A stretch of DNA of 64,000 nt, from assembly GCF_028705895.1 (NCBI RefSeq), contig NZ_JAQWCQ010000004.1, forward strand, positions 1 to 64,000, given 5' to 3'. Position 1 is the stretch's first letter; each line of letters opens with the position of its first letter. This DNA is from Massilibacteroides sp. (GTDB lineage Bacteria > Bacteroidota > Bacteroidia > Bacteroidales > Tannerellaceae). Below the pieces are notes generated by a model, which did no database searches, had not been told where the DNA came from, and saw only the letters and a program-made list of their open reading frames with translations. This document shows, piece by piece, positions 1 through 64,000 of this stretch. Both the position numbers and the translations under genes were made by a program.

Positions 1-51
1 GTCCCTTTTTGGCATTTTCCTGTCTTTTTCACCGGACTGTATAGAAGCAAA

Positions 52-83
52 AAACCCTACAAGTCATTGAACTTGTAGGGTTT
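52..83 (-). terminator. Rho-independent terminator of the tRNA-Ser gene
   Basis: A perfect 13-bp inverted repeat (52-64 against 71-83, stem AAACCCTACAAGT) with a 6-nt loop lies 37 nt downstream of the tRNA on the minus strand. The A-rich run at 49-54 on the plus strand gives a U tract in the minus transcript. Confidence 0.85.
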
Positions 84-119
84 GTCTACTTTTTGGCTGC
101 TCTTGGCTTTGCCTTCCAG

Positions 120-204
120 CGGAGAGACAGGGATTCGAACCCCGGGAACCTCGCGGTTCAACGGTTTTCAAGACCGCCGCAATCGACCACTCTGCCACCT
201 CTCC
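120..204 (-). tRNA. tRNA-Ser (anticodon UGA)
   Basis: On the minus strand this 85-nt stretch folds as a class II tRNA. The acceptor arm GGAGAGG pairs with TCTCTCC (one G-U pair) and the discriminator base is G, as expected for serine. The anticodon loop CTTGAAA gives anticodon TGA. A long variable arm follows (around ACCGCGAGGT), and the T-loop is TTCGAAT. The 3' CCA is not encoded. The gene reads UCA and, by wobble, other UCN codons. It has its own promoter (241-271) and terminator (52-83), so it is probably transcribed alone. Confidence 0.97.
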
Positions 205-645
205 TTTGTTTTTCTTGCAACCATCTCTCTGATTGCGGTGCAAATGTAGTGATAGTTTTTTATTTGGCAAATCTTTTTGTGTTTTTCTTTAAGGTGATTT
301 TTTTAGATGGAAAACTTATTTTGTGAACTGTCTTATTTTTAGGATTTTGGAGAAGGGTGGTTAATTAATTATGTGTAGAACTGTTGGCTGGTTAAATATA
401 TACTATTTTAATGTCGAAAATAGGGCTCATTTTCTTCGTTGAAAATCAAAATAGACGTAAAAATATAAAGTGTATTTTTGAAAAAATATACTTTTTACAG
501 AGGGTTCATCCTTTATATTTCCGAAAATAACCTTTAGCCTGAATTATTCATAAAGAGAGGAGAATATCCGTTGATACATTTTGTATATCAACGGATATTT
601 GTTGTATTTAATGACCAATAAAAATAAACAAAAAAGATTCTCCTC
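205..645. other. Gene-free AT-rich interval with one hairpin
   Basis: No credible reading frame was found on either strand. Apart from the tRNA promoter, the one clear structure is a perfect 14-bp inverted repeat (563-576 against 586-599, arm AATATCCGTTGATA, 9-nt loop) followed by a short T-rich stretch. It lies 47 nt before the broken transposase frame. It could be a terminator, or an internal structure of the old insertion sequence. Confidence 0.5.
241..271 (-). promoter_or_regulatory. Bacteroidetes-type promoter for tRNA-Ser
   Basis: Read on the minus strand, TTTG (271-268) is followed after 19 nt by TACATTTG (248-241). This matches the Bacteroidetes -33/-7 consensus TTTG-N19-TAnnTTTG, and lies 36 nt upstream of the tRNA. 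Confidence 0.75.
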
Positions 646-1008
646 ATGAACGAAAGTACAATAATCCAGTCAAAGAACCATGCTCAAGGCGAGTTATTTC
701 ATCTCTCAGGCATTCAAAACCGTAAAATAGAAGTAAGCTATACCAGCCCTGATACGTCTTCTTACGGCGGATAATTACTCTTACGTGAGATGGAGCAGCA
801 AAGTTCGATTATCGATAAGCTGACCCATGTACTTGAGGATACCCGTCACGCGGGTTATATCTGTTGTGTTGAAGAAGCAGAACAGACATATAAGAGGTAT
901 AAGGAACCTGTTCGTCTTTATCGAAGTTTTCTCTATGGCGCGGAATGTTGGAAGACGAAACGCCGGATGGTGGTTTGTGTGAGTGTGCCTGATTACTTTA
1001 CGGGATAA
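646..1008 (+). pseudogene. IS1380-family transposase remnant
   Basis: The frame opening at 646 reads like the N-terminus of Bacteroidales IS1380-type transposases: an ELFHLSG-IQNRKIEV stretch, then SPDTSSYGG and LLLREME, where intact members have a DGGxLLLRE-type motif. An in-frame TAA at 772-774 sits where a leucine codon would be expected, so this is a nonsense mutation. After about residue 75 the sequence jumps to a GAECWKTKRRMVV segment. I recall that segment as belonging near the C-terminal catalytic part of the family, which suggests a large internal deletion. The frame ends at 1006-1008, so only about 120 codons remain of the roughly 420-450 usual in the family. No flanking direct repeat was identified. 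The family assignment is from recognised motifs; the deletion is inferred. Confidence 0.65.
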
Positions 1009-1081
1009 GAGAAATCATATCCGGACTCTACCATTAACCAGACAAACATAAACAGAAAAAGGGCAAGTCTGAGGACTCACC

Positions 1082-1219
1082 CTAAACCACTCACCGGAGA
1101 CAAGAGTATAGTCTTTGGAGGGAAAGAGAGTGTACTCTTTTTGTTCAAAGACTATACTCTTTGCCAAAAATGCCTTTGGTGAGTACTTTAATCCAGATCA
1201 AAATTCTGACCTTTTGGGG
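1082..1219 (-). repeat. Dispersed 138-nt repeat, copy A (inverted relative to copy B)
   Basis: The reverse complement of this segment matches 56290-56427 over its whole length with scattered substitutions and very few length differences. It begins near CCCCAAAAGGTCAG, passes through GGCATTTTTGGCAAAGAGTATAGTCTTTGAA, and ends with a GGTGAGTG-type end. Inside it, AGAGTATAGTCTTTG and its complement CAAAGACTATACTCT can pair into a long hairpin. No coding potential is seen. The short non-coding, structured and repeated nature suggests a MITE-like or REP-like intergenic element. Confidence 0.75.
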
Positions 1220-1514
1220 ATCCGACAGACTCTTTTCCCCACGTTTTTTGCCGGACTTACCGCAAAGATGAAAAAACTCAGATTTTGAGAAGTACAAAAA
1301 AGAGCAAAGTACGATTTCGAAGGTTTATGAATAATATAGGTTATATTTTTTATTTGTTCTATTGTGAAAAATCACCCCAAGATACCTCGGAAGTACATGC
1401 GGATGTTTTTGTGCGAAATAATAAAATTATCAGTATGCGATTTTATTCATCTAATAGTTTTATCTTTATCTGAATTATTAATGGTTACGAGTGAATTTTA
1501 TGGGTGAGGATAAA

Positions 1515-1883
1515 ATGGTGGAAATAGCTCGTTTTCAGTATCCGGCGGAAGCTCAGTTGTTGATGGCTCTTCTTCGGTCTGAGGGGATTGATTGTTATCT
1601 GAGAAATGAGTATTCATCTCAGGTTATGGCTGGTTATGTTGATGTGGGAGGAGCAAGGGTTGAGATATTGGAAAGTGAAGTGCAGCATGCGCTTGAAGTG
1701 ATGAAAGATGGAGGGTATGAGTTGCCTGATGAGGATGAAAATGGTGAGATGGTACAGGTTGTGGCAGGGTGGACAAAAAAGATTCCGATTCTTCGGAACT
1801 TGTCTGCTGAGAAGCAGATTCTGGTGATACTTGCTTTTATTGCTGTATTGTTGGGCCTGTTGATTTTTTTAGCGTCCTTGTAA
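1515..1883 (+). CDS. DUF2007-type protein with C-terminal membrane anchor
   Basis: The N-terminal 70 residues (VEIARFQYPAEAQLL, then LRSEGIDCYLRNEY and a VDVGGARVEILESEVQHA stretch) fit the DUF2007 family, a small fold related to PII/ACT-like domains and annotated as a putative signal transducer. The C-terminus carries one hydrophobic segment of about 20 residues (ILVILAFIAVLLGLLIFLAS), so the domain is probably held at the inner membrane facing the cytoplasm. Three in-frame starts exist: GTG at 1491, ATG at 1500 and ATG at 1515. I prefer 1515 because a GAGG-like ribosome site lies just upstream and family members start close to this point. It stands alone, 100 nt before the his leader. No specific function can be given. 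Confidence 0.8.
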   Translation: MVEIARFQYPAEAQLLMALLRSEGIDCYLRNEYSSQVMAGYVDVGGARVEILESEVQHALEVMKDGGYELPDEDENGEMVQVVAGWTKKIPILRNLSAEKQILVILAFIAVLLGLLIFLASL

Positions 1884-1933
1884 TTGGACTTAATGGTATA
1901 TATTCTTTTTATGCCTAAAAAATGATAGAAAAA

Positions 1934-1963
1934 TTTGGATATTCAATTATTATTGTAACTTTG
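1934..1963 (+). promoter_or_regulatory. Promoter of the histidine operon
   Basis: TTTG at 1934-1937 and TAACTTTG at 1956-1963 match the Bacteroidetes -33 and -7 boxes with 18 nt between them. Transcription would start about 15 nt before the leader peptide start codon. Confidence 0.7.
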
Positions 1964-1983
1964 CGAACATAATTAATGTTGAA

Positions 1984-2034
1984 ATGATAAGAATTAGTTT
2001 ACATCACCACCATCATTGTATAGCGGACTCGTAG
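1984..2034 (+). CDS. hisL: his operon leader peptide
   Basis: A 16-codon frame reads MIRISLHHHHHCIADS, with five consecutive histidine codons (2002-2016) and a TAG stop at 2032-2034. It lies between the promoter and a mutually exclusive antiterminator/terminator pair just upstream of hisG. This is the classical design of a histidine attenuator: scarcity of charged tRNA-His stalls the ribosome in the His run and lets the antiterminator form. The role is inferred from architecture, but the agreement is very strong. Confidence 0.93.
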   Translation: MIRISLHHHHHCIADS

Positions 2035-2036
2035 TT

Positions 2037-2088
2037 CGGTAGGCTGTGTGGTATGTAAATACTTTAATAAAACAGATTGGGCTTGCCG
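2037..2088 (+). promoter_or_regulatory. his attenuator antiterminator
   Basis: CGGTAGGC (2037-2044) can pair with GCTTGCCG (2081-2088) over 8 bp, including two G-U pairs. This takes up most of the 5' arm of the terminator (2080-2087). A ribosome that reaches the leader stop codon at 2032-2034 would cover 2037-2044 and block this pairing. A ribosome stalled at the His codons would leave it free. The two structures cannot coexist. Confidence 0.75.
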
Positions 2089-2107
2089 TATAGGTGAGCC
2101 TTTTTTT
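2080..2107 (+). terminator. his attenuator terminator
   Basis: GGCTTGCC (2080-2087) pairs with GGTGAGCC (2093-2100) through 8 bp including two G-U pairs, with the 5-nt loop GTATA, followed at once by seven T residues (2101-2107). It ends 30 nt before the hisG start codon. Confidence 0.88.
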
Positions 2108-2137
2108 ATGCTTATAAATAAACTAAATAGAACTAAG

Positions 2138-2989
2138 ATGTTAAGAATTGCAGTACAATCGAAAGGTCGTTTGTTCGACGAAACAATGCTTTTACTGGAA
2201 GAAGCAGGTATCAAACTGAATAAAGGAAAACGTATTTTGCTTTTGTCGGCTAAAGGATTTCCGGTGGAGGTTCTTTTCCTCAGAGATGATGATATACCTC
2301 AATCCGTTGCTAATGGTGTAGCTGATGTTGGTATTGTTGGAGAGAATGAGTATGTGGAGAAGGGGGGACAAGCGGAGTTAATCAAACGCCTTGGTTTTAG
2401 TAAATGTCGTTTGTCTTTAGCTATTCCGAAGGATGAAAAATACAATGGCGTGACATGGTTTGAGGGTAAAACGATTGCAACCTCTTATCCTGAAATACTG
2501 AGTGCTTATTTGAAACAGAATAATGTAAATGCGGAATTGCATGTGATTAGTGGTTCTGTCGAAATTGCTCCGGGAATAGGTTTGGCTGATGCTATTTTTG
2601 ATATTGTTAGTTCAGGAAGTACGCTTGTAAGTAATCGTCTGAAAGAAGTTGAGGTGGTTATGAGTAGCGAAGCGTTGTTGATTGCGAATAATAAGCTGAC
2701 TTCTGAAAAAAGGGAAATTCTGAACGAACTGTTGTTCCGTTTTGATGCAATACAAGCTGCTGAAGGTAAAAAGTATGTGCTGCTGAATGCGCCGAAAGAA
2801 AATCTCAATCAGATTATTGAAGTACTTCCGGGAATGAAAAGTCCCACTGTTACCCCTTTGGCAGACGGAGAATGGGTGTCAATACAATCGGTTATCGCAG
2901 AGAAACATTTCTGGGAGATCATCGGAAAACTAAAATCATTGGGGGCAGAAGGAATTTTAGTTCTACCTATTGAAAAAATGATCTTATGA
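2138..2989 (+). CDS. hisG: ATP phosphoribosyltransferase (long form)
   Basis: This 283-residue enzyme catalyses the first step of histidine synthesis, joining ATP and PRPP to give phosphoribosyl-ATP. The N-terminus (MLRIAVQSKGRLFDE) and the GVADVGIVGENE segment (about 60-70) are typical of HisG. The PRPP-binding stretch DAIFDIVSSGST lies at about 151-162. About 75 C-terminal residues form the ACT-like HisG_C domain, so this is the long, histidine-inhibited form that needs no HisZ. The frame extends upstream to 2048, but that would run through the attenuator, so the ATG at 2138 is the real start. It overlaps the following acetyltransferase by ATGA at 2986-2989. Control is by the attenuator, and probably by feedback through the C-terminal domain. 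Confidence 0.97.
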   Translation: MLRIAVQSKGRLFDETMLLLEEAGIKLNKGKRILLLSAKGFPVEVLFLRDDDIPQSVANGVADVGIVGENEYVEKGGQAELIKRLGFSKCRLSLAIPKDEKYNGVTWFEGKTIATSYPEILSAYLKQNNVNAELHVISGSVEIAPGIGLADAIFDIVSSGSTLVSNRLKEVEVVMSSEALLIANNKLTSEKREILNELLFRFDAIQAAEGKKYVLLNAPKENLNQIIEVLPGMKSPTVTPLADGEWVSIQSVIAEKHFWEIIGKLKSLGAEGILVLPIEKMIL

Positions 2990-3525
2990 TACGTATTTCG
3001 GATGACATACAATTAATACCTTTGTGTTTAGATGATGCTACCGATATCTTCCGGATATTGAATGACGAACGGGAGTATATGCGTGAATGGTTACCATTTG
3101 TAGATAACACTCATCAGGAAGAAGATACGGCGAAAGCTGTTGGAGATATGGTGAATTCCTCAGCAGAACAATTCACGATCCGCTATATGGGTAAACTAAT
3201 CGGTCTGATCGGTTTTAAAGATTTTGATGAAGTTAACGGAAAGATTGAAATAGGCTATTGGCTTTCACAATATATGCAGGGAAAAGGAGTGATGGTTCGT
3301 TCCGTAAAAGCGTTGATTGATTATGCTTTTGAGCATTTAGGGGTTAATCGCATTCAAATAAAAGTGGCGGTTGAAAATGCGAAAAGCAATCGGATTCCCG
3401 TTAAACTTGATTTTACATTGGAAGGAGTTGAACGGGATGGCGAACTGTTGGTTGACAATAAATACACCGATCTTAATATATATAGTCTGCTGAAAAAAGA
3501 ATATAAGAAAGATGGAAATAATTAA
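2986..3525 (+). CDS. GNAT-family N-acetyltransferase inside the his operon
   Basis: A 179-residue RimJ/RimL-type GNAT protein. The acetyl-CoA pyrophosphate loop is visible as YMQGKGVM (about 96-103), followed by the helix SVKALIDYAFEHLGVNRIQI and a family-typical SNRIPVKLDFTLEGVERDG end. Such enzymes acetylate the alpha-amino group of proteins or small molecules; the substrate here cannot be read from sequence. Its start overlaps hisG by 4 nt and its end overlaps hisD by 14 nt, so it is translationally coupled within the operon. That position suggests a role tied to histidine availability, or simply passive co-expression. It is not one of the known biosynthetic steps. Confidence 0.9.
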   Translation: MIRISDDIQLIPLCLDDATDIFRILNDEREYMREWLPFVDNTHQEEDTAKAVGDMVNSSAEQFTIRYMGKLIGLIGFKDFDEVNGKIEIGYWLSQYMQGKGVMVRSVKALIDYAFEHLGVNRIQIKVAVENAKSNRIPVKLDFTLEGVERDGELLVDNKYTDLNIYSLLKKEYKKDGNN

Positions 3526-4792
3526 TTATCCCGATAGAAGTACCTGGAAAGATATCGCTAAACGTCCTGCTTTGGATGTCAGCACTTTGTTCGATACAGT
3601 AAATTCTGTTTTATCGGATGTGAAAAAGGGTGGTGATAAAGCGGTAAAAGCATATGGGGAGAAATTTGATAAGGTTGCATTAGACTCATTGTTGGTGACC
3701 GAACAAGAAATGGCCGGAGTGATTACAAACGTTTCCGATGATCTGAAGCAAGCCATTCGTATTGCTTATGCTAATATCGCAAAATTTCATAAGGCCCAGG
3801 AATTTACAGGAAAGAAAATAGAAACAACGCCGGGTGTGACTTGCTGGCAGAAAGCGGTTGCTATTGAAAAAGTAGGCTTGTATATTCCCGGGGGAACAGC
3901 TCCCTTGTTTTCTACTGTCCTGATGTTGGCTGTTCCTGCTAAAATTGCCGGTTGTAAAGAAATAGTACTATGTACGCCTCCCGATAAGAATGGAAATATA
4001 CATCCTGCGATTCTTTTTGCCGCGCAGATTGCAGGAGTACATAAAATAATAAAGGCCGGAGGTATTCAGGCGATTGCCTCGATGGCTTATGGTACGGAGT
4101 CTGTTCCCAAAGTGGATAAGATATTCGGACCGGGCAACCAATATGTAACGGCTGCGAAACAATTGGTAAGTCTGAAAGACGTTGCTATTGATATGCCGGC
4201 AGGTCCTTCCGAAGTACAGGTTATTGCGGACGAGACAGCAAATCCGGATTTTATTGCCGCTGATTTTCTTTCTCAGGCAGAACACGGCGCCGACAGTCAG
4301 TCAATCCTGGTGACCACCGATGCGGCGCTTATTCCTCGTGTTGAAGCTGCTATAAATCGTCAATTGAACGAGCTTCCCCGTAAGGAAATAACCGCGAAGG
4401 CACTTGAACATAGTCGTATTGTGCTGTTGAAGGATGAAGAAGAAGTCGTTGCGTTTACCAATCTCTATGCTCCGGAACATTTGATTATCCAAACGAAAGA
4501 TTATTTGAGTCTGGCGGAACAGGTGGAGAATGCCGGAAGTGTTTTCCTGGGGGCATATACACCTGAAAGTGCCGGTGATTATGCATCGGGAACAAATCAC
4601 ACCTTGCCGACAAATGGATATGCACGTGCTTACAGCGGGGTAAACTTAGATAGTTTTATCCGAAAGATTACATTCCAGGAAATAACAGCGGATGGTATTC
4701 GTAATCTGGGAGATACTATTCGCATCATGGCATCAAATGAAGAACTGGAAGCGCATAGAAATGCCGTAACTGTAAGATTGAACACATTATGA
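3512..4792 (+). CDS. hisD: Histidinol dehydrogenase
   Basis: This 426-residue zinc enzyme oxidises L-histidinol to L-histidine in two NAD-dependent steps. Family landmarks are the KVGLYIPGGTAPLFSTVLM segment (about 118-136), KIFGPGNQYVTAAKQLV, DMPAGPSEVQVIADE, the metal-binding FLSQAEHGADSQS stretch (near 250-262) and the catalytic TNHTLPT (near 358-364). The length is normal and all key motifs are present. It starts 14 nt inside the acetyltransferase gene and overlaps hisC by ATGA at 4789-4792. Confidence 0.97.
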   Translation: MEIINYPDRSTWKDIAKRPALDVSTLFDTVNSVLSDVKKGGDKAVKAYGEKFDKVALDSLLVTEQEMAGVITNVSDDLKQAIRIAYANIAKFHKAQEFTGKKIETTPGVTCWQKAVAIEKVGLYIPGGTAPLFSTVLMLAVPAKIAGCKEIVLCTPPDKNGNIHPAILFAAQIAGVHKIIKAGGIQAIASMAYGTESVPKVDKIFGPGNQYVTAAKQLVSLKDVAIDMPAGPSEVQVIADETANPDFIAADFLSQAEHGADSQSILVTTDAALIPRVEAAINRQLNELPRKEITAKALEHSRIVLLKDEEEVVAFTNLYAPEHLIIQTKDYLSLAEQVENAGSVFLGAYTPESAGDYASGTNHTLPTNGYARAYSGVNLDSFIRKITFQEITADGIRNLGDTIRIMASNEELEAHRNAVTVRLNTL

Positions 4793-5826
4793 AGGAGTTA
4801 AATCAATTAATAAGAGACAATGTGCGGAAGATGAAGCCTTATTCATCGGCACGAGATGAGTTTCACGGTGAAGCGTCTGTTTATTTAGATGCAAATGAGA
4901 ATCCGTTTAATTCTCCCTACAATCGCTACCCTGACCCCTTGCAATGGAAAGTAAAAGAAAAGATCGCCAAGTTGAAGGGTGTTCGCAAAGAAAGTATTCT
5001 GTTAGGGAATGGTAGTGATGAGCCTATTGACTTACTAATCCGTGCTTTTTGTGAGCCAGGTAAAGATGCGATAACTTCTATTACTCCTTCCTACGGGATG
5101 TATGAGGTTTCGGCTGAGGTGAATAATGTGGAATTTCGGAAAGTTCCATTGACTGCTGATTTTGAACTGAATGCTTCTGAACTTCTTCGTACGGCAGGAA
5201 CAGACAGCAAACTCATTTATTTGTGTTCTCCGAATAACCCGACAGGGAATAACCTGAGTCGAAGGGAAATATATAACGTTTTAAATACATTTGACGGTTT
5301 GGTTGTTGTGGATGAAGCTTATATTGATTTTTCATCTGAACCTTCTTTCTTGACAGAGTTGGATAAGCATCCGACTTTAGTTGTATTGCAGACGTTCTCA
5401 AAGGCTTGGGGAGCGGCAGCCGTACGATTGGGGATGGCTTTTGCTTCACCTGAAATAATAGGAGTACTGAATAAAATCAAATATCCGTATAATATAAATC
5501 AGCTTACCCAGGAGTATGCGTTGAAACTTTTTGCAGAGGAAGCTAAAATGAAAGAACAGCTTGTTTGTATTCTTAAAGGACGTACAGATCTGGAACGTGG
5601 ATTACGTGAGTTGCCTTGCGTGAAGAAGATCTATCCTTCAGATGCTAATTTTGTTCTTGTACGTGTTTCCGACGCAAACGGAATTTATAATCGATTGGTT
5701 GATAAAGGGATCATTGTGCGTAATCGTACGAATGTTACGCTTTGTGAAGGCTGTCTGCGTATTACGGTAGGTACGGAAGACGAAAATAAACAGTTGTTGA
5801 ATGAGTTACAAATGATTGAACTATGA
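4789..5826 (+). CDS. hisC: Histidinol-phosphate aminotransferase
   Basis: A 345-residue fold-type I PLP enzyme that converts imidazole-acetol phosphate and glutamate to histidinol phosphate. The motifs are [10 protein letters not shown] near the N-terminus, [33 protein letters not shown], and [14 protein letters not shown], whose lysine would carry PLP (about residue 205). The C-terminal [16 protein letters not shown] end is typical of HisC. It overlaps hisD upstream and hisB downstream by 4 nt each. Confidence 0.97.
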
Positions 5827-6950
5827 AAAGAGCGTTGTTTATAGACCGGGACGGTACATTAGTCATTGAACCGCCTGTAGATTATCAATTGGATAGCCTG
5901 GAGAAATTGGAGTTTTACCCTAAGGTGTTCCGTAATTTGCATTTTATCCGTAAACAATTAGACTTTGAGTTTGTCATGGTCACAAATCAGGATGGATTGG
6001 GAACAAGTTCTTTTCCTGAAGAGACCTTCTGGCCGGCTCACAATCTGATGATGAAAACATTGGAAGGTGAGGGGATCGTTTTTGATGATGTGTTGATTGA
6101 TCGTTCTTTTCCGGAAGATAACTCTCCGAATCGTAAACCCCGTACCGGCATGCTTGGAAAATATTTGAGTGAAGAATATGATCTGGCAAATAGTTATGTG
6201 ATTGGTGACCGGTTGACCGATGTGGAACTGGCCGCTAATTTAGGAACAAAAGCGATCTGGTTACGTAATCCGAAAGGAGCAGAAGGGGAATTAGAGGCAT
6301 ATGAACGAGACCTGGAGGTGGCTTTAATTACGGACGATTGGGATAAAATAACGGAATTTCTCTTTGCCGGAGAACGGATAGCTGTTGTTCAGCGTACCAC
6401 GCATGAGACGGATATCTATGTTTCGCTCAACTTAGATGGTAGTGGAAAGACGAACGTGTCAACCGGCTTGGGCTTTTTTGATCATATGTTGGATCAGATC
6501 GGGAAACATTCGGGTATAGACCTTACCGTTCATGTAAAAGGTGACCTGCAAGTGGATGAACATCATACCATAGAAGATACGGCGATTGCACTTGGGGAAG
6601 CGTTGCTGAAAGCATTGGGAGACAAACGTGGAATTGAACGATACGGCTATTGTTTGCCGATGGATGATTGTCTGTGTCAGGTAGCGCTTGATTTCGGAGG
6701 GCGTCCCTGGTTGGTCTGGGATGCGGAGTTTCATCGCGAGCGGGTAGGAGATATGCCTACGGAGATGTTTCTTCACTTTTTTAAGAGCCTGAGTGATGCC
6801 GCGCGAATGAATTTGAATATAAAAGCCGAAGGAAATAACGAACATCACAAAATAGAAGGTATCTTTAAGGCCTTGGCGCGCTCCATTCGTATGGCAATTC
6901 GCCGGGATGTTTATAATTTTACGTTACCAAGTACTAAAGGAGTTTTATGA
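5823..6950 (+). CDS. hisB: Bifunctional histidinol-phosphatase / imidazoleglycerol-phosphate dehydratase
   Basis: This 375-residue fusion carries two steps of histidine synthesis. The N-terminal half is a HAD-type phosphatase with the nucleophile motif DRDGTL (Asp8 and Asp10) and a later [14 protein letters not shown] motif. The C-terminal half, from about residue 185, is the dehydratase, with [14 protein letters not shown], the metal-binding [15 protein letters not shown], and the second histidine cluster [17 protein letters not shown]. The fused form is usual in enterics and Bacteroidetes. It overlaps hisC and the next lipoprotein gene by 4 nt each. The genes hisH, hisA, hisF and hisIE are not in this window. 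Confidence 0.97.
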
Positions 6951-7342
6951 TACGATATTTGTTGGCCGTCCTGTCTCTGGGCGTATTACTGTTTGTTTCG
7001 TGTAGTAAAGACGATGACGATAAGTTGGAGGGCAAGTGGCAACTCCAACAGGTGGAAACCGATGGGCAGATTATCAAAGTAGATACCGTCTATTACAATT
7101 TCCAGACTTCACTGTTCTTGTATCAAATCTATATCCCTGCAACAGACGGTATGCGTCATTGTTATGGTTTTAAGACGTGGGACGGCGACAAGCAATTGCT
7201 CCTTGAATTAGAAGGAGGCAATAGTTTCTTGCCTTATACGGATTGGAAGGAAGTGACAGAATCCTTTACGGTTGAGACATTGACAAACAGTAAAATGATT
7301 CTGAACAGAGAAAATAAACGATATGTGTTCCGTAAATTCTAA
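6947..7342 (+). CDS. Lipocalin-like lipoprotein at the end of the his operon
   Basis: A 131-residue protein with a lipoprotein signal peptide (hydrophobic stretch, then LFVSC, lipid-modified Cys at about 19) followed by an acidic DDDD linker. The mature part opens with [14 protein letters not shown] and ends with [16 protein letters not shown], as in the small lipocalin-like or DUF5004-like beta-barrels common in Bacteroidales. It overlaps hisB by ATGA, so it is coupled to the operon, yet no histidine-related role is known for the family. Convergent with the Tex gene, 3 nt away. Confidence 0.8.
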
Positions 7343-7345
7343 AAC

Positions 7346-9466
7346 TTACAATTTCATACTGAGTTGAATGCGTTTCCGTCCCATATCAACACTCAGTACT
7401 TTAACAGTAACGTGTTGATGGATGGATACGACTTCTGTCGGATCACTAACGAAACGGTCGGCTAATTCAGAAATGTGAACAAGCCCGTTTTCTTTAACGC
7501 CAACATCTACAAAGCAACCAAAATTGGTGATGTTGGTAACAATTCCGGGCAACACCTGTCCCTCACGCAGATCTTCTATTGTTTTGATTGTCGGATCAAA
7601 GGAAAATACTTTTATTGCCTGACGCGGGTCACGTCCCGGCTTGTCTAACTCTTCAATAATATCTTGCAAAGTCGGCATACCCACTTTGTCTGATACATAC
7701 TTTTTAAGATCCAGTTTCTTCTTTAATTCCTTATTGGTGATCAGTTCCTCAACACTGCAATTCAGGTCTGTTGCCATGTGCTGAACAATCGGATAACTTT
7801 CCGGATGAACAGCCGAATTATCCAATGGATTTTCCCCTCCCTGAATGCGAAGAAATCCTGCGCATTGTTCGAAGGCCTTTTCTCCCATACGTGGCACTTT
7901 CAGTAACTCACGACGGTTGCGGAATGCCCCATGCTCTGTGCGATATGCAACAATATTTTTAGCCAAGGCCGGCCCAAGTCCTGAAATATAAGTCAACAGA
8001 TGTTTGCTGGCCGTATTTACATTGACTCCTACAGCATTTACACAGCTTTCTACCGTTTGATCCAAACTCTTCTTTAAAGCACCCTGATCAACATCATGCT
8101 GATATTGTCCCACTCCGATGCTTTTGGGATCGATCTTAACCAATTCGGCCAATGGATCCATTAATCTACGGCCAATACTCACTGCTCCACGTACTGTTAC
8201 ATCATAACTCGGAAATTCTTCACGAGCAATAGGGGATGCCGAATAGATGGAAGCTCCGTTTTCGCTGACTACAAACACTTGAACTTTCCGATCGTACCGG
8301 ATTTCAGTTATAAACTTCTCTGTTTCCCTGCTGGCAGTACCATTACCTATTGCAATGGCTTCAATAGCGTAGGTTTCTACTAAATGCGCCACCTTGGAAG
8401 CCGCTTTTGATCGTTCGTTCTGAGGAGGATTCGGAAAGATTGTTTCATTATGCAGAAGTGTTCCCTGTGCATCTAAGCAGACTAATTTACATCCTGTGCG
8501 ATATCCCGGATCAACACCCAAAACCCGTTTTTGCCCCAGCGGAGCCGCAAGTAATAATTGGCGAAGATTTTCTGCAAAAACACGTATTGCTTCTTCGTCG
8601 GCTTTCGTTTTACTTAAATTGGCGTATTCTGTTTCTATAGACGGTTTCAAAAGGCGTTTAAACGCATCTTCTACGGCTGTCTCAACATGACTCGAAGCTT
8701 CACCACGTCCTTTTATAAATTTGTGTTTTAACCGCTCAATGCAACTATCCGTATCCGGCGATATACTTACCCGAAGGATCCCTTCCACCTCACCACGACG
8801 AAGGGCAAGCAGACGGTGTGAAGAGGCACGTTTAAGTGGTTCCGAAAAATCGAAATAATCCTGATATTTTGCTCCTTCTTCTTCCTTCCCTTTAATTACC
8901 TTGGAGGAAATAACGGCCGTACGTTCGAAGCTGTTACGAATAGTATTACGTGCTTCCTCATTTTCATTTACCCATTCCGCAATAATATCTCTTGCTCCTT
9001 GCAGAGCCTCATCTTCATCTTTTACCTCCTCATTCAGGAATGGGAGAACACGGGCAGACAGATCCCGTTCGTTTTGTTTGAAAACAATTTCCGCGAAAGG
9101 TTCTAATCCTTTCTTTCTGGCTATCTCTGCTTTTGTTTGCCGCTTTGGTTTATACGGCAAGTAAAGATCTTCCAATTCGGTTGCATCCCAGGATTCCTCA
9201 ATACGCTTTTTCAGTTCCGGAGTTAGTTTTCCCTGTTCTTCGATAGACGAAAGAATCGTTGCTTTCCGTTTTTTCAGTTCTGTCAGTTTGTCGAGATTAT
9301 CTTTAATCTGGCCGATCTGAACTTCGTCTAAACCTCCGGTTACTTCTTTTCTGTAGCGACTGATAAAGGGAATAGTAGCACCTTCATTCAGCAATTCGAT
9401 TGTTTTGCTAACCTGTCTTTCAGGAATATTTAGTGCTTGAGAAATAAGCGAATGAAATGTTGTCAT
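7346..9466 (-). CDS. Tex-family RNA-binding transcription accessory protein
   Basis: This 706-residue protein has the order typical of Tex: an N-terminal helical domain with PFISRYRKEVTGGLDEVQ, a YqgF/RNase H-like core (VLGVDPGYRTGCKLVCLD and AIAIGNGTASRETE), helix-hairpin-helix motifs (YISGLGPALAKNIVAYR and VPRMGEKAFEQCAGFLRI), and a C-terminal S1 RNA-binding domain (GQVLPGIVTNITNFGCFVDV to the end). Family members bind nucleic acid and affect transcription and stress tolerance. The frame is open up to 9604, but that extension runs through the end of the helicase gene. The ATG at 9466 gives the family-typical MTTFHSLISQALN start. It lies 25 nt downstream of the helicase, probably in one transcript. 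Confidence 0.95.
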   Translation of the reverse strand: MTTFHSLISQALNIPERQVSKTIELLNEGATIPFISRYRKEVTGGLDEVQIGQIKDNLDKLTELKKRKATILSSIEEQGKLTPELKKRIEESWDATELEDLYLPYKPKRQTKAEIARKKGLEPFAEIVFKQNERDLSARVLPFLNEEVKDEDEALQGARDIIAEWVNENEEARNTIRNSFERTAVISSKVIKGKEEEGAKYQDYFDFSEPLKRASSHRLLALRRGEVEGILRVSISPDTDSCIERLKHKFIKGRGEASSHVETAVEDAFKRLLKPSIETEYANLSKTKADEEAIRVFAENLRQLLLAAPLGQKRVLGVDPGYRTGCKLVCLDAQGTLLHNETIFPNPPQNERSKAASKVAHLVETYAIEAIAIGNGTASRETEKFITEIRYDRKVQVFVVSENGASIYSASPIAREEFPSYDVTVRGAVSIGRRLMDPLAELVKIDPKSIGVGQYQHDVDQGALKKSLDQTVESCVNAVGVNVNTASKHLLTYISGLGPALAKNIVAYRTEHGAFRNRRELLKVPRMGEKAFEQCAGFLRIQGGENPLDNSAVHPESYPIVQHMATDLNCSVEELITNKELKKKLDLKKYVSDKVGMPTLQDIIEELDKPGRDPRQAIKVFSFDPTIKTIEDLREGQVLPGIVTNITNFGCFVDVGVKENGLVHISELADRFVSDPTEVVSIHQHVTVKVLSVDMGRKRIQLSMKL

Positions 9467-9491
9467 CTTGAAACTATAGGACGTGTTATTT

Positions 9492-10721
9492 TTATTGTTT
9501 TCTCCGGAAATTATTGGATGGCCGTTTGCCTGCAGGCTTACCGTATTTCTTTTGTCTGTTCTTTTCCGGTTCGTATAGAGGTGCTTCTCCGATGATCGGG
9601 TCAACGGGAATTTTATATACGGTTTTCTTTAGGAAGTCTTCAATCTTCTTAAAATTATATTGCTCTTCTACCGAAACAAATGTGATAGCCAATCCTTCAC
9701 CGCCAGTTCCACGTGCTGTACGTCCGATGCGGTGTACGTAATCTTCAGGATCATGCGGAATATCGAAATTTACTACTAATCGGATATCATTGATGTCTAT
9801 ACCACGAGAAACAACATCCGTGGCAACAAGTATGTCAACCCGTCCATTCTTGAAGTCTTTCATCACTTCTTCGCGCTGACTTTGTTCCAAATCAGAATGC
9901 ATGGCTTCAACGTTAAACTTGAGCCTTTTAAGCGTAGAAGCAAGTTCTTTAACCTTTAGTTTCGATGATGAAAATATAATGACACGTTGAGGGCGACTCT
10001 GTACGAACAAATTTTGCAGGATTGCGATCTTCTGCGGTTCATAACAGATATAAGCCGTTTGCATGATAGACTCGGGCGGGCGTGAGATGGCGATCTTTAC
10101 TTCTTCAGGATTTTTGAGAATCGTCTTAGCTAATGTCCGTATCTTAGGAGGCATTGTCGCTGAAAACATGATTGTCTGACAATTCTGGGGCAGCTCTTTA
10201 TAGATAGACATGATATCGTCAAAAAATCCCATATCTAACATACGATCCGCTTCGTCAAGGATAAAGAAAGAGACGTGCGAGAAATCAATATTTCCCAATT
10301 TCATGTGTGATAATAATCGTCCCGGAGTGGCAATCACAATATCAGCACCCATTTCAACCCCTCTTTTTTGTTGCTCCCATGCGATTCCATCTGTTCCGCC
10401 ATAAATAGCAACTGCTGATACAGGAATAAAGTACGTAAAACCTTCTATCTGTTGGTCAATTTGCTGCGCTAATTCACGAGTAGGAGCCATAATAATAGCA
10501 TTGATAGCATTAGCTTCATGTTTCCCTTTACTTAACTCGTTAATTACGGGCAATACGTAGGCTGCCGTTTTTCCTGTTCCTGTCTGCGCACAGGCAATCA
10601 CATCTTTTCCTTCTAAAATAATAGGGATTGTAAGCTCCTGAACAGGGGTTGTCTCTAAGAAGTTCATAGCATCCAATCCGTCCAAAACGGCATCTTCAAG
10701 CTCTAATTCATCAAATCTCAT
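9492..10721 (-). CDS. DEAD-box ATP-dependent RNA helicase (RhlE-like)
   Basis: A 409-residue helicase with all core motifs in order: the Q motif region (TTPVQELTIPIILEGKD), Walker A AQTGTGKT (about 44-51), PTRELAQQ, DEADRMLDMGF, SAT, VATDVVSRGIDI, and HRIGRTARG. A short basic tail (KKYGKPAGKRPSNNFRRKQ) follows. Such enzymes unwind RNA in ribosome assembly or RNA decay. The RhlE-like grouping rests on overall size and the basic tail and is less certain than the DEAD-box call. A near-consensus -7 box (TATCTTTA, 10751-10744 on the minus strand) lies upstream. Confidence 0.95.
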   Translation of the reverse strand: MRFDELELEDAVLDGLDAMNFLETTPVQELTIPIILEGKDVIACAQTGTGKTAAYVLPVINELSKGKHEANAINAIIMAPTRELAQQIDQQIEGFTYFIPVSAVAIYGGTDGIAWEQQKRGVEMGADIVIATPGRLLSHMKLGNIDFSHVSFFILDEADRMLDMGFFDDIMSIYKELPQNCQTIMFSATMPPKIRTLAKTILKNPEEVKIAISRPPESIMQTAYICYEPQKIAILQNLFVQSRPQRVIIFSSSKLKVKELASTLKRLKFNVEAMHSDLEQSQREEVMKDFKNGRVDILVATDVVSRGIDINDIRLVVNFDIPHDPEDYVHRIGRTARGTGGEGLAITFVSVEEQYNFKKIEDFLKKTVYKIPVDPIIGEAPLYEPEKNRQKKYGKPAGKRPSNNFRRKQ

Positions 10722-10758
10722 GTGTCATTACTATAATATAGGGTAAAGATAGGAATAA

Positions 10759-11580
10759 TTAGCGTCTTTTATAATAGCGTTTATAGATATTGTCATAGAT
10801 ACCGTTTTTCCTGATCTTATCTAACCAACTATTGAGACTGTCTAAGAGAATCGGAGCATCTTTTCTGACTACCCACGATTGAAGTTGAGTAAAACTTATA
10901 TCTGTATCTATATCTATTTCCGGATATAGTTTGTGATACGTTTCTGCTATTTGCTGGTCGCATACCGCATAATCTATTTCACCTTTTGCAACCATAATAA
11001 TCAATTGTTCTTCCGAATAGGTTTTATCTTCCACCACATAGATCGAATCTCCTATTTCGTCTTCCAGATTATGAATTCGGAGCAGGGCTGGAGATTCTTC
11101 CGGTATATATACTTGTTTTTTTGCCAGATCAAGTTGATTTCTGATTACAGAAACACTGTCATTTCTGTTTGCTCTTTGTACGAGCACTTGCTTATTAAAA
11201 ACAATCGGGTCAGTAAATAGAAACTCTTCTTTTCGATCTGCGGTTACGGGGATGTTTTGGGCAATAATATCGTATTTCCCTTCGGTTAATTGCTTAAAAC
11301 TATCTGATAAGCGATTGCTCAAGCTAATCTGTACTTCAAGTCCTGAAACATTGGAGATAGCCTGACTGAGGTCGTATTGGAAACCTTCTATCGTATCGCC
11401 CGAAATATAATAGCCTGCCTGATTATACTCTGTGACAATACGAATCACTCCTTCTTGTGCAATTTGAGGATAATCGCGTAAGGCGTTGCTCTTGTTTAAG
11501 AATTGCCATAGACTTGTCATCACAAGGATTACAATAAGGAGAAGGACTAAATAGACAATCAAGAGTTTCTTTGACTTCAT
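10759..11580 (-). CDS. Membrane-anchored solute-binding (PBP2) protein, MltF-like without the lytic domain
   Basis: A 273-residue protein with one N-terminal transmembrane segment (about 5-27; no lipobox) and a single type 2 periplasmic-binding domain: EGVIRIVTEYNQAGYY, a YDLSQAISNVSGLEV stretch, and GKYDIIAQNIPVTADRKEEFLFTDP. It resembles the N-terminal module of MltF but ends without a transglycosylase domain. A full MltF with both modules is at 47403-48788, and the two share segments such as VLVQRANR/VLIQRANK and KGEIDYAV/KGEIAYTV. It may sense cell-wall fragments or amino acids at the membrane. It begins 17 nt after the porin stop codon, so the two are probably co-transcribed. Confidence 0.82.
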   Translation of the reverse strand: MKSKKLLIVYLVLLLIVILVMTSLWQFLNKSNALRDYPQIAQEGVIRIVTEYNQAGYYISGDTIEGFQYDLSQAISNVSGLEVQISLSNRLSDSFKQLTEGKYDIIAQNIPVTADRKEEFLFTDPIVFNKQVLVQRANRNDSVSVIRNQLDLAKKQVYIPEESPALLRIHNLEDEIGDSIYVVEDKTYSEEQLIIMVAKGEIDYAVCDQQIAETYHKLYPEIDIDTDISFTQLQSWVVRKDAPILLDSLNSWLDKIRKNGIYDNIYKRYYKRR

Positions 11581-11597
11581 ATCCGGAACTGAAAAAG

Positions 11598-13682
11598 TTA
11601 ATTGTTGAAATTAACAGATAGACCAAACTTTAAGTGCATCGGATTGAGCGGATAGTTTGCCAAAGAGAAATAGTTGGGGTCGGTAAACAATGTGCCTACA
11701 TTGTACATCATAATAAAGAAACGTGTTTGTTTCAAATGAAAGTTCACATACGCGTTGACCAAAGGATAATTACCAACTTTCATTTCATATCCTTTTCGTT
11801 GAAGTTGGAACTGCTGCGTAGCTGGCTCATAATATGGCGCATCATATTCGGTAAAATAATGCGCATCCGCACCAATTTGTACAGTCAAAACTTTAGCCAA
11901 TTTAGTTGCCAGATATATATTCGTATATGCACTGACCTGAGGAAGAGGCAACTCTTTCTTTTCGCTGCTTAACTGATAGACAATCTCATTTTCCCAACCA
12001 AAAGCTTTGTAATGAAAATCCTGTTTTAATCTTGCGGAGACAATCTGTATATTGCTTCCGGATTGCTCGGGAACGCCGGCAGAATTAAAGAATACATAGT
12101 TTTCTATACTTTCCACGCCAGCTGATAAAGTCGTTTCTGTCGCCTCTATTTTTGCTTCTCCACCAACATAAACCTGTTTGGTGTTTTTGAGCTTATTATC
12201 CCACCAAAAATAACGGGAATAAAAATGACGTTGAAAAAAAGCCGGGGTAACATTCTTGATATATCCATTCGCTTTGATAGAAAGCTCCTTGTTGAATAAA
12301 TTGAAACGGGTCTGTAATTCTCCGTCTAAACGGAACTCCCCAATATCATCACCAACAATAGCAAGTTCTCCCCGAGCGTTATATGTAAGAATACTTCCCT
12401 GTCTTTTGTAGATCTCTCCTCCTAAATAGGTGGAAGATTCACTGTAATCTTTTATTAAAGGGAAATCTAAAGAAAGAGTCGGATAAAGCGTTGTATTCCC
12501 GGGCTTAATCGGATTGTCGATCAACTCTTGTATCGGTGCTTGTGTTCTGAACTTTCTTTGTTCAAAACGAATAAAAGCCGTAAGACCTAATTTAACCCAA
12601 TCCTGAAACCCTTCACGCAGAGAGAGTGCGAATGTGTTCTTATAATTCCACGAAGACATCCGGTCGTTTAGTTCCGGGTCTAAGTTGTATATATTCTGAT
12701 AACTCGTATCTGTGACGGCTGTACTGCTGGAGTAGAAACGTCTTCTATTGTCTTCGTATTCAAACGTATGAATAATACTTGATACAGGAACGAATATTTC
12801 TTTAGCATTCCCTTCTTCGTCAAAATCATCTAATGTACGTACAAATCCGAGGTTGTAACGATGCGTAAGATAATATTGTTTGTTTCTTACGCGGTTCCAG
12901 GTGGTACTGTAACGGGTTGGGATAGACTTTGAGTCAATTTCCCTGTTATTTTGCTGATGACTGTCAGGGTCGGTAATGTAAGTAGTTTCAGAGATACCTC
13001 CATTCTCGTTGATGACAAAATGTTGATTACTCAGGTAAGCATTTAGTTCGTATCTGTCGCTTCGATAACTTCCGAAAAGCCGGTAACTAACTAATTTTGT
13101 TCCATTGGAGTTGTAAAAACCTCGTCCATAAATATAATCAAAATCAGCTCCAACATTTATCTTCTTCCCGAAATTGGTCGTTAATACCCCCTTTAATCTC
13201 TCTTCTTTATTAATGCTTGCACCTCCAAATGTGTAAGTTACATTTGAATAAGGTGTTTTTACGTCAAAATAATGAACGTTTTCCGGAGTGTATTTGTAAT
13301 AATTGTATCCGTCAGCAAAAATAAAGTCTCGCGCTTCTCCCCGTTCTGAAAATATACGGCTTTGAGCAGGAGAGCCCACATTCCCTAAATAGGCTACAGA
13401 TAGTCCGTGCCCATCCATTAATGTGCTATTGGCATAGTTTAATTTGTTTGTATCGAGAGGAGCAATATAAGAGTCCCCGATATAAGGGGTCAGTGAATAA
13501 GCTATGATCCGTTTGTTTTTTAACTCCGTACTGTCCTTAAAAAGCAAACTATCCGGTAACGCATTTTTTGAAGATGCTAAGTTTGACAAAGAGAAGCCTC
13601 CTCTTTGTCCTCCTCCTTGTTGCGCATAGGAGGAGGAAACGGATATAATTATGATAATGAATATGTATAAGCAATACTTCAT
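11598..13682 (-). CDS. Putative outer-membrane porin (Porin_10-like)
   Basis: This 694-residue protein has a clear signal peptide (MKYCLYIFIIIIISVSSSYAQ) followed by a Gly/Gln-rich start and a long chain of alternating beta strands, ending in an amphipathic strand (PMHLKFGLSVNFNN). It fits the Bacteroidetes putative porin family seen beside housekeeping genes. The frame opens earlier (13727), but the ATG at 13682 gives the signal peptide directly. A TATCTTTG box at 13696-13689 lies only 7 nt before this start, implying a very short leader or a start slightly downstream. The substrate is unknown. Confidence 0.82.
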   Translation of the reverse strand: MKYCLYIFIIIIISVSSSYAQQGGGQRGGFSLSNLASSKNALPDSLLFKDSTELKNKRIIAYSLTPYIGDSYIAPLDTNKLNYANSTLMDGHGLSVAYLGNVGSPAQSRIFSERGEARDFIFADGYNYYKYTPENVHYFDVKTPYSNVTYTFGGASINKEERLKGVLTTNFGKKINVGADFDYIYGRGFYNSNGTKLVSYRLFGSYRSDRYELNAYLSNQHFVINENGGISETTYITDPDSHQQNNREIDSKSIPTRYSTTWNRVRNKQYYLTHRYNLGFVRTLDDFDEEGNAKEIFVPVSSIIHTFEYEDNRRRFYSSSTAVTDTSYQNIYNLDPELNDRMSSWNYKNTFALSLREGFQDWVKLGLTAFIRFEQRKFRTQAPIQELIDNPIKPGNTTLYPTLSLDFPLIKDYSESSTYLGGEIYKRQGSILTYNARGELAIVGDDIGEFRLDGELQTRFNLFNKELSIKANGYIKNVTPAFFQRHFYSRYFWWDNKLKNTKQVYVGGEAKIEATETTLSAGVESIENYVFFNSAGVPEQSGSNIQIVSARLKQDFHYKAFGWENEIVYQLSSEKKELPLPQVSAYTNIYLATKLAKVLTVQIGADAHYFTEYDAPYYEPATQQFQLQRKGYEMKVGNYPLVNAYVNFHLKQTRFFIMMYNVGTLFTDPNYFSLANYPLNPMHLKFGLSVNFNN

Positions 13683-13688
13683 GGGATG

Positions 13689-13696
13689 CAAAGATA
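13689..13696 (-). promoter_or_regulatory. -7 box upstream of the porin gene
   Basis: TATCTTTG on the minus strand matches the Bacteroidetes -7 consensus TAnnTTTG. It lies between the oxidoreductase-operon terminator and the porin start codon. Confidence 0.5.
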
Positions 13697-13702
13697 AAAG
13701 AA

Positions 13703-13731
13703 AAGGGCGTTTCTGCGAAAGAAACACCCTT
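13703..13731 (-). terminator. Terminator of the 2-oxoacid oxidoreductase operon
   Basis: On the minus strand AAGGGTGTTTC (13731-13721) pairs with GAAACGCCCTT (13713-13703) with a 7-nt loop and one G-U pair, followed by TTTCTTTT. It lies 24 nt after the gamma-subunit stop codon. Confidence 0.85.
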
Positions 13732-13754
13732 CATTATAATCTTTTAGCATGAGC

Positions 13755-14297
13755 CTACACTTTACGGATAATCTCCATGCCCTTTTTTATGGCAGCTTCA
13801 TTCATCGGAATCAATTTATGATGACGTTCCGGTAACGATTTCTTCAGACCAAGCAATACGTTTTCAATCTTTACCATTGGAGATACTTTTAATAAACCTC
13901 CCAGAATAAGCATGTTGAAAGCCTTTTCATTTTGCATTTCCGTTACCGCATCCATAGCATCCACGCGATACACGTCGATGTCTGTTCTCTTAACCGGAGT
14001 ATGAATTCCGTAGCCATCATAAATGAGTATTCCTCCGGGTTTTACCTTATTCTCAAACTTATCCAAAGAAGGTTGATTCAGGATAATTGCGATATCGAAT
14101 TCGTTTAAAATAGGAGAGCTTATCGGATCATCACTTAGTATGACTGTTACATTGGCTGTTCCTCCCCTTTGTTCAGGGCCATAAGATGGCATCCAGCTTA
14201 CTTCTTTGCCTTCCATCAGACCGGAGTAGGCTAATATCTTTCCCATAGATAAAACCCCCTGTCCTCCGAAGCCTGCTATTATAATTTCTTTTTTCAT
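13755..14297 (-). CDS. 2-oxoacid:ferredoxin oxidoreductase, gamma subunit
   Basis: A 180-residue subunit with the family start MKKEIIIAGFGGQGVLSMGKILAYSG, then SWMPSYGPEQRGGTANVTVILSDDPISSP and the DIAIILNQPSLDKFE segment. It is part of the thiamine-diphosphate and iron-sulfur complex that oxidatively decarboxylates a 2-oxoacid to acyl-CoA and reduces ferredoxin, in the cytoplasm. It is the last gene of the delta-alpha-small membrane protein-beta-gamma operon, followed by a terminator. Whether the substrate is 2-oxoisovalerate (VorC) or 2-oxoglutarate (KorC) cannot be decided from this subunit. Confidence 0.93.
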   Translation of the reverse strand: MKKEIIIAGFGGQGVLSMGKILAYSGLMEGKEVSWMPSYGPEQRGGTANVTVILSDDPISSPILNEFDIAIILNQPSLDKFENKVKPGGILIYDGYGIHTPVKRTDIDVYRVDAMDAVTEMQNEKAFNMLILGGLLKVSPMVKIENVLLGLKKSLPERHHKLIPMNEAAIKKGMEIIRKV

Positions 14298-14315
14298 CCG
14301 TTTAAACTTTAGGGA

Positions 14316-15080
14316 TTAGTCCACATTCTTTAAATCGCCTAATGGATAGGCCGGGAACATGTTCTCTTCCATCCATTTGTTGGATTGTGCCGGAGTCATT
14401 TTCCATCCTGATGAACAAGTGGATACAAATTCAACAACCGACGTTCCTTTTCCCATCATTGAGTTTTCAAATGCTTTGCGTAGCATTTTCTTTGCTTTAC
14501 GCACCGCTGCCGGATTTTGAACGCTTTGACGAGTCACTAAGCCAGTCCCTTCGAGTTGCGCCAACAAGTTGGATATTTTTAACGGGTGTCCGTTTAAGGC
14601 TATATCGCGACCATAAGGTGTTGTGGAAGTAGCCATTCCCTCCAATGTCGTTGGAGCCATTTGTCCTCCGGTCATACCGTAAATAGCATTATTGACAAAG
14701 ACGATGACGATATTCTCTCCGCGGTTGGCTGCATGGATCGTTTCTGCTGTTCCGATAGCCGCTAAGTCGCCATCTCCCTGATAAGTGAAAACCATTTTTC
14801 CGGGATTCAGGCGCTTAATTGCAGTGGCAATAGCTGGAGCGCGACCATGAGCTGCCTCCTGCCAGTCTATGTCTAAATAATTATAGGCAAAAACAGCACA
14901 ACCTACCGGCGAGACACCGATTGTTTTTTCCTTCATGCCCATTTCTTCAATCACTTCCGCTATTAATTTATGAATAACACCATGACTACAGCCCGGGCAA
15001 TAATGCATAGGATTGTCATTCATTAGCTCCGGTTTCTTATAGACCAGATTCTCCGGTTTAATTATATCGCATAGTTCCAT
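14316..15080 (-). CDS. 2-oxoacid:ferredoxin oxidoreductase, beta subunit (TPP-binding)
   Basis: A 254-residue subunit that binds thiamine diphosphate. Visible motifs are HYCPGCSHGVIHKLIAE (about 27-43), GVSPVGCAVFAYNY, HGRAPAIATAIKRLNPGK, and the metal/TPP loop GDGDLAAIGTAETIHAANRG followed by NNAIYGMTGGQMAPTT. It works with the alpha subunit to release CO2 from a 2-oxoacid. It is followed after 18 nt by the gamma subunit and preceded by the small membrane protein gene, with 9 nt between. Confidence 0.95.
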   Translation of the reverse strand: MELCDIIKPENLVYKKPELMNDNPMHYCPGCSHGVIHKLIAEVIEEMGMKEKTIGVSPVGCAVFAYNYLDIDWQEAAHGRAPAIATAIKRLNPGKMVFTYQGDGDLAAIGTAETIHAANRGENIVIVFVNNAIYGMTGGQMAPTTLEGMATSTTPYGRDIALNGHPLKISNLLAQLEGTGLVTRQSVQNPAAVRKAKKMLRKAFENSMMGKGTSVVEFVSTCSSGWKMTPAQSNKWMEENMFPAYPLGDLKNVD

Positions 15081-15089
15081 AGATACTAT

Positions 15090-15260
15090 TTATTTAAAAA
15101 ATCTAAGGATGTATTGTACTATCCTTACTACTACAGCAATACCTCCAAAAACTAAAAAATAGACGCGGTTGCTGACGAACAAGGCGCAAACAGCAGCTAT
15201 AACTGCAAAAGCCATAAATATAAGAGTGAATATTTCGTCTGTTCTACTTCCGCGTTGCAT
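15090..15260 (-). CDS. 56-aa membrane protein inside the oxidoreductase operon
   Basis: A 57-codon frame starting at the ATG at 15260 reads MQRGSRTDEIFTLIFMAF and so on. It has two hydrophobic segments (about 10-30 and 33-51) and a basic tail ending RFFK. It begins 2 nt after the alpha-subunit stop codon and ends 9 nt before the beta start codon, so the spacing is that of a real operon gene rather than a chance frame. The topology is probably two membrane passes. I do not recognise a named family. A role in holding the complex or its ferredoxin partner near the membrane is only a guess. Confidence 0.7.
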   Translation of the reverse strand: MQRGSRTDEIFTLIFMAFAVIAAVCALFVSNRVYFLVFGGIAVVVRIVQYILRFFK

Positions 15261-15262
15261 TA

Positions 15263-16342
15263 TTAATATATTTTTTGTTTGAAAGCCTCTAATATTTCAT
15301 CGGGAGTGAATACAATACCTCCTAATCGTCCGAAATGTTCCACCTTAACTTTTCCGTTTACTGCCAATCGGACATCTTCAACCATTTGTCCGGCATTCAG
15401 TTCAACAGAAAGCATACCTTTTACACGAGAAGCATAGTCGCTGATGATTTCACTCGGGAAAGGCCATAACGTAATAGGACGCAGTAAGCCTAATTTGATC
15501 CCCTCATTACGTGCGTTTTCAACCACTTTCTGACAGATACGAGCTGAAGAACCAAATGCAATAAGCAGATATTCCGCATCATCACATTGAAACTCTTCGT
15601 ATCTGACTTCGTTTTCCGTAATCTTTTTATATTTAGCCTGAAAGCGTATGTTGTTCTCTTCCATTTTAGCCGGGTCAAGTTCCAGAGACGTTATGACATT
15701 CGGTTTGCGTCCAGCTGTTTTACCTTGCGTTGCCCATGGAGATTCTGCTATAATTTCCGCTTCTGTTTTTCTTGTATGAAAAGGCGGAAGAATAACCTTC
15801 TCCATCATCTGACCGATGATACCATCTGCCAGCATAATTACCGGATTGGAATATTTGAACGCCAGTTCAAAGCCTAATCCCACAAAATCTGCCATTTCCT
15901 GTACAGAATAGGGCGCAAGAGTTATTAGTCTGTAGTCTCCGTGTCCGCCTCCTTTAACTGTTTGGAAATAATCGGCCTGACTTGGCTGAATAGTACCTAA
16001 ACCCGGGCCGCCACGCATTACATTTACTATAAGACAAGGCAATTCTGCTCCGGCAATGTACGAAATACCTTCTTGTTTCAGACTGATACCCGGACTCGAA
16101 GAAGACGTCATTACACGTTTTCCTGTTCCGGCACCTCCATATACCATGTTGATTGCAGCAACTTCACTTTCAGCTTGCAGAACAACCATTCCGGTCGTTT
16201 CCCATGGCTTTTCAAGCGTAAGTGTCTCCAGAATCTCAGATTGGGGAGTTATAGGGTAGCCGAAGTAACCATCCACTCCGTATCGAATAGCGGCATGAGC
16301 TACAGCTTCATTCCCTTTCATTAATTTTATATCTTCTGCCAT
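15263..16342 (-). CDS. 2-oxoacid:ferredoxin oxidoreductase, alpha subunit (VorB-like)
   Basis: A 359-residue subunit with the start AEDIKLMKGNEAVAHAAIRYGVDGYFGYPITPQSEILE, the substrate-proximal AESEVAAINMVYGGAGTGKRVMTSSSSPG, and a C-terminal transketolase-like domain (LLIAFGSSARICQKVVENAR to LLRPITLWPFPSE). The length and the pattern around YPITPQSE match proteins annotated as VorB, the 2-oxoisovalerate-type subunit, though 2-oxoglutarate is also possible. The ferredoxin-like delta subunit is just upstream (24 nt gap). Confidence 0.93.
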   Translation of the reverse strand: MAEDIKLMKGNEAVAHAAIRYGVDGYFGYPITPQSEILETLTLEKPWETTGMVVLQAESEVAAINMVYGGAGTGKRVMTSSSSPGISLKQEGISYIAGAELPCLIVNVMRGGPGLGTIQPSQADYFQTVKGGGHGDYRLITLAPYSVQEMADFVGLGFELAFKYSNPVIMLADGIIGQMMEKVILPPFHTRKTEAEIIAESPWATQGKTAGRKPNVITSLELDPAKMEENNIRFQAKYKKITENEVRYEEFQCDDAEYLLIAFGSSARICQKVVENARNEGIKLGLLRPITLWPFPSEIISDYASRVKGMLSVELNAGQMVEDVRLAVNGKVKVEHFGRLGGIVFTPDEILEAFKQKIY

Positions 16343-16366
16343 ACCGGTTTTAAGATTGAGTTGATT

Positions 16367-16594
16367 TCACAATTTAACTTTGTAGATAGTTAAACACCCA
16401 TCCGGACAGACCATACCGCAACTGGAACAGCCGATACAGTCATCCGGGTTTTTCATGTATGCGTAGTGATATCCTTTGTTGTTTACTTCACGCGGGTGAA
16501 GTTCCAAAACGTCTGTAGGACAGGCTACAACACAAAGATCACAGCCTTTGCACCTTTCCTGATCAACCACTACCGCCCCTTTAATTTTAGCCAT
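16367..16594 (-). CDS. 2-oxoacid:ferredoxin oxidoreductase, delta subunit (2[4Fe-4S] ferredoxin)
   Basis: A 75-residue protein with two complete cluster motifs: Cys15-x2-Cys18-x2-Cys21-x3-Cys25-Pro and Cys53-x2-Cys56-x2-Cys59-x3-Cys63-Pro. It passes electrons from the complex to free ferredoxin. It is the first gene of the operon and lies 33 nt downstream of a strong Bacteroidetes promoter. Confidence 0.95.
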   Translation of the reverse strand: MAKIKGAVVVDQERCKGCDLCVVACPTDVLELHPREVNNKGYHYAYMKNPDDCIGCSSCGMVCPDGCLTIYKVKL

Positions 16595-16627
16595 AAACTA
16601 CTAATTATGTATTATCGCGTAGAGTCG

Positions 16628-16657
16628 CAAAGTTAAGAACTAAAGTGATAAATCCAA
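16628..16657 (-). promoter_or_regulatory. Promoter of the 2-oxoacid oxidoreductase operon
   Basis: On the minus strand TTG (16657-16655), 19 nt, then TAACTTTG (16635-16628) matches the Bacteroidetes -33/-7 consensus with the optimal spacing. Confidence 0.78.
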
Positions 16658-16694
16658 GTTGTAAACGGGAATTTCCGTTTCTACCTGTTGATAT

Positions 16695-18143
16695 TTAGTT
16701 TCTATGTTCTTTATTCTTTAGAAATTCTTTTGTCAGATTTTCAGGCTCTATATGCTTAGTTTCAAGGTTGCGTAACAAATCGTCAACATTTATACCGGAG
16801 TTGTTGAGGAAATTCGTTAATTCTTCCGGAGGGGTTTGCTGATAATATTTATTAAATGAATCAATATCCCCCATTGCTAAATAAGCCATCGCAACGTACA
16901 TGTTAATAAAAGGCATCTGGGGGTCTATATTCAGAATTTTCAGATAATACTGTAAGGCTTCTTTGACTTCATTCTTTAGATTCAGATATTGTGCTGTCTG
17001 AAAAAGACTTTCTGCGTTTTCTACTGTACTGTCTTCTGCCTCATCTATTAATTGAAATAACTTTTCCGTAACTTTTTTTGCTTCTTCGCTCTTCCCTTCT
17101 TCGGTGTACTTTATAGCCAGAATAGAAAGCAGGCGAATATTGTCGGGATACAATTCAATTGCTTTGTCGAGCGCTTCTGTCGCGTCTTCTTCTCGCTCTG
17201 TCTCCATGCAACAACGGATATAGTTTAAGAAAACAGAGACATCATCTTCGGAAGAAAGAACTTTTTCAGACAGTTGTTTCTTTAATATCTGATAAGCATC
17301 TTCAAATTTTCCCAACTTTATATAGCACTCAGCTAATAGCGGATTGAGCCTATTTTTCATATCCCATTCCGTACTGATTATATCAGAATATACTTCAATA
17401 GCCTTTTCGTAATTCTCATTCATGTACAAACAATAGGCTTTGAGTATTTTTAGTTCGACATCCGAGTCGTCACAGGTGAGTGCAAAATCAAAAGCTTCAA
17501 TGGCTTTCTCGTATTCGCCCGACATGGAGTACAGCCGCCCCAGCATGAACCAGTAATCTACAGAATACGGATTCTTGTCGATCAGCTCATTGCATATTTT
17601 AATTGCACCTTTAAAATCTCCGATAGATTCAAGATGCAAGCATAGTTCATCTTTTAATGTGATGTTATCCGGAAAAAGTAAAAGTCCTCTTTGTATAAAA
17701 TCGGATGTTTCTTCCTCCATATCCATATCGCTTAAAATAGGAGTAAGGTATTCAAATATCTCTTCCAGATCCTCCCGTTTGTCTATTCGGGATTCGATAT
17801 AGCTTACTACCTTATGGTATTGGTCTAATGCACAATAACATTCCAGACGCATGAGATCCAATTCAAATTGATCTGCATCCGCAAGGCTCTCTATCAATGT
17901 CAGAGCTTTATCATACTCTTCATTATAGATAAGTGATTTGCATTGTCTTACTCGTAATTCCGGATTATCAGGGTGCAAACGCAGGCCCAAGGAAAGAATA
18001 GCTTCATAATGTGTAAAATCATCCGATGTTTCGAGACTTTCAAGTATCTCGTCTATTTCATCGGCATCAAAATATACTTCTTTCCCTGTCTCTTGCGCAG
18101 CCAGATATCGTTTCAGGAGATTCGAGGCGTTGTTTTGTTTCAT
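16695..18143 (-). CDS. Cytoplasmic TPR-repeat protein
   Basis: A 482-residue, very acidic protein without a signal peptide. It is built from about ten tetratricopeptide-like helix pairs, for example NPYSVDYWFMLGRLYSMSGEYEKAIEAFD, CDDSDVELKILKAYCLYMNENYEKAIEVYS and NRLNPLLAECYIKLGKFEDAYQILKK. Such repeats mediate protein binding. It lies 31 nt downstream of glnS and is probably in its transcript. The specific partner is not evident. Confidence 0.88.
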   Translation of the reverse strand: MKQNNASNLLKRYLAAQETGKEVYFDADEIDEILESLETSDDFTHYEAILSLGLRLHPDNPELRVRQCKSLIYNEEYDKALTLIESLADADQFELDLMRLECYCALDQYHKVVSYIESRIDKREDLEEIFEYLTPILSDMDMEEETSDFIQRGLLLFPDNITLKDELCLHLESIGDFKGAIKICNELIDKNPYSVDYWFMLGRLYSMSGEYEKAIEAFDFALTCDDSDVELKILKAYCLYMNENYEKAIEVYSDIISTEWDMKNRLNPLLAECYIKLGKFEDAYQILKKQLSEKVLSSEDDVSVFLNYIRCCMETEREEDATEALDKAIELYPDNIRLLSILAIKYTEEGKSEEAKKVTEKLFQLIDEAEDSTVENAESLFQTAQYLNLKNEVKEALQYYLKILNIDPQMPFINMYVAMAYLAMGDIDSFNKYYQQTPPEELTNFLNNSGINVDDLLRNLETKHIEPENLTKEFLKNKEHRN

Positions 18144-18174
18144 ATTTCGACTCCTTCTCTGTTGAAAAGTTATC

Positions 18175-19875
18175 TCAGGACTTGGCTTTTACTTTTGTCC
18201 AGGTATCTTTCAAAGAGACTGTTCTGTTAAAAATAAGTTTTCCGTATTTGCTGTCCGGGTCTAAGTTAAAGTATCCCAAACGTTGAAACTGGAAGTTGTC
18301 ATAAGGTTTTGCGTGAGCCAATTCTGCTTCTACACGGCAGTTGGTTAAAACTTTCAGCGAGTCCGGATTTAACAGTTCGTGGAAATCTTTGTCTTTTTCT
18401 TCACTTGGATCTTCAGCAGTGAATAAGCGATCATAAAGACGTATTTCTGCCGGCAGACTATGTTCTACAGAAACCCAATGCAATGTGCCTTTTATTTTGC
18501 GATTACTGTCCGGCATACCGCTTTTAGTCATTGGATCATATTCTGCGTAGATTTCAACAATCTCTCCGTTTTCATCTTTCTTACAGCCTGTACATTTTAC
18601 GATATACGAACTTTTCAGGCGAACTTCCTGTCCCGGTGTCATACGGAAGAATTTCTTTGGAGCATCTTCCATAAAGTCTTCCCGTTCAATATAAAGTTCA
18701 CGAGAGAAAGCGATCTCATGTGTTCCTGCAGACGGATCTTCCGGGTTGTTTACCGTTTCCAGCATCTCAACCCGTCCTTCCGGATAGTTTGTGATGATTA
18801 ATTTAACCGGATTGATAACAGCCGAAACACGTGGCGCGATCTTGTTCAGATCTTCACGAACCGAGTGCTCAAGTAAGGCAACATCAATGATGCCATCGTA
18901 TTTCGTATAGCCTATTTTATCAATAAAATTGCGTACCGACTGCGAGGTATATCCTCTACGACGGAACCCGCAGATTGTCGGCATTCGAGGGTCATCCCAT
19001 CCGTTTACCAAACCTTCTTTTACCAATTGCAACAGCTTACGTTTGCTCATGACCGTGTAAGTCAAGTTCAGACGATTAAACTCGATCTGACGCGGACGGT
19101 AATTGTCGTTTTCTTTCAGTTCATCAATAAAATAGTCGTATAAAGGACGGTGTACTTCAAATTCGAGCGTACAGATAGAATGTGTTACCCCTTCGAAGAA
19201 ATCACTCTGTCCGTGCGCGAAGTCATACATGGGATATGCTTTCCACGTAGTACCCGTGCGGTGATGCGGATGTTTAATTATACGATAAATGATCGGATCG
19301 CGGAAATGCATATTCGAGGATGCCATATCTATCTTTGCGCGTAAAGTCATTCTTCCTTCTTCAAATTCACCCGCATTCATTCTGTTGAATAAATCCAAAC
19401 TTTCTTCAATCGGACGGTTTCTGTATGGGCTCTCGGTGCCGGGTTGAGTTGGCGTTCCTTTTTGTGCTGCAATAGTTTCGGCACTTTGTTCGTCGATATA
19501 AGCTTTACCTTCCCTGATCAACTTGACAGCAAAATCCCAGAGTTGCTGGAAATAGTCCGAGGCATAAAAAATTTCATTCCATTGGAATCCCAACCATTTG
19601 ATATCTTCCATGATAGAATCTACATACTCTACATCTTCCTTAACCGGATTCGTATCGTCAAAACGTAAGTTACACACCCCGTTATAGCGCTCTGCAATAC
19701 CAAAATCGATGCAAATTGCTTTGGCGTGACCTATATGAAGATAACCATTCGGTTCCGGTGGAAAACGGGTTTGAACACGTCCGCTGTTCTTACCTTCTGC
19801 TAAATCTTTTTCAACAATGGATTCAATAAAATTCAGGCTCTTTTTTCCTTCCTCGTTCATTTTCACCTCGCTCAT
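18175..19875 (-). CDS. glnS: Glutaminyl-tRNA synthetase
   Basis: A 566-residue class I synthetase that charges tRNA-Gln. The HIGH signature lies in RFPPEPNGYLHIGHAKAIC (about 38-56) and the KMSKS counterpart is YTVMSKRKLLQLV. The proline-rich start (PPEPNG) and the two C-terminal anticodon-binding beta-barrels (from about residue 340) distinguish GlnRS from bacterial GluRS. The length is normal. A TATCTTTG -7 box (19910-19903 on the minus strand) lies 28 nt upstream. Confidence 0.96.
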   Translation of the reverse strand: MSEVKMNEEGKKSLNFIESIVEKDLAEGKNSGRVQTRFPPEPNGYLHIGHAKAICIDFGIAERYNGVCNLRFDDTNPVKEDVEYVDSIMEDIKWLGFQWNEIFYASDYFQQLWDFAVKLIREGKAYIDEQSAETIAAQKGTPTQPGTESPYRNRPIEESLDLFNRMNAGEFEEGRMTLRAKIDMASSNMHFRDPIIYRIIKHPHHRTGTTWKAYPMYDFAHGQSDFFEGVTHSICTLEFEVHRPLYDYFIDELKENDNYRPRQIEFNRLNLTYTVMSKRKLLQLVKEGLVNGWDDPRMPTICGFRRRGYTSQSVRNFIDKIGYTKYDGIIDVALLEHSVREDLNKIAPRVSAVINPVKLIITNYPEGRVEMLETVNNPEDPSAGTHEIAFSRELYIEREDFMEDAPKKFFRMTPGQEVRLKSSYIVKCTGCKKDENGEIVEIYAEYDPMTKSGMPDSNRKIKGTLHWVSVEHSLPAEIRLYDRLFTAEDPSEEKDKDFHELLNPDSLKVLTNCRVEAELAHAKPYDNFQFQRLGYFNLDPDSKYGKLIFNRTVSLKDTWTKVKAKS

Positions 19876-19902
19876 ATCACACTCAGTTTGATTTTAAGAA
19901 TG

Positions 19903-19910
19903 CAAAGATA
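19903..19910 (-). promoter_or_regulatory. -7 box upstream of glnS
   Basis: TATCTTTG on the minus strand fits TAnnTTTG and lies 28 nt upstream of the GlnRS start. No clear TTTG partner was seen at the expected upstream distance. Confidence 0.55.
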
Positions 19911-20109
19911 GTGAATTTTTAGAACAGCAGTATAATTCAGGAGATTGATCTATCAAAACCCTTCCTTCAATACGTTATTCAGTCTCTAACGCAATATATT
20001 CTATTTTTAACTCATTGCATAAATCCGAATAAGCAACAAAGGAACCATCTTAAAAAAGAGTGAAATAGATCGATCACTTTTTCAATCTGGAACAACAACG
20101 TTACAAACG

Positions 20110-20138
20110 AAAGGCGAAACCGAAAGGGAGTAGCCTTT
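20110..20138 (-). terminator. Possible terminator hairpin after the aspartyl protease gene
   Basis: AAAGGC (20110-20115) and GCCTTT (20133-20138) can pair around an 17-nt loop, about 30 nt downstream of the protease stop on the minus strand. The following minus-strand sequence is only weakly T-rich, so the call is tentative. Confidence 0.35.
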
Positions 20139-20168
20139 CTTTTCAGATTTTTAATCGGTCAGTAGTGG

Positions 20169-21389
20169 TTATTTTTGCAGAGTAATTTTCTTTCCACTTT
20201 TTTGTTGGACTACTATTTTTTTTACATAAGACAACCTATATAAGGAATCACAATTTTCTATTGTCACAAAATCATCATTAACTTGTACAATCTGGTCAAA
20301 GGGTTTTACGCCTGACAAGTCGGCTTTTCCACCTTTCCTGACCTGAGCTATATACAAGAGCGACGATTGCTTCATAAAAAAAATTCCAAAATCCTTTTCG
20401 TTTATAAAATGTGCTTTATTTTGAATGGAAGGCTCTTGCATGTGATAATGAAAAAAACAATTACGATAATCCAGAGCAAAGTTTATATGTTTTAACATGA
20501 TTATACCTATAACGCCTATAATATCCGGTGGCATTTTTTGTACATAAGTTACTCTGATATTCTTAGCCTGAATATTATCAATCTTCAAAGAAAGATTATA
20601 ACTCTCTTTTATTGAAGACGTATTTCCGATTGCTGAAGAGGCGTAAACAAACTCGTAGTATGGAACTCCTTTCAGCTGTTTTTCTAAAATGGATTCTGAA
20701 AGCATCAGATCTCCTCTGAATCCTAAATCCAAAAGAAAAGAGCCTTTCAATAAATAAGATGTATCGGCATCCTGGAGCAGAATCTCTGTTTTGATTAATG
20801 GAGCAGAAGTATAAGGCTCGATTTCAAAACGGATAGAGTCTGACTTATTATCGATTCTATCCAATAGAGCCATTTTCTTCTCTTTAATATTGATATTGAC
20901 AATCTTATTTTTTGCTAATAAAGCCAGAGGAAGTACACCTTTTCCATACGCATCTCCTCTATGATCCGCAACGGCTGGATGTTCTTCAAAAACAACTGTA
21001 TTATTAACCTGAATTTTTTGATTCTGTTTCTTTTCTTGCCCCTTTTTCCACACAAATAGTGTTTGATAAAAACGACGAGTTCCATCCGGAGTTGTAGAAT
21101 TATTGGGTTGTGGATTGATAATCAGACTTAATTGCTTTTTATTCTTCTCAACAAAAGTAGAATCTAACCAAACATTTTTAGATCCAGTATCTAAAAATAA
21201 GTTGCATCTAACACTGTCTTCAATGATTGCAGGTATGTAGATCCGATCATTTATATAATTAAAGGGAATGCGATTGTATCCCTCACTATTCGAAAATGAA
21301 AAGGATTGAACTTTCTCTGTTTGAGAAAAAACGGATGTTCCATATACAAACATGCAGAACATCATAATTATTTGTTTGTAGCTAATCAT
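20169..21389 (-). CDS. Secreted retropepsin-like aspartyl protease with C-terminal PDZ domain
   Basis: A 406-residue protein with a signal peptide (cleavage near residue 23). The first catalytic motif is FLDTGSKNVWL (Asp67-Thr-Gly). A second aspartic-protease-like lobe carries FLLDLGFRGDLML, where the usual DTG is DLG, which may weaken activity. The last 80 residues form a PDZ-like module (GKADLSGVKPFDQIVQVNDDFV). Bacteroidetes have many such periplasmic proteins of unknown substrate. It starts 5 nt after the beta-propeller lipoprotein gene, so the two are probably expressed together. Confidence 0.85.
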   Translation of the reverse strand: MISYKQIIMMFCMFVYGTSVFSQTEKVQSFSFSNSEGYNRIPFNYINDRIYIPAIIEDSVRCNLFLDTGSKNVWLDSTFVEKNKKQLSLIINPQPNNSTTPDGTRRFYQTLFVWKKGQEKKQNQKIQVNNTVVFEEHPAVADHRGDAYGKGVLPLALLAKNKIVNINIKEKKMALLDRIDNKSDSIRFEIEPYTSAPLIKTEILLQDADTSYLLKGSFLLDLGFRGDLMLSESILEKQLKGVPYYEFVYASSAIGNTSSIKESYNLSLKIDNIQAKNIRVTYVQKMPPDIIGVIGIIMLKHINFALDYRNCFFHYHMQEPSIQNKAHFINEKDFGIFFMKQSSLLYIAQVRKGGKADLSGVKPFDQIVQVNDDFVTIENCDSLYRLSYVKKIVVQQKSGKKITLQK

Positions 21390-21394
21390 TTTTT

Positions 21395-22669
21395 TTATTT
21401 AAAGGTAACAATTATTAAATAGGGATTATCATCTTCGGATAATTGCTTAAGAAAGCTCTTCAGTTGTTCCCCTTCAGGAGTTGGATTTACGGATATAAAA
21501 TCTAACATCTTTTGTTTCTCTTCCATTAGCGTTTCCGAAGATAGTATAGCAATTGCTTTATTCCCATTCTGATATTGAGGGTTAAATTTCAAACCTGAAA
21601 CCATATCATCAATGAAATAATCCATATTTTTAGCACCGGTTCTGTTTGCAACTGCATCTTTATGGTATGTTCGATAATACCGTGACTTGATTTTGTCATA
21701 AACCATAAAAAAATTTCCGGAATTGTTTCCCATTCGAAAAACAATATAATTATCAGATTCAAAAATCCCAGAATTAGGACGCATTATATAAGTCATAATT
21801 CCAAATTTATCTCCCGTTTCTTTTTTGAAATAATCGTCCTGATTTAACTTAAACTCACCGGTCAGCCGATATCTCGGTACTATTGAGTCATGTTTTATAT
21901 GATATAGGGTATCAGATGCATATTCCAGAAAATAAAGATTGCCCTTATGCCGCCAAACCCGACTCATGTCAGCCCCCAGCATCTTCGTTTTCTTTTTTAT
22001 AGGATATATATTACTCCGATAGCTATTGATAATTTTGCCTTTGCTATCCATGAATCTAATAGAAGCGCAATCAGGTTTATTCCTTTGTCCTATAGTTTGA
22101 CGTAAAGCGATCAAATTTTCATCAATAAGATCTATGCAGCTATTAGGCGGAAGCGGTATCGTTTTATAAAAATCACCATCAATGTGAAATATGACAACCC
22201 GATTTCTCCCCAAATCAGTTGCATAGATTAGAGATTTCTCTTCGTCAATTTGTAATGGATAAGAAATATTAACATATTCTTTTGGCCCCATACCTCTATT
22301 CCCAATTTGTCTTATAAAATCCCCTGTTTTATCGTATTGATAGATAAACGACAGACCGGATAATAATATGCGGTCATTACAAAAAGCAATGTCACAAACC
22401 TGAAAGTCGTTGATTAAGGGCTCCAGGGGTAAAGGGATAAATTCAACCGAATGTGCAAAAGATGACAGGTTATTGTCATAATTTTTGCAAGAAGAATAAA
22501 CAGCTAATTCATATAGCTTTTCTTTTGTAGCTATTTTACTCTCTTTCTCGGTTAAACCCGATTCTGCTTCCCCTTCAAATTCTGAAACAGAAAGGTCTCC
22601 CTTTTTACTTGCTGTACAAGAAAAAAATAGAACTGCAATAAACAAAAAAACAGATCGATTATGTTTCAT
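21395..22669 (-). CDS. 6-bladed beta-propeller lipoprotein
   Basis: A 424-residue lipoprotein (signal peptide ending LFFSCTASKKG, lipid Cys at about 18). The mature part is a 6-bladed propeller: YDKTGDFIRQIGNRGMGPKEY is the family hallmark blade end, followed by YPLQIDEEKSLIYATDLGRNRVVIFH. The C-terminus reads SEDDNPYLIIVTFK, and the same EDDNP ending occurs in the other two propeller proteins of this cluster. The family is very abundant in Bacteroidales, of unknown ligand, at the cell surface or in the periplasm. A fragment of a DUF3244 gene lies immediately upstream. Confidence 0.85.
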   Translation of the reverse strand: MKHNRSVFLFIAVLFFSCTASKKGDLSVSEFEGEAESGLTEKESKIATKEKLYELAVYSSCKNYDNNLSSFAHSVEFIPLPLEPLINDFQVCDIAFCNDRILLSGLSFIYQYDKTGDFIRQIGNRGMGPKEYVNISYPLQIDEEKSLIYATDLGRNRVVIFHIDGDFYKTIPLPPNSCIDLIDENLIALRQTIGQRNKPDCASIRFMDSKGKIINSYRSNIYPIKKKTKMLGADMSRVWRHKGNLYFLEYASDTLYHIKHDSIVPRYRLTGEFKLNQDDYFKKETGDKFGIMTYIMRPNSGIFESDNYIVFRMGNNSGNFFMVYDKIKSRYYRTYHKDAVANRTGAKNMDYFIDDMVSGLKFNPQYQNGNKAIAILSSETLMEEKQKMLDFISVNPTPEGEQLKSFLKQLSEDDNPYLIIVTFK

Positions 22670-22680
22670 AATAAATAAGG

Positions 22681-22839
22681 TTAAAGAGATGTGCTAATAT
22701 AATCCAAGACTGTCTCATTAAATGATAATTCTACAGACGGAGTAGAAATTGTGGAACGAACTATGATAGGGCTAAGTTCTCCTTCCATCGGAATGGGCTT
22801 CTGATCTGCAAATAGGTTTGTTGCAAAGGCCTGAGACCT
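22681..22839 (-). pseudogene. DUF3244 protein remnant, N-terminal part
   Basis: On the minus strand, from about 22839 to the TAA at 22683-22681, the open frame reads AFATNLFADQKPIPMEG, then ELSPIIVRSTISTPSVELSF and NETVLDYISTSL. This is the start of the mature region of DUF3244 proteins (small secreted Bacteroides proteins with a PIPMEG...RS...P pattern). There is no start codon or signal peptide in frame (a TAA lies just upstream), and the frame ends about a third of the way into the domain. A matching later piece of the same family lies at 26323-26421. Confidence 0.55.
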
Positions 22840-22856
22840 TAATTAGTTTAATCATA

Positions 22857-23999
22857 TCACTTCATTGTTACAACACAAAGAACGGGATTATCATCTTCTT
22901 TGAGGTTTGGAAATCGTTTTCTAAATTGACTTTCAGACGCCTCTAATATCACATCCGCAGGAATAGGAATTATAATCTGTCCATCAGATAAGGCATACAT
23001 TTTGTGAGGTCTCCATTTGAAGTCATCATCAAAAATAATTTTATCAAACAATTGATATGCTCCTGTCTTTTTGTCTATCCAGGCATATCCTGATAATTTC
23101 CTGGTTCCTCCTTCATAATAGACTAAAAGATGTGTATCCGTTTCGCTGAAGAACAGGATATGACCTATATACCCTTTTTCTTCGTATTCATCATCAAATT
23201 GGTATACATCTAAATCTGTTCTCTCCCAAAAACCCTCCGGAGGAGTACGGCCATCCACATCAAAAGTGTATCTCAAAATAGCACTATCCGGCGTTAATTC
23301 AAAGATACTGGTGTTTTTCTTTTCATGAAACAGCATTTTTTCGTTATAACGTACATGATAATCCCAACCGTAATGTTCAGATCTTGATTTTACATTAGGC
23401 CAGTAGCCGTTGACGGGCTGTAATGATTTCCGGTTAAAAATATAAAATTTATAAAATGATTCATCCGGATATGATTTTACGATAAACAGACTGTCATCAT
23501 AACAAAAAGAATCATTAACCCTCAAACTGTCAGTAGAATACGAATTTAAAAATTTATCTTCAGAAGAATAAGACATAAGTTTTCTACCATACAGAGTGGC
23601 TAACAAGAGTTCTCCATCAGGCCATATATCATAACTGCTAATACCCGTAAAATTCTAAGGAGAATCTCCTTTATGGTCAATGGTTCGAAGCCATTTCCCC
23701 TCAGAATTGAAAATTGTTATTTTTTTATAATCAGCAATATAAAAACAGTCTTTATGCATTCGGACCCGTTTTATATCATTAATTCCCGGCAATAATACTG
23801 AGTCCGATGTTTCAAGAGGGATGTACGCAACTTCCTTAAAAATATCACTGACAAGCGGACTTTCCTTCTCTATAAGATCAATCTTATAGGTAATAGGGAA
23901 TATTTTTTCTTCTTGCTTCTTTTCGTTTTTCTGATTAACACAAGCCATCAAAAAGCTGCATAGCAGGATAAAAATGAGTTTAGATAGGTGATCGTTCAT
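22857..23999 (-). pseudogene. 6-bladed beta-propeller lipoprotein gene broken by an amber stop
   Basis: Two pieces in the same frame make one gene. The upstream piece (23999-23655) has a lipoprotein signal (FLMACVNQ), an IFKEVAYIPLETSDS segment and NSEGKWLRTIDHKGDSP, then a TAG at 23657-23655. The frame continues without loss through NFTGISSYDIWPDGELLL and on to the C-terminal EDDNPVLCVVTMK. The full length would be 380 residues, normal for the family. TAG replaces a position where GAG or a similar codon is likely, so a single substitution explains the break. The downstream part has an internal ATG (23606) but no signal peptide, so restart would not give a secreted protein. Confidence 0.8.
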
Positions 24000-24066
24000 A
24001 TAGAAAATGTTTTTTATTGAAAGAAAAGAGTAATATAAATTATATAGATCAAAAATATTACTCTTT

Positions 24067-24411
24067 TCAACTATGATTTAACCGCCCCCAGATATAATAA
24101 ACACGGGCTTTTACGTGATTATCACCTTTATCTAAAAAATACTCCGCGGCCACCCGTATCACCGAATCGGTAGTAAACGTATAGTAGTTTTTGTCCTGCG
24201 CTTCGGTAAGCAACAGACAATATGCCGCGTAATCGGCACGACTCATTTTTTCGGGTGAAGGGATGGATTCAAGTAATATCAGGGCGCTATCCGGATGGGA
24301 AAGCATCAGTTGTTCTGCCCGGGTAAATTCTTCTATGGTGGTATGTTGATTGCAGGAGAAAAGAAAGCCTGACAATAGTATTAGAGTATATCGATTGAGT
24401 GTTCTTTTCAT
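24067..24411 (-). pseudogene. N-terminal fragment of a TPR lipoprotein regulator
   Basis: A 114-residue frame with a lipoprotein signal (LILLSGFLFSCNQ, Cys20) and the family-typical HPDSALILLESIPSPEKMSRADYAAYCLLLTEAQDKN stretch. It then runs into a stop after VYYIWGRLNHS. Full-length relatives in Bacteroidales are several hundred residues long, with TPR repeats, a transmembrane segment and a C-terminal regulatory part, so this is truncated after the first repeat. Its start region lies in the 135-nt direct repeat that occurs again at 26421-26555. A C-terminal part of the same kind of protein is at 45920-46663, but the two are not demonstrably one gene. Confidence 0.65.
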
Positions 24412-24501
24412 CGAATTCGTTATTCATTGATTCTCAAATGCAAGATAGCATTTTATTGTGACTCCGTTTGCTCTTTATCAATAAAATTCAAAAACTTTTT
24501 C
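24367..24501. repeat. 135-nt direct repeat, copy 1
   Basis: Matches 26421-26555 in the same orientation with only three substitutions and no gaps. It contains the upstream region and the first 15 codons (MKRTLNRYTLILLSG) of the truncated TPR gene. Confidence 0.93.
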
Positions 24502-24550
24502 ATACTTTAAATTTTAAAAAGTTAGACAATCAAATATTTTATCAAAAACA

Positions 24551-24951
24551 TTATTTGCGAAAAATATGACAATAACTTTTTTCCACTACCCAAACCTGAT
24601 AAATAATTTGGGGATCATAGCATATGTTTTGTTTTATATCAATCATCATTTTTATTAACGATATATTCATTAATGGCTCCCCCCATAAAAACTGATAACA
24701 AGAGGTGAATTTATATCTGACACATAATTATCTTTCCACAAATTCACCAAATAATCTATCATTAATACAGCTTTTTCAAATAATAAATCACGAGATTTTC
24801 TCACATCGTATTTCTCATATAAATGGTCTGATAATCCACAATACTTGCAATTTAGATTACTTTTTTCAGTAACTTCAAAAACAAGATTTTTAAGGTTAAT
24901 AAGGTTGTTCCTAATTATTTTTTCGTCAATTGAGTTAATAGTTTTTATCAT
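24551..24951 (-). pseudogene. Radical-SAM peptide maturase, N-terminal remnant with frameshift
   Basis: The frame starts at 24951, 7 nt after the propeller stop codon. Residues 23-40 read LVFEVTEKSNLNCKYCGL, the radical-SAM cluster-binding site, but the first Cys of CxxxCxxC is Ser31; only Cys35 and Cys38 remain. The frame then reads SPLVISFYGG and stops after SH at 24670. One extra G in the G6 run (24684-24679) would restore the hallmark GGEPLMN and keep the frame open to 24551. So the gene has lost a cluster cysteine, shifted frame and lost its C-terminus. It was probably a SPASM-type peptide-modifying enzyme; substrate unknown. Confidence 0.7.
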
Positions 24952-24957
24952 ACATTA

Positions 24958-26100
24958 TTATTTGAATTTAATAATTCTTACAACCGGATTGTCATCTTCT
25001 TTAAGTGCCCTTAATGCTTTTAATGGATCACTTTTTTCATTCGCTTTTTTTATTAGCGAGGGTTGTATCAGTTCGGCAAACTTGTTTTTCCCTATTGCAG
25101 GGGATGAGTTTGGTCCCCATTTTCCTCTAAATGATTCTGCATCTATAAATGTTACTTTATTGATTTCTCCAGTTTTAAAATCATATATATAGTATGGAAT
25201 CTTTCCACTTTTTAAATTAAAATCTAAAAGAATCGTACCAAGGAGGATAAATTTATCTGTTGTTAAAAAGGTTGCCCATATATTCCTGGGTTCGGATGTA
25301 TGAACCGATGGCTTACGGGTTAATATAGGGGTAATTTTCTTGTCCTGAGTTAGCATACACAAAGTGTCTGATGAAATATCTGCAAGCATAAAATCCTGAC
25401 CGTAATATATGCTGGAGGGATAACTCATTATAATACCTCTTTCATTTTTTCCTTCTTTTTTAAGAATACGGGATGAATACCTTTTAGACAAATGAATATC
25501 CAAAACGGAAATCAGACTTCCATCTTTTTTTGATATGAGACGGTAGGGCTCTTTTTTCGTCTTATGTTCAAGTCCTGTATCTATTATTACGTTGTCATAT
25601 ATAAGTAGTGCTTCATCATCGAAATTGTAAACCGTTGATTCATTTTGCAGAGTATTAATTTTCAACGTTCGTTTGTATTCTCCTATCAGCGAATAAACCT
25701 GAATGGACTGATTGTAGACAAATATTTCCTTCTTTTTATCATCAAAAACCAAACCTCTGATCCATGCGTATTCCTGACCGCTATTCCCCTTGTGATTGAA
25801 ATGAGCAAGTGTTTTTCCCGTGTGATTAAAAATAAATATATCTCCCCGTATAGGTTCATAGATTATAATATATTTGTCGGAAACAGCGGAAAGTACAGCG
25901 TTTTCACTTAAAAGAACATCGTCGGTCGTTTCTAATGGAATATATTTTGTATCAGCAATGTCTTGAAGACGTATTTCCTTTTTGGGATAGTTTTTTGAAA
26001 AGTCAAGAATTGGCAAGTCTCCTGTACTTGACTGGGAATATATTACCTGACTATCTATTACAAAAAAAGATATCAGTAAAATAAAATAATTGATCTTCAT
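24958..26100 (-). CDS. 6-bladed beta-propeller protein
   Basis: A 380-residue protein with a signal peptide (cleavage near residue 22, no lipobox Cys) and the family pattern: LQDIADTKYIPLETTDDVLLSEN, then FNHTGKTLAHFNHKGNSGQEYAWIRG and VYNQSIQVYSLIGEYKRTL. The C-terminus is LKEDDNPVVRIIKFK. It is the intact member closest to the radical-SAM remnant, which starts 7 nt downstream. Such propellers often accompany radical-SAM peptide systems in Bacteroidales, which may be their origin here; that link is inferred. Function unknown. Confidence 0.85.
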   Translation of the reverse strand: MKINYFILLISFFVIDSQVIYSQSSTGDLPILDFSKNYPKKEIRLQDIADTKYIPLETTDDVLLSENAVLSAVSDKYIIIYEPIRGDIFIFNHTGKTLAHFNHKGNSGQEYAWIRGLVFDDKKKEIFVYNQSIQVYSLIGEYKRTLKINTLQNESTVYNFDDEALLIYDNVIIDTGLEHKTKKEPYRLISKKDGSLISVLDIHLSKRYSSRILKKEGKNERGIIMSYPSSIYYGQDFMLADISSDTLCMLTQDKKITPILTRKPSVHTSEPRNIWATFLTTDKFILLGTILLDFNLKSGKIPYYIYDFKTGEINKVTFIDAESFRGKWGPNSSPAIGKNKFAELIQPSLIKKANEKSDPLKALRALKEDDNPVVRIIKFK

Positions 26101-26322
26101 AATTTTTTATTTAATCAATAATAAGAAAAAGACTATCTCAGAATGAACGATAACACTTATTTATCATCGTAGACTTTACTTATCATTTATGTAAGATATC
26201 ATAGATGATGCAAGTCTATTATGCTATTTTGAGAAAATACCAATAAACGAATTATTTAACAAACCCAATTTTAATGTAGCGTCTGATGATGAACAACTCA
26301 ACCTATTTCGAGATGTATAATC

Positions 26323-26421
26323 TTATGGAATAATCTCTGACTGCGGATCAACATATATTTCATCAATAATAGTATTGTTGTTTTCATCAATAATCAACAC
26401 TGTTAGAGATGAAAAAGACCG
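26323..26421 (-). pseudogene. DUF3244 protein remnant, central/C-terminal part
   Basis: The minus-strand frame reads RSFSSLTVLIIDENNNTIID and then EIYVDPQSEIIP before TAA at 26325-26323. The sequence fits the second half of a DUF3244 domain and would follow plausibly on the N-terminal remnant at 22681-22839. It begins exactly at the left edge of the 135-nt repeat, so it is joined to the start of a TPR gene in another frame. This is a recombination scar rather than a gene. Confidence 0.45.
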
Positions 26422-26555
26422 CCTGACAATAGTATTAGAGTATATCGATTGAGTGTTCTTTTCATCGAATTCGTTATTCATTGATTCTCAAATGCAAGAT
26501 AGCATTTTATTGTGACTCCATTTGCTTTTTATCAATAAATTTCAAAAACTTTTTC
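26421..26555. repeat. 135-nt direct repeat, copy 2
   Basis: Copy of 24367-24501 (three substitutions). It holds an ATG at 26465 that opens the same MKRTLNRYTLILLSG start as the truncated TPR gene, but after the repeat edge the frame reads GLFHL and stops (26403). This is therefore a second, dead TPR gene start. Confidence 0.93.
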
Positions 26556-27043
26556 TGTTTGGAGTGCGGGATAATGTATCATAAATATGGGCATGGGATT
26601 GTTCTATTTTCAGATTTTATTTTGACAAATAGTTATTTTATTTGCCTTTTTGCTTACACGTAAAAATCGCTTATCTTCTTTTTTTATATCTTTAGTGTTG
26701 TTTTAAACCAAAAAATATTGGATAAAGACCAAAAAAGCCCATTTTTTGCGGTCAACTAAAAGGTTATTTTTTGAAAAATATCCTTTATTTTCAAAAATTG
26801 AATAGTATCTTTTTTTTTATGGATACTATTGATTTTTTTCATTGGCTTTTTTCGTCTAATTTCGGCAATCCGGAAAAATAGACATGCTGTGTCACGTGTT
26901 TTAAGCCTGGTTTTTTAGTGTTTGTTTTTGGGGTATGTATTTTGTCATTCCAGTTAAGAAAACGCTCCGGAATAGCTCTGTTGAGGTTGGTGTTAATTTG
27001 TTTGGAAATAGTGGGATTTGCTATTATTTTGTTTTTTTTATTT
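26556..27043. other. Gene-free interval downstream of the kinase gene
   Basis: A very AT-rich interval with no convincing frame; the frames that can be drawn are shadows or low-complexity. It contains a perfect inverted repeat AATAGTATC (26801-26809) and GATACTATT (26822-26830), described separately, and weak A/T hairpins around 26728-26755. Confidence 0.5.
26801..26830. promoter_or_regulatory. Inverted repeat similar to the one upstream of the efflux operon
   Basis: AATAGTATC and GATACTATT are perfect 9-nt inverted arms around a 12-nt T-rich spacer. The arms differ by one base per arm from AATAGTGTC/GACACTATT at 56462-56488. It may be a binding site for a dimeric regulator, or a weak terminator (T-rich sequence follows on the plus strand). 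No sigma-54 promoter was found nearby. Confidence 0.4.
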
Positions 27044-28360
27044 TCAGGGGAATGTGAGCGTGAAACAGGTAATGCCTGACTGAATATCCGACTTGACAAC
27101 AATACTTCCGCCTGATAAACGCATGATTTGACGGGATACGGAAAGGCCGATACCGTTCCCTTTTTCTTTTGTAGAGAAGAACGGAACAAAAATATGCTCC
27201 ATTACATCTGTCGGGATAGCCGGCCCGTTATTCATAATCTCTATGATAACGGCTTCTTCTTTGTTTGTGTAGGCTTTGATGATGATTAATCCGTCTTCTT
27301 GTTTTGTGCCGATTGCTTCTAATCCGTTTTTCAGAAGATTGAGTACCACCTGACTAACCAGATTTTCGTCAGCGTAAACAATCAAGTCTTCTTGCGGGAT
27401 CTCGATCTCTATTTTTATGTTTGAATAGTTTTTCTGATGCAAAGCCAATTGTCGCATACGTTCAGCAAAAGGAGCTACATAGAATAGGGTCGGGGTGGGG
27501 GTTGGTAAATGTGTGAATTTTCTGTAGGACTCAACGAAAGACATCAGGCTTTTCCCCGTTGAATTGATCACTTGTAATCCATCTCTAATTTCAGGACAAG
27601 CTTCCCCTTGTGTGGAAAGAAGAGTTTCGCTTAATGAAGTAATCGGGGTGATCGAGTTCATTATCTCATGTGTTAATACGCGGGTCAGACGCATCCATGA
27701 GTCGATCTCTTTTTCATCCAGTTCTTTGTTGATGTCATTGATCGCAATAATACGCATATTCACGGATTGCAGTTCTATGCCCGATACCTGAATTAGTAAA
27801 TTCATTGTGCCCCGTTCATTCGAGAAACTAATCTGTTCTTTTGCTCCGGGATGGATTTTAGAAATAACTTCTTCCAATGAGGGGTCAATCCGGGATAGCT
27901 GTTTTACGTGAGTGAAAACAGACATTCCAAGAAGTTTCATAGCCTCCCTGTTTGTCTGAAAAACATATCCGTTTTCATCGATAACAATAATGCCTGTATT
28001 AACGGAGTTAATAATCAACTCATAGTATTTCTCTTTTTGAATTACTTCTGCTTTAGCCTGAAATAAAATTTTATTGATCCGGTTCAATGAGTTGTTGACC
28101 ATTTCGTCCGGATAGGATATACCCTGTTCTGCAAAGTTAAATGCTTGATCTCCATTGTCTATGGCGTCAAACATAAACGCTACTTTCTGGGCATTGCGTT
28201 TATAAAGTTTTAGGATTAAGAGAAAGATAAGAATCCAGAAGAAAACAGTAACACCTAAGAATACCCATTCTTTCTGAATGGCCAGATATGTACTCACAAT
28301 TGATAATAACGTGAGAGTAATCAGACTGATGGATAATCTTTTCTGTAATAGATCTAACAT
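27044..28360 (-). CDS. NtrY-like sensor histidine kinase
   Basis: A 438-residue membrane kinase. Two transmembrane segments (about 9-28 and 33-52) leave almost no periplasmic loop, so it probably senses a membrane or cytoplasmic signal. A PAS domain follows (YYELIINSVNTGIIVIDENGYVFQTNREAMKLLG, about 112-145). The phospho-acceptor is His231 in LTHEIMNSITPI, and the ATPase boxes are YADENLVSQVVLNLLKNGLEAI, then MNNGPAI and STKEKGNGIGLSVSRQIM. It lies 9 nt downstream of the NtrC-type regulator gene and forms a two-component pair with it. Confidence 0.93.
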   Translation of the reverse strand: MLDLLQKRLSISLITLTLLSIVSTYLAIQKEWVFLGVTVFFWILIFLLILKLYKRNAQKVAFMFDAIDNGDQAFNFAEQGISYPDEMVNNSLNRINKILFQAKAEVIQKEKYYELIINSVNTGIIVIDENGYVFQTNREAMKLLGMSVFTHVKQLSRIDPSLEEVISKIHPGAKEQISFSNERGTMNLLIQVSGIELQSVNMRIIAINDINKELDEKEIDSWMRLTRVLTHEIMNSITPITSLSETLLSTQGEACPEIRDGLQVINSTGKSLMSFVESYRKFTHLPTPTPTLFYVAPFAERMRQLALHQKNYSNIKIEIEIPQEDLIVYADENLVSQVVLNLLKNGLEAIGTKQEDGLIIIKAYTNKEEAVIIEIMNNGPAIPTDVMEHIFVPFFSTKEKGNGIGLSVSRQIMRLSGGSIVVKSDIQSGITCFTLTFP

Positions 28361-28369
28361 TTTGCTCTC

Positions 28370-29716
28370 TTAAAGTTCGTATCTCTTTATTTTATTGTAA
28401 AGCGTTTGCCGTGAAATACCTAACTGTTGGGCAACTAATGACATATTCCCGTCGAACTTATCAATGGATTCTTTGATCATTTTATACTCCATCTCTTCTA
28501 ATGTCGTTATTTCTTTTTCTACTTTGCCCTTTCCCTTATTCAGGTCAATAGCAACACGATCTAATTCTCTCCCATCATTAATAATGACTGCTTTCTCGAT
28601 CGCATGTTCCAACTCACGGATATTTCCGTACCATGGATGTTGTTTTAGACTTTCCTTTGCTTCGTTGGTGAATTGCATTTCCTGCTTTCCGTAGATTGTG
28701 CAATATTGGGATAAGAACACTTCAGCCAATCGGATAATATCCTCCGGACGTTCCCTTAGCGAAGGTATGCGAACATGGATAGTGTTAATACGGTACAATA
28801 AATCCTCCCGAAAATGATTCGCGACAACCATCTCTTCCAAATCCCGGTTTGTTGCACAAATCAGTCGGATGTCCACGGGGACAGGTTTGTTGCTACCCAC
28901 CCGTACAACACTGCGACTCTGAAGCACGGTCAGCAGCTTCGCCTGCAGGTGGTAAGGGAGATTCCCTATTTCATCCAAGAATAAGGTTCCTTCGTTTGCT
29001 GCTTCAAACTTGCCCGGTCGATCCGTATTTGCGTCCGTAAACGCCCCTTTTACGTGACCGAACAATTCACTTTCAAATAAGCTCTCCGTAATAGCTCCCA
29101 TATCGACAGGAATCATGACCTTCCTGTTTCTCTTAGATAAAGCATGTATTTCACGTGCAAGCATTTCTTTTCCGGTTCCATTCTCACCTGTTATCAGGAT
29201 ATTGGCGTCTGTAATTGCGACCTTCTCTATCAGCGCTTTTAATTGCAACATCACTTTGCTTTCTCCCCAGATCATTCCGGAGGAAGCTGCAATATGAGCA
29301 CTGTCCTTGTTTTTTTTCTCTTTTCGATTATCCTCTAAAGCAGCCGCCTTCAACAGGGTTTGTACTAACTTGTCATTATCCCAGGGTTTAACCACAAAAT
29401 CGGCAGCTCCTTCTTTGATACCCTTTACCGCCAGATCAATGTCGGCATAAGCCGTAAAAAGAACAACCGGTAATGCCGGTTTTAGTTTTTTTACTTCCGA
29501 CAACCAGAATAAGCCCTCATTCCCATTATTAACCCCAGCCTTGAAGTTCATATCCAATAAAACCACATCCGGAGTTTCTTTCCGCAATACGGCTTTAATC
29601 TGTTCAGGAGAAGAAATCACAATTGTTTTTTTAAAGACAGACTCCAACAACATTTTCATGGCCGTCAGGATCGCTTTATTATCATCAACTACAAGTATAG
29701 TACCTCGTTTAGACAT
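28370..29716 (-). CDS. NtrC-family sigma-54-dependent response regulator
   Basis: A 448-residue regulator with three parts. The receiver domain has ILVVDDNK and phosphorylation site Asp55 in VVLLDMNF. The AAA+ domain has Walker A GENGTGKE (about 177-184), DEIGNLPYHLQAKLL and the sigma-54 contact loop GAFTDA at 224-229, the usual Bacteroidetes variant of GAFTGA. The C-terminal Fis-type HTH is MSLVAQQLGISRQTLYNKIKRY. It should activate RNA polymerase-sigma54 promoters after phosphorylation by the neighbouring kinase. The frame opens earlier (29755) but the ATG at 29716 gives MSKRGTILVVDD. A candidate target is the operon at 56575 onward. Confidence 0.95.
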   Translation of the reverse strand: MSKRGTILVVDDNKAILTAMKMLLESVFKKTIVISSPEQIKAVLRKETPDVVLLDMNFKAGVNNGNEGLFWLSEVKKLKPALPVVLFTAYADIDLAVKGIKEGAADFVVKPWDNDKLVQTLLKAAALEDNRKEKKNKDSAHIAASSGMIWGESKVMLQLKALIEKVAITDANILITGENGTGKEMLAREIHALSKRNRKVMIPVDMGAITESLFESELFGHVKGAFTDANTDRPGKFEAANEGTLFLDEIGNLPYHLQAKLLTVLQSRSVVRVGSNKPVPVDIRLICATNRDLEEMVVANHFREDLLYRINTIHVRIPSLRERPEDIIRLAEVFLSQYCTIYGKQEMQFTNEAKESLKQHPWYGNIRELEHAIEKAVIINDGRELDRVAIDLNKGKGKVEKEITTLEEMEYKMIKESIDKFDGNMSLVAQQLGISRQTLYNKIKRYEL

Positions 29717-29742
29717 CGTTTTATCTCTATTTCTTGAATGCC

Positions 29743-29750
29743 CAAAGATA
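29743..29750 (-). promoter_or_regulatory. -7 box of the two-component operon
   Basis: TATCTTTG on the minus strand matches TAnnTTTG and lies 27 nt upstream of the response-regulator start. Confidence 0.5.
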
Positions 29751-29824
29751 GTCAAAAGATATTTTTTAGAGTTGTTTAAAAAGACTGTAAATCACATTTA
29801 TAGCAAATCAGCTTGATGACGAAC

Positions 29825-30445
29825 CTAAAATCTCATACTGCTTGGCGTCTTCTTATATTGTTTGACGAAACAACGAGTGAAATATTTGGGGTCATTAAAG
29901 CCCACATGATATGCTATTTCGGCAATGTTTATGTTCTTGCTGCTTTCTAATATCTTTTTGGCTATCCGGAGACGGTACAATAGAATGAATCGTACAGGCG
30001 AGAGGCCGGTTAGAGAAATCAGCTTTTTATAGATTAATGTATAACTTATATTTAACTTTTCTGTTAATTCTCTTACGCCAAATTGAGAATCCGCATAATT
30101 GTTCTCTAATATATCCATTACATCTTGCATGAATTGTTGATCCGTATATCCAACAGCAAGCGAAGCTGATTTAAGATTGTCTTCAATGAATCTTTCTTGG
30201 CGAAAATTAAGGTTTCTCATCATCGCGTCAATATCTACTTTCGGTTTATTCGCCACTTCGTCCGTGTGTGGCGGCTGTTCATCAGCATTAGGGATAGTAG
30301 CCTTCAATGCCTGCATACGTTTTTCTGCGATTTCTTCTTCTCGCAATTTTCGATTGTTTTTTTGCTTTCTGCTATACTGATAGATAATATAAAATATGCA
30401 GCAAGACAAACCGATAAATAATATTAAGTAGAAATTGTCGTTCAT
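29825..30445 (-). CDS. Membrane-anchored AraC-family transcription regulator
   Basis: A 206-residue protein. Residues 5-23 form one transmembrane helix (FYLILFIGLSCCIFYIIYQY), followed by a basic, charged linker and a C-terminal AraC domain (about 105-206) with two helix-turn-helix units. The second is complete: NINIAEIAYHVGFNDPKYFTRCFVKQYKKTPSSMR. The DNA-binding part resembles the C-terminus of hybrid two-component sensors of polysaccharide loci, but the sensor, kinase and receiver parts are absent. It lies next to the esterase and SusC/SusD genes and may regulate them from the membrane. A processing step to release the DNA-binding part is possible but unsupported. Confidence 0.85.
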   Translation of the reverse strand: MNDNFYLILFIGLSCCIFYIIYQYSRKQKNNRKLREEEIAEKRMQALKATIPNADEQPPHTDEVANKPKVDIDAMMRNLNFRQERFIEDNLKSASLAVGYTDQQFMQDVMDILENNYADSQFGVRELTEKLNISYTLIYKKLISLTGLSPVRFILLYRLRIAKKILESSKNINIAEIAYHVGFNDPKYFTRCFVKQYKKTPSSMRF

Positions 30446-30612
30446 CTGTTAATCAATTGACATGAGGCAAATATATCGCAATTGATGCATAAAACAAGGA
30501 TTCGTATAGAGAAAATTGTCAAACTCTCACACTATTTACTGAATGCATAAAAGCCCAACCGGACTCTTTTATGAATCCAATCGGGCAAATCTAATCTATA
30601 AAATCAACAGTA

Positions 30613-30778
30613 TTATTTTCCTATCTTGTTTGCTAATTCCTTTACGGCATTCGCTAAGAAAATATAGGGTGTAGCGGTTGTAATGAATACTCCTGATCAT
30701 TCAACTCTAATTGCTGACCGTAAGAAAATGCACAGCACAATAGGAAAAAGAATAGACAAAGAGGGGAATAATTTTTCA

Positions 30779-30779
<1 letters not shown>
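30613..30779 (-). pseudogene. Internally deleted secreted-protein gene
   Basis: The ATG at 30779 overlaps the esterase stop as TAATG and opens a good signal peptide (LCLFFFLLCCAFSYG) followed by QQLELNDQEY, then a shifted tail and a stop at 30654. In the next frame the downstream sequence reads GVFITTATPYIFLANAVKEL and ANKIGK before TAA at 30615-30613, which looks like a real C-terminus. The simplest explanation is a gene reduced to its first 31 or so and last 27 codons by an internal deletion that also shifted the frame. The original product was probably a secreted enzyme of the locus; the family is not identified. Confidence 0.5.
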
Positions 30780-32379
<1,600 letters not shown>

Positions 32380-35300
32380 ATGAAAAACAACATTAATTTT
32401 AAAAAGTGTATCGGGTTATTATCCCTTCTGATAATGATACCTGTTTGGGTAAATGCCCAAAATATTACCGTGAAAGGAACGATTAAAGATGCCGCTGGGG
32501 AAGTAATTCCCGGTGTAAATGTTTTACAAGTTGGTACTGCTAATGGGGTTGTTTCCGATTTTAACGGTATTTATCAAATGAGTGTTCCCGCTAATGCTAA
32601 ATTGGCTTTCTCTTTTATCGGTTACATCACTCAAACTGTTTCAGTAGCCGGAAAAACTACGTTAGACATTGTGTTGATCGAGGATTCACAAGCTTTGGAA
32701 GAAGTAGTTGTGGTTGGTTATGGTACACAAAGGAAAAGTGATATCTCCGGTTCTGTGGCCTCTGTTGACCGTGAAACCATGATGCGTAAGGCTCCGGTGA
32801 ACATTGCACAAGGTTTGCAAGGTGCTGCTGCCGGTGTGATGGTAACGGCTCAGGACGGTGCTCCGGAAGCTAATGCTGCTATCCGTATTCGTGGTGTTGC
32901 GACCATCAATGGGTCAGCTGATCCTCTTTACGTAGTGGATGGAATACAAGTGGGAACCAATGTTAATTTCCTGAATCCGTCGGATATCGAAAGTATGGAA
33001 ATTTTGAAAGATGCTTCTGCTACTGCTATCTACGGATCAGCCGGTGCCAATGGCGTTATTATGATTACCACAAAACATGGAGCTAAAGGTCACTCTACCG
33101 TGAATCTGACGGCCGACTTTGGTCTCCAAACAATCGCAAGCCGCTTGGATGTAGGTAGTGTGGATGAATATGCCGCAATTATTCGCCAGGCTCACGTTAA
33201 CGATGCTTCAGAGCTTTACAATCAGATATGGAGCTCTCAATACGATGGAAAGCGTAAAGTAATCGATTGGTTAGATCAAATGACTAACCCGGCCTTGCGT
33301 CAGAATTATAACCTTTCTACCTCAGGAGGTAATGACAAGAGTCAGTATAATTTCTCTGTCGGCTATTTGGATAACAAAGGGTTAATTGTAAACTCCCGTT
33401 ACCAACGTATCACAACTCGTGCCAACGTAAAGACGCAGATCAATAAATATCTGGAATTTGGAGGTGATTTAAACTATGTTCATACAGATTCTCACGGTTC
33501 AAATAGTAGTATCGGTAACTTTGGTAATATCTCTTCTTTCCGTGATTTGGAAATACTCTCTCCCACGATGGACTATATTACGTCAGATGGAGCATATGTT
33601 TCTCCGAATGTTGTGAATGCTGATGGTACATATGGTAGTGCCGTTTTGGGTAAGAATGCTAACGAAGGTTTTTTGGATTCATACAATAATATTTATGCAA
33701 CCCAAATGAATAACCGTTCACGTAACCGCAACAACCGTGTTCTGGCAAGTGCTTATTTAAATCTGACATTGTTTAAAGGGTTAACTTTTAAAACCTTGGC
33801 TTCTTATAACTACAATGGAGGGTCGTATAAAAGTTTTGCAGGATCTACCAACAATCAACGGTATAATGAAATTAATGGTAATATGGTGGAAGTTACGTTG
33901 AATAAGATCGATTATACGAACTCTTTTAATTTGAGTAATAACGAGAGTCAGACTCTTTCTCTCCAGAATTATTTTACATATAACTGGAAGAATGATATAC
34001 ACAATGTTACTGCGATGGTCGGTAATGAGGTTTCCCGCTTTTACGGTCAATGGACAAGTGCAGGTGCCAAGAATTTCCCCGGCGATAATATTCGTAAAGT
34101 GACTTTGACCTCCGACGCCAGTACATTAAGTGCTGACGGTGAGTTGAATCTCGAATCACGTGCTATCTCTTACTTTGCGCGTGCGTCTTATACGTTGAAG
34201 GATCGTTATATTGTTACCGGTACTGTACGTCGTGATGGTTCTTCTAATTTCGGTTCTGGTAATCGTTGGGGTACTTTCCCTTCAGCAGCAGCTGCATGGC
34301 GTATCTCTGAAGAAGCTTTCATGGAAGATCAAGATTGGGTATCTAACCTGAAATTACGTCTTGGCTGGGGACAAACGGGTAATTCCGGTGGTGCTACCGA
34401 CTTGTCTGTTTCTGCTCTGACTGCTGCCTCTGTGAAGTATAATTTTTATAATCAAGGAGGAAATATGGGGATAGGTTCTACTCCTTCAGCTACGGGCGGT
34501 ACATACCAGGGTTTAGTGGACACTAACCTGAAATGGGAAACGAATGAACAAACAAACGTGGGAGTTGACCTAGGCTTACTGCAAGGAGATCTGAATATTA
34601 CGGCAGACTATTTTGTCCGTAAAACCAAAGATTTGTTACTCTATCGTCAGGTACGTCCTTCAACCGGTTTCAAACAAGTTTATACGAACTATGGTGAAAT
34701 CGAGAATAAGGGATTCGAAATGAGTATCAGCTATAATAAACGTCTGAATAAGGATTGGAGTATCAATGCAACACTGACGGGTTCTACATTGAAGAACGAA
34801 ATCAAGAAGATGGGTGACCCTGTTTATTATACCAATTCAGATGCAAGTGGTGAGGGTACAGGAGACGGTTCCAATACGGGTGCTGTAGGTGCTGCAGCCG
34901 GTTATCACTGGGGTAATCACTCTGTATCTCAGGAAGGATACGCAGTAGGTGCTTTCTATGGTTATCGTGTGGAAGGTGTCTTTAAGAATCAGGCGGAAGT
35001 GGATGCCGCTAATGCCGCTACTAATGGAAGTAACAGCGGTTATTATCAGAATGATAAAACTCAAGCCGGTGACTTTAAATTCAAAGACTTGGATGGTAAT
35101 GGTTTCATTGATGAAAACGATATGGATGTACTGGGGGATGGTTTTCCTGCACTCAACTATGGTTTGAATTTTGGAGCTACCTATAAAAACTGGGATTTTT
35201 CTCTTTATACTTATGGCGTGTTAGGACAGAAAATTTACTCTTATTCAGCCATGCGTCTGTCTAATGTGTTTACTGCTGATGACCCTACTCCAAACATCTT

Positions 35301-35658
35301 AAAAGAGGCTGCTGCACAAGCTTGGTCACCGGATAATACCAATGGTACGTTACCTCGTCTTTCATTGATGGATGCAAATTACAACATGCGTGCTTCTGAT
35401 GCGTGGGTGAAGAATGGGGATTTCCTGAAGATTAGTAATATTCAGGTGGGATACACTTTGCCCAAATCCTTTGTGGACAAATTGTTGATTCAGAATGTAC
35501 GTGTTTACTTAGCTGTAAACAATTTGTTGACCATTTCTTCCTATAACAAATATGGTGATCCCGAATGCGGTCAAGGTAGTGTACTTGTAACAGGTTTGGA
35601 CACCGGTCGCTATCCATCTCCACGTACTTATTCATTCGGTCTGAATGTACAATTCTAA
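32380..35658 (+). CDS. SusC/RagA-type TonB-dependent outer-membrane transporter
   Basis: A 1092-residue protein. The signal peptide ends near residue 27, followed by a carboxypeptidase-like beta-sandwich (VKGTIKDAAGEVIPGVNVLQVGTANGVVSDFNGIYQM) and the TonB-box region (EEVVVVGYGTQRKSDISGSVASV). The plug domain includes VDGIQV and LKDASATAIYGSAGANGVIMITTK, and a long beta-barrel ends with RTYSFGLNVQF. It imports oligosaccharides with the SusD partner encoded 21 nt downstream. By context (esterase, GH43-CBM6-GH8) the substrate is probably a xylo-oligosaccharide or arabinoxylan fragment; that is inferred. Confidence 0.96.
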   Translation: MKNNINFKKCIGLLSLLIMIPVWVNAQNITVKGTIKDAAGEVIPGVNVLQVGTANGVVSDFNGIYQMSVPANAKLAFSFIGYITQTVSVAGKTTLDIVLIEDSQALEEVVVVGYGTQRKSDISGSVASVDRETMMRKAPVNIAQGLQGAAAGVMVTAQDGAPEANAAIRIRGVATINGSADPLYVVDGIQVGTNVNFLNPSDIESMEILKDASATAIYGSAGANGVIMITTKHGAKGHSTVNLTADFGLQTIASRLDVGSVDEYAAIIRQAHVNDASELYNQIWSSQYDGKRKVIDWLDQMTNPALRQNYNLSTSGGNDKSQYNFSVGYLDNKGLIVNSRYQRITTRANVKTQINKYLEFGGDLNYVHTDSHGSNSSIGNFGNISSFRDLEILSPTMDYITSDGAYVSPNVVNADGTYGSAVLGKNANEGFLDSYNNIYATQMNNRSRNRNNRVLASAYLNLTLFKGLTFKTLASYNYNGGSYKSFAGSTNNQRYNEINGNMVEVTLNKIDYTNSFNLSNNESQTLSLQNYFTYNWKNDIHNVTAMVGNEVSRFYGQWTSAGAKNFPGDNIRKVTLTSDASTLSADGELNLESRAISYFARASYTLKDRYIVTGTVRRDGSSNFGSGNRWGTFPSAAAAWRISEEAFMEDQDWVSNLKLRLGWGQTGNSGGATDLSVSALTAASVKYNFYNQGGNMGIGSTPSATGGTYQGLVDTNLKWETNEQTNVGVDLGLLQGDLNITADYFVRKTKDLLLYRQVRPSTGFKQVYTNYGEIENKGFEMSISYNKRLNKDWSINATLTGSTLKNEIKKMGDPVYYTNSDASGEGTGDGSNTGAVGAAAGYHWGNHSVSQEGYAVGAFYGYRVEGVFKNQAEVDAANAATNGSNSGYYQNDKTQAGDFKFKDLDGNGFIDENDMDVLGDGFPALNYGLNFGATYKNWDFSLYTYGVLGQKIYSYSAMRLSNVFTADDPTPNILKEAAAQAWSPDNTNGTLPRLSLMDANYNMRASDAWVKNGDFLKISNIQVGYTLPKSFVDKLLIQNVRVYLAVNNLLTISSYNKYGDPECGQGSVLVTGLDTGRYPSPRTYSFGLNVQF

Positions 35659-35679
35659 CAATTTAAATGAAAGAATGAT

Positions 35680-37587
35680 ATGAAAATTAATAATATATTA
35701 TACAGTTTATTCGCTGGAACAGCTCTTTTGGTGGGAACTACCTCCTGTGACAACGATGAGTTTCTGACTGTTGACCACTATTCCATTTTGGATTTGAATT
35801 CAGGGTATGATACAGATGAACACGCACTTAGAAGTTTGAACGGTTGTTATGATTCTATGCTTCCCTCTGAGGATGATGAGGGGCTTAATGGAGACCCCTT
35901 CAAACCGTATATTTTTACAGGTTGTCATCCAACGATGGATACACAAGCTACAGGTTGGGATAAAGACTTTATGACGCAGAGTTGGACTGCTGATAAAACA
36001 GAGTTGAAAGACGGATGGAGCCATGCGTATAGTGGCATTAGCCGTTGTAATGACTTCTTGCAGAACTTGGCAGATAATGCTGCAAATCTCTCAACGGAGG
36101 TGGTTAATACGGCTGAAGGTGAAGCCCGCGTGGTTCGTGCCTTCCATTATTTCTGGTTGGCAACGACATTTGGTCGCGTTCCTATGTTGGCTACAGGAGA
36201 AACCTATGTTAACACTCCTTATAAGGCAAGAGCTGAAACTTACGAAGAAATGTGGGACTTTATTATCGCAGACTTGGAAACTGCTGCAGGCCTACTCAGT
36301 TGGAAACCCTATAATAACCAATATGGTCGTTGTACCAAGGGGATGGCTTTAGCTTATTTAGGTGATGCTTATATGTGGAAGGCTTATCGTGTTTCTGATC
36401 AAGCTACTGAATGCTACCAGAAGGCGGAAGCAGCCTTGAAACAAGTGCTGAATTCCGGTGAATATGAATTGAATAAATCATTCACTACGTTGTGGGATGC
36501 TACCGGTGTTTGGGGGAAAGAATCAATCTATGAACAGGTGCTGAATGAAGGTGACAAATGGAGTAGCTGGGATGCTAACGCTCTTAGCGGTGCTAATGGT
36601 TGGACTATTTACTACTCTGCGGCTCCTGCTAATGGTGGTTGGGGAACTATTGCTTTGTCATGGGAACTTTACGATTCTTTTGAGCCGGGAGACAAACGTC
36701 GCGACGGTTCTTTAGTTACTGCCGGTATTCCTGAAAGTAAATTGGCTAAAGCGGAATGGAAGAGTACTATTTCTATACCGCAGGAATGGCTGGGTGCGTC
36801 TGAAAATGCGAACTATGTTGAAAAGGCGCAAGCTTCTCCCAACGGATTCAATCCTTTTGTACAGGAATATTTAGCCTATGATAATTATAAATATGATACC
36901 GGTGGTGAATATGCTCCGGCTGTTTATACAACAAAGTATTGGCGTTTGGGACGTTGTCACTGGAATAACGACCAGTGGGCTCCTGCTCAAATCTATAGAA
37001 AACGCCTTCCAAACGTTATGTTAGACTATGCCGAATGCCGTTTCATTCTTTATGGTGAAGGCGATGCTGAAGCATGGGATCAAATCAATACACTTCGTGA
37101 ACGTGCATTCGGTAATAAAGAAGTAGGAAGTGCTTCTTCGTTGACGAGTCTCTATTCACCTTATTATAGTGATCAAATGGCTTCTTTCTATGGTGATGGT
37201 GGTTTTGGTTATTATGTCTCAATTAAAGATCATTATCCCGTTTCGTTTGCTACGGAGTCTGTTACAGTTCCTGATGCTCAGACCTACTATGCACAGTTGA
37301 AGGCCAATAAAGGTTTTACTTCTCCTGTATGGAAAGTGGCTGTAAACATGGAGCGTCGTAAAGAATTCAGTGCAGAATGGTGTTTATGCCCCGATATGCT
37401 TAAATCAGGATTTATGGCAGAACATGTAGCGATAAACTACCCAAAGCATGCTCAACAGTCTGATCCGAAAAGTGACTGGCAGACTGTACGTAACTTTGAA
37501 TTTGATGAACGCAGAATGGATATGCCTATTCCGGCAGATGAATTGATCAAGAATCCGCTTTGTGATCAGAATGATGCATATAAGTAA
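35680..37587 (+). CDS. SusD/RagB-type surface glycan-binding lipoprotein
   Basis: A 635-residue lipoprotein with a signal peptide ending TTSCDNDEFL (lipid Cys at about 24) and the SusD-type helical TPR core: SGISRCNDFLQNLADNA, EGEARVVRAFHYFWLATTFGRVPML, and GMALAYLGDAYMWKAY. The C-terminal RKEFSAEWCLCPDMLK and RMDMPIPADELIKNP are typical of the family. It caps the SusC barrel and delivers glycans. It is at the longer end for the family. It is followed by a terminator at 37620-37656. Confidence 0.95.
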   Translation: MKINNILYSLFAGTALLVGTTSCDNDEFLTVDHYSILDLNSGYDTDEHALRSLNGCYDSMLPSEDDEGLNGDPFKPYIFTGCHPTMDTQATGWDKDFMTQSWTADKTELKDGWSHAYSGISRCNDFLQNLADNAANLSTEVVNTAEGEARVVRAFHYFWLATTFGRVPMLATGETYVNTPYKARAETYEEMWDFIIADLETAAGLLSWKPYNNQYGRCTKGMALAYLGDAYMWKAYRVSDQATECYQKAEAALKQVLNSGEYELNKSFTTLWDATGVWGKESIYEQVLNEGDKWSSWDANALSGANGWTIYYSAAPANGGWGTIALSWELYDSFEPGDKRRDGSLVTAGIPESKLAKAEWKSTISIPQEWLGASENANYVEKAQASPNGFNPFVQEYLAYDNYKYDTGGEYAPAVYTTKYWRLGRCHWNNDQWAPAQIYRKRLPNVMLDYAECRFILYGEGDAEAWDQINTLRERAFGNKEVGSASSLTSLYSPYYSDQMASFYGDGGFGYYVSIKDHYPVSFATESVTVPDAQTYYAQLKANKGFTSPVWKVAVNMERRKEFSAEWCLCPDMLKSGFMAEHVAINYPKHAQQSDPKSDWQTVRNFEFDERRMDMPIPADELIKNPLCDQNDAYK

Positions 37588-37619
37588 AAAGGTTAGTTTT
37601 TTGATTTAAGTTGAGAATG

Positions 37620-37656
37620 AGGCCGTACAAAGAGGAGACTTTTGGTATGGCCTTTA
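37620..37656 (+). terminator. Terminator of the susC/susD operon
   Basis: AGGCCGTAC (37620-37628) pairs with GGTATGGCCT (37644-37653), with flanking A-T pairs, and is followed by TTATTCTT. It lies 33 nt after the SusD stop codon, between convergent genes. Confidence 0.7.
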
Positions 37657-37692
37657 TTCTTAGTCTATAAACAACCTATTTAAAAAGGCCGA

Positions 37693-39138
37693 TTATTGAC
37701 TGTTCATGTTTCGGACAGAACGACCAATCGTATATGATTTAGCCTTGACTTTTCCTGTAATAAACTCAGGTATATTATACGATTTCATTAAGCTTGTATA
37801 GTAATCCGTAGCTTTCTGAGGTAATAAAAAAGGCTTATGTGCGTTTCCGTTTATATCCATGTAAGCGATGAACGGACGCGTATAAAGACCGTCTATTCTG
37901 CGGCTGCTGAATATTACCCAACGACTGTTACTGCTCCAGGAATGATAGCTCTCTACATCATCGCTGTTTAAGGTAGATAAAGAATGCACAGCCTTTGTCT
38001 TTAAATCCACAAGATATAGATCGGCCTCCTTGTGCCAGATAGAAAAATTACCGTAAGAAGAACGCGTAAACATCAACCATTTTCCATCAGGAGAAATCCG
38101 GGGAAATGAAACGCTTCCGTTGTCTTTTTGTACGTTGTATAACGTATCAACCTGACTACCGAAAGACCGGGAGTCCGGATCAAAACTTATGGCACATAAA
38201 TTATACTTTACGCTCTGATAATTGTCAGGCATTGCTACGCTATCCGAAGAACAGAAATAAAGTGTTTTCCCGTCGGGGGAGAAGGTTGGGAAGGTTTCAA
38301 AACTTTCGGGGGAAGACAGTCGGGGAGATGTGATTATCTGTTGTTTTTTCAAATCATAGACCACAATATTTGAGGCGAAATCCATGACTTCAACCCTGTT
38401 TTTATCTGTTGTATGGAACATTTGTTTAGTCGTATTCGTCGAAAGAGCGATAAAATCGCCCGACGGATGCCAGTATGGATATACTAAAGGAGTTTCTGCC
38501 GGCAGTTTTTCTACTTGTCCGTTTTCCAGAATATAAGTACCCGAATAGTCAATGCGAAGATGGAAAAGCATTCTGTCCGGATTCTGGAGGCAGAAAGAAT
38601 GGCAGTTCATACATCCGTAATTCGTCATTTTGTTGGTAAGTATGGCCGTTTCTGTATAATTCTCTAAGCAACGCTGGTAAATCCCCATTTCATTCCAGAT
38701 CTCATAGCCCGGTTCTATTAATCGATAGGCGATATACGGATCTGTTTTTTCTGTGGCAACATAGATATTAAATGGAGCATATTCTACCCATTTCCCTTGT
38801 TTATTAGCTTGTAAGCGGACAGAGATAGACGAGCCGATAGCCGAAGCCAATAGTTTTTTCCAATCAGACGCACCCATGCGTAATTGCCCATTTCTATCAG
38901 AAACATTCACTTGAGTTTCTCCGGCATTGAAAACAGCATGAAGATCGGATATTCCACAACTGTCCGGCATAGTAAAGTTTAACGGAGCTATATTGGGAGG
39001 GACGGTAACCTCTGTATAATCCGGATAAATAGGAGGGAGGGATTCCATAAAATGATCTACTTTGATCTCCGAAGAACAAGCTGTCAACAAACCACCACTA
39101 ATGAAGAGAAATAAATTTAGAATATTCTGCTTTTTCAT
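37693..39138 (-). CDS. TolB-like beta-propeller lipoprotein with a CxxCH heme-type motif
   Basis: A 481-residue lipoprotein (LLTACSS, lipid Cys21). Residues 176-180 read CMNCH, the covalent heme c attachment signature, within NYGCMNCHSFC. The C-terminal half carries WD40/TolB-like blades (VYPYWHPSGDFIALS, TFPTFSPDGKTLYFCSS and FPRISPDGKWLMFTR). Relatives are common in Bacteroidales and are sometimes labelled cytochrome-c-biogenesis proteins, without proven function. Its ATG overlaps the stop codon of the DUF6057 gene as TAATG, so the two are translationally coupled and probably work together. Confidence 0.8.
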   Translation of the reverse strand: MKKQNILNLFLFISGGLLTACSSEIKVDHFMESLPPIYPDYTEVTVPPNIAPLNFTMPDSCGISDLHAVFNAGETQVNVSDRNGQLRMGASDWKKLLASAIGSSISVRLQANKQGKWVEYAPFNIYVATEKTDPYIAYRLIEPGYEIWNEMGIYQRCLENYTETAILTNKMTNYGCMNCHSFCLQNPDRMLFHLRIDYSGTYILENGQVEKLPAETPLVYPYWHPSGDFIALSTNTTKQMFHTTDKNRVEVMDFASNIVVYDLKKQQIITSPRLSSPESFETFPTFSPDGKTLYFCSSDSVAMPDNYQSVKYNLCAISFDPDSRSFGSQVDTLYNVQKDNGSVSFPRISPDGKWLMFTRSSYGNFSIWHKEADLYLVDLKTKAVHSLSTLNSDDVESYHSWSSNSRWVIFSSRRIDGLYTRPFIAYMDINGNAHKPFLLPQKATDYYTSLMKSYNIPEFITGKVKAKSYTIGRSVRNMNSQ

Positions 39139-40880
39139 TACTTAATTTTCGTCTTTAAATTCAAAAAATGCCATAACGTATGACGCTCTTTCAACGTATG
39201 CTGTTTATATGCTTTATAACGTTGAATCGTATTCTCCTGTATCTGATAATTGTTTAACATATTCGAATCTTCTTCCGCCAATACGAGCACTCCTTCCTGA
39301 AATGAAACAGGCAGAACAGATGGCAAAGCCGGTGTGTTATAAAAGTTCTCCAATGTCAATCTGAACCCTTCCATATCTTTAGAAAGCAGATACAATGAAC
39401 CTAAATATTGGATTGTCGTTTTATGAGACGGATTTTGAATAATAATTTGTTTCAGATCATCATCCAACCCTTTATAGCCGGAAAAGCGATTATCGGGAAA
39501 GAGGCATCTCCTTTTTGCACCCAAAACGGAATCTTGTTCTATCGCCTTGTCATCCCACAGAAAATGCTGATGTTGTATCGTCCAATCTTTGTAAAACAGA
39601 GTCTTATTAAGTAACCGGAGATATTTCTGCGCTGTACCATAATACCCATAGGCCAGATTCGTCTGAACCAAACGTTGAATCATTCGAGGTGAATAATTGC
39701 CCACACTTTCGTTTGCTTCGAAAGCATATCGTTGCGATAAGGCTATATGTCCCATCGAAAAGTAAACATCACTAAGCAAAGCTGAAATATAAGGTGTTTT
39801 ATTCCCTGTTACATAGATGCTTCGTATATCTACACACGGATAAGAAAATAAATTATCAGCCAGTACGCCCTTTTCTGCCAAAGCAACGTTCAGATAGTTC
39901 TGATACAGCAGGTTTGTCATCGGAGTTTTATCGCATTTGTTAACGATTTTATCCCATGCATTATGACGTGCATAGTGATTTAGTTCTTTGAAAAACTCAT
40001 TATTCGTGTCCATGTATTTAGTCGTCCCGGCAAAAATAAAATAACTTACGGCTACAAATTGAAGCGCTACAAACAGACCCTTTGTCCAAGTCTTTTTGAA
40101 AGGTCTTATTTTATAGATACACGCTATCGAAAATACGATTAAGAATAAAACCCAAGGCAGGTATATGATAAATCCCGGATGAAGTCTTAACGTAAAATAT
40201 CCATCCGGCAGAATCGCATGTTTTAAGTTCCCGAAAAGTCCAAACCACATAGCTGTTTTACCAAATAGAAAAACGAAGAGAGGCAGAAGGACAAACCAGA
40301 ATGCTTTTTTCGGATTTTGAAACAGTTCTATGATAAATAAAAGACAGCTATACAAAAGAGCTACCGGACCGGCGGCAATAAACAAGAAAAAAGTACTCAG
40401 GAGTGAATAGATGAAACGTGATCTGAACTTACGGAAATAGGATTGCAGACAGATACATAGTAACATCAATAAAAGAGCAATTGTTCCCGTGTAAAGATAG
40501 TTGACATTAAAGTGGAGGAAAAGTAAAGAGACAACAGGGAAAAATGATAGAAATAAAAGGGTGTTACTGTGTGTAAGCTTGTATAAAATACGCGTAGTAA
40601 AAAAACTGATCAGCGTGAGTAGTAGCGCTGTAATCAGTACTCCGACTATAGGATAAACAAAAAATTGAATCAGAAAATTAGCAATAAGCTGCGCAAGTCC
40701 TCCGGGGTATGCCAGAATATTCCGGATATAATGAGCGTCATAAAAAAAAGTGTTCCATTCTTCAACGTAACAAAAGTTGTATGCTCCTGTTGTTTGAATA
40801 AAAAAGAAGAACAGAATCAACAGGATTACCCATCCTGAAGTCTGTAATAGATTGTTCGTATAGATTGTTCGTTTATCCAT
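39138..40880 (-). CDS. DUF6057-type multispanning membrane protein
   Basis: A 580-residue protein whose first about 310 residues carry about nine hydrophobic segments (for example WVILLILFFFFIQTTG, VGVLITALLLTLISFFTT and IALLLMLLCICLQSYF). A soluble, TPR-like C-terminal half follows (FKELNHYARHNAWDKIVNK to the end). This fits Bacteroidetes DUF6057. The frame is open to 40901, but only from a TTG; the ATG at 40880 is preferred. It is coupled to the CxxCH propeller gene by TAATG. Function unknown; a membrane partner of a surface-exposed or periplasmic propeller is the reasonable reading. Confidence 0.8.
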   Translation of the reverse strand: MDKRTIYTNNLLQTSGWVILLILFFFFIQTTGAYNFCYVEEWNTFFYDAHYIRNILAYPGGLAQLIANFLIQFFVYPIVGVLITALLLTLISFFTTRILYKLTHSNTLLFLSFFPVVSLLFLHFNVNYLYTGTIALLLMLLCICLQSYFRKFRSRFIYSLLSTFFLFIAAGPVALLYSCLLFIIELFQNPKKAFWFVLLPLFVFLFGKTAMWFGLFGNLKHAILPDGYFTLRLHPGFIIYLPWVLFLIVFSIACIYKIRPFKKTWTKGLFVALQFVAVSYFIFAGTTKYMDTNNEFFKELNHYARHNAWDKIVNKCDKTPMTNLLYQNYLNVALAEKGVLADNLFSYPCVDIRSIYVTGNKTPYISALLSDVYFSMGHIALSQRYAFEANESVGNYSPRMIQRLVQTNLAYGYYGTAQKYLRLLNKTLFYKDWTIQHQHFLWDDKAIEQDSVLGAKRRCLFPDNRFSGYKGLDDDLKQIIIQNPSHKTTIQYLGSLYLLSKDMEGFRLTLENFYNTPALPSVLPVSFQEGVLVLAEEDSNMLNNYQIQENTIQRYKAYKQHTLKERHTLWHFLNLKTKIK

Positions 40881-41109
40881 CGATTGTGGCTTTATTCTCA
40901 AAATTATGTAGAATAAATGATAGAAAACAGTTCCTGCCGGAGGTTTTTCTCCAAATGTAACATAGGGAGAAAATTTTGTAACATCAGTGCTGAAGACAAT
41001 GATATTATTGCCCTAAGCGTAATACATAATAAAGTGTTTGTAACGTATTTTCTTGGGAAGAAGTAGCCGGTCGGATAACTTTGAGCATACATCTTAAATC
41101 CGACCAATC

Positions 41110-43635
41110 ATGAACAGTAAACAAGCTCTTTTAATTCTTTTTTTATCATTAGTTACACACGTGGTATTTGCACAAAATCCCATTATACGAGACCAATATT
41201 CCGCCGATCCCACGGCTAAGGTTTTTGAGGGGAAAATATATGTTTATCCTTCTCACGACATACCCAGTCCTATAGAACGTTTGAAAGAATGGTTTTGTAT
41301 GGCCGATTACCATGTTTTTTCCTCTGAAGATATGATAGATTGGACAGATCATGGAGTTATAGTCAGTCAAGAACGTGTGCCCTGGATACAGCCGGAGTCT
41401 TATTCCATGTGGGCTCCCGATTGCGTTTATAAGGATGGAAGGTATTATTTCTATTATCCTTCTACTCCGCGTGGAGAAGAGAAACGCGGATTTGCCATAG
41501 GTGTTGCTATCGCAGAGAAGCCCTACGGCCCTTTTATGCCGCAATTCAAACCTATTGAAGGAATACATGGAATTGATCCCTGTGTTTTGGTCGATACCGA
41601 TGGCCAAAGTTATATCTACTGGGCAGGACGCAGAATGTTCATGGCAAAACTGAAGGATAATATGACGGAATTGGCTACGGAACCGTTACAGATAGAAGGC
41701 TTGCCGGAAGGATTCAAAGAAGGTCCTTTTGTTTTTGAGCGCAGTGGAAAATATTATTTTACTTTTCCCTGGATTCAGGATAAAACGGAAACCTTAGCCT
41801 ATGCCATGGGAGATAGTCCGATGGGACCATTTGAGTTTAAAGGATTAATTATGGATCAGTCGCCTACGAGCTGTTGGACAAATCATCATTCTATCATAGA
41901 ATACAAAGACCAATGGTACTTGTTTTATCATCACAATGATTACTCTCCGGAGTTCGATAAGAACAGATCCGTACGCGTAGATTCACTTTTCTTTAATGCG
42001 GACGGTACGATTCAGAAAGTTGCTCCTACTTTGCGTGGCGTGGGCGTGTCCGACGCGCGGGCGAGAATTCAGATAGACCGTTATACTGCTATAAGTTCTA
42101 CAGGTGCATCGATCTCTTTTTTAGATGAAAGTGATAAATTCAACGGATGGAAAACCGTTTTCAGTAAAAAGAACGCCTGGGTTCAATACAATCGTGTAGA
42201 TTTCGGCAATGAAAAAGTTCAGAAAATAAAAATCAAGCTTAATTCGAAATCGGGAGGTATATTAAAAATACAAACGGCCGGTGAAGACGGAGATGTGATT
42301 GCATCGGTCAATATACCGCAGAGTAAAGATTGGACTGTCGTAACTGCTCCCGTTGGTTTTGCACCGGAAGGAGTACAGGATTTGTCTGTCTCTCTTCAAA
42401 AAGGAAGTAATGTAGAGATAGATTGGATAGGCTTTGATGAATTACCTTGGGAAAAAGGCGCTTTTGAAACGAGAGAATACCGCAATCTATTTGCCGAAAT
42501 GGGCTATAAGCAGGCAGATATCGACGCCAAACTGAAAGAGGTGTTCGATGGAGTGTTTTTCGGCCCGGACAAAGTTTATTTTGAAGTTGGTGATTCGATG
42601 GCCTATATAAGTGACATTAAAAATCAGGATGCGCGCAGTGAAGGGATGTCCTACGGAATGATGATTGCCGTGCAGTTCGACAGGAAAGATCTATTCGATC
42701 GTTTGTGGCGGTGGAGTAAAAAATATATGCAGCATAAGGATGGCCCTTTGAAGGGCTACTTTGCCTGGAGTTGTAAAACCGATGGTACACGTCTTGCGCA
42801 AGGCCCAGCTTCCGATGGAGAATTGTATTTTATAACCTCACTCATCTTTGCATCCAACCGTTGGGGTAACGACACGGGGATAAATTATCTTGCCGAAGCA
42901 CAGCATATTCTGGATTGTTCCATGCAAAAAGCAGGAATGAATCGAGTTGCTCCCCTCATTAATCTGGAACATAAATTGATCACATTCGTTCCCGATATCT
43001 GGGGTGGACGATTTACTGATCCTTCCTATCATCTACCGGCCTTTTACGAAGTCTGGGCACGATGGGCAAAGGATGAAAGATCGGAGTTCTGGCAGGAATG
43101 TGCAGAGAAAAGTCGGGAATATTTACGTAAAAGCATTCATCCGGTAACCGGCCTAAATCCGGATTATAACAACTACGATGGAACGTTGTTAGGTTATAAC
43201 AGACTTATAGGAGATGCCTTTCGCTTTGACTCCTGGCGGGTACCGATGAATATTGCGCTGGATTATTCCTGGTCGTGCGCAGACAAGAAGTGGCAGCAAG
43301 ATTATGGTAATAAGATACAAAACTTCCTTTACAGTCAGGGGGTTGAAACTTTTGTGGATCAATATAATGTAGATGGAACACAGGTGGCGGATACATTGGA
43401 TGCCGGTGGCTACAAAGAACTGAGGCACTCGTTAGGATTGGTGGCTACATCTGCTGCCGTATCGTTGAATTGTACACATCCGAAAAGCCGGGAGTTTGTA
43501 GATCAATTGTGGAATGCAAAACATCTCCCTTATGAAGACGGATACTTTGATGCTTATTTTGATGGTTTGCTTCGTTTATTCTCTTTTATGCATCTGAGTG
43601 GAAATTACAGGATTATCTTTCCCGAAAAGAATTGA
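41110..43635 (+). CDS. Secreted GH43-CBM6-GH8 fusion xylan-degrading enzyme
   Basis: An 841-residue protein with a signal peptide (cleavage near residue 21). The N-terminal 5-bladed GH43 domain (about 22-315) has the three catalytic acids in place: Asp33 in SADPTAKV, Asp156 in GIHGIDP and Glu205 in EGPFVFE. A CBM6-like module follows (about 320-445; FNGWKTVF, AWVQYNRVDFG, VEIDWIGFDE). The C-terminal GH8 domain (about 455-841) starts GAFETREYRNLFAEMGY and has the proton donor Glu511 in DARSEGMSYGMM. It resembles reducing-end xylose-releasing exo-oligoxylanases. The fusion would cut side chains or xylosides and trim oligoxylans from the reducing end. It lies in the SusC/SusD locus, divergent from the DUF6057 gene. 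Confidence 0.93.
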   Translation: MNSKQALLILFLSLVTHVVFAQNPIIRDQYSADPTAKVFEGKIYVYPSHDIPSPIERLKEWFCMADYHVFSSEDMIDWTDHGVIVSQERVPWIQPESYSMWAPDCVYKDGRYYFYYPSTPRGEEKRGFAIGVAIAEKPYGPFMPQFKPIEGIHGIDPCVLVDTDGQSYIYWAGRRMFMAKLKDNMTELATEPLQIEGLPEGFKEGPFVFERSGKYYFTFPWIQDKTETLAYAMGDSPMGPFEFKGLIMDQSPTSCWTNHHSIIEYKDQWYLFYHHNDYSPEFDKNRSVRVDSLFFNADGTIQKVAPTLRGVGVSDARARIQIDRYTAISSTGASISFLDESDKFNGWKTVFSKKNAWVQYNRVDFGNEKVQKIKIKLNSKSGGILKIQTAGEDGDVIASVNIPQSKDWTVVTAPVGFAPEGVQDLSVSLQKGSNVEIDWIGFDELPWEKGAFETREYRNLFAEMGYKQADIDAKLKEVFDGVFFGPDKVYFEVGDSMAYISDIKNQDARSEGMSYGMMIAVQFDRKDLFDRLWRWSKKYMQHKDGPLKGYFAWSCKTDGTRLAQGPASDGELYFITSLIFASNRWGNDTGINYLAEAQHILDCSMQKAGMNRVAPLINLEHKLITFVPDIWGGRFTDPSYHLPAFYEVWARWAKDERSEFWQECAEKSREYLRKSIHPVTGLNPDYNNYDGTLLGYNRLIGDAFRFDSWRVPMNIALDYSWSCADKKWQQDYGNKIQNFLYSQGVETFVDQYNVDGTQVADTLDAGGYKELRHSLGLVATSAAVSLNCTHPKSREFVDQLWNAKHLPYEDGYFDAYFDGLLRLFSFMHLSGNYRIIFPEKN

Positions 43636-43724
43636 GCCCTGTTTTTCAGTAAACATATCAGTGCCTTTTGGGGATATTGTAATAAAACAGGAATGCTGTA
43701 GAGCTATATCCTCAGAGAAATCGT

Positions 43725-43732
43725 TATTTTTG
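43725..43732 (+). promoter_or_regulatory. -7 box of tsaD
   Basis: TATTTTTG fits TAnnTTTG and lies 16 nt upstream of the tsaD start codon, giving a short leader. Confidence 0.5.
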
Positions 43733-43748
43733 CAGAAATATCGAGTTT

Positions 43749-44768
43749 ATGAGTATTACAATATTAGGTATTGAATCTTCTTGCGACGATACGTCATCGT
43801 CAGTTATCCGTGACGGTGTATTGCTGTCCAATGTTATAGCCAGTCAGTCAGTACATGAAGCATACGGTGGCGTTGTTCCCGAATTGGCCTCGCGTGCACA
43901 TCAGCAAAATATTATTCCGGTGGTAAGTGAAGCGATTAAACGCGCAGGTATTGATAAATCCGAATTGGATGCGATCGCTTTTACGCGCGGCCCGGGATTG
44001 ATGGGATCTTTATTGGTGGGTACTTCTTTTGCGAAAGGGCTTTCCATGTCGTTGGGTATTCCTATGATTGAAGTGAACCATTTACAGGCGCATGTCTTGG
44101 CTCATTTTATTAAAGATACGCCCGAAGATACAGATCAGCCGTCTTATCCTTTCCTGTGTCTGCTTGTTTCAGGCGGAAATTCTCAGATCATAAAGGTAAA
44201 AGCGTATAACGATATGGAAGTGATCGGACAAACGATTGACGATGCTGCGGGAGAGGCATTTGACAAATGTGCGAAAGTCATGGGATTGGGATATCCCGGA
44301 GGTCCGGTTGTTAACCGTCTGGCTAATGAAGGCAATCCGAAGGCATTTACATTCAGCAAACCGAATATAGCAGGATATGATTATAGTTTCAGCGGACTAA
44401 AAACCTCTTTTCTTTATACTCTCCGTGATCGATTGAAGGAAGATCCGGATTTTATCGAAAAAAACAAAGCCGATCTATGTGCGTCTTTACAAGTAACCGT
44501 AGTCGATATTCTGATGAATAAATTGCGCAAAGCAGCAAAAGACCTGAATATAAAAGAGGTGGCTATTGCAGGCGGTGTTTCGGCTAATACCGGACTTCGT
44601 GATGCCTTCCACGATCATGCGAAACGTTTTGGCTGGAAAATACATATACCCAAGTTTGCTTACACAACCGATAATGCCGCCATGGTGGCTATTACGGGCT
44701 ATTATAAATATATGGATAAGGAATTTTGTCCAATGGATGCCGCTCCTTTTTCACGCGTTGTATTATAA
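43749..44768 (+). CDS. tsaD: tRNA N6-threonylcarbamoyladenosine transferase
   Basis: A 339-residue ASKHA-fold enzyme that transfers threonylcarbamoyl to A37 of tRNAs reading ANN codons. Motifs are ILGIESSCDDTSSSVI at the start, the metal-binding HLQAHVLAH (two His), FLCLLVSGGNSQI, AAGEAFDKCAKVMGLGYPGGP and CASLQVTVVDILMNKL. The length is normal for TsaD. The tag gene follows after 13 nt. Confidence 0.97.
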   Translation: MSITILGIESSCDDTSSSVIRDGVLLSNVIASQSVHEAYGGVVPELASRAHQQNIIPVVSEAIKRAGIDKSELDAIAFTRGPGLMGSLLVGTSFAKGLSMSLGIPMIEVNHLQAHVLAHFIKDTPEDTDQPSYPFLCLLVSGGNSQIIKVKAYNDMEVIGQTIDDAAGEAFDKCAKVMGLGYPGGPVVNRLANEGNPKAFTFSKPNIAGYDYSFSGLKTSFLYTLRDRLKEDPDFIEKNKADLCASLQVTVVDILMNKLRKAAKDLNIKEVAIAGGVSANTGLRDAFHDHAKRFGWKIHIPKFAYTTDNAAMVAITGYYKYMDKEFCPMDAAPFSRVVL

Positions 44769-44781
44769 AAAAAAAGAAATT

Positions 44782-45339
44782 ATGGAAAAAACACGTTGTG
44801 GTTGGTGTGGTACGGATCCGCTTTATGTAAAATACCACGATGAAGAATGGGGAAAAGAAGTGACCGACGATCATAAAATGTTTGAATTTCTCGTTCTTGA
44901 AAATGCACAAGCCGGATTGAGTTGGATTACCATCCTTAGAAAGCGTGAAGGTTATCGCAACGCTTTTCACAATTTTGACGTAGAAAAGGTGGCTAAGATG
45001 ACAGAGGCAGACGTGGAACGCCTGATGCAAGATACCGGAATCATTCGTAACCGGAATAAAATCAAATCGACAATTACTAATGCCATTCATTTTATAGAAG
45101 TACAAAAGGAATTCGGCTCGTTTTGCGCCTATATGCGTTCATTTTTGCCCGAAGGCAAACCCATAATTAATCATTGGCAAACCATAGCAGAAGTACCCGC
45201 TTTCACCCCATTGTCCGATGCAATCAGTAAAGACATGAAAAAGCGTGGATTCAAATTCTTCGGAACAACCATCTGTTATGCCCATTTACAGGCCGTAGGA
45301 TACGTGAATGATCATTTGATCGCGTGTCATTGTCGATAA
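44782..45339 (+). CDS. tag: DNA-3-methyladenine glycosylase I
   Basis: A 185-residue base-excision repair enzyme that removes 3-methyladenine. The start MEKTRCGWCGTDPLYVKYHDEEWG holds the family zinc Cys and His. The C-terminus YAHLQAVGYVNDHLIACHCR supplies the other zinc ligands (HLxxCH). The catalytic LENAQAGLSWITILRKREGYR segment is present. The frame extends upstream into tsaD, but the ATG at 44782 gives the correct family start. Confidence 0.95.
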   Translation: MEKTRCGWCGTDPLYVKYHDEEWGKEVTDDHKMFEFLVLENAQAGLSWITILRKREGYRNAFHNFDVEKVAKMTEADVERLMQDTGIIRNRNKIKSTITNAIHFIEVQKEFGSFCAYMRSFLPEGKPIINHWQTIAEVPAFTPLSDAISKDMKKRGFKFFGTTICYAHLQAVGYVNDHLIACHCR

Positions 45340-45476
45340 ATTTGCCTTTATTACCTTGCTGAATTTAAGGGGTTGATTATTAGATTGGTATATGTTGGTA
45401 ATATTACCTTTTTTGTCTTTCTCCATGCAAAGATCCTTTACTTTTGTCTTCATGTTTAACTCTAAAAAAAAATAAT

Positions 45477-45862
45477 ATGAAAAGAAGCTATTTCTAATAG
45501 TTGTTTTGTTTTTGTCTTTAAATGCTATAATGAAGGCGCAGGAAATACAAGGTACTTGGAATTTGGTAGAAAGTAGTGGTATCCCGGTTGCTAAAGATTA
45601 TACACAACAAAAGCCTATTACTGCAACTCATTTTATCTGGGTGAAAGCAGACCCTAAGGGGAATATTATTTCCGGTGCCTCCGGTACTTATACATTAAAA
45701 AATGGGGTATATACAGAAACTATCTTATATACGCTTTCGGGAATGGTGCCTTTTAAGGGGAAAAAGGCTACTTATAAAGTGTCTTTTGATAATACAAGAT
45801 TAAAACTGGATGGAGTACTGGAATTAGACAGTGATAATAAAATTCAGAATGTTGAAGTTTGA
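45477..45862 (+). pseudogene. Small secreted DUF4488-like/lipocalin-like protein with frameshift in the signal peptide
   Basis: From 45530 the frame gives MKAQEIQGTWNLVESSGIPV, then ASGTYTLKNGVYTETILYTL and SGMVPFKGKKATYKVSF, typical of DUF4488-like small secreted proteins. The natural start is the ATG at 45477, but between it and the body one A is missing in the A run at 45480-45483. With one more A the start would read MKKKLFLIVVLFLSLNAIM, a perfect signal peptide; as it stands the ATG frame ends after six codons. The only in-frame starts are a TTG at 45506 and an ATG at 45530, neither giving a signal peptide. A sequencing error, phase variation or a true break are all possible. Confidence 0.6.
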
Positions 45863-45919
45863 GAAAATAGTAAGTGATTTTGATTGGAATTGTTGAAAAA
45901 AATGACTGTTTGAGAAATC

Positions 45920-46663
45920 TTGTCGAAATACTATTTATATCTGAATTTTATAGGAACCCGACTTGAGAACTATACGGTTGCTCTGGCTTATCTTGAAGAA
46001 TATCACAAGAATGCGATGCTTCTTTATAAAAAGTCACAGGAAATAGAGGCTGAAACCCGAAATCATAAAGACTTTGTTGATAAAAGAATAGCGACTTTTG
46101 AAGATCGATCTAATTCAAGAGAAAAAACACTCGTTGACTTTCTCTGTTCTTTATTACTTGTCGGACTTTTCTGGGCTTATCTACGACACAAAAAGAATCA
46201 TTTATTCTATAAAAGAGGGGAAAATAAACTCAAAAGTCTTGATTCTGAGATTTATTCTAAAACGAAAGAAATTAAAGAAATTGAATATTCTTCTTTTCTT
46301 TTACAAGCTGATATTTTTGTACAAACTGCATTGTTTGCAGAACTAAAAGAACTGGAAGCACAACCAAGAACAAAAGATGCTAAAGTCTTGAGTTATGAGA
46401 AACAGAAAATGCTACAAAACGAAATCGACCGGATATTCAATAAGTTTTGTGAAATGCTTTATAGTATTGATCTAAAACTGACTCTAAACGATATAAAATT
46501 ATGTTGCCTTTCTCTTTTGCCGTTGGATTCTTATGCAAAGGCGCTATGTTTTGTCTCAACAGAAATAAGTGTTGTAAAGCAAAGAAAGCATTATATCAAG
46601 AAGAAGATGCTCAGTTCTCCTGAGAATAAAGAGTTATTTGATTTTATCTTTGCTAAAAGATAG
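45920..46663 (+). pseudogene. C-terminal part of a TPR-type membrane regulator
   Basis: A 247-codon frame with no ATG start (TTG at 45920, with an in-frame TGA 6 nt upstream). It contains the end of a TPR-like helix pair (TVALAYLEEYHKNAMLLYKK), one transmembrane segment (FLCSLLLVGLFWAYLRH, about 89-105), a coiled-coil stretch, and a C-terminal helical domain (LTLNDIKLCCLSLLPLDSYA to SVVKQRKHYIKKKM) like the DNA-binding-like ends of Bacteroidales TPR regulators. The N-terminal signal peptide and repeats are missing. A related N-terminal fragment is at 24067-24411, far away. Confidence 0.6.
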
Positions 46664-46678
46664 AAATAGCAAGAGAAA

Positions 46679-46819
46679 TTACTTCTTTATGCTATAGCCT
46701 TTCTTTTGAGCGATGATAAGGACGGATTCGGCAATGGCATCCCCTAAGTCGTCCGAATTTTCTTCTTTTGCCATTACTGCATTGATGTATGCTTGTCGTT
46801 TTGTTGCTAATCTTTCCAT
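46679..46819 (-). CDS. Small hypothetical protein (46 aa)
   Basis: A 47-codon frame on the minus strand reads MERLATKRQAYINAVMAKEE, then NSDDLGDAIAESVLIIAQKK and GYSIKK. The composition (charged, helical, no signal peptide, Lys-rich end) looks like a real small cytoplasmic protein, but there is no recognised family. It ends 15 nt after the truncated TPR gene on the opposite strand, and a palindrome (46891-46909) lies about 70 nt upstream of its start. Confidence 0.4.
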   Translation of the reverse strand: MERLATKRQAYINAVMAKEENSDDLGDAIAESVLIIAQKKGYSIKK

Positions 46820-46890
46820 ATCCGATATAAGTATAATTGGCAAAATGAACGGTACACTTTTTTTAAACGAAAAGTAAAAAATACATTTTG

Positions 46891-46909
46891 ATTTAAACGA
46901 TGTTTAAAT
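46891..46909. promoter_or_regulatory. Operator-like palindrome
   Basis: ATTTAAAC and GTTTAAAT are perfect 8-nt inverted arms around GAT. A half site TTTAAACGA recurs at 46862-46870. It lies upstream of the small minus-strand gene. A binding protein is not known. Confidence 0.4.
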
Positions 46910-47034
46910 ACCTGTCAAGCAGTACCATTTAAACTGGATGGTAGAAATTAGGTGTAGTGTCTAAACAAAAACAATACACGCTGAAAATCATTCGTTTTCG
47001 AAAATAAACCGTCAAAGTCAGGAGTGATGAGGAT

Positions 47035-47300
47035 ATGATATCAAGTTTTTCAATCTCTTCTACTCCGATAGCTAAATATAAACAAAAGAAATTCAATTAT
47101 TATTAGAAAAGATAAATGAAGATTTACCTTCAGGTATTTTCCATATTGATAATAAAACTTGTTGCATTGCTTTAGTTAACCAATATCCTATCTCGTCTCA
47201 GGACGAATTGAAGGTAAATGATTTTACTTTTTTTTGTCAGTGGACGTATAGAGCATTTATGCGTTATGGCGTAAAGTTTAATTCCTGTGGTGTGAATTAA
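47035..47300 (+). pseudogene. Degenerate short coding remnant
   Basis: From 47035 a frame reads MISSFSISSTPIAKY and then stops. In another frame, from about 47090 to the TAA at 47298-47300, the sequence is KEIQLLLEKINEDLPSGIFH, then NKTCCIALVNQYPISSQDEL and DFTFFCQWTYRAFMRYGVKF. This has good amino-acid composition but no start. It may be one gene of about 85 codons with a frameshift near 47085. No family recognised. Confidence 0.3.
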
Positions 47301-47363
47301 TATACAAATGATTATTGACTGAGAAGTCAAGAATTGTAAACAATAGTTTGGTTAAATGTAGAT

Positions 47364-47399
47364 GGGCGGAATTCGTTGGGAAACACATTCTGCCCTTTT
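47364..47399 (+). terminator. Hairpin terminator between the remnant and mltF
   Basis: GGGCGGAAT (47364-47372) pairs with ATTCTGCCC (47387-47395) with one mismatch, followed by TTTTGATTT on the plus strand. It lies 3 nt from the convergent mltF stop, so it may also act for that gene. Confidence 0.5.
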
Positions 47400-47402
47400 G
47401 AT

Positions 47403-48788
47403 TTAAGATTTAGTCTGTACGTTTTTATAGTAAGTAAATCGTTTCATAACTTCTTTTACGTAATTTGCTGTTTCCGATCCACGTAAATAACCATGTCGGC
47501 ATACGGAATCATTGTAAAAGGTCGGTTCGCTTTTTAGCCGGATATAATCTACAACATTATTCTCCCAGAGAGTTGGACTTTTACCGTATTTAATGGCTAA
47601 TCTTTGTGCATCATATATATGTCCTATACCGGCATTATAAGCAGCTAACGTGAATTTTATTTTTTCTTCAGGATCAGTTATATTCTTCAATCCTTTTCGA
47701 AATTCAAGCAGACAGCGTACTGCTGTGTGAATAGCAATGTCCGGATCTTGTAGTTCATGCGGACTTATTCCAAAGCCTCTCGCGGTTCCCGGCATTATCC
47801 CCATTAATCCTTCTGCTCCTGCCCAGGATACAACATTCGGATTGAATCTGGACTCCTGATATGCTATTGATGCTAATAATCGCCAGTCCCATCCGATGGA
47901 TTTTGCATGTTTCTTGAAAGACTCATCAAAACGGGAGATGTGTCCGTTTTTGATTTCGGGTGTTTCGGTTATATCCGGCATTTTGCTAAGTTCGAAATAT
48001 CGTTTCATGGCCGATCTGTAAGCACGTTTACTTGTATTATTTGACGACCATTCGTCAATAGCATCAGCCAGACCGTTGTTTTCTTTATTTACCATCCATG
48101 AAGATCGTTGCATAAAGCTGATCTTTAATCCAATATTAATATTCCAGTAGTACGTTTTGTTTAATCGGGCTAAGTTATCGTCACTTACTGTATAAGCTAT
48201 TTCACCTTTTGATACCATCTCAATCAAATCTTCGGTTGTAACAGAGTCTTCGTAAACCTCACGAATGATCAGATCTCCTCCCAATTCTTCATTTAAATTT
48301 TGCAGGCGTTCGGAATATTTGGAATTTGCTTTTACGTGTATTTCTTTGCCAATCAGTTCTGTTACATCTTTTAATATCTTATCACCTTTGTTTGCCCGTT
48401 GTATTAAAACCTGACTGGTCAATTCTTCGTATCCGCATGAAAGCACATCCTTCTTTAATTCATTATTGATAAAAATAGGATAAGCTGCCACATCTGCTTT
48501 TCCTGTCTTTATCATCTCGATTAGCTCGGGAACACTTTCTGCAATAAGGATTGTTAATTTAAGATCTTGAGATTTGGCAAAGTCATGAATCAGGTCATAT
48601 TCATACCCCATTTCCTGCATTTTATATTGGAAATAGGAGGTGGAGCCATATAACGTAACCGCTTTGATTTCTCCGGATTCCTTAATCTGATCAAAGGATC
48701 GGATACTGATCATTTCAGTATCTTTTCGACCAATGCAACCAAACAAAATACTGAAAATGAATAAACAGAGTAATTCCTTCTTTATCAT
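47403..48788 (-). CDS. mltF: Membrane-bound lytic transglycosylase F
   Basis: A 461-residue lipoprotein (LFGCIGRKD, lipid Cys17). The N-terminal half is a type 2 periplasmic-binding domain that in MltF regulates the enzyme (EIKAVTLYGSTSYFQYKMQEMGYEYDLIHDFAKS). The C-terminal half (about 285-450) is an SLT/lysozyme-like domain with the catalytic glutamate in AYQESRFNPNVVSWAGAEGLMGIMPGTARGFG and a later AAYNAGIGHI. It cuts peptidoglycan to anhydro-muropeptides. It lies 12 nt downstream of rlmD. A paralogue holding only the first domain is at 10759-11580. Confidence 0.93.
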   Translation of the reverse strand: MIKKELLCLFIFSILFGCIGRKDTEMISIRSFDQIKESGEIKAVTLYGSTSYFQYKMQEMGYEYDLIHDFAKSQDLKLTILIAESVPELIEMIKTGKADVAAYPIFINNELKKDVLSCGYEELTSQVLIQRANKGDKILKDVTELIGKEIHVKANSKYSERLQNLNEELGGDLIIREVYEDSVTTEDLIEMVSKGEIAYTVSDDNLARLNKTYYWNINIGLKISFMQRSSWMVNKENNGLADAIDEWSSNNTSKRAYRSAMKRYFELSKMPDITETPEIKNGHISRFDESFKKHAKSIGWDWRLLASIAYQESRFNPNVVSWAGAEGLMGIMPGTARGFGISPHELQDPDIAIHTAVRCLLEFRKGLKNITDPEEKIKFTLAAYNAGIGHIYDAQRLAIKYGKSPTLWENNVVDYIRLKSEPTFYNDSVCRHGYLRGSETANYVKEVMKRFTYYKNVQTKS

Positions 48789-48800
48789 GAGAGAGAATTC

Positions 48801-50213
48801 TTATTTTTTTACCAAAAGCACTACATTTTCCACGTGATGGGTATGAGGAAACATATCTACAGGTCTTACTTTCTTAACAGAATATTTTACGCTAAGAAGA
48901 TTCAGGTCACGGGCTTGTGTTGCCGGGTTACAACTTACATAGACAATCCTTTCCGGTTCTGCGTTTAGGATCGTATTTATTACATCATCGTGCATTCCGG
49001 CGCGTGGAGGGTCTGTAATAATAACATCGGGTTGTCCGTTTTGTTTGATAAAATCTTCTACTAAGATATCTTTCATGTCTCCTGCGTAAAAAGATGTATT
49101 TTCTATTCCGTTTATGGATGAATTAACTTTAGCATCTTCTATCGCTTCCGGGACATATTCTATTCCGATTACCTTCTTTGCCTGGCGAGAGACGAAATTC
49201 GCAATAGTTCCGGTTCCTGTATAAAGGTCATATACGATTTCATTACCGGTTAGACCGGCAAATTCACGGGCTATCTTATATAAATTATAAGCTTGTTCAC
49301 TGTTTGTCTGGTAGAATGATTTGGCACCGACCTTAAATTTTAGCCCTTCCATTTCTTCAAGCATGTGATCCCTTCCGGCAAAAACATGTATTTCCTGATC
49401 TGTGATTGTGTCATTGCATTTCTCGTTTATGACATATAATAACGAGGTGATTTCCGGGAATTGTTCTTGTATATAAGATAATAAAGCTTCCCGTTTCTCT
49501 TTGTCTTCATAATAAAAGACTACAACAACCATTAAATCCCCTGTAGAGGAGTTTCGTATCATCAGCGTGCGAATGAATCCTTCCTGATTGCGAAGATCGA
49601 AGAATGGATATCCTTCATGCGAGAGACAGAAGGCCTTAATTGCCAAACGTACTCTATTGGATACCTCACTCTGTAGCCAACACTTATTAATATCTAAGAC
49701 CTTATCAAACATACCGGGTATATGGAATCCGGCAGCATTCATGCAATCAAACGTAGCGCCTGATCTTACTTCTTCATCTGTCAGCCATTTCTTATTTGAA
49801 AAGGTAAACTCCAGTTTATTCCGATAGAAGGTGGTGCGTTCTGAACCGAGGATCGGTAAAACTTCTTCCATTTCAACTTTTCCGATTCGGGTGAGGTTGT
49901 CAAGCACCTGTTGGTTTTTATATTTTAATTGTTCTGAGTAGGGTAGGTGCTGCCATTTGCAACCGCCGCAAACTCCAAAATGTTCACAAAAAGGCTCAAC
50001 TCGTTGAGGTGAATATTCATGAAAATGGACTACGCGCCCTTCGGCATAACTGTTTTTCTTTCTTGTTAATTGGATATCAACTACATCTCCGGGTGCGACA
50101 TAGGGAATAAATACCACATAATCATTTACTTTCGCTATTGCTTTACCTTCAGCTGCAACACCCGTAATCATTACCTTCTCTAACAGAGGTAATTGCTTCT
50201 TTCTCTTTGCCAA
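48801..50213 (-). CDS. rlmD: 23S rRNA (uracil-C5)-methyltransferase RlmD/RumA type
   Basis: A 470-residue SAM-dependent methyltransferase. An N-terminal TRAM domain (MITGVAAEGKAIAKVNDYVVF) is followed by the [4Fe-4S] cysteines in EPFCEHFGVCGGCKWQHL, the SAM site DLYTGTGTIANFVSRQAKKVIG, DPPRAGMHDDVI and the catalytic-Cys motif YVSCNPATQARDL. The frame is open to a TTG at 50243, but a -7 box (TACATTTG) spans 50248-50241. The TTG at 50213, giving MAKRKKQLPLLEKV in line with relatives, is therefore the preferred start. Confidence 0.9.
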   Translation of the reverse strand: MAKRKKQLPLLEKVMITGVAAEGKAIAKVNDYVVFIPYVAPGDVVDIQLTRKKNSYAEGRVVHFHEYSPQRVEPFCEHFGVCGGCKWQHLPYSEQLKYKNQQVLDNLTRIGKVEMEEVLPILGSERTTFYRNKLEFTFSNKKWLTDEEVRSGATFDCMNAAGFHIPGMFDKVLDINKCWLQSEVSNRVRLAIKAFCLSHEGYPFFDLRNQEGFIRTLMIRNSSTGDLMVVVVFYYEDKEKREALLSYIQEQFPEITSLLYVINEKCNDTITDQEIHVFAGRDHMLEEMEGLKFKVGAKSFYQTNSEQAYNLYKIAREFAGLTGNEIVYDLYTGTGTIANFVSRQAKKVIGIEYVPEAIEDAKVNSSINGIENTSFYAGDMKDILVEDFIKQNGQPDVIITDPPRAGMHDDVINTILNAEPERIVYVSCNPATQARDLNLLSVKYSVKKVRPVDMFPHTHHVENVVLLVKK

Positions 50214-50240
50214 TTTGTTTACATTTAAATTTTCGCCACA

Positions 50241-50248
50241 CAAATGTA
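50241..50248 (-). promoter_or_regulatory. -7 box of the rlmD-mltF operon
   Basis: TACATTTG on the minus strand matches TAnnTTTG, 27 nt upstream of the preferred rlmD start. It also excludes the upstream TTG at 50243 as a start. Confidence 0.55.
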
Positions 50249-50335
50249 CATATTTAGTTTATAACATAATACAGGATAGTTGTAAAACACAAATTTTCAG
50301 CTTCATTCCCTATTCCTAATAAACATTAAATAGCA

Positions 50336-50343
50336 TATATTTG
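50336..50343 (+). promoter_or_regulatory. -7 box of ppdK
   Basis: TATATTTG matches TAnnTTTG, 52 nt upstream of the ppdK start codon; the upstream box is not clear. Confidence 0.5.
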
Positions 50344-50395
50344 CGCAAGTGTAATGTCGAGATTGCAAAATGAATCTAATAATAACTGTTTGATT

Positions 50396-53113
50396 ATGGA
50401 AAAGAAAAGAGTGTACACCTTTGGGAATGGAAAGGCCGAAGGGAAAGCGGATATGAAAAATCTGCTGGGTGGCAAAGGGGCAAATCTTGCCGAAATGAAT
50501 TTGATAGGAGTACCGGTTCCTCCGGGTTTTACAATTACCACTGATGTTTGCGCGGAGTATTTTGATCTTGGTAAGGATAAAGTTGTAGAATTATTGACCA
50601 ATGAAGTTGAAAATGCTGTAACCAATATAGAACAATTAATGAATTCTAAATTCGGTGACGTTGACAATCCTCTATTAGTCTCTGTACGCTCTGGTGCACG
50701 TGCATCCATGCCCGGTATGATGGATACAATCCTGAACTTAGGATTGAATGATGAGGTAGTGGAAGGTCTGATTCGTAAAACCGGTAACGCTCGTTTCGCA
50801 TGGGATTCGTACCGTCGTTTTGTACAAATGTATGGTGACGTAGTTCTGGGAATGAAACCAGAAGATAAAGAAGCGATTGATCCGTTTGAAGAAATTATTG
50901 AAGAGGTTAAGGAAGAAAAAGGAGTAAAGTTAGACAATGAATTAACTGTTGACGACCTGAAAGAATTGGTTGTAAGATTCAAAGCGGCAGTAAAGAAACA
51001 AACAGGTCAGGATTTTCCTACTTGTGCTTATGAGCAACTTTGGGGAGCTATCTGTGCCGTGTTTGATTCCTGGATGAATGATCGTGCTATTTTGTATCGT
51101 AAAATGGAAGGAATACCTGCAGAATGGGGTACGGCAGTTAATGTTCAGGCGATGGTATTTGGTAATATGGGAGATTCTTCTGCCACGGGGGTTTGTTTTT
51201 CTCGGGATGCCGGTAATGGTGAGGATCTGTTTAATGGTGAATACCTGATTAATGCGCAAGGGGAGGATGTTGTGGCCGGAATCCGTACTCCTCAGCAGAT
51301 TACTAAAATCGGTTCACAACGTTGGGCTGAGCGTGCAAGTATTTCTGAAGAAGAACGTGCCGCTAAATATCCGTCCATGGAAGAGGCTATGCCGGCAGTA
51401 TATAAGGAATTAGATGCAATTCAGACAAAACTGGAAAACCATTATCGGGATATGCAGGATATGGAATTTACGGTTCAGGAAGGAAAACTTTGGTTCTTGC
51501 AGACTCGTAGTGGTAAACGTACCGGGTTTGCTATGGTGAAAATTGCCATGGATTTATTGAAACAGGGTATGATTGATGAGAAAACAGCGCTTAATCGTGT
51601 TGAACCTAATAAGTTGGATGAACTACTACACCCTGTTTTCGATAAAAAAGCTTTATCAAAAGCCAAAGTTCTGGTAAAAGGATTACCTGCTTCTCCGGGT
51701 GCTGCAACGGGACAGATCGTGTTTTTTGCGCATGATGCTACGGAATGGGCGGAAGATGGACGTAAGGTTGTGTTAGTACGTATTGAGACCTCTCCTGAAG
51801 ATTTGGCCGGTATGGCGGTTGCAGAGGGTATTCTGACTGCTCGTGGAGGTATGACTTCTCACGCGGCTGTTGTTGCTCGCGGTATGGGTAAATGCTGTGT
51901 GTCGGGAGCCGGAGGGTTAAATATAGATTATAAGAAGAAAACAATAGAGATAGATGGTAAAGTTCTGAAGGAAGGTGACTTTATTTCTATCAATGGTACA
52001 ACCGGAGAGGTGTATGACGGAAAAGTCGAAACGATAGCGGCTGAAGTGTCAGGTGATTTCGATGATCTGATGAAATTGGCCGACAAATATACTAAGCTAC
52101 AGGTAAGAACAAATGCAGACACGCCGCATGACGCAGAAATTGCCCGTAAGTTTGGCGCAGTAGGTATCGGATTGTGCCGTACGGAGCATATGTTCTTTGA
52201 AGGTGAAAAGATTAAAGCTATGCGTGAGATGATCTTGGCTGAAAATGCGGAAGGTCGTAAGAAAGCATTAGCAAAGATTCTACCTTACCAACAAGCCGAC
52301 TTTAAAGGTATATTTAAGGCAATGGGTGGTTTCCCTGTGACTGTTCGTCTTCTTGATCCTCCCTTGCACGAGTTTGTTCCCCACGATCTGAAAGGTCAGG
52401 AAGATATGGCTAAAGCGATGGGCGTGTCTATCGAAGTGATTCAACAACGTGTTAATTCGTTGAGCGAACAAAATCCTATGTTAGGTCATCGTGGTTGTCG
52501 TTTGGGGAATACATATCCTGAAATAACTGAAATGCAGACGCGTGCTATATTGGGAGCTGCACTTGAGCTGAAGAAGGAAGGTATAGTGTCTAAACCTGAA
52601 ATAATGGTTCCTTTGACGGGTATTCTATATGAGTTTAAGGAACAGGAAGCTGTCATTCGTAAAACGGCCGAAACCTTATTTGCTGAAAAGGGAGATCGTA
52701 TTGAATACCATGTTGGAACAATGATTGAAATTCCTCGTGCAGCCTTGACAGCTGATCGTATTGCTTCTTCTGCAGAGTTCTTCTCTTTCGGAACGAACGA
52801 CTTAACTCAGATGACTTTCGGTTATTCACGTGATGATATTGCGTCCTTCTTGCCTGTATATCTGGAAAAGAAGATTCTGAAAGTCGATCCATTCCAGGTT
52901 TTAGATCAAAAAGGGGTAGGGCAATTGGTTCGTATGGCTACAGAAAAAGGCCGATCAATCCGTCCTGATCTGAAATGTGGTATTTGTGGCGAACATGGAG
53001 GTGAACCATCTTCTGTTAAGTTCTGCCATCGCGTTGGTCTGAACTACGTATCTTGTTCTCCCTTCCGTGTGCCTATTGCTCGCTTGGCGGCAGCGCAAGC
53101 AGCTATTGAATAA
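50396..53113 (+). CDS. ppdK: Pyruvate, phosphate dikinase
   Basis: A 905-residue three-domain enzyme that interconverts pyruvate, ATP and phosphate with PEP, AMP and diphosphate; in anaerobes it links glycolysis and gluconeogenesis. The N-terminal ATP-grasp domain begins YTFGNGKAEGKADMKNLLGGKGANLAEM. The phosphohistidine motif is GGMTSHAAVVARGMGKCCVSG (near residues 482-502). The C-terminal PEP/pyruvate domain has GIGLCRTEHMFF, FGTNDLTQMTFG and the catalytic CGICGEHGGEPSS. The frame opens at 50354, but the ATG at 50396 gives MEKKRVYTFGNG. A strong terminator follows. Confidence 0.97.
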   Translation: MEKKRVYTFGNGKAEGKADMKNLLGGKGANLAEMNLIGVPVPPGFTITTDVCAEYFDLGKDKVVELLTNEVENAVTNIEQLMNSKFGDVDNPLLVSVRSGARASMPGMMDTILNLGLNDEVVEGLIRKTGNARFAWDSYRRFVQMYGDVVLGMKPEDKEAIDPFEEIIEEVKEEKGVKLDNELTVDDLKELVVRFKAAVKKQTGQDFPTCAYEQLWGAICAVFDSWMNDRAILYRKMEGIPAEWGTAVNVQAMVFGNMGDSSATGVCFSRDAGNGEDLFNGEYLINAQGEDVVAGIRTPQQITKIGSQRWAERASISEEERAAKYPSMEEAMPAVYKELDAIQTKLENHYRDMQDMEFTVQEGKLWFLQTRSGKRTGFAMVKIAMDLLKQGMIDEKTALNRVEPNKLDELLHPVFDKKALSKAKVLVKGLPASPGAATGQIVFFAHDATEWAEDGRKVVLVRIETSPEDLAGMAVAEGILTARGGMTSHAAVVARGMGKCCVSGAGGLNIDYKKKTIEIDGKVLKEGDFISINGTTGEVYDGKVETIAAEVSGDFDDLMKLADKYTKLQVRTNADTPHDAEIARKFGAVGIGLCRTEHMFFEGEKIKAMREMILAENAEGRKKALAKILPYQQADFKGIFKAMGGFPVTVRLLDPPLHEFVPHDLKGQEDMAKAMGVSIEVIQQRVNSLSEQNPMLGHRGCRLGNTYPEITEMQTRAILGAALELKKEGIVSKPEIMVPLTGILYEFKEQEAVIRKTAETLFAEKGDRIEYHVGTMIEIPRAALTADRIASSAEFFSFGTNDLTQMTFGYSRDDIASFLPVYLEKKILKVDPFQVLDQKGVGQLVRMATEKGRSIRPDLKCGICGEHGGEPSSVKFCHRVGLNYVSCSPFRVPIARLAAAQAAIE

Positions 53114-53160
53114 TATATTGGTTGACACAGAGATAATATACTCTGCAATATTCTAATTAT

Positions 53161-53198
53161 ACAAAATCCCGGTGTTGAATCCGGGATTTTGTGTTTTT
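53161..53198 (+). terminator. Terminator of ppdK
   Basis: A perfect 12-bp stem, ACAAAATCCCGG (53161-53172) with CCGGGATTTTGT (53181-53192), with an 8-nt loop and then GTTTTT. It is 47 nt after the ppdK stop codon. Confidence 0.92.
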
Positions 53199-53298
53199 AA
53201 GATCTTCATTAATTGTATTGTTATCGCAAATTAACGTTGACTATACTTTTATTAACTCAAACAGCATTTAAGTTTGTTTTTCAATAATAAATGACTCG

Positions 53299-55737
53299 AT
53301 GATGACGAAGCGTCAAATTCTTTTCTCCATTTGTTTTTTAATCTCAGTATTTCCTCTTTTCGCCCAAAAAATTAAAGGACGTATTACGGATCTATCCGGA
53401 CAACCTATCCCTGGTAGTACAGTATATATTCGTGAGACCATGCAGGGTATTGTTTGTAATGAAGACGGAGCATTCCAGATTAATATGGAGGTGGGAGATT
53501 ATTGGGTTGAATTTCGTTCTTTGGGTTATGAAACGGAGCAAAAGAAAATTCATGTTTCTGATAGCGAAGAGGTTGTTGTGGAAGTAATACTGAAAGAAAA
53601 ATCGTTTTCTTTAGGAGAAGTAGTCGTGACCGGTGATGAGGATCCCGCTTATGAAATTATGCGACAGGCCATCGCCAAAGCTCCATTCCACGCCCAACAA
53701 ATCAAATCATACCATTCTGAGGTTTATCAGAAAGTGAAGCTTAAGTTGCTTGCACTACCTAAAATACCCGGGATGAAAATGGAAACGGATGACGGAATAA
53801 ATCTGAATGACTATAAGAATAAGTTGTTTATGCAGGAGTCATTTAATGAAATCCGGTTTACCACACCGGATAAATATGAACAGACGGTAAAGGGTTTTAG
53901 CAGTACTATCCCGGATAATATGAATCCAGAAGAAGTATTTCGGATAACGAAGAGTTCCTTGTATCAGCCTACTTTTGCCGGATTGACTTCCCCCTTACAT
54001 CCTAAAGCTTTTTCTTATTATCGTTTTCGTTACGACGGTTTTCTTGAAGAAGATGGCCAGGTGATTAATAAAATCCGGATCATTCCGAAATTAAACGACC
54101 CCTTATTTGTTTCCGGTTATATCTATATTGCCGATGATGAATGGAATATTCGTTTTGCAGAACTTCATCAAAAAGTGATGGGTTCTACTCAGATTTACAC
54201 GATTACATATGATCCTGTGGCTGAATCGATTTATTTGCCAACTACTTATCAGATAGAGTCGGCTATCAGCCTGATGGGAGTGAAAGCAGAAGCAAGTTAT
54301 CTTTCTTCCACTAAATTTATCGACGTATTGCAGAACGATTCGATTATCCTCCAGGAGAAAAAGAAGAAAGAAAAACGCAGTTTGGAAATAAAACCGGATA
54401 CAGCTTATGTCGTAAAATCGGATTCTTTGGCAAAATCCCGCGATTCTATTTTCTGGGACGAAATAAGAACACTGCCGCTTTCAAAAGACGAACTGTTGAG
54501 CTACAAGAGAAAAGATTCTATTCAGGCTTTTACTGATTCAATACGGAAGAATTATCATAACACTAAGTTTGAATTAAAGAGTTTGCTGGACGGGGGAAAG
54601 ATAGGAGGAGACTCAACTCTTTTCTCTCTTAATTACGGTGGTTTACTTCGTATTATACCGGAATATAATTTTGTGGACGGCTTCTGGCTTGGGCAACGCT
54701 TTGATTTGGGTATCAATATTAATAAACACCGGCCGCTTCATTTTATTCCTTCAATTTACTATGTTACTTCTCGTAAACGTGTTCTTTGGGAAGGGGTGTT
54801 AACATTGGGTTATGCACCGCGACGTTTAGGAAAGGTAGAATTGTCGGCAGGAAGTACAACGAGCGATTATAATCCGGAAGGTGCATTGCGGATTGAGAAT
54901 GCATTAAACTCCTTTTTATGGGGTAGGAATCGTTCTATGTTGTACCAGAACGATTATATTCGAATGAAAAATAAAATAGAATTAGCGCATGCCCTACGTT
55001 TAACAGTAGAAGTGGATCTGTCTAAAAGGCGCAGTCTGGAGAATACAACTTCGAATGTCCTGTTCGCAAAGAAAGATAGAATAACTTCTAATTTAGTGAC
55101 AGATTCACATTTTGACCGTGTCCGTTACGATCTTGGTTTGGAATATACCTTTAATCAATATTACGAATTTTATGATGGACGAAAAATTTATCGACGAACC
55201 AACTCTCCGACAATAGGTCTCTCTTTCAGTCAGAATCATCCGATGAACAATTCAGATAATAAAAGATCCCAATTTCTGGAAGCCAACATAAAGCAGTCTG
55301 TGAAAACCGGACTGTTCAGTACTTTTCTCTACTCTTTGAACGCCGGAACTTTTCTTGGTTCTCGTCAACAAATGAATTTTGCCGATTATAAACATTTCAA
55401 TACTTCTGATCTGATGTTTACCGGTAAAAATAGTTTTGATTCGTATATGTTGCTGGACTACTACACCCATTCCACTAACGAGCATTGGGTAGCAGGCAAC
55501 GTAAATTACTATAGTCAATATATCCTGTTAAAACGTCTTCCTTTTTTGCAGGGAAAAGTTTTTGGTGAAACCATTGGTGCTAAATATTTATATACTCCCA
55601 ATAAAAAAAATTATATGGAAGTAGGCTATTCGGTTGGCTTGGGGAAGTTGTTGAATATTGGTGTTTTCAGCTCGTTTAATGATTTGAAATATGACAAAAT
55701 CGGTGTGAGATTTGCAATAGACCTTAGTGCTTTTTAG
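53299..55737 (+). CDS. DUF5686 outer-membrane protein with carboxypeptidase-regulatory-like domain
   Basis: An 812-residue protein with a signal peptide (FSICFLISVFPLFAQ). The N-terminal beta-sandwich (KIKGRITDLSGQPIPGSTVYIRETMQGIVCNEDGAFQINM) is of the SusC-like regulatory type. A long DUF5686 region follows (GEVVVTGDEDPAYEIMRQAIAKAP) and the protein ends in many amphipathic strands with YDKIGVRFAIDLSAF. It looks like an outer-membrane beta-barrel with a periplasmic extension, without a TonB plug. The family is conserved across Bacteroidetes and its function is unknown. Two adjacent ATG codons (53299 and 53302) are possible starts. Confidence 0.87.
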   Translation: MMTKRQILFSICFLISVFPLFAQKIKGRITDLSGQPIPGSTVYIRETMQGIVCNEDGAFQINMEVGDYWVEFRSLGYETEQKKIHVSDSEEVVVEVILKEKSFSLGEVVVTGDEDPAYEIMRQAIAKAPFHAQQIKSYHSEVYQKVKLKLLALPKIPGMKMETDDGINLNDYKNKLFMQESFNEIRFTTPDKYEQTVKGFSSTIPDNMNPEEVFRITKSSLYQPTFAGLTSPLHPKAFSYYRFRYDGFLEEDGQVINKIRIIPKLNDPLFVSGYIYIADDEWNIRFAELHQKVMGSTQIYTITYDPVAESIYLPTTYQIESAISLMGVKAEASYLSSTKFIDVLQNDSIILQEKKKKEKRSLEIKPDTAYVVKSDSLAKSRDSIFWDEIRTLPLSKDELLSYKRKDSIQAFTDSIRKNYHNTKFELKSLLDGGKIGGDSTLFSLNYGGLLRIIPEYNFVDGFWLGQRFDLGININKHRPLHFIPSIYYVTSRKRVLWEGVLTLGYAPRRLGKVELSAGSTTSDYNPEGALRIENALNSFLWGRNRSMLYQNDYIRMKNKIELAHALRLTVEVDLSKRRSLENTTSNVLFAKKDRITSNLVTDSHFDRVRYDLGLEYTFNQYYEFYDGRKIYRRTNSPTIGLSFSQNHPMNNSDNKRSQFLEANIKQSVKTGLFSTFLYSLNAGTFLGSRQQMNFADYKHFNTSDLMFTGKNSFDSYMLLDYYTHSTNEHWVAGNVNYYSQYILLKRLPFLQGKVFGETIGAKYLYTPNKKNYMEVGYSVGLGKLLNIGVFSSFNDLKYDKIGVRFAIDLSAF

Positions 55738-55774
55738 AAAAATAACCATGGGGTAAAAGCAAAAAAGTAGTCTT

Positions 55775-56188
55775 TCAAACCTGCGGATGAACAACGCAAA
55801 AAGTGCCGGAGGCCTTGCACACAAGTTTCCCGTCACAATAAATTTCACATTCACTGAAGTGAATATTTCTTCCCGGTTTGATCACAAATCCTTTCGCTAT
55901 CAGTTCGTCTCCCCAAGCTGCACGGAGAAAGGATGTCTTTAATTCAGCTGTTAAAACGTCTTTCTCTGTTGGAGTCATCGTATAAGCTGCAAAACCGGCA
56001 ACCGTATCTGCTAAAGAAGCCAATACTCCGCCATGAATAACTCCGCTATATTGCTTGAATTCAGGTTTTAGTGTCATCTTTGCTTCGATAGCTCCATCTT
56101 CAATGGAGGTAAACTTTACGCCTAAATGACGTACAAAAGGATTACTTTCAGCGCGTGAGATTATCTTTTCTTTTATTTCTTCGTTCAT
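55775..56188 (-). CDS. PaaI-type hotdog-fold thioesterase
   Basis: A 137-residue hotdog-fold protein. The signature SGVIHGGVLASLADTVAGFAAY contains the usual HGG loop and the catalytic-type Asp, and the C-terminus HFSECEIYCDGKLVCKASGTFCV is typical. Family members hydrolyse aryl- or acyl-CoA esters in the cytoplasm. Three in-frame ATGs exist (56224, 56206, 56188); 56188 (MNEEIKEKI) is preferred because the upstream sequence has no family match. Confidence 0.87.
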   Translation of the reverse strand: MNEEIKEKIISRAESNPFVRHLGVKFTSIEDGAIEAKMTLKPEFKQYSGVIHGGVLASLADTVAGFAAYTMTPTEKDVLTAELKTSFLRAAWGDELIAKGFVIKPGRNIHFSECEIYCDGKLVCKASGTFCVVHPQV

Positions 56189-56289
56189 GTTTATTTTTTG
56201 AATCATGATTTTACAATCCGGCATTATTAGTCGAATTGTCTAATTAAGCTCCGAATTTAGCAAAAAACGTGTGGAAAAGAGTATATCGG

Positions 56290-56427
56290 CCCCAAAAAAG
56301 GTCAGCATTCTAATCTGGATTAAAGGTCACCCCAGAGGCATTTTTTGCAAAGAGTATAGTCTTTGAAGAAAAAGAGTATAGTCTTTCCCTCCAAAGACTC
56401 TACTCTTGTCTTTGGTGAGTGCTTTAG
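56290..56427 (+). repeat. Dispersed 138-nt repeat, copy B
   Basis: The inverted counterpart of 1082-1219. The landmarks are CCCCAAAAAAGGTCAG, TCTGGATTAAAG, GAGGCATTTTTTGCAAAGAG, two AGAGTATAGTCTTT units, CCCTCCAAAGAC and GGTGAGTGCTTTAG. It fills most of the interval between the thioesterase gene and the efflux operon. Confidence 0.75.
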
Positions 56428-56461
56428 TCTTCTTGATATGATCGTTGTCAAAAAACTATAC

Positions 56462-56488
56462 AATAGTGTCAAAAAAATGGACACTATT
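56462..56488. promoter_or_regulatory. Inverted repeat upstream of the efflux operon (candidate enhancer)
   Basis: AATAGTGTC (56462-56470) and GACACTATT (56480-56488) are perfect inverted arms, with C/G outside pairing as well, around the 9-nt spacer AAAAAAATG. The centre is about 90 nt upstream of the start predicted from the sigma-54-like element, a usual place for an NtrC-type activator site. Nearly the same arms occur at 26801-26830 beside the NtrY/NtrC operon. Confidence 0.5.
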
Positions 56489-56538
56489 GAAATTTTGCTG
56501 TTTTGTTAATTATTTGATTTATAGATGCTTTGTCGTTT

Positions 56539-56554
56539 TGGCACGGGCTTTGGA
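56539..56554 (+). promoter_or_regulatory. Sigma-54-like -24/-12 promoter of the efflux operon
   Basis: TGGCAC (56539-56544), 5 nt, then TTGG compares with the sigma-54 consensus TGGCAC-N5-TTGC. The GG (56540-56541) and the second element (56552-56553) are exactly 10 nt apart as required, but the second reads GG where GC is usual. A start near 56565 would give only about 10 nt of leader, which is a weakness of this call. Confidence 0.5.
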
Positions 56555-56574
56555 TTAAATAAGGAGTAAGGCAA

Positions 56575-57918
56575 ATGGATATGAAAAAGAAAATATATAT
56601 AGTAATGGTTTTGGTGGGCTTAAGAAGTCTTTCTTTTGCTCAGGAAAAAGTCTGGACGCTGGATGAGTGTATGAAATATGCGGTGGAGAATAGTACGAAA
56701 GTAAAGAAAGCGCTTCATACGAATGATACGTATAAGGCGGAACAACTTTCGGCTTTCGGTTCTTTTCTTCCTTCATTGACTGCAAATGTCGGGGCGCAAT
56801 TAAACTATGGTCGTTCCATTGATCCGGAGACAAATACATATAGTAACACTTCAACCTTTAATAACGGTTATTCTATCTCTTCTTCTCTTCCCATATTTTA
56901 TGGTGGTCGTCTTATTAATCAGTGGAAATTATCCAAAGTAAATCGTTTGCTGGGGAAACAGACTGTACGTCAGACGGAAGATGAATTAGCAATCAATACG
57001 ATGCAGGCGTATATTGATGTGGTGTTTTATCAGGGAACGGCGAAATTGGCCGCTGAAAAATTAGAAGAAAGTTCACGATTACTCTATAAAACGAAACGCC
57101 AGGAAGAACTTGGATTGAAAGGTAAAGCCGATGTTGCGCAGATCGAAGCGCAGGTTGCTTCGGATGATTATGACCTTACGCATCAGGAAAACATGTATAA
57201 TACGGCATTGCTAACGCTGAAAGAATATATGAATTATGATGCAGGTCTTTCATTGGAACTGGATACGACTCTTACCACTCAGGAATATACATTTCAACCT
57301 GAATCAACCGATGCTATTTTTGCTTATGCTTCAGAGAATAATCCTTTGGCGCAACAGGCGGCACTTACTTTAAAGAATAATAAGTTGCAGCATCTTATAG
57401 CGAAAGGGCGTTTGTTTCCAACGATTTCTTTGTCGGCAGGTGTCTCAACTAATTACTTTGAGAATCTATCTTCCGGAGCAGCCGATCCGGCAGCTTTCAA
57501 GTCGCAGTTCAAAAATAACCGTGGGGAATATATTAGTTTGAATATCAGTATCCCGCTATTTGATGGTTTTGAGAATCGAACTACTATACGTCGCGCCCGT
57601 AATAACATGCGGATTGCTGCCGAACAACAAACGGAAACTTTACGTCAGCTGCAAATTACGATCGAAAAAGCAGTTGCTGATCGTGATGGCTATCTGAAAG
57701 AAATGATCCAGATGGAGAAGCAAGTCAATGCAAACCAATTGGCGTATCAGTTGACCTTGAGAAAATTCGAAGAAGGACTGATGAGCTCGCTTGATTTGCA
57801 GACAAGTGCGAATCAACTGATTCAATCCAAAGTAAACCTCTTACAAAGACGCTTGCTGTACATTGTCAAAGTACGACAGGTCGATTATTATAAAGGGGGT
57901 GAATTAGTACAGAAATAA
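56575..57918 (+). CDS. TolC-family outer-membrane efflux protein
   Basis: A 447-residue protein with a signal peptide (cleavage near residue 22) and the TolC/OEP pattern. It starts VWTLDECMKYAVENSTKVKKA, has a long helical middle with SAFGSFLPSLTANVGAQLNYGRSID, and a repeated second half (LIAKGRLFPTISLSAGVSTNYF, LNISIPLFDGFENRTTIRRARNNM). It forms the outer-membrane channel of a tripartite exporter. An AAGGAG ribosome site lies 8 nt before the ATG at 56575; the ATG at 56581 is an alternative. First gene of the operon with the adaptor 33 nt downstream. Confidence 0.94.
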   Translation: MDMKKKIYIVMVLVGLRSLSFAQEKVWTLDECMKYAVENSTKVKKALHTNDTYKAEQLSAFGSFLPSLTANVGAQLNYGRSIDPETNTYSNTSTFNNGYSISSSLPIFYGGRLINQWKLSKVNRLLGKQTVRQTEDELAINTMQAYIDVVFYQGTAKLAAEKLEESSRLLYKTKRQEELGLKGKADVAQIEAQVASDDYDLTHQENMYNTALLTLKEYMNYDAGLSLELDTTLTTQEYTFQPESTDAIFAYASENNPLAQQAALTLKNNKLQHLIAKGRLFPTISLSAGVSTNYFENLSSGAADPAAFKSQFKNNRGEYISLNISIPLFDGFENRTTIRRARNNMRIAAEQQTETLRQLQITIEKAVADRDGYLKEMIQMEKQVNANQLAYQLTLRKFEEGLMSSLDLQTSANQLIQSKVNLLQRRLLYIVKVRQVDYYKGGELVQK

Positions 57919-57951
57919 CAAACGGATAAGAAAAATATAAAAAATACAATC

Positions 57952-59202
57952 ATGGATATACAATTAGAAAAAAAGAAAGGTATTCAGAAGAAACACATTC
58001 CTTATGTTGTCGGAGGTGCATTATTCCTGATATTAGTGGGATGGATAATTTTCGGGGATCATTCGTCTACCCTAAAAGTCGATTCCAGAAACGTAAATAT
58101 CGGAGATGTAACGAAATCGGAATTTAATGATTTCGTGCGTGTGGACGGACAGGTACAGCCAATCACTGTTGTACAACTTAGTCCCGAAGAGGGGGGGATT
58201 GTGCAGGAAAAAGTAGTGGAAGAAGGTGCGCAGGTAAAGAAAGGAGACGTGATCGTTCGTCTGAGTAATTCCGGATTGGATTTGCAGATTCTGAACGCGG
58301 AAGCCGACTTAGCTGAAAAGCAAAACTTCCTAAGAAATACACAGGTGACCATGGAACAGGATAAGCTGAATAATAAGACTGAAAAACTGCAATTAGATTT
58401 GGATATTCAGCGTAAGCTGAGGGCTTTTAAACAACAGGAACAATTGTATAAAGAGAGTCTGATTGCTAAGGAAGAATATTTGCAGGCCAAAGAAGATTAT
58501 GATCTCGCCAAACAAAAACATGCGCTTATTATTGAGCGGCTTCGTCAGGATTCTATCTATCGTTCTATACAGATGGATCAGATGGAAGACAACTTATCTA
58601 ATATGCGCCAGAATGTATTACTGATTCGTGAACGTAAGGAACACCTGAACATTCGTTCGCAAATAGATGGTGAGTTAGGTCTGTTGGATGTCGTATTGGG
58701 ACAAAATGTCTCTACCGGACAAAAGATTGGTCAGATCAATGACTTGTCTGATTATAAGATCGAGGCTATGATAGACGAACATTATATTGATCGTGTAAAA
58801 CAAGGTCTGGATGCCGCTTTTGAACGTCAGGATAAGAAATATGCGTTGACTGTACGCAAGGTATTCCCTGAAGTACGTGATGGCAAGTTTCGTACCGAGT
58901 TGGTCTTTGCCGGCGAACGTCCGGATAATATTCGTAGCGGTCAGACCTATTATATCAATTTACAATTGGGGTTACCTACAGAAAGTGTGATTATTCCTCG
59001 CGGAACATTCTTCCAGACTACGGGAGGAAGCTGGATATTTGTTGTTGATAAAGATGGCAAAAAAGCAACTCGTCGTAAAATCAAAATCGGTCGTCAGAAC
59101 CCACAATTCTATGAAGTGCTGGACGGACTTGAACCGGGCGAACGTGTTGTTATCTCTAACTATGAAAATTACAAAGACAATGAGGTGCTGATCCTTCAAT
59201 AA
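57952..59202 (+). CDS. HlyD/MacA-type periplasmic adaptor
   Basis: A 416-residue membrane fusion protein. One transmembrane segment (about 16-34; HIPYVVGGALFLILVGWIIFG) is followed by a split lipoyl/barrel-sandwich domain (VQLSPEEGGIVQEKVVEEGAQVKKGDVIVRLSN and later NIRSQIDGELGLLDVVLGQNV), a coiled-coil hairpin (about 110-225) and C-terminal beta-barrel domains (VIIPRGTFFQTTGGSWIFVVD, EPGERVVISNYENY). It bridges the inner-membrane permease and TolC. It lies between the TolC and permease genes. Confidence 0.94.
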   Translation: MDIQLEKKKGIQKKHIPYVVGGALFLILVGWIIFGDHSSTLKVDSRNVNIGDVTKSEFNDFVRVDGQVQPITVVQLSPEEGGIVQEKVVEEGAQVKKGDVIVRLSNSGLDLQILNAEADLAEKQNFLRNTQVTMEQDKLNNKTEKLQLDLDIQRKLRAFKQQEQLYKESLIAKEEYLQAKEDYDLAKQKHALIIERLRQDSIYRSIQMDQMEDNLSNMRQNVLLIRERKEHLNIRSQIDGELGLLDVVLGQNVSTGQKIGQINDLSDYKIEAMIDEHYIDRVKQGLDAAFERQDKKYALTVRKVFPEVRDGKFRTELVFAGERPDNIRSGQTYYINLQLGLPTESVIIPRGTFFQTTGGSWIFVVDKDGKKATRRKIKIGRQNPQFYEVLDGLEPGERVVISNYENYKDNEVLILQ

Positions 59203-59210
59203 ATTCTAGT

Positions 59211-61541
59211 ATGAATATTTTCAGATTATATAAAAAAACAGGTCTTTTCTTATGGATAAACATTATCGGTTTATCCATAGGGTTGGCTGTTTCTATTTTG
59301 CTTATACTATTTGTTGTTAACGAATTAAGTTATGATAAACATATCGCGAATAATGAACGTATCGTTTGGCTGACTACTCAAATTGAAACGGCCGACAGAT
59401 CGGAGAAATATCCGATAAACCTGCGTAAAGCCTATACCGAATTGCCGGAAAAAGTACCAGCTGTAGAAGCTGCTGTACAACTTTATAATTGGGGAGCTTC
59501 TGAATTTACTAATGGTCAGGAGCGTTATCCCAATATTCAGACGAAATTAGCTGATGCTGATTATTTCGACGTTTTTCAGATGAAATTTTTAGAAGGTACT
59601 CCGCAAACAGCTTTGACAGATCTTCGTTCACTTGTGTTGACAAAAGAAAAGGCAGAAGCAATATTTGGAGATATCCACGAAGCAATGGGTAAGGAGCTAA
59701 GAACAGATCGGGACACTTTTGTTGTTTCCGGAGTTGTTGAAGCCTATCCTTATAATACCTCTTTGAACTTTGAGGCGTTGGGAAATATCAAGCGAATGAA
59801 TTGGATTGATGGTGCGGGGTTGGAGTTCTATACCTATTACTTAGTTAATGAATCAGTTTCTGTTTCTGAAGCAAGAAAAGCTATTGTCGCAGAATATGAA
59901 AAAATACTTGAACCATTCGGAGCACAGTTTGGAGCAGAAATAAACGCTAAAACATTTTTACTTACAGATATTTACCTGAAATCGGATGTGCAAAATTTCT
60001 GGGGCAAGCAAAGCAATATGAAATTTGTTTGGCTACTTACGGTTTTGGCTGTATTTATTTTGATTCTGGCCGTGACGAACTTTATCAATCTGTTTATGGC
60101 ACAGGGAGAAACACGCATGAAAGAGATTGGTGTACGTAAAACCTTAGGTGCGCAGATCCCGAATATTGTGAAACAATTCTTTTCAGAAATAACGGTTGTT
60201 GTAAGTCTTGCTTTTGTTATTGGCTTTTTATTGATGCTTTACCTGATGCCTTATTTCTCAGAATTGGTTAACAGGGAAATAGATTCAAGCCAGCTTCTTA
60301 CTCCATTGTTTATGTTTGGAGGAATCTTACTTTTCCTTTTAACGATTGTGTTGGCGGCTTTCTATCCTTCCTTTTATTTGAGCCGATTTAATCCGTTGGC
60401 TATTCTGAATAAGCAAATCCGTTTTTCAAAACAACGATTAAATGTGGTAGTGGTGGTTTTCCAATCGTTTCTTTCCATTATTTTAATCTCATTTATTCTG
60501 ATCTTTTACCAACAGATAATGTTTCTGCAGAATTTACCATTAGGTTATTCCCCTGAAAATGTAGTGATGGTCTATGGTAATCGGGCGGTTTCCGGAAGTT
60601 ATGCTGCTGTTAAACAGGAGTTATTGGCTAATCCTGATATAATAATGGTAAGTGGAGGATCGCATCAGGTAGGTGGAGGAACAAGTGGACAAGGTATAAA
60701 GCTTTTGGAGTCAGATCCTTCTTCTTTAGCTGTAAATGAATACAGGATGTTGCCGGGATTATGCGAGTTGATGAATTTTCAATTAGCAGAAGGCGAATTT
60801 TATAAGGAAACGACGCACGACAGTATTCCGCAGATCGTGCTTAATGAAGAGGCAATTAAAGCTTTAGGTTTGGAATCGCCGGTTGTCGGACAAGATATTT
60901 ATTATAGAAGAAAGATGAAAATAATCGGTGTGGTAAAGGACTTTTACTATGGCAATCCGGTGAATAAGATCGAACCGATTATGCTTACGCGAGTAGGATA
61001 TCCGTCTTTACTGTATCTGAAAGTAAGGGAAGGCATTAACCGAATGGATGCGGAACAAACAATCGCAAATGTGTTGAAAGAGTTCGATCCGAACTTCACA
61101 CTCAATGCGGTATGGAGTGCCGATTTGTATGCCGATAAATTCAAAGAAATGAAGATCAATGAACGGATCATATTGATAGCCTCTGTTCTCTCTGTTTTTA
61201 TAGCGATGTTGGGGTTGATGGCGATGCATCTTTATTCCACAATACGGCGCACGAAGGAAATCGGGTTGAGGCGTATCAACGGAGCCAGCCGCAGTTCTAT
61301 ATTCAAGTTGCTGTCTATAAATGTAATCAAGTGGGTATTTATTGCCGGCGTTCTGGCTGCACCTGTAACTTATCTGATAGCGCATGATTTATTTAAACAA
61401 TACGATAACGCGATAACGCTGAACTGGGTGATATTTGTTGTTCCTGTTTTGATTCAGGCGATAACCGCTTTACTGACCACTTCAGGAGTAACCTTGCGGG
61501 CATTATCCGTAAATCCGGTAACGATCTTAAAACAAGATTGA
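59211..61541 (+). CDS. MacB/FtsX-type ABC transporter permease 1
   Basis: A 776-residue permease. There is an N-terminal membrane helix (LFLWINIIGLSIGLAVSILLILFVV) and a large MacB-type periplasmic domain, then three membrane helices with the FtsX signature (FINLFMAQGETRMKEIGVRKTLGAQ). A second periplasmic domain follows, and a second FtsX block (LYSTIRRTKEIGLRRINGASRSSIF) before the end. This is a duplicated MacB-like form without an ATPase domain. It resembles mechanotransmission exporters rather than a channel. It starts 9 nt after the adaptor gene, and a second similar permease gene follows after 4 nt. Confidence 0.92.
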   Translation: MNIFRLYKKTGLFLWINIIGLSIGLAVSILLILFVVNELSYDKHIANNERIVWLTTQIETADRSEKYPINLRKAYTELPEKVPAVEAAVQLYNWGASEFTNGQERYPNIQTKLADADYFDVFQMKFLEGTPQTALTDLRSLVLTKEKAEAIFGDIHEAMGKELRTDRDTFVVSGVVEAYPYNTSLNFEALGNIKRMNWIDGAGLEFYTYYLVNESVSVSEARKAIVAEYEKILEPFGAQFGAEINAKTFLLTDIYLKSDVQNFWGKQSNMKFVWLLTVLAVFILILAVTNFINLFMAQGETRMKEIGVRKTLGAQIPNIVKQFFSEITVVVSLAFVIGFLLMLYLMPYFSELVNREIDSSQLLTPLFMFGGILLFLLTIVLAAFYPSFYLSRFNPLAILNKQIRFSKQRLNVVVVVFQSFLSIILISFILIFYQQIMFLQNLPLGYSPENVVMVYGNRAVSGSYAAVKQELLANPDIIMVSGGSHQVGGGTSGQGIKLLESDPSSLAVNEYRMLPGLCELMNFQLAEGEFYKETTHDSIPQIVLNEEAIKALGLESPVVGQDIYYRRKMKIIGVVKDFYYGNPVNKIEPIMLTRVGYPSLLYLKVREGINRMDAEQTIANVLKEFDPNFTLNAVWSADLYADKFKEMKINERIILIASVLSVFIAMLGLMAMHLYSTIRRTKEIGLRRINGASRSSIFKLLSINVIKWVFIAGVLAAPVTYLIAHDLFKQYDNAITLNWVIFVVPVLIQAITALLTTSGVTLRALSVNPVTILKQD

Positions 61542-61545
61542 TAAG

Positions 61546-63912
61546 ATGAATAAAGAATTAGTATTAGCATTTCGCTCCCTGTTTAAGAAAGGACGTAACA
61601 ATCATATCAAGATACTGTCATTAGCCGTAGGCTTGGCGATGGGCTTGGTACTGATCGCTAAAGTCTATTTTGAGCAGACGTTTGATAATTTCTATCCGGA
61701 TGGAGACCGGGTTTATCATCTGACTGAGAATTTTACAAAGGCAGATGATGATGAGCCCGGGTGGCATAACCGTGTTAGCGGTGCCATAGCCGTTGGAATG
61801 CGTGAAGAATTACCGGAAGTAGAAGCCGGAACTCGCTTTACTAATCTTGGATTACAAGATGCGATCTTCTATACAACAGACGATAAACGCAATTATTCCG
61901 GCAATTTTATTCTTGCTGATTCCTGTCTGTTTGATGTGCTTCCGCGTCCTGTTCTCGCCGGTGATGTGAAGCAAACATTGTCTCGTCCGATGTATGTGAT
62001 CGTATCTAAAAGTATTGCCGATAAGATCGGTTCGGATGTGATCGGGAAAACAATAGAAATGGATACGTATCCCGGTAAGATCATGACTATCGGAGCTATC
62101 TTTGACGATATACCCGAAAACTCGCACTATCGTTATGATGTGGCAATTTCTATGTCTTCGATCGGTGAGTTTATGTGGGACGGCTCGATGAATTGGTTGG
62201 GTAATGACCGTTATTCGGCTTATGTCCGTTTATCAAAAGGGGTAACACCTGAGTCTATAGCCGCGTCAATGCATGAAATGCAAACCAGACATCAACCGAT
62301 GGAAAAGTTGAAAAAATTGGGTATGGATATTTATTATACGCTAAATCCCTTGCTAACCATCCATTCCGCAGATCAGAATGTGAAACGTATGTCTCTTTTA
62401 TTAGGATTACTTGCCTTTGCCTTGTTGTTTACTGCAGTAATGAACTATATTCTGATTGTTATTTCCACATTGGTTGGTCGTTCAAAAGAAGTGGCGGTTT
62501 ATAAATGTTATGGTGCTTCGGGTAAAAATATCACATCTCTGATGTTGGCCGAAACCACAGTACATCTTACGATCTCCATAATAACGGCTGTTTTACTTGT
62601 TGCTGCTTGCCAGCCTATTGTAAAAGAATTATTGGGTACATCCTTAATCGCCTTGTTGTCTTGGGAGGCTTGCTTACTGCTGTTGGGTGTATGTGTACTT
62701 GTTTATCTGTTAGCAGGATTAATTCCGGCCCAATTATTTGCACGTATCCCTGTTGCTGTTGCGTTTCGTAATTACCGCGAGTCCCGTCGGAACTGGAAAT
62801 TGGGATTGTTGTTTATCCAGTTTATTGCTTGTGCATTTCTGGTTACTCTGCTTGTGATTATTGGTCGTCAATATACCCTGATGGTCAATGATAATCCCGG
62901 ATATAATTACGAGAACGTGGTTTATTGTGAAACCTTTGGTACTAACAAGGAAAGACGACAACAGGCAATTAATGAATTAAGTCGTATTCCGGGTGTAGAT
63001 ATGGTAGCTACCTCATCGACTTTGCCTTTTCAGGGAATGTCAGGAAATAATGTTTCTCTTCCCGGTAGAGATGAAGAACTGTTCAATTTTGCAGATATGG
63101 AAGATGCGGACATAAATTACTTTAAGTTATTGCAAATCCCCATTATGTCAGGAAAGGCATTCGATGAAAATAGTGCAGAAGGAGATATTGTAGTCAGTAA
63201 ATCCTTTGAAGAAAAGATGGCACTTATGTGTGGTTGGACTGATGGAGCCGTAGGAAAAGAAGTAAGATTGAGTCAATGGGAATTACGCCGTATTGTGGGT
63301 GTATATAATGATATTCGTGTTTCTTCTATAGCCAATATGGACGAGCGTCCGAGTGTATTGCTTTATACTAAAGAACCTCAGAATATTATTACTGTTCGTC
63401 TGCATCAGATGAATTCGGAGTTAATACAGCAGGTAACGTCAGTTTTGGAAAACTCTATGCCGGACAAGCATCTTGTAGTCATACCATACAGTGAAGAGAT
63501 GATAAATCTGTATAAAGACTCCCGCGTATTTCGTGATTCAGTCATGATCGGAGGTATTGTAACACTGCTTATTTCCCTGATCGGATTGGTTGGATATACG
63601 AATGACGAAATAAACCGTCGCAGAGCCGAAATTGCTGTCAGGCGGATAAACGGCGCAACTTTACTGGATATTTTACGTATTTTCTTAATAGATATATTGA
63701 AAATTGCTATACCCGCTATTGTACTGGGAGGTATTGCGGCTTACTTCACTGCAGTAAAATGGCAGGAGCAATTTGCCGAAAAAAGTTCGCTGACTATTTT
63801 CTTGTTTATCGCTTGCGGTTTGGCGGTACTTTCAATCATCTTAACTTTAGTAAGTATCAATGGATATCGGGTAGCCAATCAAAATCCGGTAGAAAGTCTA
63901 AGAAATCAATAA
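61546..63912 (+). CDS. MacB/FtsX-type ABC transporter permease 2
   Basis: A 788-residue paralogue of permease 1 with the same order: N-terminal helix (ILSLAVGLAMGLVLIAKVYFE), a periplasmic domain, a helix block with the FtsX motif (ILIVISTLVGRSKEVAVYKCYGASG), more helices, a second periplasmic domain, and the C-terminal block (EINRRRAEIAVRRINGATLLDIL). No Walker motifs are present. It probably forms a heteromeric pair with a neighbouring permease; the ATPase must come from elsewhere, possibly beyond the right edge. Confidence 0.92.
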   Translation: MNKELVLAFRSLFKKGRNNHIKILSLAVGLAMGLVLIAKVYFEQTFDNFYPDGDRVYHLTENFTKADDDEPGWHNRVSGAIAVGMREELPEVEAGTRFTNLGLQDAIFYTTDDKRNYSGNFILADSCLFDVLPRPVLAGDVKQTLSRPMYVIVSKSIADKIGSDVIGKTIEMDTYPGKIMTIGAIFDDIPENSHYRYDVAISMSSIGEFMWDGSMNWLGNDRYSAYVRLSKGVTPESIAASMHEMQTRHQPMEKLKKLGMDIYYTLNPLLTIHSADQNVKRMSLLLGLLAFALLFTAVMNYILIVISTLVGRSKEVAVYKCYGASGKNITSLMLAETTVHLTISIITAVLLVAACQPIVKELLGTSLIALLSWEACLLLLGVCVLVYLLAGLIPAQLFARIPVAVAFRNYRESRRNWKLGLLFIQFIACAFLVTLLVIIGRQYTLMVNDNPGYNYENVVYCETFGTNKERRQQAINELSRIPGVDMVATSSTLPFQGMSGNNVSLPGRDEELFNFADMEDADINYFKLLQIPIMSGKAFDENSAEGDIVVSKSFEEKMALMCGWTDGAVGKEVRLSQWELRRIVGVYNDIRVSSIANMDERPSVLLYTKEPQNIITVRLHQMNSELIQQVTSVLENSMPDKHLVVIPYSEEMINLYKDSRVFRDSVMIGGIVTLLISLIGLVGYTNDEINRRRAEIAVRRINGATLLDILRIFLIDILKIAIPAIVLGGIAAYFTAVKWQEQFAEKSSLTIFLFIACGLAVLSIILTLVSINGYRVANQNPVESLRNQ

Positions 63913-63923
63913 TCATATATAGT

Positions 63924-64000
63924 ATGAATAATTTGTTGAATATAAAATTCTTTTTGAAGTTTCTCAGCAGAAACAAAGTCTATACACTGATTAATGTGTT
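63924..64000 (+). CDS. Third MacB/FtsX-type permease, 5' end only
   Basis: The ATG at 63924, 11 nt after the previous stop, opens MNNLLNIKFFLKFLSRNKVY followed by TLINV, the usual start of Bacteroidetes MacB-like permeases (FLRKNKLYTLINIFGL-type). The frame runs off the window after 25 codons. It indicates that the operon continues. Confidence 0.75.
   Translation, partial: MNNLLNIKFFLKFLSRNKVYTLINV

Follow-up and report, generated by a model that had tools for sequence, protein, structure and literature searches.

A likely sigma-54 enhancer and promoter with paired operators upstream of a TolC–HlyD–permease operon in Massilibacteroides

Background

Enhancer-dependent sigma-54 promoters of the NtrC/NtrB type, such as that of glnA in enteric bacteria, are activated through paired dyad operators that lie about 80–150 bp upstream and in phase. 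The locus described here lies in the first 64,000 nucleotides of contig NZ_JAQWCQ010000004.1 of Massilibacteroides sp. (the window). It resembles NtrC/NtrB systems in its receiver–AAA+–Fis-type activator, its paired upstream operators, its -24/-12 element and a possible IHF-type site between them, and differs from them in its operator sequence, in its target (a TolC/MacB-like exporter, not nitrogen genes), in the GAFTDA loop of the activator and in a G at -12.

Bce-type modules use an OmpR-type regulator. In these modules (BceRSAB, Firmicutes), a kinase lacking an extracytoplasmic sensor domain is tied to an FtsX-type ABC transporter, according to the accessible parts of two articles (PMC3023708, PMC10314905). 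The window system shares with them a short-loop, two-helix kinase without a sensor domain and a genetically tied FtsX-type transporter, whereas its activator is of the NtrC type, proposed to act with sigma-54, and not of the OmpR type, and an envelope-spanning TolC/HlyD part is present. It is not a member of the Bce group and is at most an analogue.

Within Bacteroidia, promoter matrices have been used to predict sigma-54 control of FtsX-like ABC permeases (COG0577), which was termed first evidence (PMC12316311, PLoS One 2025, accessible part). That prediction shares its type of target and its sigma factor with the present system; as far as the accessible text of the article goes, no operator or regulator is named for the permeases and the activator list kept only GAFTGA sequences, so that a GAFTDA regulator family would be left out. 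This strict filter may be one reason why the survey, in that part of its text, lists no activator at such promoters. The sigma-54 regulon of Flavobacterium psychrophilum, which comprises protein quality control and envelope stress genes (PMC9723704, accessible part), offers mapped -24/-12 promoters in the same phylum, but TolC is absent from its main text and the accessible part describes no operator.

Paired-operator sigma-54 enhancers are thus a known kind, and for FtsX permeases of this class regulation by sigma-54 has been predicted before. In searches of open-access articles (subscription journals and preprints lying outside this scope), no listed title or opening of an abstract names the present operator or regulator; as far as these searches show, the operator with its fixed geometry, its assignment to the window regulator and its role as a regulon tag are new. 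We propose, with a probability of roughly 0.87, that positions 56446–56554 are the enhancer and sigma-54 promoter by which the regulator encoded at 28370–29755 switches on the TolC–HlyD–permease operon. The proposal provides a concrete operator and regulator, together with a test set, for the regulation of Bacteroidota exporters by sigma-54; through the switch, expression of the exporter would be coupled to a membrane sensor kinase.

A -24/-12-like element and paired operators precede the TolC operon

The genes of the putative target operon within the window are as follows.

56575..57918, + strand: TolC-like outer membrane efflux protein (PF02321; second in-frame ATG at 56581)
57952..59202, + strand: HlyD-type adaptor (PF13437)
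59211..61541, + strand: MacB/FtsX-type permease 1 (PF02687, PF12704)
61546..63912, + strand: MacB/FtsX-type permease 2

The gene row runs past the window to contig position 71880, with a third permease, an ABC ATPase and two more permeases. Between the third permease and ABC ATPase genes, three tandem near-copies of TTTAGAGGTAGGTGTAAAT lie 22 bp apart at contig position 66272–66334.

Upstream of the TolC gene, the following elements were recognised or predicted.

56446..56462, + strand: distal operator TGTCAAAAAACTATACA (second-best single score in the window, 16.2)
56467..56483, + strand: proximal operator TGTCAAAAAAATGGACA (top operator score in the window, 23.9; core of the inverted repeat at 56462–56488)
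56507..56519, + strand: TAATTATTTGATT, possible DNA-bending site (matches the IHF consensus read on the opposite strand)
56539..56554, + strand: sigma-54-type -24/-12 element TGGCACGGGCTTTGGA (an equivalent element stands at a fixed distance 3' of the operators in relatives)
56565, + strand: predicted transcription start, placed from the -24/-12 spacing 12 nt past the -12 position

A reading of the same DNA from its sequence only (hereafter the sequence-only reading) had proposed a TGGCAC-N5-TTGG promoter and an enhancer here. Element and spacing are real: the GG at -24 and the G at -13 are both present with the right 10-nt distance, but the -12 part reads TTTGG, with a G in place of the classical C. 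This C is kept in 56% of 36 non-redundant family regions, and two congeners have an A. The 36-region alignment was anchored on the best -24/-12 match, so that the conservation of GGCA and of the -13 G is partly by construction while that of the operators is not. The genome contains one PF04552 match above cut-off, a 491-aa rpoN frame with the RpoN box ARRTVAKYR. The promoter at 56539–56554 would depend on sigma-54, and transcription would start near 56565.

The conserved unit consists of two 17-bp operators of the TGTC-N9-GACA type, 21 bp apart and 55 nt 5' of the -24 element. The sequence-only reading had drawn one inverted repeat, AATAGTGTC-N9-GACACTATT, which is real at 56462–56488 but is only part of the signal, as the distal operator had been overlooked; its core TGTC-N9-GACA holds, while the arms as drawn run into the spacer and do not. 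The extended palindrome AATAGTRTC/GAYACTATT was rejected as the operator, being peculiar to this genome, and the conserved part is the core. On an operator profile built from relatives only, the window pair scores 40.1 and the runner-up pair 12.5, and the third-best single score in the window is 14.1 (at 22474). With dyad centres about 90 and 111 bp upstream of the predicted start, the window has the paired, in-phase upstream dyads of NtrC-type activating sequences; in relatives, about 72 nt lie between the starts of the proximal dyad and of the -24 element.

The IHF-like block (consensus taken from the accessible part of PMC10380432), which is weaker in the alignment than the operators, is exact in 6/36 regions and within one mismatch in 16/36, window included, at the same offset, although this offset was picked from the alignment and the next one (-68) also gives 10/36 near matches, which come from the AT core of the operator. 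We place moderate confidence in an IHF-type site at 56507–56519, judged from this pattern of matches. Six strong HU/IHF-family matches are present in the genome.

Just 5' of the switch, the direct repeat AAGAGTATAGTCTTT occurs at 56350–56364 and 56372–56386, followed by a near inverted copy at 56393–56407; a third copy lies at 1102.

The operator pair recurs before exporter genes in relatives

The pair was searched as TGTM-N9-KACA-N4-TGTM-N9-KACA, with the reversed pattern as control. It has one match in its own genome, at the TolC operon. In 121 family genomes, the pattern matches 249 times and the control 15 times, 9 of the latter in one genome. Thirty places (one per genome, window included) were examined, and 28 have homologues of operon genes within 1.5 kb downstream, namely TolC at 13 and the ABC ATPase or permeases 2–5 at 15, with GGCA 53–56 nt past the pair; at the other two (L180, L201), no operon-gene homologue was found within 1.5 kb behind it. 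Permease and ATPase units of relatives thus occur with copies of the switch of their own, which would then act as a regulon tag and, used in searches, would mark dispersed permease and ATPase genes as one regulon.

Upstream regions of TolC genes give a similar picture. The 21-bp pair is found in 43 of 59 such regions of relatives, compared with a mean of 0.0 over 200 Markov-shuffled sets. The regions, which are not a random sample, were drawn from those 96 genomes (of 121) in which HlyD has a strong match. For the first 39 regions, which were hand-picked from the upper part of the list with some skipped, the count is 35, and the other 20 were chosen to include distant regulators. Both operators are visible in the alignment of the 36 non-redundant regions (40 with the window, four near-duplicates dropped). 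In nineteen loci, two of them from Tannerella, the regulator gene and a TolC or HlyD gene point away from each other, and 10 of these loci have a pair scoring 15–16/16, counted as the best of the region at a spacing of 21 or 22 bp and with no shuffled control.

Four of the 20 added regions (L239, L245, L246 and L247) reach only 8 or 9/12 for their best -24/-12 element, none convincing; kinase and receiver matches belonging to another pair adjoin them, and they contain TGTATGA-type or TGTCTAA/TGTATGA repeats at a spacing of 23 bp. These operons may be paralogous, or their regulator may have been swapped.

In a phylum set of 392 genomes, 18 had a match, two of them within the family, and control matches occurred in 10 genomes. 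Phylum-wide presence of the exact pair was rejected, as the count outside the family (16/390 genomes) does not stand out clearly from this background; from these counts, the exact 21-bp form looks like a trait of the family. A search of the own genome for a single operator plus TGGCA gave one other place, no more than the 3 and 4 of the controls, and we therefore claim no second target there.

The regulator and the operon are linked in relatives

The proposed regulator and its kinase are encoded on the opposite strand.

27044..28360, - strand: sensor kinase, two predicted membrane helices about 4 residues apart (topology prediction)
28370..29755, - strand: NtrC-family response regulator with GAFTDA, the proposed activator (PF00072, PF00158 and PF02954 in order)

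The regulator combines the receiver, the AAA+ sigma-54 interaction domain and the Fis-type HTH of NtrC-type enhancer-binding proteins. Its loop reads GAFTDA, not GAFTGA, and among 80 relatives AFTDA is found in 68, AFTGA in 3 and AYTDA in 2, with 7 unread. GAFTDA is listed among the variants that would keep activity in the accessible part of PMC4641369. Some regulator matches of relatives contain one or two in-frame stops (e.g. G033, G034 and G026).

The helix spacing leaves no room for a periplasmic domain in the kinase. Among 48 long-enough kinase relatives, 32 have two helices, in 31 of which the loop is at most 25 residues, and 16 have one helix or none. As a special mark of this kinase, the short loop loses weight, since the contig-107 paralogue shares this topology.

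Synteny supports the assignment of this pair to the operon. In 80 loci around regulator relatives, a kinase relative is present in 77, a TolC homologue in 34 and at least one of TolC, HlyD, permease 1 and permease 2 in 46; other queried window genes reach 0–2/80. Many of these loci end at contig ends, and among the 37 of at least 13 kb, TolC is found in 20 and any of the four in 25. TolC is divergent and less than 1 kb from the regulator in 19/80. The neighbourhood spans Tannerella (L010) to Aquimarina, Poritiphilus and Tenacibaculum (L035, L065 and L075). In the window, regulator and operon have become separated and are about 27 kb apart, with Sus-like and glycosidase genes between them.

Regulator and operator also co-occur. 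With a regulator match at E ≤ 1e-120, both are present in 73 of 121 genomes, the regulator alone in 19, the operator pair alone in 8 and neither in 21 (Fisher 6e-7); with a 61% identity cut, chosen after seeing the data, the same classes number 71/1/10/39 (Fisher 3e-21), both Fisher values ignoring the kinship of the compared genomes and thus overstating independence, and several genomes being incomplete. For the 61 genomes at least 90% complete, the 61% cut gives 47/1/1/12. Taking upstream regions as the unit, the pair occurs in 42 of 44 from genomes whose regulator reaches at least 61% identity, in 1 of 10 where it has 55–60% and in 0 of 5 where there is none. In the 55–60% class, TGTAAA-type sites occur in 4 of 8 newly fetched regions and also in G100 (regulator 57%), the sole region of this class with the pair. 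One congener has a second regulator (56%), which stands next to a permease of its own; TGTAAA-type sites and a -24 element accompany it.

Two earlier proposals, that a sigma-54-type promoter with an upstream enhancer serves the TolC operon and that the NtrC/NtrY-like pair controls it, are supported by the synteny, the footprints and the co-occurrence seen in relatives.

Proposed mechanism

The elements stand in fixed geometry and recur before the same genes, accompanied by synteny and by regulator–operator co-occurrence. On this basis, the sensor kinase would phosphorylate the regulator, two dimers of which would bind the paired operators on the same helix face, two helical turns apart, and assemble into an AAA+ ring. 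A bend, perhaps made by an HU/IHF-type protein at 56507–56519, would bring the ring to the sigma-54 polymerase at 56539–56554, and ATP hydrolysis would open the promoter for transcription from near 56565. Binding, bend and signal are predictions in this scheme, and envelope stress, the label given to the regulon in the sequence-only reading, is no more than a plausible guess for a TolC/MacB-like exporter. A more speculative extension, which we consider unlikely, is that FtsX-type exporters report their load to the kinase without a sensor domain and that the GAFTDA regulator fires all tagged units, as a sigma-54-based Bacteroidota counterpart of the Bce module; if true, the scattered permease and ATPase genes would form one distributed export and sensing regulon.

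Alternative readings of the repeats and of the regulator assignment

The sequence-only reading had joined the promoter to a second, "almost identical" inverted repeat near the kinase gene.

26801..26830, no strand assigned: AATAGTATC-N12-GATACTATT, rejected as an operator of this system

This repeat is present, 214 nt past the end of the kinase gene at 27044, and its arms agree with those of the first in 8/9 bases, but the spacers differ (9 and 12) and TGTC/GACA is changed to TATC/GATA. A scan with AATAGTRTC-N8..13-GAYACTATT confirmed that the 3.6-Mb genome contains the pattern only at these two places; the looser ATAGTRTC-N7..14-GAYACTAT gave 0 matches in 122 other family genomes, and a loose form of the pattern has no match in either of two congeners. 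Of 60 simulated windows, 1 contained two 9-bp repeats with no more than one mismatch in the arms, so that the likeness of the two repeats alone is weak evidence. On the operator profile, where the two operators reach 23.9 and 16.2, no 17-mer within 26801–26830 scores above -0.19, and a 17-mer overlapping the left edge of this stretch, at 26788, scores 7.3. No -24/-12 candidate above 9/12 was found in 26301–27044. Two congeners have only about 75 bp between the kinase gene and the next gene, the counterpart of the window gene at 18175–19875, so that the repeat-bearing stretch is extra DNA in this genome. With its low scores, its lack of a promoter and its absence in the two congeners, the repeat was discarded as a matching operator. 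Positions 19876–27043, about 7 kb with beta-propeller and protease-like genes, look like an insertion relative to the two congeners.

That promoter and repeat belong to one regulon in which the matching site allows self-control has in its favour the 8/9 agreement of the arms and the restriction of the pattern to two places in the genome. The altered core and spacer, the profile scores, the lack of a promoter nearby, the absence in congeners and the simulated frequency all count against it, as does the position of the site downstream of the pair that it would control; we regard self-control by this route as highly improbable. The repeat might instead form a stem rich in A and T that is unrelated to the operators and perhaps weakly terminates transcription behind the kinase gene, a reading for which its place beyond the kinase stop, its predicted fold (-8.3 kcal/mol on the kinase strand, -12.8 on the other) and the T runs after the stem can be cited, although a GC-poor stem makes a poor intrinsic terminator and no conservation is seen. 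We hold this tentatively, at somewhat less than even odds. An explanation of the entire upstream pattern at the TolC operon as a chance product of AT-rich intergenic DNA could appeal to the composition of the region, to its many short repeats and to the 27 perfect 9-bp inverted repeats of the window (overlaps counted), compared with a simulated mean of 5.3. It is refuted by the comparative counts (249 against 15, and 43/59 against 0.0) together with the near-fixed distance to the -24 element, which leave it a negligible probability.

The operators and promoter may also be real and be driven by another NtrC-type activator, with the window pair controlling something else. The description of the window regulator as the only sigma-54 activator is correct within the window, but the genome carries four strong ones, and the distance of 27 kb between regulator and operon, as well as the 10 of 121 genomes in which the pair occurs without a regulator of at least 61% identity, leave room for such an arrangement. 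The activator on contig 107, also with GAFTDA, lies 3' of a TolC-family gene (PF02321) preceded by a strict -24/-12 element, and its pair is the best alternative driver of the window switch, with cross-talk possible. Against this, the sequence 5' of the contig-107 promoter is different and lacks the TGTC-N9-GACA pair, whose pattern has a single match in the genome; the activators on contigs 84 and 24 have no exporter gene among the neighbours scanned; the other three activators are only about 38–42% identical to the window regulator; and elsewhere the operon is adjoined by relatives of the window's regulator. Control by another activator thus appears improbable, and the regulator at 28370–29755 is retained as the proposed activator.

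The contig-107 locus (L207:6984–9931) contains the -24/-12 element, the TolC-family gene, the second NtrC-type GAFTDA regulator and a kinase, and is likely to be another sigma-54 exporter unit, whose upstream region differs from that of the window operon; control of TolC-family genes by sigma-54 may be a recurring feature of this genome. A plasmid search gave no match. On contig 24 (L209:8115–9825), an LptE gene comes directly after a third gene for a sigma-54 activator, and the same regulator–LptE order is reported for Flavobacterium psychrophilum in the accessible part of PMC9723704.
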